NCBI RefSeq assembly: GCF_004216565.1
Contig: NZ_SGWV01000009.1
Coordinates: forward strand, 62,001 to 126,000
Length of the DNA stretch: 64,000 nt
DNA from: Sphaerotilus mobilis
GTDB lineage: Bacteria > Pseudomonadota > Gammaproteobacteria > Burkholderiales > Burkholderiaceae_C
Direction: 5' to 3'
This document shows positions 1-64,000 of the stretch, one piece after another. The notes under the pieces were generated by a model that did not search any database, was not told where the DNA came from, and saw only the letters and a program-made list of their open reading frames with translations. Positions within the stretch are counted from its first letter, which is position 1; the number at the start of each line of letters is the position of its first letter. Position numbers and translations under genes: made by a program.

Positions 1-132
1 GCGGATCCGGGGTGACAGCTCGCCCTCCAGCTGCTCGACGGCGCGCATCAGCGAACTCACCCCGACGGCGCACCACGGGCACACCACGTCGGACACCACC
101 TCGATCGTCATCGGAACCGTCTGCTCGCTCAT
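1..132 (-). CDS. DsbA-family thioredoxin-like oxidoreductase (N-terminal fragment, cut by window edge)
   Basis: Reading the minus strand from an ATG at 130-132 gives 44 residues that run off the window. They include a beta-strand typical of a thioredoxin fold (TIEVVSDVVCPWC) with a CPWC redox pair at about residues 21-24. That start is characteristic of the FrnE/2-hydroxychromene-2-carboxylate isomerase branch of the DsbA family (cytoplasmic, no signal peptide). It is divergent from the LysR gene that begins 114 bp away, so the two may share a control region. Only the N-terminus is visible, so substrate and exact subfamily cannot be told. Confidence 0.7.
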   Translation of the reverse strand, partial: MSEQTVPMTIEVVSDVVCPWCAVGVSSLMRAVEQLEGELSPRIR

Positions 133-245
133 CGTCGTGCCTCTTTCGTTCATGCCTGCTTGCCTGCGTGCCCGCCTGGCGGACGCGTCTTTCGGTCGTC
201 AAGTCTAGGCTGACGGACATGACCGTTGCACCCTAAAGTCCACCC

Positions 246-1163
246 ATGGATCGCATCACCAGCGTGCAGCTCTACATCCGGGTGGTCGAGACCGGCAGCT
301 TCAGCCGTGCCGCCGTCGAGCTCGGCATCACCCAGCCCACGGCCACCAAGGCGGTCGCCGCGATGGAGCAGCGCCTGGGCGCGCGGCTGCTGCACCGCTC
401 CTCGCGCGGTGTCACGCCCACCGAGGTCGGCGCGATCTACTACGACAAGTGCAAGCGCATCGCCCACGAGATCGACGAGGCCGACAACCTCGCCACGCTG
501 CTGCAGAGCCGCGTCGGCGGGCAACTGCGGGTCAGCACCTCGGTCGCCTTCGGCCGCCGCGTGCTGGTGCCGAGGGTTCTGCGCTACATGGCGCTGCACC
601 CAGGCGTCAGCATCGACCTGAGCTTCGATGACCGCTACGTTGACCTGATCGAGCAAGGTGTCGACCTGGCCATCCGCATGGGCCGGCTGGCCGACTCGTC
701 GCTGGGCGCGCGCCACCTGGGCGACAACCCCTGGGTGATGGTGGCCGCGCCCCACTACCTGGCCCGGCGTGGCCAGCCGCAGACGCTGGCGGACCTGGCG
801 ATGCACGACTGCCTGGTCTACAGCAGCGTGCAGGGCGACGACCGCTGGAGCCTGGGCGCACCGGGCGGCGCGCCGCCGCAGTCGGTCGCCGTGCGTGGCC
901 CCTTGCGGTCCAACAACCTGTCGGCCGTGCTGGCCGCCGCCCGCAGTGGACTGGGGCTGGCGATGCTGCCCTGGTACGTCGCCCGCGAGTCGGTCGACAA
1001 CGGCCGCGTCGTGCCGGTGCTGACCGACCACACGCTGGCCTCGCAGGAGATCCACGCGGTCTTCCCGTCGCCCAAGCTGGTGCCGTCGAAGGTGACCAGC
1101 TTCATCGCCCACCTGCAGGAATCCCTGCAGGGGCGGTGGTGGGAGACGGCCGACCCGGCTTGA
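246..1163 (+). CDS. LysR-family transcriptional regulator
   Basis: A 305-residue protein of normal LysR length. Residues 1-60 form the winged helix-turn-helix (SFSRAAVELGITQPTATKAV is the recognition region). Residues from about 90 on form the periplasmic-binding-like effector domain, with the FGRRVLVP and DLAIRMGRL segments usual for this family. It is divergent from the DsbA-like gene and lies 102 bp upstream, in the same direction, of the reductase/cytochrome set at 1266-3846. LysR proteins usually act on a divergent or adjacent promoter, so either neighbour could be the target. The inducer is unknown. The ATG at 246 gives the canonical start MDRITSVQLYIRVVE. Confidence 0.9.
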   Translation: MDRITSVQLYIRVVETGSFSRAAVELGITQPTATKAVAAMEQRLGARLLHRSSRGVTPTEVGAIYYDKCKRIAHEIDEADNLATLLQSRVGGQLRVSTSVAFGRRVLVPRVLRYMALHPGVSIDLSFDDRYVDLIEQGVDLAIRMGRLADSSLGARHLGDNPWVMVAAPHYLARRGQPQTLADLAMHDCLVYSSVQGDDRWSLGAPGGAPPQSVAVRGPLRSNNLSAVLAAARSGLGLAMLPWYVARESVDNGRVVPVLTDHTLASQEIHAVFPSPKLVPSKVTSFIAHLQESLQGRWWETADPA

Positions 1164-1265
1164 TCCGGCGCTTGCACCCTCGCGGTCGGCTCGGGTCCGA
1201 CGACGCTTCAGCCCAGATTCATCCGGGGCGACCACGATTGTTCCGATGAAAGCCGCCATCACACC

Positions 1266-2513
1266 GTGATCCCTGACCTCGACGCCCCGCAGTTGCTCGG
1301 ACTGATCGTCGCGGCCCTGCTGTTACAGGCTCTGGCCGTCGCCGTGCTTGCCATCCGTGGTCATGGCCGCAGCACAGCCGAGTCGTCGGGCACGGCCAGC
1401 GAGCCGCCTGGCGCACCTCGATCCTCGCTGGCGTGGTCCGGCACGCAAGCCTGGCGCGTGCGCGAACGACGGTTCGAGGACGCCGCCGGGACGCAATGCT
1501 CCTTCGTTCTCGAACCGGTCGACGGCACCCCGCCACCGCCCTTCCGGCCGGGCCAGTTCCTCACCTTTGTGCTCGACCTGGCGGACCCGCTCGCGCCAGG
1601 TGGGCGACGGCAGGTCACCCGCTGCTATTCGTTGTCGGACGGCCCAGGCCTGCCGCACTACCGCGTCACGATCAAGCGGGTGGGCAAGCCGGCCGATCAC
1701 CCTGAATGGTCGGCAGGCTTGGTGTCGAACCACTTCCATGACCATGTTCAGGTCGGCGACCTCATGCAGGTGCGCGCACCGTCGGGTCACTTTCACCTCG
1801 ACGAGGATCCCTCGGTTCCAGCCGTACTGATCGCGGGCGGCATCGGCATCACGCCGATGATCTCGATGCTCGAAGAACTGATTCGTCACCAGCCGAGCCG
1901 CCCGGTCCACCTGTTCTACGGCGTGCGCAGCGGGCACGAACACGCTTTCAAGGCCCACCTTCGGACGCGGCAGACGAACCACCCGACCTTGCGGCTGCAC
2001 GTGGTCTACAGCCGGCCGGCCGAGTCCGACCAGCTCGGCATCGACCACCATCTCGTCGGCCATGTCGATCTGGCACTGCTGCAGAAGACCCTGCCGCATG
2101 GCCGCCACCGCTTCTTCATCTGCGGACCGGGAACGATGATGTCGACGCTGGTGCCGGCCCTGAAGGCCTGGGGCGTGCCCGACGAGGATGTTCTGTTCGA
2201 GGCCTTTGGTCCGGCCTCGGTCCAGCGCCCGGCAGCACCGGTCGATGCAGCGGCAGCCGGCGTCAAGATCCGCTTCCAGCGCAGTGGCCGCGTGCTCGCC
2301 TGGGACGGCCAGGACGCCAGCCTGCTCGACTTCGCCGAGCGGCATGCGCTGCTGATCGACGCAGGCTGTCGCTCGGGCGGCTGCGGCACCTGTGCCACCC
2401 GCCTGATCGAGGGCCGCGTGAGCTACCCGCACGCACCCGACCACGACATCCCAGCAGGCCATTGCCTGCCTTGTGTGGCACGACCGCTCACCGACCTGGT
2501 GCTGGAGGCCTGA
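1266..2513 (+). CDS. membrane-anchored FAD/NAD(P) reductase with C-terminal 2Fe-2S ferredoxin domain
   Basis: The 415-residue protein has an N-terminal hydrophobic anchor (residues 8-30), a ferredoxin-NADP reductase-type FAD domain (RCYSLSD at about 120), an NAD(P)-binding domain (GGIGITPM at about 190, CGPGTMM at about 285) and a plant-type ferredoxin domain with Cys368, Cys373, Cys376 and Cys403. This is the layout of phenol hydroxylase/vanillate demethylase-type reductases, but with an added membrane anchor. The start is GTG. No ATG in the same frame lies nearby. The stop overlaps the next gene's ATG (TGATG). Inferred role: it takes electrons from, or gives them to, cytoplasmic NAD(P)H in a complex with the two following genes. 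Confidence 0.8.
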   Translation: MIPDLDAPQLLGLIVAALLLQALAVAVLAIRGHGRSTAESSGTASEPPGAPRSSLAWSGTQAWRVRERRFEDAAGTQCSFVLEPVDGTPPPPFRPGQFLTFVLDLADPLAPGGRRQVTRCYSLSDGPGLPHYRVTIKRVGKPADHPEWSAGLVSNHFHDHVQVGDLMQVRAPSGHFHLDEDPSVPAVLIAGGIGITPMISMLEELIRHQPSRPVHLFYGVRSGHEHAFKAHLRTRQTNHPTLRLHVVYSRPAESDQLGIDHHLVGHVDLALLQKTLPHGRHRFFICGPGTMMSTLVPALKAWGVPDEDVLFEAFGPASVQRPAAPVDAAAAGVKIRFQRSGRVLAWDGQDASLLDFAERHALLIDAGCRSGGCGTCATRLIEGRVSYPHAPDHDIPAGHCLPCVARPLTDLVLEA

Positions 2514-3097
2514 TGTCACGGCAAGCCCGCCTGTTGCGCCGAGAGGTGCTGCCCTTCCTGTTCTACCTGGTCGCATTGGCCGTGGGCACCCTGCTGATCG
2601 ACCTGCTGCTGCACCGCCTCGGCATTGCCTGGATCGGTCGCTGGCTGGGCATCCCGGGCACCTTGCTGATCGTCGGTTCCTTCGGCTACTCGCTGCGCAA
2701 GCGCAAGCGCATCACGACCGGCTCGCCCACCGGCTGGCTGCGTGGCCACGAGGTGCTGGCCTGGCTGGGCTCGCTGCTCGTGCTGGTGCACGCCGGTATC
2801 CACTTCAACGCCATCCTGGGCTGGCTGGCCGTGGCAGCCATGAGCCTGAACGTCATCAGCGGCCTGACCGGCAAGTTCCTGCTCGACCGCTCACGACGCC
2901 GCCTTGACGAGGCCCGCGAGCGCCTACGCGCCCAGGGCCTGTCGCCCGACGAACTGGCCGATCGCACCTACTGGGACAGCATGACCTTCGACGCAGTGCG
3001 GCAGTGGCGCGTCATCCACATCCCGATCACTCTTGCCTTCGGGCTGCTGGCGCTGGCGCACATCGTGGCCATCTTCCTGTTCTGGGGCTGGGCATGA
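2513..3097 (+). CDS. cytochrome-b-like integral membrane protein
   Basis: A 194-residue protein with four predicted membrane segments (about 8-28, 40-60, 74-100 and 165-192). Histidines sit inside or at the ends of segments (HEVLAWLGSLLVLVHAGIHF; VIHIPITLAFGLLALAHIV), which fits bis-His b-type heme binding. A charged helix, rich in Arg and Glu (about 120-150), links segments three and four. The start is taken at 2513 because the ATG overlaps the upstream stop and the next gene's ATG in turn overlaps this stop, so all three genes look translationally coupled. It probably carries electrons across the membrane between the reductase (cytoplasmic side) and the octaheme cytochrome (periplasmic side). 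The family name is not certain. Confidence 0.7.
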   Translation: MSRQARLLRREVLPFLFYLVALAVGTLLIDLLLHRLGIAWIGRWLGIPGTLLIVGSFGYSLRKRKRITTGSPTGWLRGHEVLAWLGSLLVLVHAGIHFNAILGWLAVAAMSLNVISGLTGKFLLDRSRRRLDEARERLRAQGLSPDELADRTYWDSMTFDAVRQWRVIHIPITLAFGLLALAHIVAIFLFWGWA

Positions 3098-3846
3098 AGC
3101 GGATTCTCGCGTGGCTGGCAGCGATCAATGCCATCGCGCTGATCGTGCTGGTCTTCGTCTACCCGCACCTGATGATCAGCCCCGGGCCGCTGGTCAAGGC
3201 CCATGCCGAACTCGCCACGGACTGCTTCGCCTGCCACCGCCCGTGGCGCGGCGCGAGCGCGGCGCTGTGCATCGACTGCCACAAACCGGCAGACATCGGC
3301 CTGCGAACAACGCTGGGTGTGGCCCTGCCGGCGCGACCGCTGAAGGCATCTTTCCACCAGAAGCTGATCGAGCAGGACTGCATGGCCTGCCACAGCGACC
3401 ACCTCGGCCCCAAGCTCACACAGCGCAGCCGCAAGCCGTTTTCGCATGCACTGCTGGTGGCCGACGTGCAGAAGGCCTGCGGCACCTGCCACCGACCGCC
3501 GGACGACCGGCTGCACCGGAAGGTGAACGACGACTGCAGTGCCTGTCACCAGCAGGAGGCCTGGAAGCCCGCCACCTTCGACCATGAACGCTCGTTCGTG
3601 CTGGATCGCGACCACGACGTGGCTTGCGACACCTGCCACGTCCGCAACGACTACGCGACCTACACCTGCTACGGCTGCCACGAACACACGCTCGCCAACG
3701 TGAGGGCAGAGCATGAGGAGGAAGGCATCCGGGACTTCGCCGACTGCGTCGAATGCCACCGCGACCCCGGTGTCGAGCCCGGCAAGGGCTCGGCACGCGG
3801 GGGCAACCGCAGCCGCGGTGGCGGCGACCGCCCGGAACGCGACTGA
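3094..3846 (+). CDS. membrane-anchored octaheme c-type cytochrome
   Basis: A 250-residue protein with an N-terminal membrane anchor (residues 4-24) and eight CxxCH heme motifs at Cys44, Cys59, Cys96, Cys129, Cys148, Cys178, Cys192 and Cys218. The first Cys-His pairs lie close together and extra His residues between motifs could be axial ligands, as in cytochrome c7/c3-like multiheme proteins. It starts with ATGA, overlapping the preceding stop. The C-terminus is Gly/Arg-rich. It is probably the periplasmic end of the electron path formed with the two upstream genes. Whether electrons leave the cell (metal or sulfur acceptor) or enter it (from Fe(II), for example) cannot be told from sequence. 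It ends two bases before the convergent ahpF stop. Confidence 0.85.
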   Translation: MKRILAWLAAINAIALIVLVFVYPHLMISPGPLVKAHAELATDCFACHRPWRGASAALCIDCHKPADIGLRTTLGVALPARPLKASFHQKLIEQDCMACHSDHLGPKLTQRSRKPFSHALLVADVQKACGTCHRPPDDRLHRKVNDDCSACHQQEAWKPATFDHERSFVLDRDHDVACDTCHVRNDYATYTCYGCHEHTLANVRAEHEEEGIRDFADCVECHRDPGVEPGKGSARGGNRSRGGGDRPERD

Positions 3847-3848
3847 CC

Positions 3849-5432
3849 TCAGCCAGCCGCCGCCTCGGTCACGACCGGCTGACGGATCAGGTGGTCAAAC
3901 GCGCCAAGGGCCGCCTTGGCACCCTCGCCCACCGCGATGACGATCTGCTTGAAGGGCACGGTCGTCACGTCGCCAGCGGCGTAGATGCCGGGGGCGCTGG
4001 TCTGGCACTTGGCGTCGATGATGATCTCGCCGAAGCGGCTCAGCTCGACCGTGCCGCGCAGGAACTCGGTGTTGGGCACCAGGCCGATCTGCACGAACAC
4101 ACCGGCCAGATCGAGCGTGTGCTCGGCCCCCGAGACGCGGTCCTTGTAGCGCAGGCCGGTCATCTTCTGGCCGTCGCCGATCACCTCGGTGGTCTGGGCG
4201 TTCACATGCACCGTCACGTTGGGCAGGCTGCGCAGCTTGTTGACCAGCACCTGGTCGGCCTTGAGCTGGTCGGCGAACTCCAGCAGCGTGACGCTGCGCA
4301 CCAGACCGGCCAGGTCGATGGCGGCCTCGACGCCCGAGTTGCCACCGCCGATCACCGCGACGTCCTTGCCCTTGAACAGCGGGCCGTCGCAGTGCGGGCA
4401 GTAGGCCACGCCCTTGGTCTTGTAGGTGTCCTCGCCGGGCACGTTCATGTTGCGCCAGCGCGCGCCGGTGGCCAGGATCACCGTGCGGGCCTTCAGCTCC
4501 GCGCCGTTGTGCAGCTTGACCAATGCCAGCGCGCCGGGTGCCGATGCGGGCTCGACGGCCTGCACACGTTGCAGCGTCATCACGTCGACGTCATAGACCT
4601 TGACGTGGGCCTCCAGCGCGGCGGCGAACTTCGGGCCGTCGGTCTCCTGGACCGAGATGAAGTTCTCGATCGCCATGGTGTCCATGGTCTGGCCGCCGAA
4701 ACGCTCGGCGACGATGCCGGTGCGGATGCCCTTGCGAGCCGCATAGACCGCCGCCGCCGCGCCGGCCGGGCCGCCGCCGACGATCAGCACGTCGTAGGGC
4801 GCCTTCTCGCTGAGCGCAAGCGCTTCGCGAGCCGCCGCGCCGGTGTCGATCTTGGCGAGGATCTCGCCCAGCTCGATGCGGCCGCTGGAGAAGTCCGCGC
4901 CGTTCAGCTCGGTCTTGGGCACGGCCATGATCTGGCGCGCCTCGACCTCGGCCTGGAACAGGCCGCCGTCGATGGCGACGTGGCGAACGCGGGGGTTGAG
5001 CACGGCCATCAGGTTGAGCGCCTGCACCACGTCCGGGCAGTTGTGGCAGGTCAGGCTCATCCAGGTGGTGAAGCTGAAGTCGCCATCGAGCGATCGGATC
5101 TGCTCGACCACGGCGGCGTCGACCTTGGGCGGATGACCGCCAGCCCAAAGCAGCGCCAGCAGCAGTGAGGTGAACTCATGGCCCATCGGCAGGGCGGCAA
5201 AGTGCACGCCCATGTCGTGGCCGACGCGGGTGATCTGGAAGGAGGGACGGCGCGCATGCTGGCCGTCGTAGCGCGCGGCGATCTTCTCCGGCGCGATCGC
5301 GGCGATCTCGGCGATCAGCTCGCGGATGTCAGCAGCGCCTTGCGAATCATCCAGGCTGGCGATCAGCTCGATCGGCTGGGTGATCTTCTCGAAATAGGCG
5401 GCCAATTGGCCCTTGGTGGTGTCGTCCAGCAT
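3849..5432 (-). CDS. ahpF: alkyl hydroperoxide reductase subunit F
   Basis: A 527-residue flavoprotein that uses NADH to reduce AhpC. The N-terminal double thioredoxin fold carries the CHNC redox pair (about residues 130-133). It is followed by an FAD site ([17 protein letters not shown]), the thioredoxin-reductase-type CPHC pair and an NAD-binding motif ([15 protein letters not shown]). Length and domain order match E. coli AhpF. The ATG at 5432 is preferred over an upstream in-frame start because an AGGA box precedes it and the product then starts [10 protein letters not shown] as in the family. It lies downstream of ahpC, with 261 bp between them that contain a structured repeat. Confidence 0.95.
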
Positions 5433-5612
5433 GGTGCGGTCCTTTCGGTGCGGTGTGTCGCAGGGGCGAGTCGATTCCCGGCCCAGTTGAAAACACGCAC
5501 CGGCCGGGCCGTCACATGCTTTCAACTGCGCCGATGCAGTTGTTCAGGAAGAAGGCGGGCCAGCCGCCCTTCGCCAGTCACTCGGTCAGTCCATTCATCC
5601 AGCGCAGACGGT

Positions 5613-5693
5613 GGATCCGGCTTGGCCGGTCCACCCGTCTGGCCCCCCTGGAGGGGGGAGCGGCGTCAAGCCGCTCCGGGGGGTGGGCCGGGA
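5613..5693 (-). repeat. structured intergenic repeat, copy 1 (between ahpC and ahpF)
   Basis: This stretch carries two adjacent hairpins: six C and six G around TGGA (5643-5658), then AGCGGC-gtcaa-GCCGCT (5659-5675). They are preceded by GATCCGGCTTGGCCGGTCC. Much of it recurs at 28634-28693. It directly follows the ahpC stop codon. The rest of the ahpC-ahpF gap (5433-5612) shows no gene. Confidence 0.65.
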
Positions 5694-6257
5694 TCAGATC
5701 TTGCCGACGAGGTCGATCGAAGGAGCCAGCGTCTTCGCGCCTTCCTTCCACTTGGCCGGGCAGACCTGGCCGGGGTTGGCGGCGGTGTACTGGGCAGCCT
5801 TGAGCTTGCGCAGCGTTTCCGACACGTCACGGGCGATCTCGTTGGAGTGGATCTCGGCGGTCTTGATGACGCCGTCCGGGTTGATCACGAAGGTGCCGCG
5901 CAGCGCCAGACCTTCTTCGGCGATGTGCACGCCAAACGCGTTGGTCAGCGTGTGGGTCGGGTCGCCGACCAGCGGGAACTTGGCCTTGCCAACGGCCGGC
6001 GAGGTCTCGTGCCACACCTTGTGCGAGAAGTGCGTGTCGGTCGTGACGATGTAGACCTCGGCGCCCGCAGCCTGGAAGGCGGCGTAGTTGTCGGCCGCGT
6101 CTTCGATCTCGGTCGGGCAGTTGAAGGTGAAGGCCGCCGGCATGAAGATCAGGACCGACCACTTGCCCTTGAGGCTCTCGTCGGAGACGGTGATGAACTT
6201 GCCGTTGTGGAAGGCCTGGGTCTTGAACGGCTGGACTTGGGTGTTGATGAGGGACAT
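5694..6257 (-). CDS. ahpC: alkyl hydroperoxide reductase subunit C (peroxiredoxin)
   Basis: A 187-residue typical 2-Cys peroxiredoxin. The peroxidatic Cys is in FTFNCPTEIED (about residue 47) and the resolving Cys in the C-terminal VCPAKW (about 166). The sequence aligns end to end with E. coli AhpC. It detoxifies H2O2 and organic peroxides with AhpF, encoded downstream on the same strand. One small variation is MPAAFTFNC, where many homologues have YPADFTFVC. An inverted repeat 74 bp upstream of the start is a candidate OxyR site. Confidence 0.96.
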   Translation of the reverse strand: MSLINTQVQPFKTQAFHNGKFITVSDESLKGKWSVLIFMPAAFTFNCPTEIEDAADNYAAFQAAGAEVYIVTTDTHFSHKVWHETSPAVGKAKFPLVGDPTHTLTNAFGVHIAEEGLALRGTFVINPDGVIKTAEIHSNEIARDVSETLRKLKAAQYTAANPGQVCPAKWKEGAKTLAPSIDLVGKI

Positions 6258-6330
6258 CGTGGTTCCTGTGGGTTGAAGTGAGGGGGGTTGGGAAGAAGCG
6301 ATGGGTTGAATGCTATCGACGTTTCATGTG

Positions 6331-6354
6331 CGATTGCATCAACGATCTCAATCG
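6331..6354. promoter_or_regulatory. inverted repeat upstream of ahpC, candidate OxyR-type operator
   Basis: CGATTG (6331-6336) and CAATCG (6349-6354) are perfect inverted arms separated by 12 bp. They lie in the only gap (6258-6371) available for the ahpC promoter. The flanking GCTATCGAC occurs twice in the same orientation (6312-6320 and 6371-6379). OxyR commonly controls ahpC in Burkholderiales, but the match to the full ATAG/CTAT consensus is weak, so the regulator assignment is tentative. Confidence 0.4.
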
Positions 6355-6371
6355 CCCTCGTTAACCCGACG

Positions 6372-7043
6372 CTATCGACCCCCAGCCAACCATGGCCAGA
6401 GCGCAAGCCCCACCAGCAGCGCGGCCGAACCCCGGTTCACGCGGCGTCGCCAGGTCGCATCGAACCGTTCGCGCCAGTGACCGATCGTCGTGCTGAGCAG
6501 CAGCCACCAGGCCGCCGAGCCCGCGAACACGCCGACCACCATCAGGCCAGGGCTGACGACCTCGTGGCGACCGGCGAGCGCACCGAAGACGGCCAGGAAG
6601 CTCAGGATCGTCGCGGGGTTGGACAGCGTCAGCAGCAAGGTCCCGGCAAAGCAGCCGGCCAGCAAGCGGATGCGTCCGGCGCGGTGCGCCGGCAGGTCGA
6701 GCGCTGCTGCCCGTTCGGCCACCGGCGCGCGCCAGATGCCCCAGGCCAGCCACAGCAGCACGGCCCCGCCCACGGGCACCAGCACCGGGCGCAAAGCCCC
6801 GAGCCAGGTGACCAGCCCGGAGATGCCGTAGGCGCCGATGGCACCGTAGGCCGCATCGGCCACCGCCGCGCCCAGCCCCGTGGCGAGTCCGGCGCGCGGG
6901 CCGAGTTGCAGGCTGCGCTGGATCGTCAGCAGCCCGATCGGGCCGACCGGCGCGGCCATCGACAGGCCGATCAGGAAGGACTGGGCGAACAGCGCGAGCG
7001 CGTCGGCAGGGATGGCATCCAGGAGGTCGAACGGGACAGGCAT
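6372..7043 (-). CDS. LysE-family amino-acid exporter
   Basis: A 223-residue membrane protein with about six hydrophobic segments. It carries the LysE/RhtB N-terminal signature (GLSMAAPVGPIGLLTIQRSL followed by GLATGLGAAVADAAYGAIG) and the conserved SNPATILSFLAVF segment in the middle. Family members export amino acids or related metabolites using the proton gradient. The substrate here is not predictable. Its stop (TAG on the minus strand) lies at the distal edge of the ahpC upstream region. It may be transcribed with the pqq operon 61 bp upstream or on its own. Confidence 0.85.
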   Translation of the reverse strand: MPVPFDLLDAIPADALALFAQSFLIGLSMAAPVGPIGLLTIQRSLQLGPRAGLATGLGAAVADAAYGAIGAYGISGLVTWLGALRPVLVPVGGAVLLWLAWGIWRAPVAERAAALDLPAHRAGRIRLLAGCFAGTLLLTLSNPATILSFLAVFGALAGRHEVVSPGLMVVGVFAGSAAWWLLLSTTIGHWRERFDATWRRRVNRGSAALLVGLALWPWLAGGR

Positions 7044-7104
7044 GTCCCGTAGTCTGGCTCTGGTTGGCTCTGGTCGGCTCGGCCAGACGACCGGCCGCGC
7101 CGGA

Positions 7105-8259
7105 TCAGTCTGGCGCGCCCATCAGCGAGCGCGAGTTCTTCGGGTCGCGGAACACCAGCGGCCGCTCGATGCCACGTCCCGCGTCGGCGGCCTGCACCGC
7201 CTGCATCACCTGGGCGTGGTGCGGGCTCTTGGGGCAGACCGGGTCGGCGGCCTCGGGGTCGTTGGCGAGCAGGAAGGCCTGGCAGCGGCAGCCGCCCAGG
7301 TCCTTTTCCTTGTCCGGGCAGGACACGCAGGGCTCCTTCATCCAGCCGGTTCCGCGGTAGCGGTTGAAGCCCTCGCTGTCGCGCCAGATGTGGGCAATGC
7401 CGTGTTCGCGCACGTTCGGGAAGCTCAGGCCGGGCAGCATCTTGGCGGTGTGGCAGGGCAGCGCGGTGCCGTCGGGCGTGACGGTCAGGAAGACGTTGCC
7501 CCAGCCGTTCATGCACTTCTTGGGCCGGCCCTCGTGATAGTCCGGCGCGACGAAGAACAGCCGCATGCGGCCTTCGAGCTTCTGGCGCCAGGCGTCGGTG
7601 ACGGCCTCGGCGCGGCGGATCTGGTCTGAGGTCGGCAGCAGCTGGTCGCGGTTGAGGTGGGCCCAGCTGTAGTACTGCGAGTTGGCCAGTTCGAGGTACT
7701 CGGCCCCGAGCGCCTCGGCCATTGCGATGATGCGGTCGATGTGGTCGATGTTGAGCCGGTGCAGCACCACGTTCATCACCATCGGCCAGCCATGGGCCTT
7801 GATGCGCTCGCCGACCTGCTGCTTCAGGCTGAAGGTCTTGGTGTGGCTCAGGAAGTCGTTGAGTTCGCGGGTTGAATCCTGGAAGCTCAGCTGGACATGG
7901 TCCAGCCCGGCCGCCTTCAGCGCCGCCGCGCGCGCATCGCTCAGGCCAACGCCGGAGGTCAGCAGGTTGGTGTAGTAGCCCAGCCGGTGCGCCTCGGCGA
8001 CCAGCTCTTCGAGGTCGTCGCGCTCCAGCGGCTCACCGCCGGAGAAGCCGCATTGCACGGCGCCCAGCGCACGGGCCTCGCGCAGCACACGCAGCCAGTC
8101 TTCGGTGGACAGTTCCTGGCCCTTGCCGGTGGCCGCGAAGTCCAGCGGGTTGTAGCAAAACACGCAGTGCAGCGGGCAGCGGTAGGTCACCTCGGCCAGC
8201 AGCCAGAGCGGCGGGCCGATCACGGGCGCGCTGGCTGCAGCCATCACAGGCGTGTTCAT
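7105..8259 (-). CDS. pqqE: PqqA peptide cyclase (radical SAM, PQQ biosynthesis)
   Basis: A 384-residue radical SAM enzyme that makes the Glu-Tyr C-C cross-link in PqqA. The cluster-binding CPLHCVFC (about residues 26-33) follows the AEVTYR strand, with GGEPL next. The C-terminal SPASM region has the Cys set in KKCMNGWGN, LPCHTA and PCVSCPDKEKDLGGCRC. The ATG at 8259 overlaps the pqqD stop (ATGA), so PqqD and PqqE are translationally coupled, which suits their known physical interaction. An upstream in-frame extension exists but overlaps pqqD. Confidence 0.96.
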   Translation of the reverse strand: MNTPVMAAASAPVIGPPLWLLAEVTYRCPLHCVFCYNPLDFAATGKGQELSTEDWLRVLREARALGAVQCGFSGGEPLERDDLEELVAEAHRLGYYTNLLTSGVGLSDARAAALKAAGLDHVQLSFQDSTRELNDFLSHTKTFSLKQQVGERIKAHGWPMVMNVVLHRLNIDHIDRIIAMAEALGAEYLELANSQYYSWAHLNRDQLLPTSDQIRRAEAVTDAWRQKLEGRMRLFFVAPDYHEGRPKKCMNGWGNVFLTVTPDGTALPCHTAKMLPGLSFPNVREHGIAHIWRDSEGFNRYRGTGWMKEPCVSCPDKEKDLGGCRCQAFLLANDPEAADPVCPKSPHHAQVMQAVQAADAGRGIERPLVFRDPKNSRSLMGAPD

Positions 8260-8555
8260 GACCACCTCACCCAGCCCTGGGTGTGCGCCATCCGCAGGAA
8301 GGCGATCACGTCGGCGCGCAGGCCCTGGACCTTGAAGGCCGCTTCGAGCTGGCTCACCAACTGAGCCACCGAGGCGACGCCGTCGCAGCGGCTCAGGATC
8401 TCGCCCGCGCTGCGGTTGAGCTTGACCATGCCTTCGGGGTAGAGCAGCACATGGTTGCCCTGGGCCTCTTCCCATTGCAGGCGGAAGCCGGCGGCCACGG
8501 CGGGCACGCTGGCATCGCCGAGTTCAGTCATGGGACTGGCGGTCGGCGGGTTCAT
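8256..8555 (-). CDS. pqqD: PQQ biosynthesis peptide chaperone
   Basis: A 99-residue RRE-type chaperone that binds PqqA and presents it to PqqE. Family motifs [18 protein letters not shown] and the C-terminal [10 protein letters not shown] helix are visible. The start at 8555 overlaps the pqqC stop by 4 bp, and the stop overlaps the pqqE start by 4 bp. It is not fused to pqqC or pqqE as it is in some species. Upstream in-frame sequence belongs to pqqC in another frame. Confidence 0.93.
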
Positions 8556-9313
8556 GCGTTGACCCCGTAGCGCAGCGCCATCGCGTCGTTCATGGCCCAG
8601 AGGATGTCGAGCTTGAACTGCAGGATGGTCAGCGCGCGTTCTTGCTGCGCCCGGCTGCGGAAGTGGTCCAGCGTGACGGCCAGGCCCTGCTCGACGTCGC
8701 GCCGCGCCTGGCTGACGCGGTTGCGGAAGTAGCTCAGGCCGTCGGCGTCGATCCATGGGTAGTGCTCGGGCCAGGTGGCCAGGCGCTGCTTGTGGATCTC
8801 GGGCGCGAACAGCTCGGTCAGCGATGAGCAGACCGCCTCCTGCCACGGCGCGTGGCGGGCGAAGTGGATGTAGGCGTCGACCGCGAACTTCACCGCCGGC
8901 ACGACGTGGCGCAGGTCGACGATCTCCTCGCGGCTCAGTCCCGTGGCAGTGCCCAGGCGGATCCAGGCCTCGATGCCACCGGCGTCCTTGACCTCCCCGA
9001 TCTCGAAGCCGTCATGGTCCAGGATGCGCTGGACCCAGCCGCGCCGGATCTCGCGGTCGGGGCAGTTGGACAGCACCGCCGCATCCTTCACCGGAATCGC
9101 GATCTGGTAGTAGTAGCGGTTGGCGACCCAGCCGCGGATCTGCTCCGGCGTCGCGCGGCCGGTGTTGAGCATCACGTTGAAAGGGTGGTGGATGTGATAA
9201 CTGCGACCGCGTTCGCGCAGCTGCTGCTCGAAGGTGACGCAATCCCAGGCGGGCGCCTCGGCCAGCGCGACGGCGGCAGATGGGCTCGGGGGCGGCAGGG
9301 TGGCGTGGTTCAT
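8552..9313 (-). CDS. pqqC: pyrroloquinoline-quinone synthase
   Basis: A 253-residue oxidase that performs the last ring closure and eight-electron oxidation in PQQ synthesis. Clear family segments are [30 protein letters not shown] and the [18 protein letters not shown] helix containing active-site His and Arg. Length is normal for PqqC. It is 28 bp downstream of pqqB and overlaps pqqD by 4 bp. Confidence 0.97.
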
Positions 9314-9341
9314 GGCGGCCTCGGGCTTCAGGGTTCAGGGT

Positions 9342-10307
9342 TCAGAACAGCAGCTCCAGGCCGTCGAAGCTGACCTCGACGCCGGCCGCCTCGACGGCGC
9401 GGCGCTCGGGCGAGGCCTCGTCCAGGATCGGGTTGGTGTTGTTGATGTGGATGAGCAGCTTGCGGGTGCGCACCGGCAGGCGGCCCAGCACCTCCAGCAT
9501 CCCGCCGGCACCGGACTGCGGCAGGTGGCCGATGTCGCGCGCGGTCTTGCGCGAGAAGCCCAGCGTGATCATCTCGTCGTCGGTCCAGAAGGTGCCGTCG
9601 ACCAGGACGGCGTCGACGCTGTTCATCGCCGCCCACACCGCCGGGCTGATGGCGCCCAGGCCGGGTGCGTAGAAAACCCGCCCGCCGGTGGCCGTGTTTT
9701 CCAGGACCAGGCCGACGTTGTCGCCCTCGACCGGTGCCTCGCGGTGTGGCGAATACGGCGCGGGCTTGCTGTCCAGCGGCAAGGCGGTGATGCGCAACGG
9801 AGCCAGCTGCGGGGCTTCGAGGGCGGCCGGCAGGCGCACCGCCGTGCCGTCCAGCGGCAGCTCGTGCCAGTCGACGCCGCAGTAGTGGCCCAGCACCCGC
9901 AGGATGGGGTTGCCCTGGCTCAGGTCCTCATGCGCCGGGCGGGTGCTCCACAAGGGCAGCGGCCGGCCCCGTTCGCGCAGCATGAACAGGCCGGTGCTGT
10001 GGTCGATCTGGCCGTCGCACAGCAGCACGGCGGCGATGCCGCTGTCGCGCAGCGCGCGGGCGGGCTGCAGCGCGGGGCTGCGCTGCAGCTGGGTCAGGAT
10101 GTCGGGCGAGGCATTGACCAGCAGCCAGTCCTGCGGACCGCCCACGGCGATCGACGACTGGGTGCGGGCGCGGTGGTGCGGCGAGCCGGCGCGCACCGCC
10201 GCGCACTGGCGGCAGTTGCAGTTCCACTGCGGGAAGCCGCCACCGGCGGCGGAGCCGAGCACGCGCACGGTCAGGGCTTGCGGGGCGGTGGACGGGGCAG
10301 GGTTCAC
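9342..10307 (-). CDS. pqqB: PqqB metallo-beta-lactamase-fold hydroxylase
   Basis: A 321-residue protein of the PqqB family. The N-terminus has VLGSAAGGGFPQWNC followed by CRQC (structural zinc). The metal-site region is DGQIDHSTGL, and LLIHINNTNPI is near the C-terminus. PqqB hydroxylates the tyrosine ring of the cross-linked PqqA product. A 7-bp tandem repeat (TTCAGGG at 9327 and 9334, then a partial unit) abuts its stop codon. A hairpin (10379-10416) separates it from pqqA. Confidence 0.96.
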   Translation of the reverse strand: MNPAPSTAPQALTVRVLGSAAGGGFPQWNCNCRQCAAVRAGSPHHRARTQSSIAVGGPQDWLLVNASPDILTQLQRSPALQPARALRDSGIAAVLLCDGQIDHSTGLFMLRERGRPLPLWSTRPAHEDLSQGNPILRVLGHYCGVDWHELPLDGTAVRLPAALEAPQLAPLRITALPLDSKPAPYSPHREAPVEGDNVGLVLENTATGGRVFYAPGLGAISPAVWAAMNSVDAVLVDGTFWTDDEMITLGFSRKTARDIGHLPQSGAGGMLEVLGRLPVRTRKLLIHINNTNPILDEASPERRAVEAAGVEVSFDGLELLF

Positions 10308-10378
10308 GGTGGACGGGCGCGGGTCAAGCGCCTGGAAGGGTCGTGTGCGGGGGCTGGCAAGCCGTGCTGCAGATGCGA

Positions 10379-10416
10379 CACGGCCCGGCGTCGGAACCAG
10401 TCCGGGCCGGGCCGTG
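10379..10416 (-). terminator. hairpin between pqqA and pqqB (attenuator-like)
   Basis: Perfect 10-bp arms CACGGCCCGG (10379-10388) and CCGGGCCGTG (10407-10416) with an 18-nt loop. There is no T-run. In other PQQ producers a hairpin in this position lets pqqA, which encodes the substrate peptide, be expressed above the enzymes. Confidence 0.65.
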
Positions 10417-10451
10417 CGGCTCGCAAGGAAAGATCGGATCGGGTCGCCAGC

Positions 10452-10526
10452 TCAGCGGGCGGCCACGTACATCGTGATCTCGAAGCCGAAGCGGAAGTCG
10501 ATCGCGGCGGGGGTTTCCCAGGTCAT
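10452..10526 (-). CDS. pqqA: PQQ precursor peptide
   Basis: A 24-residue peptide beginning MTWETPAAIDFRFGFE and continuing ITMYVAAR. Glu16 and Tyr20 in the E-I-T-M-Y motif are the residues PqqE joins to make PQQ. Size and motif are exactly those of PqqA. It is the first gene of the pqq operon and lies 201 bp from the divergent histidine kinase. A longer open frame upstream (to 10634) is not part of the peptide. Confidence 0.97.
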   Translation of the reverse strand: MTWETPAAIDFRFGFEITMYVAAR

Positions 10527-10727
10527 GGCAGTCTCCAGGTCAAAAGGTGGTGGTGAGGTCCGAACGCAGCCGAAGGTGTTCCGGTGCAGCGCCAGTGTCG
10601 GCAAAGCCCGGGTTGCTGTCGTCGCGCGGACCATGAGCGCGGCCTCATGAAAATCGCCATTCGCGGGCCGGGTAGACCCCAGCGCCTACGCGCCTCCAGT
10701 GGGCGACGGCGCCGGGACAATCCGCCC

Positions 10728-12206
10728 ATGGTCAGCCTCACCGCCACGCCCGATCCGGCCCCGCCGGCCGCCACCCTCGCCGCCCCCGCCACATCGGCCG
10801 GACGCAGCCTGCGCTTCAAGGTCCAGGTGCTGCTGGGCGTGCTGATGCTGGGCTTCGTCTCGGCCCTGCTGCTGCTGCAGATCCAGGCCACCCGCAACAG
10901 CGTGCACGAGGAGATCGTGGCCGGCAACCGCGTCGCCGGGCAACTGCTGCAGCGGGTCGGCTGGGTCTACCGCCTGTCGGGTCCGGACGGCATGCTGGAC
11001 TTTCTCCAGCAGCTCGGCCGCGTGCGGGCCAACGAGATCACGCTGGTCGACGCGGGAGGGCGGCTGATCTACCGCTCGCCGCCGTCGGTCTACAAGCAGG
11101 GCCGCGAGGCGCCGCCCTGGTTCGACGCCCAGGTGGCGCCGCCGCCGCAGCTGCAGGTCATCGAACTGCCCGGCGGTGGCCGGCTGACCGTCGAGGCCGA
11201 TGCCTCGCGCGCCATCCTGGATGGCTGGGACGACTTGCAGCGGCTGGCGGCCATCGGTGGCATCGCGCTGCTGCTGATCAATGCGCTGGTGTTCTGGTAC
11301 GTCGGCGTCACGCTGCGGCCCTTCGCCACCATCCTGGCCGGCCTGGGCCGACTCGAACGCGGCGACTACGCCGCCCGCCTGCCGGACCTGCCGGGCCGCG
11401 AGGCCGGCTCGATCGGCGCGGCCATCAACCGCATGGCCGCAGCGGTCGAGGACCAGCTGCAGACCCGCCTGGCCGCCTACGAGGCCGAACGTTCGCTGGC
11501 CGAGAGCCGCGAGATCGCCCATCAGGTCGAGCTGCACACCGAACGCGAACGGCGCGAGATCGCCCGCGAGCTGCACGACGAGCTGGGCCAGTCCGTCACC
11601 GCGATGCGCAGCCTGGCACTGTCGCTGACCCACCGTCTGGCCGAACGCGACCCGCCGGCCGGCGCCACCGCCACCTTGATCGCCGACGAGGCCGGCCGGC
11701 TCTATGACGTCATGCACGGCCTGATCCCGCGCCTGACACCGCTGGCGCTGGACAGCCTGGGCCTGGCCGATGCACTGGCCGACCTGGCCGGCGGCGCCCG
11801 GCAGCACCCGGGCGCCCCCCGCATCGAGCTGACCGTCACGCCGCTGCCCGGCGATCTGGACAACGACCTCGCGCTCGCCGCCTACCGGGTCGTGCAGGAG
11901 GCCCTGAACAACGCGCTGCGCCACAGCGGCGCGACGCTGCTGCACATCGGGGTGGGTCTGGTGGACGGCGCCGCCGGCCAGCGCCTGCAGGTCCAGGTCG
12001 ACGACAACGGCCAAGGCCTGCCGCCGGACTGGCAACGTCCCGGTCACTACGGCCTGCGCGGCCTGCGTGAACGCGTGCGCAGCCTCGGCGGCACGCTGGC
12101 GGTCGAGGCGGCACTGCCCGGCGCCGCACATCCGGGCGTGCGCATCGCGGCCAGCCTACCGGTGCGGCCGGTCACACCCGTGGCCACGGCGGAGCGTGCA
12201 CGGTGA
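10728..12206 (+). CDS. sensor histidine kinase (NarL/UhpB-type, HisKA_3)
   Basis: A 492-residue membrane sensor. It has a first membrane helix at about 27-47, a periplasmic domain of about 130 residues, a second helix at about 178-200, then a HAMP segment (about 200-255). The dimerisation/phosphoacceptor box is ERREIARELHDELGQ, with His in LHDE, and the HATPase ends with DDNGQGLP and GHYGLRGLRERV. ATG 10728 is chosen. An upstream in-frame ATG at 10584 would add 48 Arg-rich residues with no family match. The response regulator overlaps its stop. It is divergent from pqqA, so control of PQQ synthesis or of a PQQ enzyme is plausible. Confidence 0.9.
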   Translation: MVSLTATPDPAPPAATLAAPATSAGRSLRFKVQVLLGVLMLGFVSALLLLQIQATRNSVHEEIVAGNRVAGQLLQRVGWVYRLSGPDGMLDFLQQLGRVRANEITLVDAGGRLIYRSPPSVYKQGREAPPWFDAQVAPPPQLQVIELPGGGRLTVEADASRAILDGWDDLQRLAAIGGIALLLINALVFWYVGVTLRPFATILAGLGRLERGDYAARLPDLPGREAGSIGAAINRMAAAVEDQLQTRLAAYEAERSLAESREIAHQVELHTERERREIARELHDELGQSVTAMRSLALSLTHRLAERDPPAGATATLIADEAGRLYDVMHGLIPRLTPLALDSLGLADALADLAGGARQHPGAPRIELTVTPLPGDLDNDLALAAYRVVQEALNNALRHSGATLLHIGVGLVDGAAGQRLQVQVDDNGQGLPPDWQRPGHYGLRGLRERVRSLGGTLAVEAALPGAAHPGVRIAASLPVRPVTPVATAERAR

Positions 12207-12838
12207 TCCGCGTCATGCTGGTCGACGACCACACCATCGTGCGCATGGGCTTCAAGATGCTGCTGGAGGCCTCCGGCGCCGACATCGAGGTGGTCGCCGA
12301 GGCCGCGTCGGGCGACGAGGCGCTGGCGCTGCTCGAACGCATCCAGCCCGACCTGCTGGTGCTAGACCTGTCGATGCCCGGCATGGGCGGGCTGGAACTG
12401 CTGCGGCGCATGCGCGCCCGCGACGATGCCCTGCGCGTGCTGGTGCTGTCGGCCCACGAGGACACCGCCCACCCGCGCCGCGTGCTGGCGGCCGGCGCGC
12501 ACGGCTACCTGAGCAAGCGCGGCGCCCCCGAGGCGCTGGTCGACGCGATCCGGCGGGTCGCCGCCGGTGCGCGCTACATCGACCCGGCGATCGCCCAGAA
12601 GCTCGCGCTGGCGCAGCTCGGCAACGAACCCAGCCCGGTCGATGCCTTGTCCGAACGCGAGTTCGAGGTCTTCGTGCAGCTGGCAAGAGGCGCCAGCGTC
12701 GCCGACATTGCCAGCCGCCTCAAGCTCAGCGCCAGCACCGTCGGCACCCACCTCTACAACGTCAAGCAGAAGCTCGGCGCGGCCAACCAGGCCGAGCTGA
12801 CCCTGCTGGCGCTGCGCTGGGGCCTGCTGGAAGCCTGA
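12203..12838 (+). CDS. LuxR/NarL-family response regulator
   Basis: A 211-residue regulator. The receiver domain (1-120) shows the acidic pair VDDH, phospho-acceptor Asp in LLVLDLSMPG (about 53), Ser in VLSAH and Lys in YLSKRG. The C-terminal LuxR helix-turn-helix (about 148-205) reads LSEREFEVFVQLARGASVAD. The start is GTG at 12203, overlapping the kinase TGA, so the pair is co-translated. It is similar in type to regulators of PQQ-dependent alcohol oxidation (AgmR/ExaE-like), but the target is inferred only from position. Confidence 0.92.
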   Translation: MIRVMLVDDHTIVRMGFKMLLEASGADIEVVAEAASGDEALALLERIQPDLLVLDLSMPGMGGLELLRRMRARDDALRVLVLSAHEDTAHPRRVLAAGAHGYLSKRGAPEALVDAIRRVAAGARYIDPAIAQKLALAQLGNEPSPVDALSEREFEVFVQLARGASVADIASRLKLSASTVGTHLYNVKQKLGAANQAELTLLALRWGLLEA

Positions 12839-12864
12839 TCAGCCGGCAAGGGGACCGGCAACGG

Positions 12865-18568
<5,704 letters not shown>

Positions 18569-18572
<4 letters not shown>

Positions 18573-18793
18573 CCGTCGACCGTCTCATCCGCATCTTCGC
18601 GGGCACCTTCATCCTGATCTCGCTGGCATTGGGCGTCGAGGGCAGTCCGCTGTTCGTCAGCCGCTGGGCCCTGGCCTTCACCGCCTTCGTGGGCCTGAAC
18701 CTGCTGCAGTTTGGCTTCACCAACGTCTGTCCGCTGGGCTGGTTCCTGCGCAAGGCCGGGGTCGCCGATGTGGCTTGCAGCACACCGCGCTGA
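18569..18793 (+). CDS. small DUF2892 inner-membrane protein
   Basis: A 74-residue protein with two hydrophobic segments (about 7-23 and 30-50). It shows the DUF2892 pattern (MTVDRLIRIFAGTFILISLAL, then FTAFVGLNLLQFGFTNVCP with Cys before GWFLRKAG). Similar domains form the membrane part of YgaP-type sulfurtransferases and often sit beside sulfur-related genes. Its start overlaps the RND stop, so it is part of the efflux operon. Function is unknown. The Cys in NVCPLG may be redox or persulfide active. Confidence 0.8.
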
Positions 18794-18914
18794 TCGGTTT
18801 GCACACAAGTCCCGAGTTCGAGACGGGTGACACACCCTGAGCGCAGAGTGAGCTCTTGGAGCATGGACAATGGCCGATCTTGAACAAAGACTGAACGCAA
18901 CGGAGGACTGCGCC

Positions 18915-19205
18915 ATGGCCCAACTCCAGGACGAAGGTGCACGCACCGACCTGCTGAATCGATTGAAACGGGCCGAAGGCCAGCTGCGTGGCATCCAGCG
19001 GATGATCGAAGGCGGCGAGTCCTGCATGGACATCGCCAGCCAGATGGCCGCCGTGCGCAAGGCGCTGGACAGCGCCTATGTCCGGATGACCGTCTGCTTC
19101 ATGCAGCAGGAGCTGACCCAGCGGCTGGGCATGAACGAGCAGCAGACGCCGGTGCTCGAAGGCATGCTCGACGACATGCAGACCCTGCTGGGGAAGGTGC
19201 GCTGA
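18915..19205 (+). CDS. CsoR/RcnR/FrmR-family repressor with atypical Cys pair
   Basis: A 96-residue all-alpha regulator (LLNRLKRAEGQLRGIQRMIEGGESC is the family core). Conserved Cys37 is present. The second-helix ligand region reads RMTVCFMQQE, giving Cys61 where CsoR/RcnR have His, and there is no following Cys or His four residues on. A dithiol without a metal-binding His resembles sulfur-sensing CstR in logic, though the spacing differs (24 residues versus 29). ATG 18915 is chosen because GGAGG lies 8 bases upstream. The earlier ATG at 18870 lacks such a box. It probably represses the RND operon, possibly through the 14073 site. Confidence 0.82.
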   Translation: MAQLQDEGARTDLLNRLKRAEGQLRGIQRMIEGGESCMDIASQMAAVRKALDSAYVRMTVCFMQQELTQRLGMNEQQTPVLEGMLDDMQTLLGKVR

Positions 19206-19233
19206 AGCCCACGCGTCGGCGACGTCAGCGACG

Positions 19234-19596
19234 TCAGCGCGGCGCGGCCGGCAACAGGCGCTCGGCCACCGGCACCTGCGCGGCCGGGTCCATCTCGGTG
19301 GCGACCTGGTTGCAGACCGCGCGGCACAGCGTGGCCACACGTTCGCTCTGCAGCCGGTAGTAGATCTGGGTGCTGTCGCGCCGCTTGCCCAGCACGCCGG
19401 CGCGGTAGAGCGTCGACAGGTGCTGGGACATGTTGGGCTGGGTGGTGTCGATGTCTTCCAGCAGCTGCGACACGTTCTTCTCGCCGTGACACAGCGAGCT
19501 GATGATCTTCAACCGGATCGGCGTGGACAGCAGCGAGAACAACTCGGCCACGGAGTCAAAGACGGCGTCGCTTTCGTCGCGGGGGCTGTCGGACAT
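19234..19596 (-). CDS. ArsR-family winged-helix regulator
   Basis: A 120-residue ArsR protein. The DNA-recognition segment is TTQPNMSQHLSTLYRAGVLG and the wing is KRRDSTQIYYRL. Cysteines occur in SSLCHGEKN and at LCRAVC in the last helix, so a thiol or metal sensor is possible. The Cys positions do not match SqrR/BigR. ATG 19596 has a GAGG box 7 bases upstream. An earlier in-frame ATG at 19620 has none. A perfect inverted repeat just upstream is a likely self-operator. It converges with the CsoR-family gene and lies downstream of a small cytochrome gene on the same strand. Confidence 0.85.
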   Translation of the reverse strand: MSDSPRDESDAVFDSVAELFSLLSTPIRLKIISSLCHGEKNVSQLLEDIDTTQPNMSQHLSTLYRAGVLGKRRDSTQIYYRLQSERVATLCRAVCNQVATEMDPAAQVPVAERLLPAAPR

Positions 19597-19620
19597 GGTC
19601 GGTGCCTCGGTCGTGTTCAT

Positions 19621-19656
19621 CGTTGCATCATTTTATGCGTCTGCACTGATGCAACG
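19621..19656. promoter_or_regulatory. perfect inverted repeat upstream of arsR-family gene (operator)
   Basis: CGTTGCATCA (19621-19630) and TGATGCAACG (19647-19656) are perfect 10-bp arms separated by 16 bp. They lie immediately upstream of the ArsR-family coding region, where autoregulated family members bind. A nested GCAT-N6-ATGC is also present. Confidence 0.7.
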
Positions 19657-19706
19657 GCATGGCCAGGGCCTCGCCAGATGCACCAGATGCGCCGGATGCG
19701 CTGGAC

Positions 19707-20078
19707 TCAACGGAAGCGGTAGTGGTCACGCTGCAGCACCGCCGCGATGGCGGTGACTTCCTCGGGGAAGAAGCCCAGCCCCAGTTCGGTGTTGCAGTAC
19801 TCGACCATGCCGCGCAAGGCGCCGGGCGTGGAGATGCGGCCTTTGGGGTTGTAGATGTCGTGACCATCCCCGCCGACGTTGCGGGCATGGCAGGCGTCGC
19901 ACTGGCTCTCGCGGATCAGCTTCTCGCCCAAGGCCAGATCGGCGTCCACGAAGATCTCGATGCCCTGAGCCCGCAACGGCGTGGCCGTGCCCAGCAGGAA
20001 GGACGCGCCCAGCAGCATCGCGACGAGGGCGAGCACAGGAGCAAGGGCGAGGCGGGACGACGATCGACGCGGGGACAT
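19707..20078 (-). CDS. small periplasmic c-type cytochrome
   Basis: A 123-residue protein with a signal peptide (about 1-38, ending near PLRAQG) and one heme motif CDACH (about residues 59-63). A likely distal Met is in LRGMVEYCNTELGLGFFPEE. The pattern fits small sulfur-linked cytochromes that interact with periplasmic dehydrogenases. The start at 20078 gives a proper Arg-rich signal peptide. It is upstream of the ArsR-family gene and downstream of the cbb terminator, so it has its own promoter in 20079-20156. Partner unknown. Confidence 0.8.
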   Translation of the reverse strand: MSPRRSSSRLALAPVLALVAMLLGASFLLGTATPLRAQGIEIFVDADLALGEKLIRESQCDACHARNVGGDGHDIYNPKGRISTPGALRGMVEYCNTELGLGFFPEEVTAIAAVLQRDHYRFR

Positions 20079-20156
20079 GGACGGACTCCGGATGGGAGAC
20101 CGGACTTTGCCCTTGCCCACCCTCAGGCGGCAAGGGCCGCAAACCCGGCGAGCCGG

Positions 20157-20192
20157 AAAAAAACGGCAGGACGCCTGAGGGACGTCCTGCCG
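20157..20192 (-). terminator. strong intrinsic terminator of the cbb operon
   Basis: On the minus strand a perfect 10-bp stem (CGGCAGGACG / CGTCCTGCCG, 20164-20173 and 20183-20192) with a 9-nt loop is followed by seven T (20157-20163). It lies 60 bp after the cbbY stop. Confidence 0.93.
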
Positions 20193-20252
20193 TGACAACG
20201 AGGCAACGACGGGGGCCGGAAGGCTCCGGCCGCCATCACGCCTCAGCAGTGT

Positions 20253-20993
20253 TCAGGAGCCCGCCTGCTCGCGCAGACTGGCCCAGCTCACTGCCCCCGA
20301 AAACCTCGCGCCGCCGCAGTCCAGATCGGTGCAGCAGGCCCAGGCCCGCTCCTGGCTCTGTGCCGTGGCGGGAAAGAACACGCTGGGCGTCAGCAGCACA
20401 GCCAACCCGGCGGCGTCGGCGGCTTGCAGGCCGACCTCGCTGTCCTCCAGCGCCAGGGCCTCCTCGGCGCGCAGGCCCAGCTGCTGCAGCGACAGCCGAT
20501 GCGCCTGCGGGTGGGGCTTCTTGTGCTCGACGTCCTCGCCACAGACGCAGGCGGCAAAGGTGTCGTGCCAGTCCGGTCCCAGCATCCGGCCCAGCAGGGC
20601 GTCGACATTGGTCCGGCTGGTGGTCGTGACGATGGCCTGCAAGGCGCCCGCCGCGCGGGCCTCGCCGATCAGGCGCAGCACGCCGGGGCGCGGTGTCACC
20701 AGCCCCGCATCGACACGTTCGGCATAGCGCCGGTTCTTGCGCGTGTGCAGCTCGCGCGCCAGGGCCTCGCGGCGGGCCGGATCGGCCGGTGCATCGGCCC
20801 GATCTGCCATGTCGTGCAGCAGGCGCTCGCGCCCGCCCGTCACACGCAGCAGACGGGCATAACGCGCCTCGTCCCAGCGCCAGGGCAGGCCCATGTCGTC
20901 GAAGGCCTGGTTGAAGGCGACCAGATGGCCGTCACGCTCGGTCTCGGCCAGCGTGCCGTCGACGTCCCACAGCAGTGCGCGCAAGCCGCTCAT
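20253..20993 (-). CDS. cbbY: CbbY-type HAD hydrolase (sugar bisphosphate phosphatase)
   Basis: A 246-residue HAD-superfamily phosphatase. The catalytic DxD motif is in LLWDVDGTLAETERDGH, motif II Thr/Ser in IVTTTSRTN and motif III in KKPHPQAHRL with LALEDSEVGL. In red-type RuBisCO systems CbbY dephosphorylates xylulose-1,5-bisphosphate, a RuBisCO inhibitor. Its place in this operon supports that role. One base separates its start from the aldolase stop. It is the last gene before the operon terminator. Confidence 0.92.
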   Translation of the reverse strand: MSGLRALLWDVDGTLAETERDGHLVAFNQAFDDMGLPWRWDEARYARLLRVTGGRERLLHDMADRADAPADPARREALARELHTRKNRRYAERVDAGLVTPRPGVLRLIGEARAAGALQAIVTTTSRTNVDALLGRMLGPDWHDTFAACVCGEDVEHKKPHPQAHRLSLQQLGLRAEEALALEDSEVGLQAADAAGLAVLLTPSVFFPATAQSQERAWACCTDLDCGGARFSGAVSWASLREQAGS

Positions 20994-20994
20994 G

Positions 20995-22032
20995 TCAGCG
21001 GTAGCGCGCGACCATGCGGTCCAGCGACACCGGCTTGATCAGGTCGGCCTGACCTTCACAGCCGAAGGCCTTGAAGCGTGCCTCGCAGATGCCACGCGCG
21101 GCCTTCGTCGCGGCCATCAAGGCCTTGCGCGGGTCGAACTCGGACGGCTGCTGGGCAAAGGTCTGGCGCATCGCGCCGGTCATGGCCAGGCGGATGTCGG
21201 TGTCGATGTTGACCTTGCGCACGCCGTTGGCGATGCCGCGCACGATTTCCTCGACCGGCACGCCGTAGGTCTCGCCGATGTCGCCGCCGTACTGGCGGAT
21301 CAGCGCGAGCCACTCCTGCGGCACGCTCGATGAGCCGTGCATGACCAGGTGGGTGTCGGGCACCGCCGCATGGATGGCGGCGATGCGGTCGATGGCCAGG
21401 ATGTCGCCGGTCGGCTGGCGGGTGAACTTGTAGGCACCGTGGCTGGTGCCGATGGCGATCGCCAGGGCGTCGACGCCGGTGCGGGCGACGAAGTCGCGGG
21501 CCTCGGTCGGGTCGGTCAGCATCTGTTCGTGGCTGAGCTTGCCTTCGGCACCCACGCCGTCTTCCTCGCCGGCCGCGCCCGTCTCCAGTGAGCCCAGGCA
21601 GCCGAGTTCACCCTCGACCGACACACCCACCGCATGGGCGATGCGGCAGACGTCGGCGGTCACCTGGACGTTGTAGTCGTAGCTCGCTGGCGTCTTGGCA
21701 TCCTCGCGCAGCGAGCCGTCCATCATCACGCTGGAGAAGCCCGAACGGATCGCCTGCACGCAGACCGCCGCCGACGCGCCATGGTCCTGGTGCAGCACGA
21801 CAGGAATGTCCGGGTGGCTCTCGATCGCGGCCAGCACGAGGTGGCGCAGATAGGCCTCACCGGCGTACTTCCGCGCCCCGGCCGAGGCCTGCAGGATCAC
21901 CGGGCTGCGCGTGGCCTGCGCGGCTTCCATGATCGAGTGGATCTGCTCCATGTTGTTGACGTTGAAGGCGGGCACGCCGTAGCCGCGTTCGGCGGCATGG
22001 TCGAGCAGTTGGCGCAGCGAGATCAGGGCCAT
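20995..22032 (-). CDS. cbbA: class II fructose/sedoheptulose-bisphosphate aldolase
   Basis: A 345-residue zinc-dependent aldolase. Family segments are [23 protein letters not shown] (zinc His), [26 protein letters not shown] (zinc His) and [13 protein letters not shown] (zinc His), with [11 protein letters not shown] near the end. It makes fructose-1,6- and sedoheptulose-1,7-bisphosphate in the Calvin cycle. It sits between cbbZ and cbbY. The usual cbbG and cbbK genes found before it in Cupriavidus are absent here. Confidence 0.96.
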
Positions 22033-22091
22033 GTGGGGCTCCGTGCAAGGGTCAATGAATGGGGAGGTAGCGGCTGGAGGTGACGGCCGGC

Positions 22092-22823
22092 TCAGGCCGC
22101 CATCGACTGGATTGGCGACGGGCCGGACGCCCGGGTCGCCAGCACCCAGGCCGCCACGGCCGGCAGGTCGTCGAAGAGGCGACCGGGCTCGGCCGCCGCG
22201 ATCGGCTCGCCGCCGTTGTAGCCATGCGGCACGGCCCAGTCGGCGGCACCGGCGTTGCGGGCCGCCAGCAGGTCCGTGCGCGAGTCGCCGACATGCGCCA
22301 GCCGGTGCGGCGCGACGCCCAGCCGCTTGGCGACATGGCGCAGCACGCTGGGGTGCGGCTTCTTGTGCGGCAGGGTGTCACCCGCGACGACCAGGTCGAG
22401 GTGCTCGATCAGGCCGGTGGCCTCCAGCAGCATGCGGGCGTAGCGGCCGTCCTTGTTGGTGACGCAGGCGGTGCGCACGCCCGCTGCACGCAGGGCCTGC
22501 AGCGTGCTGGCCGCACCGGGATAGGCCCGCGCGCTGCCGCCCACCCGCAGCCCGTAGTGGTGTTCGACGCGGGCCAGCACGGCATCCGGATGCAGCCGGT
22601 CGGCCAACGCCGGCTGGTCGAGCAACAGCCGGGCCAGGAGCTTGAGCATCAAGGCACGCAGGCCGTCGCCGATCAGCGCCGTGATGTCCTCGGTGCTGCG
22701 TGCCGCGATGTCGAAGTCCCTCAAGGTCGCGTTGACCGCTGCGGCGATCTCGCCGGCCGTGTCGACCAGCGTGCCGTCGAGGTCGAACGAGACCGCGTCG
22801 ACGGACGGGATGTGCGTGTTCAT
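22092..22823 (-). CDS. cbbZ: phosphoglycolate phosphatase
   Basis: A 243-residue HAD phosphatase with [20 protein letters not shown] (DxD motif), [12 protein letters not shown] (motif II), KKPHPSVL and [17 protein letters not shown]. It removes the oxygenase by-product 2-phosphoglycolate. The start at 22823 has GAGGA upstream. An in-frame ATG ten codons earlier does not. It lies 46 bp after cbbT. Confidence 0.94.
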
Positions 22824-22869
22824 CGGCTGTTCCTCTGACAGGTCCGGGGACAAGGTCGTGGTGCGGTGC

Positions 22870-24879
22870 TCAGGCCGCTGCGGTCAGCCAGGCCTGCACC
22901 CGGGCGACCAGCGCCTCGACGGTCAGGCCGAAATGGGCATAGACCGACGGTCCCGGGCCGGACTCGCCGAAGCTGTCCACCCCCAGCGCGTCGACGCAGC
23001 CGTACTGGCGCCAGAAGCGAGAGATGCCCGCTTCAACCCCGAAGCGCGGCAGACGCGCATCGCCCAGCACGGCTTGTTGCCAGCGAGCGTCCTGGCGGTC
23101 GAACACGCTGCTGGACGGCATCGAGACCACGCGCACCGGCACGCCCAGGGCATCGAGGTGCTGTTGCGCCGTCATCGCCAGTCCCAGCTCGGAACCGCTG
23201 GCGATCAGCACGGCGCGGGCGGCGGCACGGTCGCTCAGCACATAGGCGCCGCGGTGGGCCTCGGCCACCTGTTCGGGCGTGCGGGTCTGGGCCGGCAGGT
23301 TCTGGCGGCTCAACAGCAGCGCGCTCGGACGGTCGCGCTGGCCGAGCGCATGCGCCCAGGCCACGGCGGTCTCGGTGGCGTCGCCCGGTCGCCAGACGTC
23401 CAGGTGGGGGATCAGCCGCAGGCTGGCGGCATGTTCGACCGGCTGGTGGGTCGGACCGTCCTCGCCCAAGCCGATGGAGTCGTGGGTGAAGACATGGATG
23501 ACCTGCTGCTTCATCAGCGCGGCCATGCGGATGGCATTGCGGCTGTAGTCGCTGAAGGTCAGGAAGGTGCCGCCATAGGGGATGAAGCCACCGTGCAGCG
23601 CCATGCCGTTCATCGCCGCGGCCATGCCGAACTCACGCACGCCGTAGTGGACGTGACGCCCCTCGAAGGACCCGCCCTTGACCGCGCCGCAGCCCGGGAA
23701 GTCGGTCAGGTTGGAGCCGGTCAGGTCGGCGCTACCACCGATCAGCTCGGGCAAGGCGGGACCCAGCGCGGCCAGCACCTGCTGCGAGGCCTTGCGGCTG
23801 GCAACCGTCTCGCCCTTGAGGGCGACGTCCGTGATGGCCTTGAAGACGACGTCCTCGAAGTGGATCGGGCGGCGGCCGGAAAGGCGGCGCTCCAGTTCCT
23901 CGGCCAGCGCCGGATGGGCGACGCGGTAGTCGGCCAGCCGGGCGGTCCAGTCGCGCTGCTGCGCGGCGCCGCGTGTGCGCAAGTCCCAGGCGTTGCGCAC
24001 GGTCTCGGGGATCTCGAAGGGCGCGTGCGGCCAGCCGATGGCGGCGCGGGTCGCGGCGATCTCCTCGGCGCCGAGCGGCTCGCCGTGTGCCTTGGCGGTG
24101 TTGGCACGCTTCGGGGAGCCCTGGCCGATGCGGGTCTTGCAGATGATCAGCGTCGGCCGCTCGCTGCTGCTGCGGGCCTGCGTGATGGCCGCATCGAGCG
24201 CGGCCACGTCATGGCCGTCCACGGTGCCGATGACGTTCCAGCCGCAGGCCTTGAAACGCAGCGCGGTGTCGTCGGCGAACCAGCCCTGGACGGGGCCGTC
24301 GATCGAGATGCCGTTGTCGTCGTAGAGCGCGATCAGCTTGTTCAGGCCCCAGACGCCGGCCAGCGAAATGGCCTCCTGGCTGATGCCCTCCATCAGGCAG
24401 CCGTCGCCCATGAAGACGTAGGTGCGGTGGTCGACGATGTCGTGGCCCGGCCGGTTGAAGGCCTGCGCCAGCAGCTTCTCGGCCAGCGCCATGCCGACCG
24501 CATTCGCCAGCCCCTGACCGAGCGGGCCGGTGGTCGTCTCGACGCCGGGCGTGATGCCGATCTCCGGGTGGCCCGGCGTGCGGCTGTGCAGCTGGCGGAA
24601 GGCCTTCAGGTCGTCCATCGACAGCGCATGGCCGCTCAGGTGCAGCAGGGCATAGAGCAGCATCGACGCATGGCCGTTGGACAGCACGAAGCGGTCGCGG
24701 TCCGGCCAGCCCGGATCGGCCGGGTTGACACGCAGGTGGCGGCCCCACAGTGCGACGGCCATCTCGGCCATGCCCATCGGCGCGCCGGGGTGGCCGGAGT
24801 TGGCCTTCTGGACGGCATCCATGGCCAGCGCTCGCAGCGCGTTGGCCATGTCGGTGGTGAGGTTCAGCGGGGCGTTCAT
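22870..24879 (-). CDS. cbbT: transketolase
   Basis: A 669-residue transketolase of full length. It has N-terminal thiamine-diphosphate/metal motif GDGCLMEGISQEA, substrate His residues in ANSGHPGAPMG and HGSAFEGRH-like segments, the pyrimidine-domain IGLGEDGPTHQPVEH and a C-terminal domain ending with FGESG. It shuttles two-carbon units in the regenerative Calvin cycle. Start ATG 24879 (MNAPLNLTTDMAN) is preferred to an upstream extension without a match. 120 bp separate it from cbbP. Confidence 0.97.
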   Translation of the reverse strand: MNAPLNLTTDMANALRALAMDAVQKANSGHPGAPMGMAEMAVALWGRHLRVNPADPGWPDRDRFVLSNGHASMLLYALLHLSGHALSMDDLKAFRQLHSRTPGHPEIGITPGVETTTGPLGQGLANAVGMALAEKLLAQAFNRPGHDIVDHRTYVFMGDGCLMEGISQEAISLAGVWGLNKLIALYDDNGISIDGPVQGWFADDTALRFKACGWNVIGTVDGHDVAALDAAITQARSSSERPTLIICKTRIGQGSPKRANTAKAHGEPLGAEEIAATRAAIGWPHAPFEIPETVRNAWDLRTRGAAQQRDWTARLADYRVAHPALAEELERRLSGRRPIHFEDVVFKAITDVALKGETVASRKASQQVLAALGPALPELIGGSADLTGSNLTDFPGCGAVKGGSFEGRHVHYGVREFGMAAAMNGMALHGGFIPYGGTFLTFSDYSRNAIRMAALMKQQVIHVFTHDSIGLGEDGPTHQPVEHAASLRLIPHLDVWRPGDATETAVAWAHALGQRDRPSALLLSRQNLPAQTRTPEQVAEAHRGAYVLSDRAAARAVLIASGSELGLAMTAQQHLDALGVPVRVVSMPSSSVFDRQDARWQQAVLGDARLPRFGVEAGISRFWRQYGCVDALGVDSFGESGPGPSVYAHFGLTVEALVARVQAWLTAAA

Positions 24880-24999
24880 GCGGCGGGTTTCCAGATCGAT
24901 GGACGTGACGGGGCCGGCGCGCGGCGGGCCGCGCACATCGGCAAGACGGAGGAAGTAGGAAGGGGGCGGCGCAGGGTGGCGCAGGGCGCGCCGGGTGGC

Positions 25000-25878
25000 T
25001 CAGTCCATGAGCCTGCGCTTGCGCTCCATCATTCGCCAGATGAAGGGCGTGAAGATGAGCTGCATGGCCAGCTCCATCTTGCCGCCCGGCACCACCACGG
25101 TGTTGGCGCGCGACATGAAGCTGTCGTTGATCATGTTGAGCAGGTAGGGAAAGTCGATGCCCTTGGGGTTGGCAAAGCGGATCACGCAGATGCTTTCATC
25201 GGGCGACGGGATGTCGCGGGCGATGAAGGGGTTGCTGGTGTCCACGCAGGGCACACGCTGGAAGTTCACATGGGTGTGGGCGAACTGCGGGCAGATGTAG
25301 TTCACGTAGTCGGGCATCCGGCGCAGGATGGTGTCGGTCACCGCCTCGGTGCTGTAGCCGCGCTGCTTCTTGTCGCGCCAGAGCTTCTGGATCCATTCCA
25401 GGTTGATCACCGGCACCACGCCGATCAGCAGGTCCGGGTGACGGGCGATGTTGACCTCGGGCGTGACGACCGCGCCGTGCAGGCCCTCGTAGAACAGCAG
25501 GTCGGTGCCCTTGGGGATCTCCTCCCAGGGCGTGAACGTGCCGGGGTTCTGCTGGTAGGGCGCGGCCTCCTCGGCGTCATGCAGGTACTTGCGGCGCATG
25601 CCGGTGCCGGTCTCGCCGTAGGTGCGGAACAGCTGCTCGATCTCGGCGAACAGGTTGTTCTCCGGCCCGAAGTGGCTGAAGTTGCGATTGCCCTCGCGCT
25701 CGGCCTCGGCCTGGCGCTTCTTCATTTCCAGCCGGTCGTAGCGGTGGAAGCTGTCGCCTTCGATGACGGCGGCGGACACCTTCTCGCGCCGGAAGATGTT
25801 CTCGAAGGTCCGCGTCACGGACGTGGTGCCGGCACCGGACGAGCCGGTGATGGCGATGATCGGATGGCGTTCGGACAT
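25000..25878 (-). CDS. cbbP: phosphoribulokinase
   Basis: A 292-residue bacterial-type (class I) phosphoribulokinase. It has a P-loop variant GSSGAGTTSV (residues 11-20), SFHRYDR (catalytic Asp region), FYEGLHG (Walker B) and the C-terminal GGKMELAMQLI. It makes ribulose-1,5-bisphosphate with ATP and is specific to the Calvin cycle. ATG 25878 is preceded by AGGAG 6 bases away. A longer frame to 26124 overlaps cbbF and is rejected. Confidence 0.97.
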   Translation of the reverse strand: MSERHPIIAITGSSGAGTTSVTRTFENIFRREKVSAAVIEGDSFHRYDRLEMKKRQAEAEREGNRNFSHFGPENNLFAEIEQLFRTYGETGTGMRRKYLHDAEEAAPYQQNPGTFTPWEEIPKGTDLLFYEGLHGAVVTPEVNIARHPDLLIGVVPVINLEWIQKLWRDKKQRGYSTEAVTDTILRRMPDYVNYICPQFAHTHVNFQRVPCVDTSNPFIARDIPSPDESICVIRFANPKGIDFPYLLNMINDSFMSRANTVVVPGGKMELAMQLIFTPFIWRMMERKRRLMD

Positions 25879-25945
25879 GCTGTCTCCTGCGATTTGATTC
25901 GATGCTTGAAGGGCGAGGTCTGATCCCGCGACCGCTGTGGGCCGG

Positions 25946-27046
25946 TCAATTCCTGAAAAGCGAACGCTCGGCGAACAGCGGCGTGTTGAAGTCGTTCTTG
26001 ACCGGCTCGTGGTGGTAGCGCTCGATGCGCTCGACCTCGTTGCGGGAGCCGAACACCAGGCCGATGCGCTGATGCAGCGAGCTCGGCACCACGCCCAGCA
26101 TCGGCTGGCGACCGGTCGATGCACGGCCCCCGGCCTGTTCCATGATGAAGCCGATCGGGTTGGCCTCGTAGAGCAGCCGCAGCCGGCCGGGCTTGCTCGG
26201 GTCCTTGGTGTCGCGCGGGTACATGAAGACGCCGCCGCGCATCAGGATGCGGTGGGCCTCGGCCACCATGCTGGCGATCCAGCGCATGTTGAAGTCCTTG
26301 CCACGCGGGCCCGTCGCACCGGCCAGGCATTCGTCGACATAGCGCTTGACCGGCGGCTCCCAGAAGCGGCTGTTGGACGCGTTGATCGCGAACTCGCGCG
26401 TGTCGGGTGGCACCTGGATGTCGGGGTGCGTCAGCACGAACTCGCCCAGGTTGGGGTGCAGCGTGAAGCCGGCCACGCCATTGCCCACGCTGAGCACCAG
26501 CATCGTGGTCGGACCATAGAGCGCATAGCCGGCGGCCACCTGGGTTGCGCCGGGTTGCAGGAAGTCGGCCTCGACCACATCGCGGCCGCTGGCGATCACG
26601 TCATCGGGCGCACGCAGGATCGAGAAGATGCTGCCCACCGACACGTTGACGTCGATGTTGCTGGAGCCGTCCAGCGGATCGAACACCAGCAGGTACTTGC
26701 CACGCGGGTACTGGGCGGGGATCTGGGACGGCTGTTCCATCTCCTCCGAGGCCATGCCCGCCAAGTGCCCGGCCCACTCGTTCATGCGCACGAAGACGTC
26801 GTTGCTGAGCACGTCGAGCTTCTTCTGGACCTCGCCCTGGACGTTGACCGCACCACCTTGCGCCGCATCGACCGACGCGTCACCCATGACGCCACCGAGT
26901 TCACCGAAGGCCACCGAACGGGCGATGGACTTGCACGCCAGCGCCACCTCCAGCAGCAAGGCGTTGAGGTCGCCGCTGGCGGACGGGAAACGGCGGCGCT
27001 GCTCGATCAGGTACTGCGTCAGCGTCGAACGGTTGGAAAGGCTCAT
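25946..27046 (-). CDS. cbbF: fructose-1,6-bisphosphatase class I
   Basis: A 366-residue FBPase. Metal site [17 protein letters not shown], substrate region [12 protein letters not shown] and the C-terminal [15 protein letters not shown] are all present. It dephosphorylates fructose- (and probably sedoheptulose-) bisphosphate. It is placed between cbbX and cbbP. The 73-bp gap to cbbX contains a G-rich quadruplex-like tract. Confidence 0.97.
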
Positions 27047-27080
27047 GGACGTCTCCTCGGGTCGTTGTCGTTGTGGTGTC

Positions 27081-27111
27081 GGGTCGGGGGCTCAGGGGTC
27101 GGGGTCAGGGG
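27081..27111 (+). other. G-quadruplex-forming motif between cbbX and cbbF
   Basis: Five runs of three to five G (27081-27083, 27086-27090, 27095-27098, 27101-27104, 27108-27111) are separated by loops of 2-4 nt. This satisfies the usual quadruplex rule on the plus strand, the template strand for the operon. Confidence 0.6.
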
Positions 27112-27119
27112 ATCAAGGA

Positions 27120-28112
27120 TCAGGGCTGGGTCTGGAACACGCGGCTGGCGCGGATGTCGGCCACCTCCAGCGTGCACAGGTCGGCCTCGTCGAGGTGCCG
27201 GTCGCGCTGCGCGAACAGGCGGCTGGCCTGGCGCAGCCGGGCCCGGTCCAGCGCATTGCGCACGCTGCGGGCGTTGGCGAAATGGGGCTGTTGGGTGCGC
27301 CGTTGCAAGTAGGCGTCGAAGGCCTCGCGGGCGCCCTCTCCCCAGCGGTAATGCTGGGCGTCGAGCATGTGGCCGCTGATGTCGAGCAGCTCGTCGACGC
27401 TGTAGTCGGGGAAGTCGAGGTGATGCGCGATGCGCGAGCTCACGCCCGGGTTGGACTGGAAGAAGGTGTCCATGCGGTCCTTGTAGCCCGCCAGGATCAC
27501 GACCAGGTCGTCGCGCTGGTTCTCCATCACCTGCAGCAAGATCTCGATGGCTTCCTGTCCGTAGTCGCGCTCGTTCTCGGGCCGGTAGAGGTAATACGCC
27601 TCGTCGATGAAGAGCACGCCGCCCATGGCCTTCTTCAGCACTTCCTTGGTCTTGGGCGCCGTGTGACCGATGTACTGGCCCACCAGGTCGTCGCGCGTCA
27701 CCGCCACCAGATGGCCCTTGCGGCAATGGCCCAGGCGCTGAAGGATCTCGGCCATGCGCATCGCCACGGTCGTCTTGCCTGTGCCCGGATTGCCCGTGAA
27801 GCACATGTGCAGGCTGGGGGCCTGCGCGGCCAGCCCGAGGTTGCGCCGCAAGCGGTCGATCACCAGCAGCGCGGCGATGTCGCGGATGCGTTGCTTGACC
27901 GGCGCGAGGCCCACCAGGTCACGGTCGAGCAGGTCCATGACCGACTCGACCTGGCTGTGCGCCAGCACCTCGGCGACGCTGCGAGCGCGCGACAGCGGGT
28001 CGCCATCGGTGTCGGCCACGGTTCCGGCAACGGTCCCGGTCACGGGGTTCTTCGAGGGCGCGTCGGCCAGCGGGGCACGCTGGCCGGGGATCGCGTAGAG
28101 CGGCGTGTTCAT
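27120..28112 (-). CDS. cbbX: red-type RuBisCO activase
   Basis: A 330-residue AAA+ ATPase. Walker A is in [15 protein letters not shown], Walker B in [12 protein letters not shown], and the pore-loop segment YIGHTAPKT lies between them. CbbX pulls on the RuBisCO large-subunit C-terminus to release inhibitory sugar phosphates. It occurs only with red-type enzymes and fits the form IC-like CbbL here. ATG 28112 has GGAG 6 bases before it. The alternative two codons earlier does not. The first 45 residues are low-complexity. Confidence 0.97.
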
Positions 28113-28155
28113 CGGCAACTCCGGGCAGAGGCCTCACGGCCTCCACCGCTGGGCA

Positions 28156-28590
28156 TCAATAGCGCTGGGTCTCGGGACGGTCGGTCGCGTAGCTGTGCAC
28201 CGTGTAGCGCATCGAGCGGCCGTTGATCTCCTGGCGCACCAGGCCGAAGCCGGGCTCGCTCGGCGGCCGGTTGACGATGAAGCTCATCGTGATGGTCTCG
28301 ACGCCACGGGTCGAATCGAAGGCCATCAGGCGGATGTAGTGCTTCGGGAAGGTGGCCCGGCACTGCTGCAGTTCGAGCAGCACGCCGGCGGCGTCCTGCA
28401 GGTCGAACATCGGCATGCCGAACATCTCCCAGTAGGTGTTGCGCGGGTGCGGGTCGTCGGTGTACTCGACGCTCCAGGCATAGCCCTTGTCCAGTCCGTA
28501 CTGGATCTGCATCGCGATCTCGTCGTCGGTCAGATCGGGCAGGAAGCTGAACTGGCCTTGCGTGATGCGGCCGGTCGGGTTGGTCATCAT
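28156..28590 (-). CDS. cbbS: RuBisCO small subunit (red type)
   Basis: A 144-residue small subunit. It carries [20 protein letters not shown] and [19 protein letters not shown], and a long C-terminal beta-hairpin extension ([17 protein letters not shown]...) that is diagnostic of form IC/ID small subunits. It is downstream of cbbL with a 103-bp gap holding a structured repeat. The first two codons are both ATG, so the true start may be 28590 or 28587. Confidence 0.96.
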
Positions 28591-28633
28591 GGCGGCAGGT
28601 CTCCAAGTCGGTTGAGCGAGGACGGCACGCGGT

Positions 28634-28693
28634 GATCCGGCTTGGCCGGTCCTGGCGTGAGCCCCCTCGGGGGGTGGCGCAGACGCGTGAGCG
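28634..28693 (-). repeat. structured intergenic repeat, copy 2 (between cbbL and cbbS)
   Basis: It shares GATCCGGCTTGGCCGGTCC, a GCCCCC/GGGGGG hairpin, GCGTCAAGCC and a closing GGGG block with the copy at 5613-5693. A second hairpin GACGC-gtga-GCGTC is at 28682-28695. Like copy 1 it follows a stop codon inside an operon. Confidence 0.65.
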
Positions 28694-31256
<2,563 letters not shown>

Positions 31257-31270
31257 CAGGAGGGCCGCGA

Positions 31271-32122
31271 TCAGCGCCCGATCTCGCGCACCACGCGCAG
31301 CCCGGTGCCGTTCTCGTTGCCGGCCCACAGGCCGCTGCGGAAGGCCGAGCGCAGATCGCTGGCGCGGTCGTACCAGCTGCCGCCGCGCAGCACGCGGCGA
31401 TCGCCCTGGCTGCAGTCCTTCAGCCAAGGCCGGCCATCGCGCGGGGCGCCGCGGTAGTCCTCATGCCAGCAGTCGGCCGTCCACTCCAGCACGTTGCCGT
31501 GCACCTCGTGCAGGCCCCAGGCATTGGCCGGCAGGCTGCCGACCGGCACGGTGCGCTGGCGGTCCACGCCGCGCACGCTGCCGTTGTACGTGAAGCCGCC
31601 GGCCATGTTGGCGATCGACGGATCGATGCGCTCACCCAGCCCGAACGGCGTGCTCGTGCCGGCGCGGGCGGCGTATTCCCACTCGGCCTCGCTGGGCAGG
31701 CGGTAGCGCTGGCCGGTGCTGCGGGAAAGCCAGTCGACATAGGCCTGCGCCATCTCGAAGGTGATGCGTATGGCCGGCCGTTCGCCACGTCCCCAGCCTT
31801 GATCGCGCGGCTGGGCCGGACAGCCGCCAGCCGCCACGCAGGCGTCCCATTGCGCGAAGGTGACCTCATGCTGGCCGATCGCGTAGGCACGCAGCGTGAC
31901 CCGGCGGCGCGGCCCTTCGTCCGGGTGACGACCCGGTTCCGTCTCGGGCGAACCCATCATGAACGACCCGGCCGGCACGGTGATCAGCCAGGGGCAGCGC
32001 GGTTCCTCGCAGTCGCGCCACGGGGCCGTCGCGGCCAGAACCGGGACGGAGACCGGGAACAGCCACAGGCACAAGCCCAGACGGCGGGCGAGCGAGGACA
32101 GGTTCAGGCTCGGCAACGCCAT
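31271..32122 (-). CDS. periplasmic formylglycine-generating-enzyme-like (SUMF1) protein
   Basis: A 283-residue protein with a signal peptide (about 1-31) and one SUMF1/FGE-sulfatase domain. It contains VPAGSFMMGSPETEPGRHPDEGP, HEVTFAQWDACV, YRLPSEAEWEYAARAG, NAWGLHEVHGNVLEWTAD and RVLRGGSWYD. This fold is used for formylglycine formation but also for many other roles. Here it sits in a three-gene set with a TlpA-like thioredoxin and a SoxH-like metallohydrolase next to sox genes, so a sulfur-oxidation accessory role is likely. It converges with cbbR. Confidence 0.85.
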   Translation of the reverse strand: MALPSLNLSSLARRLGLCLWLFPVSVPVLAATAPWRDCEEPRCPWLITVPAGSFMMGSPETEPGRHPDEGPRRRVTLRAYAIGQHEVTFAQWDACVAAGGCPAQPRDQGWGRGERPAIRITFEMAQAYVDWLSRSTGQRYRLPSEAEWEYAARAGTSTPFGLGERIDPSIANMAGGFTYNGSVRGVDRQRTVPVGSLPANAWGLHEVHGNVLEWTADCWHEDYRGAPRDGRPWLKDCSQGDRRVLRGGSWYDRASDLRSAFRSGLWAGNENGTGLRVVREIGR

Positions 32123-32123
32123 C

Positions 32124-32639
32124 TCAGGTCCGTGTCCACTTGATCAGGCCCATCACGTCGTCCTCGGCCATCTCGCCGGGGATGACCTCGCGCAGCACGC
32201 CGCTGCGGTCGATCACGCAGGTCAGCGGGACGATGCGGCGCTCGCTCAGGGCCGCATGCAGCGGCGCGGCGTCCAGGGTGGCGTCCAGCGATGGCGCGAG
32301 CCGGCTCAGGTAGTCGCGCACCGGTTCGGCGCTGCGGTCATGGGCGGCCAGGATGACGCGCAACGGCGCCTCGGGGTGAGCCCGCACCAGACGCTCCAGG
32401 CGCGGGTTGTGGCGCTTGCAGTAGGCGCAGCCGGTGTCGAAGAAGACGACGACGGTGGCGATGCCCTGCAGCGTCCCGGCATCGACCCGGCGGCCATCGG
32501 TCAGGGTGACGCTCGGCCAGTTCACCCGCTCGCCGCGCGGCGTCGGGGCGGCGCGCAAGGCCGGTGACAGGCCACCCAGCAACAGGCCGGTGGTGACACC
32601 GACCAGGCGTCGGCGTTTGGGGTCGAGGACTGCGGGCAT
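32124..32639 (-). CDS. periplasmic TlpA/SoxW-like thioredoxin
   Basis: A 171-residue protein with a signal sequence (about 8-31) and a thioredoxin fold carrying a CAYC redox pair (FFDTGCAYCKRHNPRLE, about 70-73) and the cis-Pro region VPLTCVID. It is one base upstream of the SUMF1-like gene. SoxW-type thioredoxins keep SoxY and related sulfur carriers reduced. No soxV/ccdA partner is seen in the window. Confidence 0.8.
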   Translation of the reverse strand: MPAVLDPKRRRLVGVTTGLLLGGLSPALRAAPTPRGERVNWPSVTLTDGRRVDAGTLQGIATVVVFFDTGCAYCKRHNPRLERLVRAHPEAPLRVILAAHDRSAEPVRDYLSRLAPSLDATLDAAPLHAALSERRIVPLTCVIDRSGVLREVIPGEMAEDDVMGLIKWTRT

Positions 32640-32689
32640 CGTTCGTCCGGATCAGGGCCAGCGGGCCGCCAACAAAGGGCTGTGCCGGC

Positions 32690-33724
32690 TCAGCGGGCCT
32701 CCTGCTCCATCAGCAGGTAGGTGTTGTAGGCGTTCATGCGGTTGACCGCGCCGAACAGCGGGAGTTTCTCAAAACGGGCCCAGTTCACGCGTGCATAGGC
32801 CTCGTCGAAGGGCTCCAGATTGGTCGCCGCCTCTGCCATCGCGTCGCGCAGGTAGCGCAGGTAGTCGCGGGTCGTGGCCAGGTCGCTGCGGGGGTCGTTC
32901 GAGACCGGGCCGTGCCCCGGCACCACCACCTTCGGATCGAAGGCCAGCATGCGGTCCAGCGCGACGATCCAGGCCTTGCTGTCGGCCAGTCCGACATAGG
33001 GCACACGCTGGCGGAACACCAGGTCGCCGCTGAACAGCACGCTGCGGGCGGGCACCGAGACGATCAGGTCCTCGGGCGTGTGGGCCGGACCTGCGTGCCG
33101 CACGACGAAGTCGGTGCCGCCGATGTGCAAGGTCACGTCCTCGTCGTGACCGCCCTCGCCCAGCCAGAGGTCGGGCGCTTCGATCCGGGTGTGCTCGTCG
33201 ATCCAGGGGAACAGCTCCTCGCGGCTGGCCTCGAGCCGCCGCACCGCCGTCTCCGAGCCGATGTAGTCGCGCGCCCGGGCATGTGCCACCAGACGGGCGC
33301 CCGCGTCCCGGAACACCTGCAGGCCGTAGATGTGGTCAGCGTGGTAGTGCGTGACGATGACCGTGTGGATCGGCAGCGGCGTGATCTCGCGGATGCGCTC
33401 GATCAGCCGCTGGGCCAGCGCAGGCGAGCCCAGCGCATCGATCACGACCACGCCGGTGTCGGTCAGGACGATCCCGGCGTTGGAGATGAAGTTCTGGTTG
33501 GCCGCCGACCCCATGGCCGACTCGCCCTGGACGAACCAGACCCGGTCGGCCACTGGCTGCAGCGGCATGTCGGGCGCCCCTGCCGCAGCGGCCGGGGGCA
33601 GGCTCGCGCCCAGCAACCCGGCTGTCGTGGCGATGGCGGCGCCGGCCAATCGGACGAGCCGACTTGCGCGTCCAACGTGGCCACGCAAGGATTGCAGGAA
33701 GCTGACGCGATCAGGATGATTCAT
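32690..33724 (-). CDS. SoxH-like metallo-beta-lactamase-fold hydrolase
   Basis: A 344-residue exported protein (signal about 15-45). It carries the zinc motif THYHADH (about residues 162-168), FSGDLVF and VVPGHGPVSND. This matches the SoxH/quinoprotein-associated metallohydrolase family common in sox loci; its exact reaction is not established. ATG 33724 gives a proper signal peptide; 22 residues of upstream frame lie over the operator at 33761 and are rejected. Divergent from the sulfide dehydrogenase pair. Confidence 0.85.
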   Translation of the reverse strand: MNHPDRVSFLQSLRGHVGRASRLVRLAGAAIATTAGLLGASLPPAAAAGAPDMPLQPVADRVWFVQGESAMGSAANQNFISNAGIVLTDTGVVVIDALGSPALAQRLIERIREITPLPIHTVIVTHYHADHIYGLQVFRDAGARLVAHARARDYIGSETAVRRLEASREELFPWIDEHTRIEAPDLWLGEGGHDEDVTLHIGGTDFVVRHAGPAHTPEDLIVSVPARSVLFSGDLVFRQRVPYVGLADSKAWIVALDRMLAFDPKVVVPGHGPVSNDPRSDLATTRDYLRYLRDAMAEAATNLEPFDEAYARVNWARFEKLPLFGAVNRMNAYNTYLLMEQEAR

Positions 33725-33760
33725 GCTGTGTTGCTCGCAGGGCAGGCCCAGGAAAACCAC

Positions 33761-33785
33761 TAAATTCGTATGTAGTGATATTCGG
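33761..33785. promoter_or_regulatory. sox-region 25-bp motif, site A
   Basis: It contains AAATTCG, then A two bases on, then TGATATTCG. It lies between the divergent SoxH-like gene and the cytochrome/flavoprotein pair and matches sites B, C and D at ATTCG and TGAT positions. ATTCG occurs twice, 16 bp apart. Confidence 0.6.
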
Positions 33786-33873
33786 AACACTACAGCCCTG
33801 CGGCGCCTGGGTCAATCACGGATCGACCTGGGGTTCCACCCGTCAGAATTCCGAGATGCACCCAGGAGAACCG

Positions 33874-34218
33874 ATGCCTCGAACCCTTCCCCGAACCCTG
33901 GCCAGCGCCCTGACGGGCCTGTTGCTCGCCCTGACCACGCTGTCGGCCCAGGCACAGGCCGCTGGTCGTCCGGCGCCCGAAGCCCTCAAGCTGCGCGCCC
34001 TGGCCGCCACCTGCGCCCAATGCCACGGCACCGATGGCCGCGCGGTGGAAGGCGAGGCGACGATCCGCCTGGCTGGCCTTCCGGCCGACTACCTGCTGAC
34101 GCAGTTGATGGCCTTCCGCAGCGGCCAGCGGCCCGCAACGATCATGCACCAGATCACCAAGGGCTATTCGCAGGAACAGCTGGAGTCGCTGGCCACCTAC
34201 TTCGGAGGCCTGAAGTGA
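33874..34218 (+). CDS. fccA: monoheme cytochrome c subunit of sulfide dehydrogenase
   Basis: A 114-residue protein with a signal peptide (about 1-30) and a single CAQCH heme motif (residues 46-50). A likely Met ligand is in PATIMHQITKGYS. Size and the FccA-type pattern LMAFRSGQRPATIM fit the small cytochrome of flavocytochrome c. It is followed 20 bp on by the flavoprotein subunit. ATG 33874 has AGGAG 5 bases upstream. The ATG at 33856 lacks one. Confidence 0.85.
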   Translation: MPRTLPRTLASALTGLLLALTTLSAQAQAAGRPAPEALKLRALAATCAQCHGTDGRAVEGEATIRLAGLPADYLLTQLMAFRSGQRPATIMHQITKGYSQEQLESLATYFGGLK

Positions 34219-34238
34219 GCGCACGCCCGGAGAACCCC

Positions 34239-35564
34239 ATGAACACGATGAACCTGACCGATCTGCCGCTGCCCCAGACCCAGGCGCAACGCCGACGCCT
34301 GCTGCAAGGCCTGCTGGCCGGCGGCGCGCTGGGCCTGTCAGGCTGCGCCTCGCTGGGTGGCAGCAATGCTGCGTCCAAGGCCCAGGTGGTCGTGATCGGC
34401 GGCGGCTACGGCGGCACCACGGTCGCCAAGTACATCCGGCTGCTGTCGGACCAGCGCATCTCGGTGACGCTGATCGAGCCGAACCGCCAGTTCGTTTCCT
34501 GCCCGATCTCCAACCTGGTGCTCAGCGGCCAACGCACCATGGCCGACATCACCAACCCGTACAGCGGCCTGACCGGCAAGCATGGCGTGCGCATCGTGCA
34601 TGACATGGCCAGCGCGGTCGACCCGGTCAAGAAGACCGTCACGCTCGCCGGTGGTGGCTCGATCGGCTACGACAAGCTGGTCATGTCGCCCGGCATCGAC
34701 TTCATGTGGGACCGTATCGCCGGCCTGCAGCAAGCCCACGCCGCCGGCCAGATCCTGCACGCCTGGAAGGCCGGCCCAGAGACGATGACGCTGCGCCAGC
34801 AGCTGGTGGACATGCGCGACGGCGGTGTCTACGCCATCGTCATCCCCGAGGCGCCCTACCGCTGCCCGCCCGGACCGTATGAACGCGCCAGCGTGATCGC
34901 GTCCTACTTCAAGAAGCACAAGCCGCGCTCGAAGGTGCTGATCCTGGATGCCAACCAGGACGTCACCTCCAAGGGCCCGCTGTTCAAGAAGGCCTGGAAG
35001 GAGCTGTACGGCGACCGCGTCGAGTACCGCGCGCAGCACACCGCCACGGCGGTCGACGGCGCCACGCGCACCGTCAAGTTCGACGTGCAGGACGACGTCA
35101 AGGCCGACGTGCTGAACGTGCTGCCGGTGATGCGCGCCGGCGCGCTGGCGGTGCAGACCGGCCTGGCCAACGCCAATGGCCGCTGGTGCAACACCCACTT
35201 CCTGAACTTCGAGTCGACGGCGGCCAAGGACATCCACGTCATCGGCGACGCGATCCAGGTCGCGCAGGGCATGCCCAAGTCCGGCCACATGGCCAACTCG
35301 CATGCCAAGGTGACGGCGGCGGCCATCGTGGCCGAGCTGCAGGGCTATGAGCCCAACCCGCACCCGATGCTGACGAACGTCTGCATGAGCTTCGTCGACG
35401 ACACCCACGTCATCCACGTGGCCAGCGTGCATGAGTACCAGGCGCCCAAGAAGAGCTTCTTCACGATCGGCGGTTCGGGCGGCGTGTCCGATGCCCGCAA
35501 CGAGCTGGAAGCCAGCTTCGCCAATGCTTGGGCCCGCAACATCTGGGCGGACATGCTGATGTGA
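34239..35564 (+). CDS. fccB: flavocytochrome c sulfide dehydrogenase, FAD subunit
   Basis: A 441-residue flavoprotein that oxidises sulfide in the periplasm and passes electrons to the cytochrome subunit. A twin-Arg type leader (QRRRLLQGLLAGGALGLSGC) is followed by the FAD site VVVIGGGYGGTTVAKYIRLL. The covalent-FAD Cys is in RQFVSCPISNLVL, and the redox disulfide partners are in YRCPPGPY and RWCNTHFLNF. The C-terminal FCSD domain ends NIWADMLM. It could equally be called SoxF. ATG 34239 follows CGGAG. Site B of the sox motif follows this gene. Confidence 0.93.
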   Translation: MNTMNLTDLPLPQTQAQRRRLLQGLLAGGALGLSGCASLGGSNAASKAQVVVIGGGYGGTTVAKYIRLLSDQRISVTLIEPNRQFVSCPISNLVLSGQRTMADITNPYSGLTGKHGVRIVHDMASAVDPVKKTVTLAGGGSIGYDKLVMSPGIDFMWDRIAGLQQAHAAGQILHAWKAGPETMTLRQQLVDMRDGGVYAIVIPEAPYRCPPGPYERASVIASYFKKHKPRSKVLILDANQDVTSKGPLFKKAWKELYGDRVEYRAQHTATAVDGATRTVKFDVQDDVKADVLNVLPVMRAGALAVQTGLANANGRWCNTHFLNFESTAAKDIHVIGDAIQVAQGMPKSGHMANSHAKVTAAAIVAELQGYEPNPHPMLTNVCMSFVDDTHVIHVASVHEYQAPKKSFFTIGGSGGVSDARNELEASFANAWARNIWADMLM

Positions 35565-35605
35565 CCCAGGTCAAGGCAGCCCGGCCGGCCAGGGTGGACC
35601 ATCTG

Positions 35606-35630
35606 AATATTCGTATTCACTGATCCAATC
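35606..35630. promoter_or_regulatory. sox-region 25-bp motif, site B
   Basis: It contains AATATTCGTA and ACTGAT at the same spacing as site C and ends at the base before the ATG of the YeeE-type transporter. The last five bases diverge from the other sites. Confidence 0.5.
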
Positions 35631-36752
35631 ATGGCCATCGAGACGCTGCTGACCTGGTTGGGCGAGGAACACGCGATCGCGGCGTTGGGCGCCGTGATCG
35701 GCGTGCTGTTCGGCTTCTTCGCCCACCGCTCCCGCTTCTGCCTGCGTTCGGCGGTGATCGAGTTCGCACGTGGCACGCGCGAGGGCAAGCTGACCGTCTG
35801 GCTCTACACCTTCTCGACGGCGGTGCTGCTGACGCAGCTGTTCATCGTCGCGGGCTGGCTGGACGTGAGCGGCGCGCGCCAGCTGTCCGCGCGCGGCAGC
35901 TTGTCGGGCGCGGCGATCGGCGGGGCGATGTTCGGCGCCGGGATGATCCTGGCGCGCGGCTGTTCCAGTCGACTTCTGGTGCTGGCCGCACAGGGCAACC
36001 TGCGCGCGCTGCTGTCCGGGCTGGTCTTCGCGGTCAGCGCCCAGGCGGCCCTGACCGGTGTGCTGTCCCCGCTGCGTCAGACGCTTGCCGGCTGGTGGAC
36101 CGTCGAGGGCGGCGCGGCCCGCGACATCCTCGCCATCAGCGGTCTCGGCCATGCCGGTGGCATCGCCTTTGGCGCGCTGTGGCTGGCGGCCGCCTTGATC
36201 TGGGGACACCGCCAGCGCGTCAGTTTCTGGGGCTGGTTCGGCGCGGTCGGCGTCGGCGTCATGGTGGCGCTGGCCTGGCTGGGCACCTGGGTGCTGTCGC
36301 GCGCCGTCTTCGACCTGATCGTGCCGGTGCAGAGCCTGTCCTTCACCGGGCCGGCCGCCGACACGCTGATGCTGGTGCTGTCGCCGCCCGGGCAGGTGCT
36401 GAAATTCGACCTCGGCCTGGTGCCGGGCGTGGCCATCGGCGCCTTTGTCTCGGCGCTGCTGTGGCGCGAGCTCAAGCTCGAAGGCTTCCAGGGTGGACAG
36501 GCCATGCGGCGCTACATCGCCGGTGCCTTCCTGATGGGCTTTGGCGGGATGCTGGCCGGCGGCTGTGCCGTCGGCGCTGGTGTGTCGGGCGCCTCGGTCT
36601 ACACCTTGACGTCCTGGCTCACGCTGGTCGCCATGTGGGCCAGCGCGAGCCTGACCGACTGGCTGGTCGACCGGCGCGAGGAAACCGTCCCGGCGGCGCC
36701 GACCATCGTCGGCGCCGATCCGGAACTCAGCGCCAGCTACGCAAGGCCTTGA
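35631..36752 (+). CDS. YeeE/YedE (TsuA/SoxT-type) sulfur-compound transporter
   Basis: A 373-residue membrane protein with about nine to ten helices. Conserved Cys motifs of the thiosulfate-uptake family are HRSRFCLRSA, LARGCSSRLL and LAGGCAVGAGVSG, where the Cys relay hands thiosulfate through the membrane in TsuA. The sox context suggests import of thiosulfate or another reduced sulfur species, or signalling. No ribosome-binding site is obvious: the sox motif ends exactly at the ATG, so the mRNA may be leaderless or the true start may be further in. Confidence 0.88.
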   Translation: MAIETLLTWLGEEHAIAALGAVIGVLFGFFAHRSRFCLRSAVIEFARGTREGKLTVWLYTFSTAVLLTQLFIVAGWLDVSGARQLSARGSLSGAAIGGAMFGAGMILARGCSSRLLVLAAQGNLRALLSGLVFAVSAQAALTGVLSPLRQTLAGWWTVEGGAARDILAISGLGHAGGIAFGALWLAAALIWGHRQRVSFWGWFGAVGVGVMVALAWLGTWVLSRAVFDLIVPVQSLSFTGPAADTLMLVLSPPGQVLKFDLGLVPGVAIGAFVSALLWRELKLEGFQGGQAMRRYIAGAFLMGFGGMLAGGCAVGAGVSGASVYTLTSWLTLVAMWASASLTDWLVDRREETVPAAPTIVGADPELSASYARP

Positions 36753-36759
36753 ACCTCAG

Positions 36760-36799
36760 GGCCTGCTTCAAGGCCTGATTCCTGGCCTGCTTCAAGGCC
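36760..36799. terminator. duplicated hairpin between convergent transporter and DsrE-like genes
   Basis: A 16-bp sequence (GGCCTGCTTCAAGGCC) occurs at 36760-36775 and 36784-36799. Each copy forms a 5-bp stem (GGCCT/AGGCC) with a 6-nt loop. The second copy includes the DsrE-like stop codon. It is probably a bidirectional termination region, though no T-run is present. Confidence 0.5.
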
Positions 36800-37220
36800 G
36801 GATATAGGCATAGCCCTGCTTCTGCAGCTTGGCGAGCCGAACCACGCCCGAAGGCGTGAAGCCGGCTTCGGCGATGAACTGGTCGCGCTTGAGGCCACGG
36901 TTCTTCAGCGTGATCTCGCAGACCTCGAACTTGACGCCCCGCGCCACCAGTTGCTGAACCGCGATCTCGTAGGGATTGCCGTTGCGATCGGCCGCGTCCT
37001 GCATCAGGAAGTCCACGCCCTGGGCATGGGTGACGACGGTGATCTGCGCCGTCGGGTCCGTGTCCAGGTGGTTCTTGACGTTGCGCAGCCCGCCGAGCGC
37101 CTGCGTGGCCGCGTCCGCGATGTGATAGACGACCTGGTCCTGTGCCCAGGCGCCAGCGGCAGCCACGGCCAGGGTCAGGGCCAGCGCGCCACGGCGCAGT
37201 CCCTTCAGCGTGTGGTTCAT
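36792..37220 (-). CDS. periplasmic DsrE-family protein
   Basis: A 142-residue protein with a signal peptide (about 1-26) and a DsrE/DsrF fold. Strand VVYHI, helix LRNVKNHLDTDPTAQITVVTH and the conserved VKFEVCEITLKNRGL carry the single Cys used for sulfur transfer in this family. It is 25 bp downstream of soxB and is probably the last gene of the sox operon. It may carry persulfide in the periplasm, which is inferred from fold and context. Confidence 0.85.
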   Translation of the reverse strand: MNHTLKGLRRGALALTLAVAAAGAWAQDQVVYHIADAATQALGGLRNVKNHLDTDPTAQITVVTHAQGVDFLMQDAADRNGNPYEIAVQQLVARGVKFEVCEITLKNRGLKRDQFIAEAGFTPSGVVRLAKLQKQGYAYIRP

Positions 37221-37245
37221 GGTGGATTGCTCCGATCGATGTTGT

Positions 37246-38976
37246 TCAGGCCAGACCCGGGTTGCCGTCCACGCCGATCAGGCGCGGGGTGTTGATCTTG
37301 CGCGCCTTGACGTGGCCACCCTGGGCCTTGAGCCACGTCTCCACGACATCCCAGACCTGCTTGTTGCCGGCGCTGCGGGCCTCTTCGGCCACCGGCGCCC
37401 AACCGGCGACCTTGTAAGTCTTGCCGGCCTCGACGGGCTTGCCGTTCAGGCGCATGTCGCCGATGCGGCTGCCCATCTTCTCATTCGGGCTGCAGCTGTA
37501 GGCAAGCCCGCCCACGCGCACCATGTCGCCACCCTGCTGGTAGTAGGGGTCGGCGTTGAAGAGGTTGTCGCAGACGTCTTCCAGCACGGTCTTGATGGTC
37601 TCGCCGGTCATCGGCGTGACGGTGGCGTAGGAGTAGGTCGTCGCAACCTGGTCCATCAGCAGCTCGCGCGTGATCGCCTGGCCCGGCAGCAGCGAGGTGC
37701 CCCAGCGGAAGCCCGGCGAGAAGGCGATCTCGGCGCCTTGCACGTCCATCAGCGCGTCGCAGATCAGCTGGTCCCAGCTGCCGTTGAAGTTGCCTCGGCG
37801 GTAGAGCAGGCCGTCGGTCACCGCCAGCTTCTCGGCCAGCTTGGCCTCGTAGGGCGCGCGGATCTTCGTGATCAGCGCGGCCATCTCCGGATCGGCCTTG
37901 AGCTGGTTGGAGAACACCGGCAGCAGGCGGTAGCGGAAGTCGCTGACCTTGCCGTCCTTGACGTCGAAGTCCATCACGCCGAGGAACTTGCCGTTCGAGC
38001 CCGCATTGGTGACCAAGGTGGTGCCACCCGCGTTCTTGACCGGGATCGCCATGGGCACGCCGTCATGGGTGTGGCCGCCGAAGATCGCGTCGATGCCACG
38101 CACGCGGCTGGCCATCTTCAGGTCGACGTCCATGCCGTTGTGGCTGATCACGACGACGACCTGCGCGCCCTTGCCACGGGCCTCGTCGACCATGGCCTGC
38201 ATGTTCTCGTCCTGGATGCCGAAGCTCCAGTCGGCCACCATGTAGCGCGGGTTGGCGATCGGCGTGTAGGGGAAGGCCTGGCCGATGATGGCGCAGGGCA
38301 CGCCATTGATCGGGCGGATCACATAGGGCTTGAAGACCGGGTCGCCGAAGTCATTGGTCTTGACGTTCTGGGCCACGAAGTCGACCTTGCCCTCGAAGTC
38401 CTTGTCGATGATCTCCTTGACCCGATCCATGCCGTAGGTGAACTCCCAGTGGCCGGTCATCACGTCCACACCGAGGAGCTTGCAGGCATCGACCATGTCC
38501 TGGGCATTGGTCCACAACGAGGTCGCCGAGCCCTGCCAGGTGTCACCGCCATCGAGCAGCAAGGCACCCGGGCGCTGCGACTTCAGCTGCTTGACCAGCG
38601 TGCTCAGATGGGCGAAGCCGCCGACCTTGCCGTAGCGGCGTGCGGCACGTTCGAAGTCGAGGTAGGTGTAGCCATGTGCCAGTTGGGTGCCCGGGCGCAC
38701 CCCCATGCGCTTGAGCAGATGCTCGCCGACCAGGTGCGGCGGCTGGCCCCGCATCGCGCCGATGCCGAGGTTGACGCTGGGCTCGCGGAAGTGGATGGGC
38801 AAGAGCTGCGCATGGCAGTCGGTCATGTGCAGGAAGCTGACATTGCCGAAGGGCTTGACGTCATAGAGGCCCTGCTGCGCCGTCGCCGCATCCGCATCGG
38901 CGTGCTGGCCCAGCGCCATGCCGGCGGCCGAGGCCGCGCCGAGCACCTGAAGAAATTCGCGCTTGGAGAGATTCAT
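37246..38976 (-). CDS. soxB: SoxB thiosulfohydrolase
   Basis: A 576-residue dinuclear-manganese enzyme that releases sulfate from SoxY-bound thiosulfonate. It has a twin-arginine-like leader (SKREFLQVLGAASAAGMALG) and 5'-nucleotidase/metallophosphatase motifs HMTDCHAQL, LLDGGDTWQGS, TGHWEFTYG, VVVISHNGMD and IFGGHTHDG. Length and the C-terminal domain match SoxB. It is separated from soxX by 143 bp containing a GC-rich hairpin, so it may be expressed at a different level from soxCDYZAX. Confidence 0.97.
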   Translation of the reverse strand: MNLSKREFLQVLGAASAAGMALGQHADADAATAQQGLYDVKPFGNVSFLHMTDCHAQLLPIHFREPSVNLGIGAMRGQPPHLVGEHLLKRMGVRPGTQLAHGYTYLDFERAARRYGKVGGFAHLSTLVKQLKSQRPGALLLDGGDTWQGSATSLWTNAQDMVDACKLLGVDVMTGHWEFTYGMDRVKEIIDKDFEGKVDFVAQNVKTNDFGDPVFKPYVIRPINGVPCAIIGQAFPYTPIANPRYMVADWSFGIQDENMQAMVDEARGKGAQVVVVISHNGMDVDLKMASRVRGIDAIFGGHTHDGVPMAIPVKNAGGTTLVTNAGSNGKFLGVMDFDVKDGKVSDFRYRLLPVFSNQLKADPEMAALITKIRAPYEAKLAEKLAVTDGLLYRRGNFNGSWDQLICDALMDVQGAEIAFSPGFRWGTSLLPGQAITRELLMDQVATTYSYATVTPMTGETIKTVLEDVCDNLFNADPYYQQGGDMVRVGGLAYSCSPNEKMGSRIGDMRLNGKPVEAGKTYKVAGWAPVAEEARSAGNKQVWDVVETWLKAQGGHVKARKINTPRLIGVDGNPGLA

Positions 38977-39009
38977 GAATCAGCAATCAATGATGTATTG
39001 AAAGGACAA

Positions 39010-39042
39010 ACGCCCGCGTGAGAGTGGTCTCGGCGCGGGCGT
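39010..39042 (-). terminator. GC-rich hairpin between soxX and soxB
   Basis: Perfect 9-bp arms ACGCCCGCG (39010-39018) and CGCGGGCGT (39034-39042) with a 15-nt loop. On the transcribed strand it is followed by TTTGTCCTTT, a weak T-tract. It could partly terminate or protect the upstream sox mRNA. Confidence 0.55.
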
Positions 39043-39119
39043 CTGGGGTACGTTTGGGCGATGTCTGGGAGGGTGTCGGCTGGCCAGCCGCTAACGGCTT
39101 GGGCTCAGGTCGACTCAGC

Positions 39120-39785
39120 TCACTGGTTGACCGGCGACTTCGGGTCCAGCAGCAAGGCCATGATGTCCTTGAGCTGCTTCTCGTCGAGCAGGCCCTTGTG
39201 GCCGAAGCGCGGCATGTGCGAGCAGGCGTTGTAGGCCCGCGCATTCCACAGCTTGCCCCAGGTGTACTCGACGATGGGCTTGGACTCGGCACTGGCCGGA
39301 TTGGCCACGCCACGCAGCTTGCCGTATTGGTAGAGGCTCGGCCCGATGGTGCCGTGCGAGATCTCTTCCTTGCTGATCTGGTGGCAGTTGTAGCAATTGC
39401 CGCCGTTGTCCTTGGCATCTGCCGTCGGATCGGTCCAGGTCATGCCACGACCGCTTTGCGCCAGCCTCTCGCCAGCCTTCCAGTCACCCAGGAACTGGCC
39501 GTCCGACGGTGCCTTGACGGTGGCCAGGTTGGCCGCCTCGATCGACTTGACGAGCGCCTCGGCCGGCGAACCGGTACCGGCCTGCGAGCAGGCTTCGTTG
39601 GCCGGATCCTGGTTCAGGCGATCCACCTTGGCGATGCCCTGATCGCGGAACGAGGCCTTCATCATCGCGGTGGCCTGGCGGTCCAGCTCGGCCGGGCTCG
39701 GGCCGGTCGCACAAGCGGCCAGACCGGCGACGCCGACCAGTGCCAGCGTGACGCCTGCGAGTTGCTTGATGCGGATGGTGTTCAT
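39120..39785 (-). CDS. soxX: SoxX c-type cytochrome
   Basis: A 221-residue protein with a lipoprotein-like leader (GVAGLAACATG, Cys about 25) and one heme motif CYNCH (about 130-134). The distal Met is in CSHMPRFGHKGLLDEKQLKDIMALL. SoxX pairs with SoxA to attach thiosulfate to SoxY. It lies 17 bp downstream of soxA. It is at the long end for SoxX because of an N-terminal region of about 90 residues before the heme domain. Confidence 0.95.
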   Translation of the reverse strand: MNTIRIKQLAGVTLALVGVAGLAACATGPSPAELDRQATAMMKASFRDQGIAKVDRLNQDPANEACSQAGTGSPAEALVKSIEAANLATVKAPSDGQFLGDWKAGERLAQSGRGMTWTDPTADAKDNGGNCYNCHQISKEEISHGTIGPSLYQYGKLRGVANPASAESKPIVEYTWGKLWNARAYNACSHMPRFGHKGLLDEKQLKDIMALLLDPKSPVNQ

Positions 39786-39802
39786 GTCGCGTGCTCCTGC
39801 GT

Positions 39803-40624
39803 TCAGCGCTTGATCGACGGGGCGATCGAGACCGCGCCCTTGGCGTTGATGCCCATGTAGGACGACAGCGCGACGGTCACGTCCGAGCCGAAGCCCGGGT
39901 ACGGGAAGCGCTGCTGGCGGAAGCAGTCGTTCAGGCGCAGCTGCATGCTCCACATCTGGCCATTGCTGACGCGGTAGGCCGGCCAGGCCGCGAAGCCGAT
40001 GCCGTCACCCGGGTTCTTGGTCAGGTTGGGCAGGTCCTGCATGCGGATGCGCTGACCATCGACGCCATGGCAGCTGGCGCACGAGAAGTCGTGCGAACCA
40101 CCGCGGAAGAAGAAGGCGCGCTTGCCCAGCTCGTACATGCGCTTTTCTTCCGGATGGCTGGCCGGCAGGTTGAACCGCTGTTCGCGCGACTCGGCCGCGA
40201 TCCAGGTGGCCAGCGCGGTCACGTTGGCCATTTCGCCGCGACCGAAGGCGGTCTTGTTGATCTCGTCGGCGTTGAAGCCTTGCAGCATGGCCATGCAGGT
40301 GACCAGCCGGGTCTCCAGGTCCTGCACGCGACCGGTATCGGCGAAGAAGCGCGGCAGTTCGACAAACGCGCCCTTGACGACGCCCGGACCCTTGCCGAGG
40401 TCACACGCTTCGAGCGAGACGTTCTTCGGGCCGCGCTTCTGCTTCCAGAGGTCTTCGCCCTTGGCCTCGAAGAGCTCGGCGGGGTTGCCGTCCTCGAGCA
40501 TCTTGCGGTACTCGGCGATGCCGTCTGCGGCCGACTTCTGGGCCAGGGCAGGCGTGGTGATCGCGGTGACAGCCAGGGCGAGCAAGCCCCAAACAGTCGC
40601 GCTGCGGCGGATCAGCTGATTCAT
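39803..40624 (-). CDS. soxA: SoxA c-type cytochrome (monoheme type)
   Basis: A 273-residue protein with a signal peptide (about 1-29). The C-terminal active-site heme motif is SCASCHGVDGQRI. The N-terminal half keeps Cys in LEACDLGKG and VTCMAML but lacks CxxCH, as in monoheme SoxA proteins. The catalytic Cys ligand is in LNDCFRQQRFPYPGF. With SoxX it catalyses the oxidative joining of thiosulfate to the SoxY Cys. It is 78 bp downstream of soxZ. Confidence 0.95.
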   Translation of the reverse strand: MNQLIRRSATVWGLLALAVTAITTPALAQKSAADGIAEYRKMLEDGNPAELFEAKGEDLWKQKRGPKNVSLEACDLGKGPGVVKGAFVELPRFFADTGRVQDLETRLVTCMAMLQGFNADEINKTAFGRGEMANVTALATWIAAESREQRFNLPASHPEEKRMYELGKRAFFFRGGSHDFSCASCHGVDGQRIRMQDLPNLTKNPGDGIGFAAWPAYRVSNGQMWSMQLRLNDCFRQQRFPYPGFGSDVTVALSSYMGINAKGAVSIAPSIKR

Positions 40625-40702
40625 CGTTGTGTCTCCTCGATGTCGAGATGGATCTGACGGGCGCCGCGGCCCGCCAGTCGGCACCCATGCAGGCGTCGCG
40701 TG

Positions 40703-41014
40703 TCAGGACACCGACACTTCGTCGGTGCGCTTGTCGCCCTTGTTGTCGACCCAGCTCACGGCGACCTTGTCGCCGGCCTTTGCGCCCTTGATGCTGAACT
40801 GCAGGAAGGGGTTCTTGGCCACGGCCGGGCCCCACTGCGCGGTCATGACGACCTTGCCGTTGAGGGCGGCGCTGACCTCCTGGATGAACCAGGCGGGGAT
40901 GAGCTTGCCGGACGCGTCCTTGCGCTGACCGGTTTCCATCTCGTGGCTCATCAGGACTCGGACGGTGGCCTTGTCGCCAGCGGCTTGGGCGCGGATGCGC
41001 ATCGGATCTGCCAT
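40703..41014 (-). CDS. soxZ: SoxZ sulfur-carrier partner
   Basis: A 103-residue immunoglobulin-like protein without a signal peptide, exported as a heterodimer with SoxY. Family segments are MRIRAQ, VLMSHEMETGQRKD, IPAWFIQEV, WGPAVAKNPFLQF and VSWVDNKGD. It lies 66 bp downstream of soxY. Confidence 0.96.
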   Translation of the reverse strand: MADPMRIRAQAAGDKATVRVLMSHEMETGQRKDASGKLIPAWFIQEVSAALNGKVVMTAQWGPAVAKNPFLQFSIKGAKAGDKVAVSWVDNKGDKRTDEVSVS

Positions 41015-41080
41015 TTGGATACTCCTGTGTTGCGGTGATGTTCGGGTGTCGTGGGGTGAGGTCGGGTCGGTCGGTGGCGC

Positions 41081-41539
41081 TCAGCCGCCGCAGCCGCCCA
41101 GCGTGACCTTCACTTCCTTGACCGCGTACAGCACCTTGCCGTCGCCCATCAGGGCAACCGCGAAGACGTTGGACGACTGGCCCATCTTCACGCGGGTGTT
41201 GACGTTGGCATCGATGGCATCGGTGATGTCGAACATCGCGCACAGCATCGACGGGTTCTTCTCGACCAGCAGCAGCAGGCGCTTGACGCCCGGCAGCGCG
41301 GTCGAGCAGCCCAGCGGCACGACCGCGCCGTTTTCGGCGATGTCGGGGGCCTGCAGCGTGACGTCCTTGCTCTCGGCCGGCGTGCCGGCGCCCAGCGCCT
41401 TCATCAGGTCGGCCATGTTCTTGGCATCGAATGCGGCGGTGGCATAGGCGGCCTGGGCGGCTTGCGGCAACAGCCCCAGGCTGCCGAGCATGGCGGCGAC
41501 GGCGGCACTGCGGCCCAGCATCTCGCGACGGGTTTGCAT
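41081..41539 (-). CDS. soxY: SoxY sulfur-carrier protein
   Basis: A 152-residue protein with a twin-arginine leader (QTRREMLGRSAAVAAML) and the diagnostic C-terminal swinging arm GGCGG, whose Cys carries the sulfur intermediates. ATG 41539 is preferred over 41563 because it gives the normal twin-Arg N-terminus. It is the first carrier gene after soxD. A 15-bp hairpin lies in the gap. Confidence 0.97.
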   Translation of the reverse strand: MQTRREMLGRSAAVAAMLGSLGLLPQAAQAAYATAAFDAKNMADLMKALGAGTPAESKDVTLQAPDIAENGAVVPLGCSTALPGVKRLLLLVEKNPSMLCAMFDITDAIDANVNTRVKMGQSSNVFAVALMGDGKVLYAVKEVKVTLGGCGG

Positions 41540-41623
41540 CGTGGAAACTCCTTCAAGGAACATGAACTTGCCGTGCTGGATTCTGCGAGGGAAGGCACCG
41601 CACTGGCTGAGGGCCGACCCGGG

Positions 41624-41655
41624 GAACCCTCGATCGCCGTGGCGATCGGGGGTTC
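41624..41655 (-). other. long hairpin 7 bp after soxD
   Basis: GAACCC-t-CGATCGCC pairs with GGCGATCG-g-GGGTTC across a 2-nt GT loop, giving 15 paired positions with one G-T wobble. No T-run follows, so mRNA stabilisation or segmental control fits better than intrinsic termination. Confidence 0.65.
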
Positions 41656-41661
41656 ATGCGT

Positions 41662-42780
41662 TCACTTCTTGGCGCCGGCGGCGAGCCAGGCGGCGATCTG
41701 CTGGGCCTCGGCCTCAGGCAGGGTCTGCGCGGGCATCGGGATCGCACCCCACACACCCGCTCCGCCGGAGCGGATCTTGCCGGTCAGGTAGGCCACCGCA
41801 TCGGCACGCGTTCCATGCTTGGCGGCGATCTCCTTGAACGACGGGCCGACCAGTTTGCCATCGACCGCATGGCAGGCCGTGCAGGTGTGCTTCTGTGCCA
41901 GCGCCAGCACGGCGGCCGAGGCCGACGGCGCGGCCGCCTTGGCAGGCGCCGCCACAGCCGACACGGCCGTGCCGATCGCGCCGGCCGGGCGGGTGGTGTC
42001 CACACCGTGCTGCGCACCGACGATGCGGTTCTGCTCGGCCAGGTTGCCGTGTGCGTTGCGGGCGAAGTCCGGCAGGAAGGACGCGATGTTGGGCTCGGGC
42101 TCGCAGTTGCTCATGCAGGCTCGCGCCAGCACATCGGGCTTGCGGGTCGACACCTTGGCCTGACCAGGCAAGGCCTTGCCCGGCCACAAGGCATGGTCCA
42201 GCGTCATGCCGTTGCGATTGGGCATGCGCGCCTGCACCTCGGCGATGTTGGCATCCGACATCACGAAGTTGTCGGGCAAGACACCACCCAGGTTGAGCAA
42301 GAAGGCCGTGACCGCGTAGACCTCATCGGGCTTGAGCGACTTGGGCGCGTTCCACGGCATCGCGCGGTTGATGTAGTCCCACAGCGTCGAGACCGTGGCG
42401 ACCTTCATCAGGGTCGTGCGACCCGGGAAGGCCGGATCGTTCAGGCGGGCCACGCGGCCGGTCTTGACGTCCTCGGCGGTCGTGCCACCAACCAGCGGGC
42501 TGAAGACCTCGTTGGCCTCACCGAACACCCCGTGGCAGCCGGCACATTTGGCCTCCCAGATGTCCTGCCCTTGCGCCACCGAACCGGAGCCCTTGGGCAG
42601 GCCCTTGAAGTCCGGGCGCACATCGATGTCCCAGGCGGCGATTTCCTTGGCCGTGGCGGGTCGACCGATGCCGGCATAGCCGGGCTCGGCCGCCAGGCTG
42701 GCCGCTGCACCGAACACCAGTCCGAGCCCGAGGGCCGCACGCCATGCCTTGCGCATCAGGCGCTCACGAGAGCTGGACAT
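41662..42780 (-). CDS. soxD: SoxD diheme cytochrome c of sulfane dehydrogenase
   Basis: A 372-residue cytochrome with a signal peptide (about 8-31). Its first heme is CAGCHGVFGEANEVFSPLVGG (about 80-84) and its second is TCTACHAVDGKLVGPSF (about 298-302), with an Ala-rich linker before the second domain. It accepts electrons from SoxC. The ATG at 42780 overlaps soxC by 17 bp and has GAGG upstream. An internal ATG eight codons in is possible. Confidence 0.95.
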   Translation of the reverse strand: MSSSRERLMRKAWRAALGLGLVFGAAASLAAEPGYAGIGRPATAKEIAAWDIDVRPDFKGLPKGSGSVAQGQDIWEAKCAGCHGVFGEANEVFSPLVGGTTAEDVKTGRVARLNDPAFPGRTTLMKVATVSTLWDYINRAMPWNAPKSLKPDEVYAVTAFLLNLGGVLPDNFVMSDANIAEVQARMPNRNGMTLDHALWPGKALPGQAKVSTRKPDVLARACMSNCEPEPNIASFLPDFARNAHGNLAEQNRIVGAQHGVDTTRPAGAIGTAVSAVAAPAKAAAPSASAAVLALAQKHTCTACHAVDGKLVGPSFKEIAAKHGTRADAVAYLTGKIRSGGAGVWGAIPMPAQTLPEAEAQQIAAWLAAGAKK

Positions 42781-44149
42781 TCTTCACCTCGCCGCTTTCC
42801 TGCACCAGCCACGACTGGATCGAGTTGTTGTGATAGATCGAGCGGGTGCCACGCACCGCCCGCAGCTGCTTGTAGCTGGGCTGGACATAGCCGGTCTCGT
42901 CGGTCGCACGGCTCTGGATCACCGCCGGCCGGCCATCCCAGGACCAGTCGATGTTGAAGCGCGTCAGGCACTTGCTCTGCACCGGCCCTTCAAGCCGGGC
43001 CGGACGCCAGTTGCGGCCGCCGTCGACCGAGACGTCCACCTTGACCACCTTGCCGCGACCGGACCAGGCCAGCCCGGTGACGTTGTAGTAGCCCTTGTCG
43101 AGCAGCACCTGGCCGCCGGACGGCGTGGTGACCACGCTCTTGCATTCCTGGATGCTGCTGTACTGGCGGTGCAGACCACCGGGCATCAGGTCGATGTAGT
43201 GGATCGCCTCGTCCTTGCTGGCATAGGGCTGGTCACCGACCTCGATGCGGCGCAGGTACTTGACCCAGCTGACGCCCTGCACGCCCGGCACGACCAGGCG
43301 CAGCGGGTAGCCGTTCTCCGGCCGCAGCATCTCGCCGTTCTGGCCGTAGGCGACGAACACCTCGCCGGACTCGACCATCTCCATCGGGATGGTGCGGGTC
43401 ATCGACGAGCCGTCGGCACCTTCGGCCAGCACGAAGCGTCCGCGCTTGGTGTCGACGCCGCACAGGTCCAGCAGGACCTTCAGCGGCACGCCGGTGAACT
43501 CGCTGCAGCTGAGCATGCCGTGGCTGTACTGCACCGTCGGCACGGCGACGTTGCCCCACTCCATGCCGCTGTTGGCGCCGCACTCGATGAAGTGGAAGCG
43601 CGAGACGGACGGCAGACGCATGATCTCGTCCATCGTGAAGACCTTGGGCGACTTCACCAGCGACGGGTCGCTGCCGTTGACCATCAGCCGGTGCTGGCTC
43701 GGGTCGACGTCCCACCAGCCCTGGTGATGACGCTCAAAGTGCAGGCCGCTGGGCGTGACGATGCCGAACAGCGACTGCAAGGGCGCGAACGACACCGAAG
43801 CCTGCGCGGTCTGCGTCAGGCCCGGGCTCTGGCGCCGCTGAACGTTCGACTCGTACTTCGACGGCTTGCCATAGCCGTCGGTGGCCACCGCCTGGCCCAG
43901 CCCGGTGCTGTGCGCCGGCAGGTTCAGGATGTGCGGGTCGCCGCCTTCGACGGGCAAGGGGTTGGACTGGGCCAGCGCGGCAGGCGCCGCGACCGCTGCC
44001 GCCGCCCCAGCCGCACCGGCAAACGCCTGGCGGATGAAGTCGCGTCGGCCATGGCGGGCCTCTTCAAAGACCTGGCGCACGCCTTGGCGGTCCAGGAAGT
44101 TCTCGGGCGCCTTCTGAAGGCGGCCGGTTCCGGAAGTTGGGGAGGACAA
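42764..44149 (-). CDS. soxC: SoxC molybdenum sulfane dehydrogenase
   Basis: A 461-residue sulfite-oxidase-family Mo enzyme that oxidises SoxY-bound sulfane sulfur. It has a twin-Arg leader (GRRDFIRQAFAGAAGAAAAV at about 35-55). The Mo-ligand Cys is in FHFIECGANSGMEWG. The dimerisation domain has GYYNVTGLAWSGRG and VDVSVDGGRNW. The start is taken as TTG at 44149, with AGGAG 5 bases upstream. The frame can be extended to an ATG at 44209 that nearly touches operator site D and has no good box. It heads the soxCDYZAXB operon. Confidence 0.93.
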   Translation of the reverse strand: MSSPTSGTGRLQKAPENFLDRQGVRQVFEEARHGRRDFIRQAFAGAAGAAAAVAAPAALAQSNPLPVEGGDPHILNLPAHSTGLGQAVATDGYGKPSKYESNVQRRQSPGLTQTAQASVSFAPLQSLFGIVTPSGLHFERHHQGWWDVDPSQHRLMVNGSDPSLVKSPKVFTMDEIMRLPSVSRFHFIECGANSGMEWGNVAVPTVQYSHGMLSCSEFTGVPLKVLLDLCGVDTKRGRFVLAEGADGSSMTRTIPMEMVESGEVFVAYGQNGEMLRPENGYPLRLVVPGVQGVSWVKYLRRIEVGDQPYASKDEAIHYIDLMPGGLHRQYSSIQECKSVVTTPSGGQVLLDKGYYNVTGLAWSGRGKVVKVDVSVDGGRNWRPARLEGPVQSKCLTRFNIDWSWDGRPAVIQSRATDETGYVQPSYKQLRAVRGTRSIYHNNSIQSWLVQESGEVKNVQLS

Positions 44150-44212
44150 GCGGACTCCTGTTCGGGTGTCGGCGGATGGGGCGCGGAGGGTGGGTCCACT
44201 TCGCCACATCTA

Positions 44213-44237
44213 CATATAAGCACGTACAGATATTATG
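44213..44237. promoter_or_regulatory. sox-region 25-bp motif, site D (soxC promoter)
   Basis: It begins CATAT, has GCA at positions 8-10 and ends GATATTATG, identical at these positions to site C. It lies 63 bp before the soxC start, where the promoter should be. Confidence 0.6.
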
Positions 44238-44427
44238 GTCCGTCATTCGCCGAACATCTTGGTGAAAACACCAGGGTGACGCGGACAGCCGACGAAGGCC
44301 CATGTGCCGTCACGGACGACAGGTCGGTGTCAGCCTGTCAGTTGCTGATGCACCTGGCGCGCCAGCACGGTCAGCGCGGCGCGCACATCGACAGACCCGT
44401 GCGCGGGTTCGAGCGCCGTCGACCCTT

Positions 44428-44452
44428 CATATTCGCAACGACTGATATTATG
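44428..44452. promoter_or_regulatory. sox-region 25-bp motif, site C (transporter promoter)
   Basis: It begins CATATTCGCA and ends ACTGATATTATG. The end also reads as an extended -10 (TG-A-TATTAT) for the plus-strand transporter 34 bp on. It shares ATATTCG and ACTGAT with site B and GATATTATG with site D. Confidence 0.6.
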
Positions 44453-44486
44453 AATTTCACCCGCTGACGACTGCCCTCACGCCACG

Positions 44487-45509
44487 ATGAACACGCGCCC
44501 GAATGCCCTGCAACACCTCGCGCCCGCCTGGTTCTCGATCGTCATGGGGCTGTGTGGCCTCGGTCTGGCCTGGCTGCGCGCCGAAGCGCTGATGGGCGAA
44601 CTGACCGGGCCGATCGCCGGGCTGATCGGCGTGTTGGCCTTGGCGATCTTCGGGGTTCTGGCGGTCGCCAGCATCGTGCGGCTGCGGCGTCATCCGCAAG
44701 CCTGGGCGGCAGACCGGGCCCATCCGGTGCGGCATGTCTTCATGGCCGCGATGCCGGCCGCCCTGCTCTTGCTGGCGACGCTGGCGTGGTCGCTGCTCAA
44801 GCCCACGCGCGAGGACATGCCGCTGCTGCGCGCCGTCGTCGACCTGGCCTGGTGGGCCGGCAGCATCGGCCTGTGGCTGGCGACGCTGTGGACGCTCGCC
44901 CGCTGGTGGCGCGGCAACCAGCCCGGCGGGCTGGTCTGGCCGATCTTCACGCCCGCGCTGCTGATCCCGGTGGTCGGCAACGTGATCCCGCCGCTGGCCG
45001 GCCTGGGCTTGGGGCATGGCGACTGGGCGATGGCGCAGTTCGGCCTGGGCGTGCTGTTCTGGCCGGTGCTGCTGACGCTGATGCTGGCCCGGGTGGCGAC
45101 GCAGGGGCCGTGGCCGGACCGGCTGATGCCGTCCAACCTGATCCTGCTCGCCCCGCCGGCAGTGATCGGCCTGGTGCTGCTGCAGGCCGGTGCGCCGATC
45201 GCCCTGGGCTGGGCCTGCTGGGGCATCGGCCTGTTCACGCTGGTCTGGGTGCTGACGCAGGCGCAGCGCATGCTGGCCCAGCCCTTCGGCCTGCCGCACT
45301 GGGGTCTGTCCTTCCCGCTGGCCGCCTTCACGGCCCTGACGCTGACGCTGGCGCGCCCGGGTGGGCTGCTGGCGGTGGTAGGGCCGGTGCTGCTGGCGGC
45401 CACGTCGCTGCTGGTGCTGGGCCTGCTGCTGGCAACCTGGCGCGGCCTGCGCGATGGCACGCTGCTGGCGCCGGAGCCGGTGGCCAGCCTGCAGCCGGTT
45501 GGCGCGTGA
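44487..45509 (+). CDS. SLAC1/TDT-family anion transporter
   Basis: A 340-residue membrane protein with ten predicted helices. The start (HLAPAWFSIVMGLCGLGLAWLR) is characteristic of the TehA/SLAC1/Mae1 (TDT) family, and the middle has the pore-lining TPALLIPVVGNVIPPLAG. Relatives export sulfite (yeast Ssu1) or conduct small anions. Divergence from soxC and a copy of the sox motif at its promoter suggest sulfite efflux during sulfur oxidation. This is inference. The start ATG 44487 lacks a strong ribosome-binding site. Confidence 0.85.
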   Translation: MNTRPNALQHLAPAWFSIVMGLCGLGLAWLRAEALMGELTGPIAGLIGVLALAIFGVLAVASIVRLRRHPQAWAADRAHPVRHVFMAAMPAALLLLATLAWSLLKPTREDMPLLRAVVDLAWWAGSIGLWLATLWTLARWWRGNQPGGLVWPIFTPALLIPVVGNVIPPLAGLGLGHGDWAMAQFGLGVLFWPVLLTLMLARVATQGPWPDRLMPSNLILLAPPAVIGLVLLQAGAPIALGWACWGIGLFTLVWVLTQAQRMLAQPFGLPHWGLSFPLAAFTALTLTLARPGGLLAVVGPVLLAATSLLVLGLLLATWRGLRDGTLLAPEPVASLQPVGA

Positions 45510-45627
45510 GGTCCTGCGCCGTGATTTCCTGCGCCGCGACGTCGCCCGTGTGAACGTGGCGGACGGCCCGCTGCCCAGGTCGGCGCCGGACAATACTGGT
45601 TTGCCACCGCCGACCGGACCGTCGCCC

Positions 45628-47346
45628 TTGAAGTCTCCCGCCCGCAGCCCCCTGCCCCACCGATCGATCGGCCTTGCGCTGCTGCTCCTGCTCGGACCCG
45701 CCGGGGCGCTGGTGACGGCTCACGCGCAGGGCATGCCAGGCTCGGCCGTGCCGGTGCAGGACGGCGAGACGCTCTGGCAGACCCCGCCCGGCGCGGCGAC
45801 GCTGGCGCCCGAGGTCGCGGCACGGCCGATCACGCTGCGGCTGCGCGATGTGCCGCTGCGCACCGCGCTGGAGGCGCTGGCGCAAGCGGCCGGAGTGCGC
45901 TTCCTGCCCGATCCCGAACTGAAGCTCGATGTGCGGGCAACCCTGTTCATCGAAGGCAGCTCGTTCGCCGATGCGCTGGATGTGCTGCTGACCTCGCAGC
46001 AGCTGGCCCTGCGGGCGCTGGACGGCCGCACGCTGCTGGTCTATCCCGACACCCCCGCCCGCCGCCGCCTGCACGCCGAGTTGCAGACGCGCCGCTGGTC
46101 GCTCGACCATGTCGACGCCGCCGCGATGGCCAGCACGCTCAAGACGATGCTGCGGACCTCCGCCAGCGTCACGCTGGACAAGGGCAACGCCCTGGTGCTG
46201 CGCGACACGCCCGAGGCGCTGGCGCTGGCCGAACGGCTGATCGCCGCGCACGACCGGCCGATCGATGACGTGGTTGTCGATGTGCAGCTGATCGAGGTCA
46301 GCCGCCAGCAGCTCAGCCAGCTCGGCATCGCCTGGCCCAGCCAGCTGGTGCTGGCGCCGCCCGAGGGTCTGGCCACGCTGGGCGACCTGCGTGCCAGCCG
46401 CAGCGACGGCTGGCGTTTCACGCCGCTGGTCTGGACCGCCAACCTCAAGCTGCAGGAACTGCCCGGCGAGGTGGTGGCGCAACCCAGCGTGCGGGCCCGA
46501 CACAAGGAAAAGGCCACGCTGCTGGTCGGCGACAAGGTGCCGGTGATCACCAACCAGGTCACGCAGCAGGGCGGCAGCGGCGAGGTCGCAGCAGGCGGCG
46601 CAACGGGTGATGCCGGTGGCGCGGCGGGCAATGCCGGCGGCGCAGCGGGCAATGCCAACGCCAATGCCAACGCCAACACCGGCGGTGGCGGCAACCTGCT
46701 GATCACCGGCTCGGTGCAATACCTCGATGTGGGCCTGAAGCTGGAGGTCGAGCCGCAGCTGTTCGGCGACGGCGACATCGGCCTGAAGCTGGCGCTGGAG
46801 ATCAGCCGCATCCGCAGCACCCTGACCACCGCATCGGGCCAGGCCTACCAGCTGGCCACGCGCCAGGCGCAGACCTCCATGCGGCTGCGCGATGGCCAGA
46901 CGCAGTGGTTCGGCGGGCTGATCGACCAGCAGGACCGCGAGACGATCGCCGGCCTGCCGGGCCTGTCGCAGATGCCGGTCGCCGGGCGCCTGTTCGGCAG
47001 CCACGGCAGTGACCGCGGCCAGACCGAGCTGCTGATGGCGGTGACGCCGCGGCGCGTCAAGTCCGCCGGGGCGCCGCGCGCGTCCGCCATGGCGATCGAC
47101 AGCGGCGAGGACGCCCGGCTGCGCACGCGCCCCTTGGGTCAGACCATCGACACGACAGACGGCCGGGCCATCGTGGTGGACACCACCGGCAAGGCCGGCA
47201 TCGGCGCGGTCGGACGCCTGCCTGACCCGGCCACCGTCGCACCGATGGTGGGCGACATGCCGGGCCTGCCCGCGCAGATGCCGCGGCCCGAGCCGGGTCG
47301 CCGGCCCCGAGGCAGTGCGCCGCCCGAAGGCGGCGCGACGAACTGA
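45628..47346 (+). CDS. orphan secretin (type II/IV secretion outer-membrane channel-like)
   Basis: About 572 residues from TTG 45628: signal peptide to HAQG (about 34), an STN/secretin N0-like domain (ITLRLRDVPLRTALEALAQAAG), an N1-type domain (DHVDAAAMASTLKTML) and the secretin core (LPGEVVAQPSVRARHKEKATLLVGDKVPVITNQV ... AGLPGLSQMPVAGRLFGS). A Gly/Ala/Asn repeat tract sits in the core loop. The start is uncertain: GTG 45550 and TTG 45601 are alternatives, and GACAAT at 45589 looks like a -10. No other secretion gene is nearby. It could help export MofA, which is known as a sheath-associated protein. That is speculative. Confidence 0.8.
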   Translation: MKSPARSPLPHRSIGLALLLLLGPAGALVTAHAQGMPGSAVPVQDGETLWQTPPGAATLAPEVAARPITLRLRDVPLRTALEALAQAAGVRFLPDPELKLDVRATLFIEGSSFADALDVLLTSQQLALRALDGRTLLVYPDTPARRRLHAELQTRRWSLDHVDAAAMASTLKTMLRTSASVTLDKGNALVLRDTPEALALAERLIAAHDRPIDDVVVDVQLIEVSRQQLSQLGIAWPSQLVLAPPEGLATLGDLRASRSDGWRFTPLVWTANLKLQELPGEVVAQPSVRARHKEKATLLVGDKVPVITNQVTQQGGSGEVAAGGATGDAGGAAGNAGGAAGNANANANANTGGGGNLLITGSVQYLDVGLKLEVEPQLFGDGDIGLKLALEISRIRSTLTTASGQAYQLATRQAQTSMRLRDGQTQWFGGLIDQQDRETIAGLPGLSQMPVAGRLFGSHGSDRGQTELLMAVTPRRVKSAGAPRASAMAIDSGEDARLRTRPLGQTIDTTDGRAIVVDTTGKAGIGAVGRLPDPATVAPMVGDMPGLPAQMPRPEPGRRPRGSAPPEGGATN

Positions 47347-47362
47347 CCGGATCGACCGGTCA
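47344..47362. terminator. hairpin joining the stop codons of convergent secretin and psiF-like genes
   Basis: TGACCGG-atcga-CCGGTCA is a perfect 7-bp stem. Its first three bases are the secretin stop and its last three are the complement of the PsiF-like stop. Confidence 0.6.
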
Positions 47363-47611
47363 CTGCATGCAGGTCACCAGGGCCTGCTTGAGCGCTTCGC
47401 CCTGCAGACCGCTGTCCAGCGCCGTCTTGCGGCAGGCCGAGAACTTGGCACTGCGTTCCTGCATGGCGCGGGCGGTGACGTGCGGCTTGGTCGCGCCAGA
47501 GGCGGCGGCGGCCGGCGCGGTGGCGGCGTCGGCGGCTTGCGCCAGGCCGGTGGAAACGCTGGCGACGGCCAGCAGGCCGATGGCGACGAGGTGACGGAAG
47601 GTCGTGGTCAT
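47360..47611 (-). CDS. small exported PsiF-like protein
   Basis: An 83-residue protein with a signal peptide (about 1-24), an Ala/Thr-rich linker and one PsiF-type repeat: MQERSAKFSACRKTALDSGLQGEALKQALVTCMQ, with two Cys probably disulfide bonded. PsiF family function is unknown. ATG 47611 is chosen. The longer frame lacks a signal peptide. It may be the distal gene of the mof operon, 99 bp after the SCO gene. Confidence 0.75.
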   Translation of the reverse strand: MTTTFRHLVAIGLLAVASVSTGLAQAADAATAPAAAASGATKPHVTARAMQERSAKFSACRKTALDSGLQGEALKQALVTCMQ

Positions 47612-47710
47612 GATGAAGTGGCTTTCTGAGTTGCTCTGGCAGGAAGGCGCCGGAAGCGCCGGTTTCGACGTGGGTCGATCAGGGAGAGGCGGTGACACGC
47701 GCCAGGCGCG

Positions 47711-48364
47711 TCAGACCGCCGCAGCGGACTTGCGCAGCTCGGCGACCAGCAGGTCGGGCGAGACATAGCCGTCCAGGCGGATCCATGGCTGGCCGGCTGC
47801 GACGCGGATCAGCGTCAGCGGCAGGTGGTTCATCTTGTCGCCGCGCCACGCGGCGAAGGCGCGCTGGACCGCCAGCGATTCGGCCGCGCTGCCGGTGTAG
47901 TGCGACCAGGTGCCGAAGCTCGCGAAGCGCTTGGCATAGGCCTTCAGGCGGCGTGGCGTGTCCTGCTCGGGGTCGATCGAGACCGACACCATGTTGATGC
48001 CGTCGCGCTGCGCGCCCAGTTGCTCGCGGGTCTGCATGAAGACCTGGCTGGTCACCGGGCAGATGGTGTTGCACGAGGTGTAGATGAAGTTCAGCACCAC
48101 CGGCCGGCCGTCGTCGAGGGCCTGGGCCAGCGTCTGGCGCTGGCCGTCGTCGCGGGTCAGCGTGACAGCGGGCATCGGGTAGGGCGCGGTGGTGCGCTTG
48201 ACGCCCGGCGCGATCTGGACGGCCACGCCGTGGCAGTTGTCATCGACCACCGGCGCGGCGGCGCGGGCCAGACGTGGCAGCGCGGCGGCGGCCAGTCCGC
48301 CCAAGGCCAGGCCCAGCAGGGCGCGGCGACGGGGCTGCGTGGCGGTGTTGAGGTCTGGGTGCAT
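47711..48364 (-). CDS. SCO1/SenC-family copper chaperone-like protein
   Basis: A 217-residue exported protein (twin-Arg-like leader QPRRRALLGLALGGLAAAAL) with a thioredoxin fold and the SCO metal motif CNTIC (FIYTSCNTICPVTSQVF, Cys about 107 and 111) plus a downstream His candidate in KMNHLPLTLI. SCO proteins deliver copper or reduce Cys ligands at copper sites. Its position 64 bp after mofC suggests help in loading MofA with copper, which is inferred from gene order. Confidence 0.88.
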   Translation of the reverse strand: MHPDLNTATQPRRRALLGLALGGLAAAALPRLARAAAPVVDDNCHGVAVQIAPGVKRTTAPYPMPAVTLTRDDGQRQTLAQALDDGRPVVLNFIYTSCNTICPVTSQVFMQTREQLGAQRDGINMVSVSIDPEQDTPRRLKAYAKRFASFGTWSHYTGSAAESLAVQRAFAAWRGDKMNHLPLTLIRVAAGQPWIRLDGYVSPDLLVAELRKSAAAV

Positions 48365-48428
48365 GGGGGACTCCGGTTCGAAGGATCTGGAAGGTGTTCG
48401 CGGGCGGGCGGGCGGTCTGACGGACGGC

Positions 48429-50285
48429 TCAGGGCACGATCCAGCCGCCGTCGGCCTCGATGTGGCTGGGGTCGGCGTGGCGCACCAGGTAGGCACCCTT
48501 GGAGGCGTGACGCTGGCCGGGCGCGAGGCTCAGGCGGGGATAGACGGTGGTGCCTTCGGCCTGCTCGATGGCGGCCACGGTGTCGACCTTGGGCGCATCG
48601 GCGCGCAGCAGCTTGCCGGGCAAGGGACGGGTGGCGATCTGGCGCTGGATGACCGGGCGCTGCGGCGTCGCGCGCGGGCCCCGGTTGACGTAGACGACGG
48701 CCGCCTCGCGGGCCTCGTCCTCGGCCTTGGCCTTCTCGCGCTGGGTCAGCATGGCCTCGGCCCGGTCGATCAGGTAGTCGCGCTGGACGTTGTCGAGCAT
48801 CTCCAGCAAGGTGTCGCTGAAGGCGGTGAAGGCGAAATAGACCTCCGACTGCAGCACCTCGTCGACCTGCGGCAGGCGGGCGATCTGCAGCCACTGGTGG
48901 AACACGCTCAGGCTGGCGTCGCGCTGCGCCGGCAGCTGGTAGGGATAAGGCGACAGGCTGCGCGCCAGCCAGGCGGCGGGCAAGGCCGGCGTCTGGCCCG
49001 ACAGCAGCGTGCCGGAGGTGTGCAGACGAGCCGGGCTCGCAACGGCCGGCAGTCGCTGGCCCAGGCGCTGCAGCGCGGCCGGACGCAGCCACAGCGCGAC
49101 GGCATCGCGCGGACCGGCCTGCACCAGCCATTGCGCCAGCGCGGCCTCGCTGGCCGGATCGGCCGGATCGAGCGTCAGGCGCTCGACGGCCACGCCGCGC
49201 CCGATCAGCTCGTCGTCGACCATGGCGGCGACCAGGCTGGCAGCGGCGGCGCTGTCGGGTGCGAGCACCTGCAGGACACGGCTCGGGCGGGAGTCGGCGG
49301 CCAGGGCCTGCCAGTGCTGCAGCAGCACATCGGCTTCGAGCCAGAGGCCGCGGGAGTAGTAGATCGAGTAGTGGTCCGCCTCGGACTCGGGCGGCGGCGC
49401 CGGCACGCTCGGGAACCAGCACGGCAGGGCCTGCTGTTCGCAGTAGCGGTGGACCGGCGACCAGTCGCCATCGCCCAGTCCCGAGACCAGCGCGAAGACC
49501 GGCGCGGCGGCCTGGCGCTCGGCCAGCTGGGCCGGCCAGGTCGACGGCTCGCCCTGCAGTTCCCAGAACGCATGGTCCCAGTGACGCTCGGTGCGCAGCA
49601 GCATGCTGGCGGCGCTGGCCATGGAGCGCCCGCCTTGCGTGACGCTGCCGTTCTTCTGCCGCACGGCGGCGTTGACGGTGTCCTTGAAGACCTGGCGCCG
49701 GGCGGCGTCGACGCCGGGCGTGATGACGGTGGCCAGGCGCACGCGCTTGTCGGTCACGCCGGGTGCCGGGCCGGCCGACAGCGGCTTGAGGTAGGCCAGC
49801 AGCGCGCGCATCGAATCGTCGTCGATGGCGTAGCGCGGCATCAGCGCTTCCATCGTCCGGCCGCTGACATGCTGGCCGGCGCGGATGGCGCGTGCCACGC
49901 TGCGGGCGTCGTAGGCCTCGTGGCGCTGGTTGAACGCCTTCACGCCGCGGATGTTCTGCTGCACGACGGCATGGCCGTCGCGCTCGAAAAGATAGCGGCC
50001 GGTGATCGGCGGGATGACGTTGATGCCCTCCACGCCGCCCAGCCCGCTGGTGCGGTGGCACTGGATGCAGGCCACGGCCGCGCCGGACGCCGTCACGCCA
50101 CCGGCCTTGATCGCCGACAGCGGCGCGCCGTTGGCGCCGATGCCTTCACGGTAGACGCGACGACCGAGCGCGACCCAGTCGGTGTCTTCGGCCGCCACGG
50201 CCGCCGGCACGACGCCGGCCAGCATCCACAGCGCCGCGCAGGCCGCCAGCAGGCGGCGCGACAGGGACAGGATCACGCGCGACAT
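48429..50285 (-). CDS. mofC: MofC-like protein: c-heme domain fused to periplasmic-binding-like domain
   Basis: A 618-residue exported protein (signal about 1-31). The first 140 residues are a cytochrome c domain with one CIQCH motif (about 73-77), GLGGVEGINVIPPITGRYLF and a possible Met ligand in MEALMPRYAIDDDSMRALLAYL. The rest resembles type I periplasmic binding proteins (RVRLATVITPG, APVFALVSGLGDG). In Leptothrix discophora mofC follows mofB and was described as heme-binding. Ten bases separate it from mofB. An ATG 31 codons upstream would overlap mofB. Confidence 0.85.
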   Translation of the reverse strand: MSRVILSLSRRLLAACAALWMLAGVVPAAVAAEDTDWVALGRRVYREGIGANGAPLSAIKAGGVTASGAAVACIQCHRTSGLGGVEGINVIPPITGRYLFERDGHAVVQQNIRGVKAFNQRHEAYDARSVARAIRAGQHVSGRTMEALMPRYAIDDDSMRALLAYLKPLSAGPAPGVTDKRVRLATVITPGVDAARRQVFKDTVNAAVRQKNGSVTQGGRSMASAASMLLRTERHWDHAFWELQGEPSTWPAQLAERQAAAPVFALVSGLGDGDWSPVHRYCEQQALPCWFPSVPAPPPESEADHYSIYYSRGLWLEADVLLQHWQALAADSRPSRVLQVLAPDSAAAASLVAAMVDDELIGRGVAVERLTLDPADPASEAALAQWLVQAGPRDAVALWLRPAALQRLGQRLPAVASPARLHTSGTLLSGQTPALPAAWLARSLSPYPYQLPAQRDASLSVFHQWLQIARLPQVDEVLQSEVYFAFTAFSDTLLEMLDNVQRDYLIDRAEAMLTQREKAKAEDEAREAAVVYVNRGPRATPQRPVIQRQIATRPLPGKLLRADAPKVDTVAAIEQAEGTTVYPRLSLAPGQRHASKGAYLVRHADPSHIEADGGWIVP

Positions 50286-50295
50286 CACCGGCTCC

Positions 50296-51117
50296 TCAGC
50301 GCTTGGCGTCCAGCAGCTCGATGTCGAAGACGAGCGTCTCGTTCGGGCCGATGCTGCCAGGCACGCCGCGGTCGCCATAGGCCAGGTTGTGCGGGATCAC
50401 GACTTCCCAGCGCGCGCCCACCGGCATCTGCTTGAGCGCCTCGCGCCAGCCGGTGATGCCGTTGACCAGGCGGATGGTGACCGGGCGGTCGTTCTCGGTG
50501 GCGTCGAACTCGGTGCCGTCGACCAGCGTGCCGCGGTACTTGACGACGACGTTGTCCATGTCGGACGGCTTGGCGCCGTGGCCGGCCTTGACCTCGCGGT
50601 ACAGCACCCCGTTGGCCAGCGCCTGCACGCCGGGACGGGCGCGGAACTCGGTCTGGTAGGCGGCGCCACGCTTGAGGTTGGACTCGGTCGCTTCCTTGCG
50701 GCCGATCTTTTCCTGGCGCCGCAGTTCGACCTGCAGCGCGTTCATGGCGGCGCGGATCTCGCGGTCGCTCATCTTGACGGCCTTGCCGCCGGCCAGCGCG
50801 TCGCGCATGCCGCGCATCACGGCATCGACGTCGAGCTCGACCTTGTTCTTCTGGAAGTTGCGCACCGTCGAGACGCCGGTGGCGTAGCTGATGTCCTCGC
50901 GGGTCAGCGCCGGGTTGGCCGGGTTGGCCGTCGAGCGCATGCCGGTGGAGACATCGGAGGCGGCGGCCTGCGGAGCGGCGGCCTGAATCGGGGTCTGGGT
51001 CTGGGCTTGGGCCTGGACACTCCAGCCAAGGCTGGCACCCAGCAGGCCGACGGTGGCCAGCGTGCGCAACGTGCGCGTCAGACGCGGCGCCCGGGCTTGA
51101 AGTTGAAGTTGGCTCAT
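50296..51117 (-). CDS. mofB: MofB FKBP-type peptidyl-prolyl isomerase
   Basis: A 273-residue exported protein (signal about 12-38), an N-terminal dimerisation-type helical region (SYATGVSTVRNFQKNKVELD; FKBP_N) and a C-terminal FKBP domain (YRGTLVDGTEFDAT, IPHNLAYGDRGVPGSIGPNETLVFDIELL). It is probably a periplasmic folding helper for the giant oxidase encoded just upstream. Gene order mofA-mofB-mofC matches the L. discophora mof operon. The 153-bp gap to mofA holds a 13-bp hairpin. Confidence 0.92.
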   Translation of the reverse strand: MSQLQLQARAPRLTRTLRTLATVGLLGASLGWSVQAQAQTQTPIQAAAPQAAASDVSTGMRSTANPANPALTREDISYATGVSTVRNFQKNKVELDVDAVMRGMRDALAGGKAVKMSDREIRAAMNALQVELRRQEKIGRKEATESNLKRGAAYQTEFRARPGVQALANGVLYREVKAGHGAKPSDMDNVVVKYRGTLVDGTEFDATENDRPVTIRLVNGITGWREALKQMPVGARWEVVIPHNLAYGDRGVPGSIGPNETLVFDIELLDAKR

Positions 51118-51218
51118 GGAAGTCAGAAGGGGAAGTTGGGGTGGCGGTCAGTGTGGCGAGCCACGTCCAGCCGAAGCTGACGGGCCCGCCACCCGTGTCA
51201 CCGATTGCGCATTCCGGC

Positions 51219-51249
51219 CGTCGAACCGGTCACACGGACCGGTTCGACG
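51219..51249 (-). other. perfect 13-bp hairpin after mofA
   Basis: CGTCGAACCGGTC (51219-51231) and GACCGGTTCGACG (51237-51249) form a perfect stem with a 5-nt loop, starting 22 bp after the mofA stop. No T-run follows on the transcribed strand, so it may protect the mofA mRNA or lower expression of mofBC. Confidence 0.75.
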
Positions 51250-51270
51250 TGGCATGCGCGCCCGTGCCGA

Positions 51271-54200
51271 TCAGGGCAGCACGATGTCCGTCGCCGGCGT
51301 CGACCAGCCACCGTTGCCGATGCTGTTCTGCGCGCGGATCTGGAACTGCGCCGGACGGCCGGCGGCGGTCTGGCCCGGCTGGACCGTGTGCACCGACTGG
51401 TTGGCGATCGTGAACGACGCGCCGGTGCTGTTGGCCGCACCACCTGCCGCACCCAGGGCGGCCGTGGTCCAAGGACCCCAGTAGCGGGCATCGGTGGTCG
51501 GGTAACGGCAAGTCAGGGCGGAGGTGTTGGCGACCGCGCACATCCGGTACTGCACCGCGTAGACCGTGTTGCTGTTGGTCGCCTCTTCGGTCCAGTCCAG
51601 GATCACCGTGTCACGGTTGCGGTTGGTGCCAGTGGTGGCCATGCGGATGGCGTTGACCGTGCCCAGGGTGGGCGTGATCGTGCCAAACGCGTTGCCAGCA
51701 CCCGTGCTGCCCACCGTCACCGTCAGAGCAGCGCTCTGCGCGGAGGTCGCGGTCGGGTTGTTCAGACCACCGGAGCGCGCACGCACCGTGTACTCGTAGG
51801 TCTTGCCGAACACCGGCCAGAAGGCCGCCGTGTTGTCGGTGCCGTCGATGAAGCGACCGACCGTGCCGGTTCCCGCCGCGTTGGTGGTGTTGCGCGAACC
51901 GACCCAGATGGCCGGTGTGCCCGCCACCACGTCACGACGGTAGACGTCGAAGTTGCTTTCGCCGATCGCCGTGTCGGTCCAGTTCAGGGTGATGCGGGGA
52001 CGGGCGTTCTGGATGCCCGTGACGCCCAGCGACACCAGCTTGGTCGGAGCCGGCAGCGCGTTGGCCGGCGGCGACTCGATCGAGACCTCCGAAGACGCCG
52101 AACCGTTGGCACCGACGGCGGTGACGCGGAACTTCCACACCGTGCCCATCGGCAGGACCGAGCCAGCCGGCAGCGCAAAGCTGCTGGCGTTGGCCAGGGC
52201 AGTGCCCATCGACTCCCAGGCGCCGTTGTTGACCGAACGCTCAACCAGGTACTGGTACTCGGTCTGCGCCTGGTCGGCCCAACGGATCTCGGTCACCGGC
52301 GAATTGGCCGCGACGTTGTTGCCCAGCGGGGTCGTGCCGTTGCGCACGCTCAGCGTGGTCGGCGCCAACGGCACCGCCTCGTTGGCATGGAACACGATCG
52401 GACGCATGAAGTCGTTCTCTTCGTGGCCCAGGATGTGGCAGTGCCAGACGTATTCCCAGCCGAAGTTGAACGTCTCGTTGACGATCGCCTTCGGGGTGCC
52501 CGAGTTGGGGTCGATCTGCGTGAAGCCGAACGGCGAACCCAGGGGCTGCGACGGGTCCATCGGACGGATGCTGTTGGGCACGCCGAAGCCCGGCAGCGGC
52601 GGACGCTTGGCCCGCACGGCCACGATCACGTCCTCCAGCGGGTTCATCTTGATCGTCTCCTTCCAGCCGACTTCAGCCGGCGTGGGCGGGGAGATCCAGC
52701 CGTCCCAACCCACGCGGTTGATCAGCTGCACGTTCAGCAGGTGGAAGTGGACCGGGTGGGTGTCCACGCCGTTGTGCGTGATCTTCCAGATCTGGGTCTC
52801 GCCGTCGGAGAACTCCTCGGTCGGCGGGTCGATCATCGCCAGCGGGATGGTGGTCTGCGTCAGCGCGCTGGTGAACGGGATCTCGACGGCCAGGATGGCG
52901 TTCATGCGGCCGAAGGTCGGCTCGAACAGCTCGTGGATCGCCTTGGTCTTGACCAGGTTGCTGCCGGTGGCCAGGCCATTGTTGGCGGTGTCGACCGAGG
53001 CCGTCGCCTGACGGCCGCCGGCCGGCGGCGGGGCCACGACCGGGACGGTGCCTGCAGAGTAGCCCGTGCCATGGTTGACCATCGTGATGTCGAACAGGCT
53101 GCCGGTCGCGGTGGCCGTGGCCGCCGTGCCGCCAGCGGGTGCGACGCCGCCGTTGAAGTTGATCAGCACCTGGCTGAGGTCGGTGTAGCCACCGCCGCCA
53201 GCGCTGCCGAGGTCGGTGATGACACCGGCCGCGTCACGCACGATCGGGCCGCTCGGGTCCGGTGCCAGCAGCTTGACCTCGGAGACGTGGCCCGTCGACG
53301 TGGCGCGCGCCGTCGTCGTGGCACCGCCACCCTGGAAGCTGACGGTCGGGGCCGAGGCGTAGCCACGGCCCGGCTCGGTGATGGTCACGCCGATGACGCG
53401 GCCACCCGAGACCACAGCGGTGCCGAGGGCGCGCACGCCACCCGCCGTCGGGGTCGAGAAGGACACCACGGGAGCGCTGGTGTAGCCCGCGCCGCCGTTG
53501 GTGATGGTGACCTGGTCGACCGACAGACGGGCATCGGCCACGGCGCCGGAGCCGCCACCGGCCTGGGCCACGATCGACACCAGCGGGGCGATCGTGTAGC
53601 CCGAACCACCGTCGGTGACCTGGATGTCGCTGATCTTCAGCGTCGACTGGGCGATCGCACCGGACTCGGCACCGGCATCGGCATCCGTGAAGGTGATGAC
53701 CGGAGCGGTGACGTAGCCCGCGCCGATGTCGTCCACCTTGACGCTGTTGAAGCCGCCCAGGTTGGGGGTGCCCGGCACGTAGTTGAAGACCGGCTGCTTG
53801 AGCGAGCCCGTGTAGATGTCGGCGTAGTTGGCCGGGCCGGCAGCGGCGGTGGCGGCGATGCCCCACTGCTCGCCAAAGGCGACGTTGTAGGCCGCCTGAC
53901 CAACGACTGGACGTTCCTGCGACAGGGCGTAGGCCTTGGGCAGTTCGGTTTCGAGAGCGGCCACCTTGACGGCGTCCAGCGTGATGTCGCCAGCGACGCT
54001 GGTGACGGCCGGGTCGTTGGCCGCGCGCACCTTGATCATCATCATGGTGCGGGTGTTCGGGCCGTGACCGACCTTGGTGTTCTCCGCACCGCCTTCGGTC
54101 GACTGGTCGCCCACGTCGGTGAAGTAGTCGTTGCGCGGGTCACCGGCAGGCACCGGAGCGCCCGAATCGTTGTAGACGATCAGGGTCTTGCCGGCGTACT

Positions 54201-56262
54201 GCGAGAAGTCCACCACCACGTCGGCGCGTTCGGCGTTGCCGAGGTAGAGCGCGGTCGTGTCGACGTTCAGGACCGTGATGCGGCCCTTGTCCATGTTGTA
54301 GTTGATGGGCACCGGGTCGTACTTGGCGACGGCCGGCAGCAGGCCGCCTTCGCTGGCGATCTGGTAAATCGTCGGGCCCTGCGTGGTCGGATCGGGCACG
54401 CCGCCGGCACGGTTGTCGGTGGGCCAGAGTTCCGGATAGCAACCGGCGACCGAGCGGGTCTCGCCAGCGGGGCAGACGTTGGCGGCCTGGGCGGCCGGCA
54501 CCATCTTCACCTCGGTGTTGCGACCCTCGAAGGTTGCTGCGGCGGCGTCATCGGCCACGAACATGTTGACCGTGATGAAGCGGTCGTTCGAGGCGTTCAG
54601 GATCTTGAAGCGGTAGGTGGTCGGGTCGACGTCCAGCGTCGGGTAGGCCACGCCGTTGATCAGCGGGGTGTCCATCCAGGCTTCGGGCGTCGTGGTCACG
54701 TCGCCGTATTCGCCGGTGGGCAGGTCGTACATGGCGGGGAAGACCGGCCAGAACCACGGGCCCCAGTGCCAGCGGCCAACGGCGTTGAAGCCGTTGAGCT
54801 GGGCCTGGTCCTGCACCGTCTCATAGACGTGCGGGAACCACGAGTCGCTCTCCGAACCCCAGGCGCTGGCGTTCCACTTGGCGTCCTGCAGGGCGACGTC
54901 GGCCGGCACGAAGGTGCGGTCGGAGAAGACCAGCGGCAGCGTGCGCTCGGCCGGCGGCAGGACCTTCTGGAGGGTGGTGGTGCCCACGGTGCCGCCACTG
55001 ACCAGGGCGTCATCGACCTCGTCGCCGAGCATGTAGACCGAGGCCATGCCCGAATACACGTTCAGGCGGGTGATGCCGATCGTGTGGTCGTGGTACCAGA
55101 GCATCCGGCCGGACTGGCCGTTCGGGAAGTAGTAGGTCATCGCGCCGGGGCCCGGATCGGGCATGTCGGGCACGTTGGCGGCGCTGGCGCCACGCAGGAA
55201 GGCCGGCAGGTACTGCGCGTCGATGTTCTGCTCGATCAGCGTGGCGGCGGTGGAGCCGGCCGGGCGCGGCAGGGACTCGCCCAGCGGGGTGATCCACTGG
55301 TGCGGGGTGCCGTCGCTGATCCACGGCGTGTCGCCGCCGTGCAGGTGGATGTTGGTACGGTTCTGGGTGAACTCGGTGAAGCCGTCCGGGCCCAGACCGG
55401 CGTGCGCGATCGACTTGTCGACCGGCAGGAACAGGTCGCCGTTGCGCTTGAGCACGACGGTCTTGCCATCGGGGCCGGTGGTGGTCTCGGCGCGGCCGGC
55501 GGGCATCAGGTTGACGAACTTGACGCGCGTCGGGGTGCCCTTGCGGGCCTGGATCACCGGGCCGTACATGTGCGGTTGCTCGACGGCCAGGGCCGGCACC
55601 ATCGCGCGGCTGCCGTCGGCGTTGAAGACCAGGAAGCCCTTGGCGTCGGTGGCCTGGATCAGGATGGCGCCGCCGTCCGGATAGGTCAGCGGGAAGGACT
55701 TGCTGCCCGCGATCGCGGTGCGGCCGTTGCTGGCCTCATGGTCGATCTGGACGTAGCCACGCAGCGTGGTCGGGTTCTTCAGGTCCGAGTGCAGCTTCTG
55801 CTTGAACTCGACCACCGCGATCTCGTAGTAGTCGTCGCTGCCGGCCAGGCCGGTCTGCGGGTTGACCCACTTGGCCGGCTTGGCCACCGGCAGCGTGCGC
55901 TTGGTGACGCCGTCGGCCATGGTCTGCTCGATGCCCGGCAGGGGCAGCGGGTCGATGAACTTGCGCAGCGCGCGGCCGGTGTCGAGCGCGGTGTTGCCGG
56001 TCAGCTTGCCGTTGCTGAACAGCGTGGCGGCTTCGGCCACCGACTCCGGCGTCTGCGACTCGCGGTCGCCACGCGGGCTGTGTGCAAAGTGCGAACGCAC
56101 GGCCATGTAGTTGCCATTGACGTCCTGGCTTTCGCCGAAACCGACGCCGGCATACAGCGGTGCTGCTGCCATGGCGGTCATCGCCATCAGCGTGGCACGC
56201 ACGCTGGTGGAAAGAACAAAGGTTTGGGCGACCGACTTCTTCGCCTGCTTGATGTTTGCCAT
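51271..56262 (-). CDS. mofA: MofA-type giant multicopper oxidase (manganese-oxidising factor)
   Basis: A 1663-residue exported protein, close to the size of L. discophora MofA (about 174 kDa). All four copper-binding segments are present: HLHGGDTPW (about 306), WYHDHTIG (about 391), HPVHFHLLNVQ (about 1169) and WHCHILGHEENDFM (about 1276, type 1 site with Met). Between the second and third, at about 840-1075, lie tandem GGxGYxxAPxVxF repeats. Residues from about 1290 on are fibronectin-III-like domains. ATG 56262 follows a G-rich box; an earlier frame to 56334 lacks homology. MofA is linked to Mn(II) oxidation in Leptothrix, but direct proof of activity is limited. Confidence 0.93.
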   Translation of the reverse strand: MANIKQAKKSVAQTFVLSTSVRATLMAMTAMAAAPLYAGVGFGESQDVNGNYMAVRSHFAHSPRGDRESQTPESVAEAATLFSNGKLTGNTALDTGRALRKFIDPLPLPGIEQTMADGVTKRTLPVAKPAKWVNPQTGLAGSDDYYEIAVVEFKQKLHSDLKNPTTLRGYVQIDHEASNGRTAIAGSKSFPLTYPDGGAILIQATDAKGFLVFNADGSRAMVPALAVEQPHMYGPVIQARKGTPTRVKFVNLMPAGRAETTTGPDGKTVVLKRNGDLFLPVDKSIAHAGLGPDGFTEFTQNRTNIHLHGGDTPWISDGTPHQWITPLGESLPRPAGSTAATLIEQNIDAQYLPAFLRGASAANVPDMPDPGPGAMTYYFPNGQSGRMLWYHDHTIGITRLNVYSGMASVYMLGDEVDDALVSGGTVGTTTLQKVLPPAERTLPLVFSDRTFVPADVALQDAKWNASAWGSESDSWFPHVYETVQDQAQLNGFNAVGRWHWGPWFWPVFPAMYDLPTGEYGDVTTTPEAWMDTPLINGVAYPTLDVDPTTYRFKILNASNDRFITVNMFVADDAAAATFEGRNTEVKMVPAAQAANVCPAGETRSVAGCYPELWPTDNRAGGVPDPTTQGPTIYQIASEGGLLPAVAKYDPVPINYNMDKGRITVLNVDTTALYLGNAERADVVVDFSQYAGKTLIVYNDSGAPVPAGDPRNDYFTDVGDQSTEGGAENTKVGHGPNTRTMMMIKVRAANDPAVTSVAGDITLDAVKVAALETELPKAYALSQERPVVGQAAYNVAFGEQWGIAATAAAGPANYADIYTGSLKQPVFNYVPGTPNLGGFNSVKVDDIGAGYVTAPVITFTDADAGAESGAIAQSTLKISDIQVTDGGSGYTIAPLVSIVAQAGGGSGAVADARLSVDQVTITNGGAGYTSAPVVSFSTPTAGGVRALGTAVVSGGRVIGVTITEPGRGYASAPTVSFQGGGATTTARATSTGHVSEVKLLAPDPSGPIVRDAAGVITDLGSAGGGGYTDLSQVLINFNGGVAPAGGTAATATATGSLFDITMVNHGTGYSAGTVPVVAPPPAGGRQATASVDTANNGLATGSNLVKTKAIHELFEPTFGRMNAILAVEIPFTSALTQTTIPLAMIDPPTEEFSDGETQIWKITHNGVDTHPVHFHLLNVQLINRVGWDGWISPPTPAEVGWKETIKMNPLEDVIVAVRAKRPPLPGFGVPNSIRPMDPSQPLGSPFGFTQIDPNSGTPKAIVNETFNFGWEYVWHCHILGHEENDFMRPIVFHANEAVPLAPTTLSVRNGTTPLGNNVAANSPVTEIRWADQAQTEYQYLVERSVNNGAWESMGTALANASSFALPAGSVLPMGTVWKFRVTAVGANGSASSEVSIESPPANALPAPTKLVSLGVTGIQNARPRITLNWTDTAIGESNFDVYRRDVVAGTPAIWVGSRNTTNAAGTGTVGRFIDGTDNTAAFWPVFGKTYEYTVRARSGGLNNPTATSAQSAALTVTVGSTGAGNAFGTITPTLGTVNAIRMATTGTNRNRDTVILDWTEEATNSNTVYAVQYRMCAVANTSALTCRYPTTDARYWGPWTTAALGAAGGAANSTGASFTIANQSVHTVQPGQTAAGRPAQFQIRAQNSIGNGGWSTPATDIVLP

Positions 56263-56950
56263 TGGACCCCCCGCTCGTCGCGGTTGAATGCGCCCGAAGA
56301 CGCTGATAGACCGTGTATCCCCCGGATCCGGCACATACCCACCTTGGTCCGGCGTCAGGCAAAGGCATGCCCGACCGCCCCGTGGTGCGGCTTGTTCCTG
56401 ATGCGGCGTGATGCCTTCTTGCTTTGGTTTTGAAGGCGTGAACGGATACTAAGGAAAACTTCCGACAACTGGCACCCCCCTGTCGACAACGTCGTCGGAG
56501 GCGCCCGCTGGGGCGGCTCGATACCCACCCTTTAAGACTTCCAAAAGAATGGGCGTGTATGCGCGCAGATATTCCGTCGCCAGCGAACCTGACGTGATCA
56601 TTAAATCGGACCCCGAAAACCCCGGAACGCCCGCCGAGCAACCACTCATCACTTGACAGACCTGGTATCGATGGCCAATTTCGCTTGGCGCGCACCCATT
56701 TGGGGATCGATATTCCCGAGTTGTTTGCAAGGGGTTAATGTTCGAGTAAGCGGATTTGGCCGGGACGATCCGTGAACAAGCGCACGAATGCCCCCATACC
56801 CAAATCGGGCATGAACCCCGATAGGCGAGAAGTGTGAAGTTTTCCTACCCGAATCGACCCCCGATTCGAGGGACGGGCGGGAACGGACCGCCGAGCTGCG
56901 GCCCGCCGCACCCGCGGGGCGGCGCCCACCGCTGCGCCGAGGTCCCGCTG
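56263..56950. promoter_or_regulatory. long non-coding region upstream of mofA
   Basis: About 690 bp without a gene, less GC-rich than its surroundings. It holds an 11-bp inverted pair AGGAAAACTTC (56452-56462) and GAAGTTTTCCT (56836-56846), two copies of GATATTCC (56568 and 56709) and a compact palindrome CGAATCG-acccc-CGATTCG (56850-56868). It must contain the mof promoter. No known riboswitch or regulator site is clear. Confidence 0.55.
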
Positions 56951-56951
56951 C

Positions 56952-56988
56952 CATAATCCGATCCGCCCGCGCGAGCGCGGGCTTTTTT
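56952..56988 (+). promoter_or_regulatory. secB promoter element and terminator-like leader hairpin
   Basis: CATAAT (56952-56957) is a likely -10. Right after the expected start of transcription, GCCCGCGC-GA-GCGCGGGC (56965-56982) is followed by six T, an intrinsic-terminator shape, 35 bp before the secB ATG. It may attenuate secB or end readthrough. Confidence 0.6.
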
Positions 56989-57023
56989 GCGACCTCCGCG
57001 CCCACCCGAACGAGACACACACC

Positions 57024-57479
57024 ATGGCCGACGAACAAGCCGCAGCGGGCGAAGCGCCCGTCTTCCAGATCCAGCGCGTCTACCTCAAGGACCTGTCGCT
57101 CGAACAGCCCAACTCGCCGCAGATCCTGGTCGAACAGGGCCAGCCCAACGTCGACATCAACCTGCAGGTCGAGGTCGCCCCGATCGCCGAAGGCATGTTC
57201 GAGGTCGCCGTCACCGCCACCGTGACGACCACCCTGGGCGAGCGCACGCTGTTCCTGTGCGAGGCCAAGGAAGCCGGCATCTTCGAGATCCGCAACATCG
57301 AGCCCGAGCAGATGCAGCCCATCCTGGGCATCGCCTGCCCCGGCATCGTCTATCCCTACCTGCGTGCCGTCGTGGCCGACGTCATCAGCCGCGCCGGCTT
57401 CCCGCCGGTGCACCTGGCCGAAGTCAACTTCCAGGCCATGTACGAGGCCCAGCAGGGCCAGGTCGCCGGCAACGCCTGA
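57024..57479 (+). CDS. secB: SecB protein-export chaperone
   Basis: A 151-residue cytoplasmic chaperone that keeps Sec substrates unfolded. Clear family segments are [54 protein letters not shown] and [27 protein letters not shown]. Length is normal. It starts the conserved secB-gpsA-trmL neighbourhood. In many Burkholderiales grxC lies just upstream; here the mof region takes that place. Confidence 0.97.
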
Positions 57480-57542
57480 TGCCGCGACGGCGGTGGCGCC
57501 CGGCCACCGCCTTCTCTCCCAACACCCGAGACGTCACGCAGC

Positions 57543-58532
57543 ATGCAGATCACCGTGCTCGGCGCCGGTGCCTGGGGCACGGCGCTGGCCGCCCAGGCCG
57601 CCCGCCACCACCCCACGCTGCTGTGGGGCCGTGACGCCGATCAAGTCGCGACGATGGCCCGCGAGCGGGTCAACCCGCGCTACCTGCCGGACGTCGCGTT
57701 GCCCGCATCGCTGACCTACGGCGCGGACCTGGATGCCGCACTGGCCCACGCCGGCCGCCACGGCACCGACGGTCTGGTGATCGTCGCCACGCCGATGGCC
57801 GGCCTGCGCGGCATGCTGGCGGGCATCCCAGCCCATCTGCCGACCTTGTGGCTCAGCAAGGGCTTCGAGGCCGGCACCGGCCGACTCGGCCACGAGATCG
57901 CCCGCGAGGTCGCGCCCGGGCTGCGCTGCGGCGTGCTGTCGGGTCCGAGCTTCGCGCTCGAGGTCGCCCGCCAGCAACCGACCGCGCTGGTCGCCGCCAG
58001 CCACGACGAGACCCTGCGCGACGCCGCCATCGCGGCCCTGCACGGCGGCAGCCTGCGGGTCTATGGCTCGGACGACCCCATCGGCGTCGAGGTCGGGGGT
58101 GCTGTCAAGAACGTGCTGGCGATCGCCACCGGCATCGCCGACGGCATGGACCTGGGCCTGAACGCGCGTGCCGCGCTGATCACACGAGGCCTGGCCGAAA
58201 TGACCCGGCTGGGCCTGGCCCTGGGCGCGCGGGCCGAAACCTTCATGGGCCTGTCCGGCCTGGGCGACCTGGTGCTGACCGCCACGGGCGACCTGTCACG
58301 CAACCGCCGAGTTGGCCTGTTGCTGGCGCAAGACCGGACCCTGGCCGAGATCCTGGCCACGCTGGGCCATGTCGCCGAGGGCGTCTACAGCGCCCACACC
58401 GTGCTTGACCGGGCGCAGCAGTGTGGCGTCGACATGCCGATCACGGCGGCCGTTGTCGCGGTGTTGCAAGGCCGGATGTCGCCGCGCGCGGCGGTCGGCC
58501 TGCTGATGCAGCGCGAGGCGCGCAATGAGTGA
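57543..58532 (+). CDS. gpsA: glycerol-3-phosphate dehydrogenase [NAD(P)+]
   Basis: A 329-residue enzyme making sn-glycerol-3-phosphate for phospholipids. The N-terminal nucleotide-binding motif is [29 protein letters not shown] and the catalytic Lys in [17 protein letters not shown] are present, with [18 protein letters not shown] near the end. It follows secB by 63 bp. It converges with trmL, and their stops are joined by a hairpin. Confidence 0.97.
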
Positions 58533-58543
58533 CGGGCCCGCAG

Positions 58544-58572
58544 CGCAGGACGCGGTTCAGGCCGCGCCTGCG
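58544..58572. terminator. hairpin between convergent gpsA and trmL
   Basis: CGCAGG-a-CGCGG (58544-58555) pairs with CCGCG-CCTGCG (58562-58572) with a single bulged A and a 6-nt loop that contains part of the trmL stop codon. Confidence 0.55.
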
Positions 58573-59027
58573 TAGCCGTGCTGGCGCCAGGCCTCGAACA
58601 CCGTCACCGCCACCGCATTGCTCAGGTTGAGGCTGCGCTGGCCCGATCGCATCGGCAAGCGCACGCGCTGCGACGGCTCGAAGCGATCGCGGATGCCCTC
58701 GGGCAAGCCGGCGGTCTCGCAGCCGAACACCAACCATGCACCGACCGGCCAGCGCAGTTCGCCGAAAGGCCGGCTGCCGCGCGTCGTGAAGGCGTACATC
58801 GCCGCCGGATCGGGCGACTCGGCGCGCAGGAAGGCGTCCCAGTCGGCGTGGCGACGCACCGGGGCGTGCTCGTGGTAGTCCAGCCCGGCACGCTTGAGCA
58901 GCTTGTCGTCCATCGAGAAGCCGAGCGGCTCGATCAGGTGCAGCGTGCACCCCGTGTTGGCCGCCAGCCGGATCACGTTGCCGGTGTTGGGCGGGATCTC
59001 GGGGTGGACCAAGACGATGTGGAACAT
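58557..59027 (-). CDS. trmL: tRNA (cytidine/uridine-34-2'-O)-methyltransferase
   Basis: A 156-residue SPOUT methyltransferase. Trefoil-knot motifs are HPEIPPNTGNVIRLAANTGC, VFGCETAGLPEGI and LPMRSGQRSLNLSNAVAVTVFEAWRQ. It methylates the wobble position of leucine tRNAs. The ATG 59027 start (MFHIVLVHPEIPPNTGN) is exact for the family. Confidence 0.96.
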   Translation of the reverse strand: MFHIVLVHPEIPPNTGNVIRLAANTGCTLHLIEPLGFSMDDKLLKRAGLDYHEHAPVRRHADWDAFLRAESPDPAAMYAFTTRGSRPFGELRWPVGAWLVFGCETAGLPEGIRDRFEPSQRVRLPMRSGQRSLNLSNAVAVTVFEAWRQHGYAGAA

Positions 59028-59047
59028 GGGCGGGCAGGACGTCAAGC

Positions 59048-59917
59048 TCAGGACGGCGCGCAGTATGCCGAGCCGATCCGGCCGCCGTCGGCCGGCGTGC
59101 GGGCCAGCGCCCAGACCGTGACACAACGGACGCCCGAACGCTTGAGCACGCGGGCGCATTCGGCCAGCGTCGCGCCGGTCGTCATGACGTCGTCGACCAG
59201 CACGACATGCACGCCGGCCAGCGCGGACCGGGCCGAGGCGGGCACGGCGTAGGCGCCGTGCACCTGGCGGCGGCGCGCCTCGCCGCTCAGTTCGGCCTGG
59301 TGGGCACCGCCAACGAGGCGCTCGATCAGGTCATCGCGCACCGGCAGTCCCAGCGCCGGGCCAAGCCGGCGTGCCAGTTCCCAGGCCTGGTTGTAGCCCC
59401 GCTCGCGCCAGCGTTCGGCGGTCAGCGGGACCGGCAGAAGCAGGGTCGGCGGGTCCCGGTCAGGCGTCGCAGCCCGGTGGTAGGCCTGCAGCATCAGCCC
59501 GGCCAATGGCCGGGCCAGCTCGGCCGCCGCGTGGAACTTGAACGCAGCAATCAGGCGATCCCACGGCATGCCGTAGTCAAGCGCCGCCCAGGCGGCGTCG
59601 AAGGCCGGCGGCTGACGCCGGCAGTCGGCACACAGCGGCTCGGCCGGCCGACCGGCGTCACGGGCTTCCTGAAGATGCCGCGCAAGGCCCGCCGGCAGAC
59701 CGATCGCGCAGCGTGCACACCGCCAGCGCGGCGCCGCGAAGGCGGCCTGGCAGTCGGCGCAGATCACGTCGGACGACCAAGCGTCGCAGACCTGGCACTG
59801 GCTGCGCCAAACGCCGGAGCAGGCCGACAAGCCTGCCCGCCACCACCCCTTCGCAGTCGACCGGACGGCCGGAACACGCGATGGAATCGGGCCTGTCGGC
59901 AAGGGCGGGTGTGACAT
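59048..59917 (-). CDS. comF: ComF-family phosphoribosyltransferase-like protein
   Basis: A 289-residue protein with N-terminal zinc-type Cys clusters (CQVCDAW, CADC, CARC, CADC), LDYGMPWDRLIAAFKFHAAAELA, and the phosphoribosyltransferase loop HVVLVDDVMTTGATLAEC. ComF proteins take part in DNA uptake/recombination. The ATG at 59917 is only 28 bp from the divergent methyltransferase start; a later start is possible because the first 30 residues are poorly conserved. A longer frame to 60358 overlaps that gene and is rejected. Confidence 0.9.
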   Translation of the reverse strand: MSHPPLPTGPIPSRVPAVRSTAKGWWRAGLSACSGVWRSQCQVCDAWSSDVICADCQAAFAAPRWRCARCAIGLPAGLARHLQEARDAGRPAEPLCADCRRQPPAFDAAWAALDYGMPWDRLIAAFKFHAAAELARPLAGLMLQAYHRAATPDRDPPTLLLPVPLTAERWRERGYNQAWELARRLGPALGLPVRDDLIERLVGGAHQAELSGEARRRQVHGAYAVPASARSALAGVHVVLVDDVMTTGATLAECARVLKRSGVRCVTVWALARTPADGGRIGSAYCAPS

Positions 59918-59945
59918 GGGCGGGTCACTATACTGCCGCGCCACC

Positions 59946-60890
59946 ATGGTCCAGCCCCCCACGACGGCCCCCTCCGACCCGGTCCCGACACCCGGTCTGG
60001 ACGGCCGCACGATGCTCGATCCGGCCGCCGTGACGCGCCTGCGGCAACAGCGCCGGGCCGATGCACCGCAGCCCTGGCTGCACGGCGAGATCGCCCGCCG
60101 CATGGCCGATCGGCTGAGCCTGGTCCGGCAAGCGCCGACCGAGGTGCTGGACTGGTGGCCCGAGCGCGCCGAGGGGACCGACGCCCTGGTCGCCGCCTGC
60201 CCGCAGGCACGCCGGTGGCAGGTCGAGGCGGGAGACCCGAACGCGTCGATCCGCCCAGCGCCCACGCCCGACAAAGCCTGGTGGCGCCAGCTGCTCGACA
60301 AGGTCGCCAGCAGCGACACGCCGGCCGCGCCGCCGGTCGACCTGCTGTGGGCCAACATGATGCTGCACTGGGCCGATCCGCTGCCCGCACTGCTGGCACA
60401 GTGGCACCGGGCGATCCGGGTCGACGGCTACTTGATGTTCTCGAGCTTCGGCCCCGACACGCTGCGTGAGCTGCGGCCGATCTACCGCGCCGCCGGCTGG
60501 GGCGAGCCGGCCAGTCCCTGCATCGACATGCATGACCTGGGCGACGAGCTGGTCCGCGCCGGCTTCGCCGACCCGGTCATGGACATGGAGACGCTGAAGC
60601 TGAGCTGGGCCGGCGCGCCCGCCCTGCTTGCCGAGCTGCGCAGCCTTGGCCGCAACACCCATCCACAACGCCACGCCGGCCTGCGCACGCCGCGCTGGAA
60701 CCAGCGCCTGCAGGAAACCCTTGCAGAGCAGCTGGCAGGGCCTGACGGACGCCTGACGCTCACGTTTGAAATCGTCTACGGGCATGCATTTCGTGCCGTC
60801 ACGCGTGCAAAGGTCAGCGCGCAGACCTCCATCACGCTGGACGCGATGCGCGAAATGACGCGTCGACGCAACCCGCCCGAGGGTGCATGA
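59946..60890 (+). CDS. BioC-like SAM-dependent methyltransferase
   Basis: A 314-residue protein. The C-terminal two-thirds fits the BioC/methyltransferase-11 group: DLLWANMMLHWADPLPALLAQWHRAIRVDGYLMFSSFGPDTLRELR is its hallmark, followed by DMHDLGDELVRAGF. The N-terminal SAM-binding glycine motif is not conserved in the usual form, and an insert occupies that region (about 75-120). BioC protects malonyl-ACP as a methyl ester for biotin synthesis, but no bio genes are near. ATG 59946 is chosen, with TATACT upstream. Confidence 0.8.
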   Translation: MVQPPTTAPSDPVPTPGLDGRTMLDPAAVTRLRQQRRADAPQPWLHGEIARRMADRLSLVRQAPTEVLDWWPERAEGTDALVAACPQARRWQVEAGDPNASIRPAPTPDKAWWRQLLDKVASSDTPAAPPVDLLWANMMLHWADPLPALLAQWHRAIRVDGYLMFSSFGPDTLRELRPIYRAAGWGEPASPCIDMHDLGDELVRAGFADPVMDMETLKLSWAGAPALLAELRSLGRNTHPQRHAGLRTPRWNQRLQETLAEQLAGPDGRLTLTFEIVYGHAFRAVTRAKVSAQTSITLDAMREMTRRRNPPEGA

Positions 60891-61277
60891 CACCTCTGGC
60901 CTCCGCGACTTGTGAACATTCTTTGCGAGCCCGTTGGCCCCTCGTAGAATTCACGGGTTGAGCTGCAAGGCGACGCAATGATCCCGATCAAGTGCTTCAT
61001 GCCCTTGACTTGATCCTCACCAAGGCCCGCGCACTGTCGTGGGCCGCTTCGTGTCAGAGCTGGCACGACGCAAGGTGATGCGAGCCCCAGTCGCACCAAG
61101 TGTCCTGCCACGACATCCGGACCGATCTGGATGACGTGGTCACCGGGCCTCGGGCACAGTGACCGAGCATCGTCCCGCCGCCGGGGCGGAGCGGGCGGTC
61201 AGGCAACTCTCAAGCGCAGCGTGTCGAACCCGGCAAGGTCCGGGCGGGCACCGGGTGATGAACGGAAAGTGAAGACG
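60891..61277 (+). promoter_or_regulatory. cytochrome oxidase promoter and long leader
   Basis: 387 bp without a gene. A promoter-like pair TTGCGA (60923-60928) and TAGAAT (60945-60950) with 16-bp spacing would leave a leader of about 320 nt before coxB. The leader contains an inverted pair GGTCAC (61138-61143)/GTGACC (61159-61164). No riboswitch is recognised. Confidence 0.55.
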
Positions 61278-62453
61278 ATGAAGACCATGAATGCTCTGCG
61301 ACGGCACCTGGCCCGGGTCGGCCTGGCCACGTGTGCGGCGCTGGCGACGCCAGCGACCTGGGCTGTCAACAGCCTGCCGGGCGGACCGGGCGTCAACCAG
61401 CTTGATCTGCCCATCGGTGCGAGCAAGATGTCCGCCGATCTGCACCAGCTGCACTGGATCATGATGATCATCTGTGCGGTGATCTTCGTGCTGGTCTTCG
61501 GCGTGATGTTCTATTCGATCATCAAGCATCGCAAATCCAAAGGCCACAAGCCGGCCAACTTCCACGAGAGCATCGCCGTGGAAATCGCCTGGACCGTCGT
61601 GCCCTTCGTGATCGTGATCGGCATGGGCGCGATGGCCACCAAGACCGTGGTCGCCCAGAAGGACACGACCAACGCCGACCTCACGATCAAGGCCACGGCC
61701 TATCAGTGGAAGTGGGGCTATGACTACCTGAAGGGCGAAGGCGAAGGCATCGGCTTCCTGTCGACGCTCGACACCAGCCACCGCGTCATGTCGGATTCGG
61801 GCAAGCCCGAGAACATCGACAACTACCTGCTCAAGGTGGACAACCCGCTGGTGGTGCCGGTCAACAAGAAAATCCGCGTGATCACCACTGCTGACGACGT
61901 GATCCACGCCTTCATGGTGCCGCAGTTCGGCATCAAGCAAGACGCGATCCCCGGTTTCGTGCGCGACACCTGGTTCCGCGCCGAGAAGGTTGGCGACTTC
62001 TATGGCCAGTGCGCCGAGCTGTGCGGCAAGGAACACGCCTACATGCCGATCCATGTGAAGGTGCTCTCGCAAGAGGACTACAGCGCATGGGCAGCCGAAG
62101 AGAAGAAGAAGCTTGCCGCCAAGGCCGATGATCCTGCCAAGGTCTGGGCGCTGCCCGATCTGGTCGCCCGTGGCGAGAAGGTCTACGCCGCCAACTGCCA
62201 GGCCTGCCACCAGGCCAACGGCAAGGGCGCCGGCCCGATCAAGCCGGTGGACGGCTCGCCGGTCGTGCTCGATGCCGACAAGACCAAGCAGATCGCCGTG
62301 CTGCTGAACGGCCAGAACAATGGTGCGATGCCTGCCTGGAAGCAGCTGTCCGACACCGAGATCGCCGCCGTCATCACCTACACGAAGAACAACTGGTCCA
62401 ACCAGACTGGGCAAATCGTGCAGCCGGCCGACGTCGTCGCGGCACGCAAGTAA
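61278..62453 (+). CDS. coxB: cytochrome c oxidase subunit II fused to cytochrome c (caa3 type)
   Basis: A 391-residue subunit with a signal peptide (about 1-29) and two membrane helices (about 58-80 and 100-120). The CuA domain has YQWKWGYDY, and the copper motif is [12 protein letters not shown] at about 244. A C-terminal cytochrome c domain ([14 protein letters not shown], about 306) makes it a caa3-type subunit that accepts electrons directly from cytochrome c. ATG 61278 is preceded by GGAAAG. The open frame upstream has no homology. It leads into coxA 29 bp on. Confidence 0.96.
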
Positions 62454-62482
62454 CACAGGCTCAACCGAGAGGTACACGAACC

Positions 62483-64000
62483 ATGAGCGCAGTTCTTCAC
62501 CCCGGCGGCCACGCCCACGACGGTCACGGTCATGACGACCACCACGACCACCATGCGCCGCATGGCTGGCGTCGCTGGGTCTTTGCGACCAACCACAAGG
62601 ACATCGGCACGCTGTATCTGCTGTTTGCCTTTGCCATGCTGATGATCGGCGGCATCCTGGCCCTGCTGATCCGCCTTGAGCTGTTCCAGCCGGGCCTGCA
62701 GTACGTGAACCCCGAACTGTTCAACTCGTTCACGACGATGCACGGGCTGATCATGGTGTTCGGCGCGATCATGCCGGCCTTCGTCGGCTTCGCGAACTGG
62801 ATGCTGCCGCTGCAGATCGGCGCCTCCGACATGGCCTTCGCCCGGATGAACAACTTCAGCTTCTGGCTGATGATCCCGGCGGCCATCATGCTGGTGGCGA
62901 GCTTCTTCATGCCCGGTGGCGCTCCCGCCGCTGGCTGGACGCTCTACGCGCCGCTGACGCTGCAGATGGGCCCGTCGATGGATGCCGGCATCTTCGCGAT
63001 GCACATCCTCGGCGCCTCGTCGATCATGGGTTCGATCAACATCATCGTCACCATCCTCAACATGCGCGCCCCTGGCATGACGCTGATGAAGATGCCGATG
63101 TTCGCGTGGACCTGGCTGATCACGGCCTATCTGCTGATCGCCGTCATGCCCGTGCTGGCCGGTGCCATCACGATGACGCTGACCGATCGCCACTTCGGCA
63201 CCACCTTCTTCAACCCCGCCGGCGGCGGTGACCCGATCCTGTACCAGCACGTGTTCTGGTTCTTCGGTCACCCCGAGGTCTACATCATGATCCTGCCGGC
63301 CTTCGGCATCGTGAGCCAGATCGTTCCGGCCTTCGCGCGCAAGAAGCTCTTCGGCTACGCCTCGATGGTCTATGCGACCGCCTCGATCGCGATCCTGTCT
63401 TTCATCGTGTGGGCCCACCACATGTACACGACCGGCATGCCGCTGACCGGCCAGCTGTTTTTCATGTACGCGACGATGCTGATCTCGGTGCCCACCGGCG
63501 TGAAGATCTTCAACTGGGTCGCCACGATGTGGAAGGGCTCGATGACCTTCGAGACCCCGATGCTGTGGGCCGTCGGCTTCATCTTCGTGTTCACGATGGG
63601 CGGCTTCACCGGCCTGATCCTGTCGATGGCACCGATCGACCAGCAGTTGCACGACACCTACTACGTGGTGGCCCACTTCCACTACGTGCTGGTGGCCGGC
63701 TCGCTGTTCGCGATGTTTGCGGGCGTCTACTACTGGGGTCCGAAGTGGACCGGTGTCATGTATTCCGAGACGCGCGGCAAGATCCACTTCTGGGCCTCGA
63801 TGTTCTTCTTCAACCTGACCTTCTTCCCGATGCACTTCCTCGGCCTGGCCGGCATGCCGCGCCGCTACGCCGACTACCCGCTGCAGTTCACCGACTTCAA
63901 CATGGTCGCGTCGATCGCCGGTCTGGGTTTTGGTCTGTGCCAGGTCTACTTCTTCCTGTTCGTCGTCGTCCCGATGATGCGCGGCCAGGGCGAGAAGGCC
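62483..64000 (+). CDS. coxA: cytochrome c oxidase subunit I (C-terminus beyond window)
   Basis: 506 residues are visible before the window ends and no stop has been reached. It has a His-rich N-terminus (ten His in the first 27 residues) and then NHKDIGTLY. Heme/copper ligands are in [11 protein letters not shown] (heme a His), [14 protein letters not shown] (CuB His and the cross-linked Tyr), AHHMYTTGM and [14 protein letters not shown]. This is the proton-pumping core of the terminal oxidase. GAGAGG lies upstream of the ATG. Confidence 0.96.

Follow-up and report, generated by a model that had tools for sequence, protein, structure and literature searches.

In Hyphomicrobium, the sox repressor SoxR is released by sulfane sulfur, according to the accessible text of two reports (PMC10451225, PMC12423496). 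Those reports and a third (PMC11582611), as far as their available text extends, describe SoxR binding at multiple promoters within the sulfur-oxidation cluster, one of them before the gene of a YeeE-like transporter; in the third, the YeeE-like protein SoxT1B hands the signal on to SoxR. From similarly partial texts, BigR (Xylella, Acinetobacter) governs the yeeE/yedE/pdo2 (dioxygenase) operon (PMC7315123), the site of SqrR from Rhodobacter capsulatus was deduced as ATTC-N8-GAAT (PMC9774250), and the CsoR-family protein TTHA1953 represses sox in Thermus thermophilus (PMC10318464).

The 64-kb stretch of DNA analysed here (the window) resembles the SoxR systems of Hyphomicrobium denitrificans, Paracoccus and Pseudaminobacter in that the candidate regulator is a sox-linked member of the ArsR family. 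It is unlike them in that a putative operator can be defined at base level, in that the likely targets take in fcc and a Blh-like enzyme, and in that the candidate has its cysteines at other positions and is encoded behind Calvin-cycle genes, at a distance of about 25 kb from soxC. We consider it quite probable that five sites of the window, A to E, serve as operators for a dimeric repressor of the ArsR family acting like SoxR, SqrR and BigR, with the protein encoded at 19234-19620 as the best candidate.

Four of these sites had been reported as 25-mers by the first-pass annotation, and all four are present where it placed them. As it described, A, B and D share ATTCG-N7-TGAT, and C and D share CATAT, GCA and GATATTATG. 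It had attributed ATATTCG and ACTGAT to B and C; the two sites that have them in common are B and D, and the sequence of C is CATATAAGCACGTACAGATATTATG. The shared core of A-D is one dyad of 20-22 bp, ATATTCG-N6-CTGATAT, in whose two halves G and C match at constant positions. Relatives carry the same mirror-image site, of which A-D are copies, at the same sulfur-oxidation genes. Compared with the SqrR-type ATTC-N8-GAAT (from the available text), A, B and D read ATTC-N8-TGAT and C reads ATAA-N8-AGAT, so that the spacing is equal and the letters agree in part.

We scored the sites with a matrix of 58 soxC sites from relatives, none of them from this genome, which were chosen with the A-D matrix and are therefore not blind. 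Over the 64 kb, ranks 1 to 4 are A-D. Site A (AAATTCGTATGTAGTGATAT, 33762-33781, 28.1 bits; dyads are given without strand) lies between a SoxH-like metallo-hydrolase gene (32690-33724, minus strand; PF00753, with TIGR04559 giving 173 bits, short of its cut-off of 280) and the fcc pair on the plus strand. The pair consists of a c-type cytochrome gene (33874-34218), whose weak cytochrome c matches are below cut-offs and which adjoins the FccB gene, and of the gene for FccB, the flavocytochrome c sulfide dehydrogenase flavoprotein (34239-35564; PF21706 and PF09242 above cut-off). Site B (ATATTCGTATTCACTGATCC, 35607-35626, 21.3 bits) is found 4 bp before the start codon of a YeeE-type sulfur transporter gene (35631-36752, plus strand; PF04143, 173 bits). 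In L063, the closest named relative, the dyad is present at the places corresponding to both A and B. Among relatives, it reaches at least 16 bits at 7 of 12 FccA promoters and, with the four-site matrix, at 14 of 37 YeeE promoters.

Site C (ATATAAGCACGTACAGATAT, 44214-44233, 28.3 bits) lies upstream of soxC (42764-44149, minus strand), which scores 588 bits with TIGR04555 (cut-off 420) on the reading from 44209. The longer open reading frame starts at 44209, and the likely start, judged from the sequence, is a TTG behind AGGAG. Site D (ATATTCGCAACGACTGATAT, 44429-44448, 25.7 bits) lies upstream of a SLAC1-type transporter gene (44487-45509, plus strand; PF03595, 131.5 bits, cut-off 27.9), for which TehA-type NCBIfam models score below their cut-offs. 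D is the least conserved site: a dyad is found at 1 of 5 SLAC1 promoters of relatives, and in L063 a search of 900 bp ahead of soxC finds a single site, namely that of soxC itself.

A fifth, weaker putative operator is new. Site E (GAATCAGCAATCAATGATGT, 38977-38996) lies directly before the start codon of soxB (37246-38976, minus strand; TIGR04486, 880 bits, cut-off 550) and ranks fifth in the window at 15.1 bits, a score that some unrelated places in the genome equal. The next matches in the window score 12.6 (overlapping A) and 12.3 bits. At soxB promoters of relatives the dyad reaches at least 16 bits in 17 of 65 cases, in several of them at the start codon itself. Conservation of D and E is thus partial.

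The resemblance of the sites could in principle be coincidental, and the first-pass annotation had judged this unlikely. To address this without using A-D, we counted reverse-complement pairs of 4-mers in the 300 bp upstream of soxC at 80 related loci. The commonest spaced dyad was ATAT-N12-ATAT, which corresponds to both ends of the A-D site: it occurs at 51 of the 80 loci, compared with a shuffle mean of 0.3 and a largest count of 11 for any dyad in ten shuffle sets. With the A-D matrix, 66 of the 80 loci reach at least 18 bits upstream of soxC, compared with none of 1600 shuffles and 1.4% for column-permuted matrices. The dyad is also present at soxC in 50 of 56 family genomes, a sample that partly overlaps those of the 80 loci and of the 70 ArsR homologs considered below. 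At low stringency the dyad pattern is unspecific. Allowing up to 3 mismatches, it matches 22 + 21 places in the genome compared with 4 + 4 for a reversed control, and many of these places are apparently coding; a looser pattern gives 92 compared with 26 per strand. A strict pattern, ATATNNGYANNTRCNNATAT, was abandoned as too strict for use, being found in 7 of 120 genomes (control 0). Despite the apparently coding matches, the blind count and the empty shuffles make chance similarity a negligible explanation.

Another explanation would make the sites chiefly promoter elements: in a GC-rich genome, AT-rich -10 boxes could resemble one another. A consensus promoter scan does return one promoter-like match, on the plus strand and with TATTAT as its second hexamer, that overlaps site C, and both C and D end in GATATTATG. 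No sigma-70-like match was found in 33500-36000, however, and what the sites have in common is a symmetric dyad with G/C matched in both halves and a fixed 12-base gap that was recovered blind. Its distribution also argues against this explanation. The dyad is carried by operon-leading genes (60 of 79 SoxC in relatives) and is missing at operon-internal genes of the same loci (0 of 80 SoxD, with a small exception of 3 of 76 SoxY) and at all 9 soxC-like paralogs. We therefore regard a mainly promoter origin as very unlikely; the first-pass annotation had allowed that part of the similarity could be -10 elements, and the motif is chiefly a dyad operator.

Outside the window, strong copies of the dyad stand before a Blh-like gene and before a YeeE/MBL-rhodanese cluster. 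When the 4.65-Mb genome was searched at E <= 10 with a sequence-only model built from the 58 relatives' sites, three places were returned, all of them sulfur promoters: site C as the genome-wide top match, the Blh-like promoter and site D. At this threshold A and B are missed. At least four places with no evident sulfur gene (L008, L009, L014 and L153) reach 16-20 bits and so outscore the soxB site. Other places with one mismatch (L006, L008, L009, L010, L014, L152 and L153) score 7-20 bits and are not claimed as targets; a ribosomal L21 gene, a Crp-like gene and a cytochrome c assembly gene are neighbours of some of them. Together, the genome scan and the orthologous sox promoters, the two checks that the first-pass annotation had proposed, support its candidate sulfur regulon.

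The same annotation found no obvious regulator in the window. Our analysis points to the ArsR-family gene at 19234-19620 (minus strand; HTH_5, PF01022, 45.1 bits, cut-off 22) as the most likely one, since genes homologous to it are found ahead of soxC and are preceded by the dyad. In 35 of the 56 family genomes soxC has an ArsR gene on its own strand no more than 801 bp upstream; 33 of these 35 have the dyad, which precedes the ArsR gene in 31. Among the 80 loci, 12 have an ArsR gene within 700 bp upstream of soxC; the best dyad lies ahead of ArsR at 10 of them and in the ArsR-soxC interval at the other 2. A dyad of at least 15 bits is found within 330 bp upstream of 38 of 70 ArsR homologs, compared with 0.36% of 1400 shuffles, and soxC and the ArsR gene co-occur (54/59 compared with 4/61, Fisher 5e-23). 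Four genomes (G005, G009, G032 and G092) contain ArsR and soxC and no dyad at 15 bits. Based on gene context and co-occurrence, we propose that the 19234-19620 protein is probably the regulator that reads the dyad.

Alternatively, the operator may be real and read here by a different regulator, such as a second ArsR protein or the CsoR-like protein encoded at 18870-19205, next to the window ArsR gene. The window ArsR gene is itself preceded, at a distance of 12 bp, by a weak sequence resembling the dyad (19633-19652), a doubtful operator that scores 10.5 bits with the four-site matrix and 5.0 with the relatives' matrix, and one genome (G031) has soxC with a dyad of 26.7 bits and no ArsR at E <= 1e-20. 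CsoR-family control of sox also has the precedent in Thermus thermophilus. Nevertheless, the Thermus CsoR consensus TACNNTACNNNNGTANNGTA, as given in the available text of PMC10318464, has 6-7 mismatches of 12 at best to A-E, CsoR homologs co-occur weakly with soxC (23/59 compared with 11/61, p = 0.015), and none of 5 CsoR promoters in sox loci has the dyad. For its weak co-occurrence and different consensus we rejected the CsoR-like gene as regulator. A PF01022 search of the genome finds just two other HTH_5 genes: one, whose tail looks rhodanese-like on visual inspection, is 33% identical to the window ArsR protein, and the other is near an ArsJ-associated GAPDH gene. Control by a different regulator is accordingly improbable, if less so than a promoter origin of the sites.

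Returning to the 19234-19620 protein as the candidate, its AlphaFold model (mean pLDDT 78.5) matches BigR and SqrR, and its best solved match is BigR, both by sequence (3pqj, 1.7e-18 with a profile) and by fold. Unlike BigR itself, it fails the equivalog cut-off (NF040642, 68.3 bits, cut-off 155), and the main targets here would be sox genes. The SqrR/BigR sensing-cysteine positions are occupied by Ser41, aligned with the first SqrR cysteine, and Ala107, matched to the second by counting past the alignment end. The cysteines of the protein are Cys44, Cys99 and Cys103. All three are found in 60 of the 70 homologs; a cysteine is present at position 41 in 4 and at position 107 in none.

Several close relatives have, immediately ahead of soxC, a second ArsR copy with Cys41 and Cys99 and without Cys103. 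The idea that soxC-adjacent ArsR copies have lost their sensing cysteines was dropped, since Cys is found at position 41 in 8 of 12. In this genome, a tblastn search between C and D with 29 ArsR fragments gave no convincing remnant of such a copy (best E 0.016).

From the context and the described systems, we infer that the 19234-19620 protein would bind the dyads, repress the genes behind them and sense the signal through cysteine chemistry. When usable sulfur is absent, the repressor would sit on the dyads. Repressed genes would include, in the window, the soxC-led genes, soxB, fcc and the SoxH-like gene, the YeeE importer and the SLAC1-type transporter, and elsewhere the Blh-like dioxygenase and the YeeE/MBL-rhodanese cluster. 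Sulfane sulfur from thiosulfate or sulfide would enter the cell, probably via YeeE, and the repressor cysteines would become persulfidated or bridged, leading to release from the dyads and expression of the regulon. Oxidation and detoxification would then clear the signal.

A more specific reading, which we offer only tentatively and hold to be possible rather than likely, is that the regulator senses sulfane sulfur with cysteines shifted by roughly one turn of the helix, Cys44 acting with Cys99/Cys103 in place of the SqrR/BigR pair. Its gene would be transcribed as the last part of a Calvin-cycle operon, and CO2 fixation would thereby be tuned jointly with sulfur oxidation. Given the different cysteine layout of the second, soxC-adjacent ArsR in relatives, one operator would there serve two sensors of different tuning, and this genome would retain only the first (Cys44/99/103) sensor.

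In the literature searched, largely that outside subscription journals, we found no description of this dyad operator in Leptothrix or other Burkholderiales, and the operator terms looked for are absent from PMC9995734. The ArsR-type sox repressors in the consulted, partly accessible texts are alphaproteobacterial. The present results provide a base-level putative operator and a testable list of genes for sulfur oxidation across many Burkholderiales, and they point to a subgroup of ArsR proteins with cysteines placed unlike those of known persulfide sensors.

The four 25-bp sites that the first-pass annotation had placed beside sulfur-oxidation genes at 33761, 35606, 44213 and 44428 are all found where it located them. 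Their common element is the dyad ATATTCG-N6-CTGATAT, at 33762-33781 (site A), 35607-35626 (B), 44214-44233 (C) and 44429-44448 (D). ATTC-N8-TGAT is read in A, B and D, and the pair carrying both ATATTCG and ACTGAT is B and D rather than B and C as previously described. The source genome has 4.65 Mb in 15 contigs, and among named relatives Leptothrix discophora CCM 2812 is the closest, with a SoxC match of 91%. Sulfur genes of the window encode a SoxH-like hydrolase (a name based on a model scoring below its cut-off), a cytochrome c, FccB, a YeeE transporter, a DsrE-like protein, SoxB, SoxA, SoxZ, SoxY, a SoxD cytochrome (named from its place), SoxC and a SLAC1-type transporter, which passes the Pfam cut-off while TehA-type NCBIfam models stay below theirs. 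The longest soxC ORF begins at 44209, but the start is more probably the TTG at 44149, preceded by AGGAG. Counted from that start, site C lies 65-84 bp ahead of the gene.

We counted dyads blindly (every 4-mer followed by its reverse complement 0-16 bases on) in the stretch of up to 300 bp that precedes soxC, using the 80 best of 413 relatives found. ATAT-N12-ATAT, which forms both ends of the 20-bp site, is by far the commonest dyad, with 51 of 80 loci compared to a shuffle mean of 0.3; the second, TATA-N12-TATA, is found in 16, and in ten shuffle sets the counts go no higher than 11, whichever dyad is taken. A matrix built from A-D reaches at least 14 bits in 77 of the 80 soxC upstream regions (up to 500 bp; shuffles 1.9%) and at least 18 bits in 66 (0 of 1600 shuffles; column-permuted matrices 1.4%). 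With a matrix from 58 soxC sites of the relatives, A-D take ranks 1-4 within the window and GAATCAGCAATCAATGATGT ahead of soxB (38977-38996) rank 5 at 15.1 bits; none of the 58 sites comes from the source genome, yet they had been selected with the matrix of A-D, which keeps this from being a blind ranking. Run over the whole genome at E<=10, a sequence-only model of the 58 sites finds three places: sites C (0.024) and D (0.23) and, on contig 2, a Blh-like gene's promoter (0.047). It misses A and B, and its E-values are rough, the model being so short. We conclude that this motif is genuine and serves a sulfur regulon as its operator, with binding predicted from sequence.

The 80 loci (1.37 Mb, 0.61 Mb of it within mapped genes) hold 107 matches to the A-D matrix at 18 bits or more. 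For 93 of these a mapped sulfur or ArsR gene starts within 350 bp downstream; three of the other 14 (in L080, L087 and L127) lie just ahead of soxC. One match is inside a mapped gene, close to the start of the L135 SoxC. At 16 bits or more between -150 and +30, the dyad is found at the promoters of SoxC (60/79), SoxB (17/65), YeeE (14/37), FccA (7/12), ArsR (9/27), SoxY (3/76), SoxH-like (2/13), YeeE1 (2/8) and SLAC1 (1/5), and at none of those of SoxD (0/80), SoxZ (0/71), SoxA (0/41), the cytochrome at 39120 (0/30), FccB (0/23), YeeE2 (0/8), CsoR (0/5), Blh (0/1) and MBL-rhodanese (0/1) in these loci. Outside the window, the source genome carries the dyad ahead of the Blh-like metallo-hydrolase gene (34.8 bits; NCBIfam Blh 381 bits, under the cut-off of 625), ahead of a YeeE/MBL-rhodanese cluster (25.0 bits) and in the interval separating a TlpA-like gene from one for an ArsJ-associated GAPDH (25.8 bits); in L069 and L078 a dyad lies between the divergent TlpA-like and FccA genes. 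Against specificity, at least four places in the genome (L008, L009, L014, L153) score 16-20 bits without an evident sulfur gene. The 17-bit dyad at L009 1501-1520 (contig 8) precedes a gene for a Crp-like regulator, at about 60 bp from its likely start.

A second dyad match above 14 bits, 16 bp off and with a common ATAT half-site, occurs in 14 of the 80 soxC upstream regions (L074, L080, L089, L100, L102, L104, L114, L116, L117, L121, L127, L131, L134, L139), its score partly raised by the shared half-site itself. Such pairs look like sites for dimers bound next to each other.

The regulator had been described as not obvious in the window, which overlooked a candidate: the ArsR-family repressor gene at 19234-19620 (-), the sole ArsR-profile match there at E<=1e-4. 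Upstream of it, in the same orientation, come a small cytochrome c-like gene (identified by eye; Pfam gives no match) and genes for a HAD hydrolase, fructose-bisphosphate aldolase, transketolase, phosphoribulokinase, FBPase, an AAA protein and the RuBisCO large subunit; given these Calvin-cycle genes, the ArsR gene may be read from their operon. Loci of ArsR homologs have a cytochrome gene nearby in 10 of 38 cases, an aldolase in 2 and a HAD gene in none, 29 of these loci covering at most about 1.5 kb on either side. The interval 19234-30472 thus holds a minus-strand Calvin-cycle cluster that closes with the small cytochrome-like gene followed by the one for ArsR, and a LysR-type gene at 30132, CbbR-like by position, that is divergent from the cluster. 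Convergent with the ArsR gene, a CsoR-family gene (18870-19205) adjoins an AcrB-type efflux gene (15267-18572).

ArsR is the likely regulator, the CsoR-like protein an improbable one. Among the 80 loci, 12 have an ArsR gene that shares the strand of soxC and lies no more than 700 bp upstream of it. The best dyad precedes ArsR in 10 of these; in the other 2 it lies between the two genes, and one of them, L131, has a weaker dyad ahead of ArsR as well. Our second sample, 120 genomes of the same family of which 59 have soxC at E<1e-150, apparently overlaps with the first in some genomes, judging by contigs of equal length, so the two are not independent. Upstream regions were taken for 56 (the source genome aside, G055 and G110 omitted for a cut or partial soxC). 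The dyad reaches 15 bits in 50 of the 56; it stays below in G009 (12.5), G112 (567 bp covered), G093 (100 bp covered), G005, G032 and G092, and in all 9 soxC-like paralogs. ArsR lies within 801 bp upstream of soxC in 35 of the 56, with the dyad in 33 of these and ahead of ArsR in 31. Ignoring kinship, ArsR (E<=1e-20) is present in 54 of 59 soxC genomes compared to 4 of 61 others; for the CsoR-like protein (E<=1e-12) the counts are 23 and 11. Dyads of at least 15 bits precede 38 of 70 ArsR genes (shuffles 0.36% of 1400); none at this threshold is found upstream of the window's own ArsR gene. Genome G031, which has soxC with a strong dyad (26.7 bits, upstream stretch L236) and no clear ArsR homolog, counts against the ArsR reading.

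By sequence, the best solved relative of the window's ArsR is BigR, and the profile places SqrR among its five best; in fold matches of the predicted structure BigR is first and SqrR seventh. Cys44, Cys99 and Cys103 are invariant in 17 aligned ArsR proteins (10 soxC-adjacent copies and two L136 pieces omitted). Across 70 homologs they are found in 69, 68 and 61, all three together in 60, with Cys at 41 in 4 and at 107 in none. The first sensing cysteine of SqrR and BigR, numbered as in PMC9774590, aligns with Ser41 of the window's ArsR, and the second falls at Ala107, counted on from the alignment. The 12 soxC-adjacent copies of the 80 loci have Cys41 in 8, Cys44 in 6, Cys99 in 11 and Cys103 in 4, so the group contains two arrangements. 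Those with Cys41, the SqrR/BigR place, are directly ahead of soxC in L067, L078, L083, L084, L102, L105, L118 and L129; unlike the window's ArsR, six of the eight are missing Cys44 and seven Cys103.

We propose that the window's ArsR would repress the regulon and that sulfane sulfur would relieve this repression, a model taken from the published SoxR, SqrR and BigR cases. YeeE would import the signal, in agreement with site B and with what PMC11582611 found for SoxT1B. We infer that the regulation works like that by SoxR, SqrR and BigR. Since the window's ArsR has no Cys at 41 or 107, the cysteines that define the sulfane-sulfur sensor group, the system would be a variant of SoxR/SqrR/BigR regulation.
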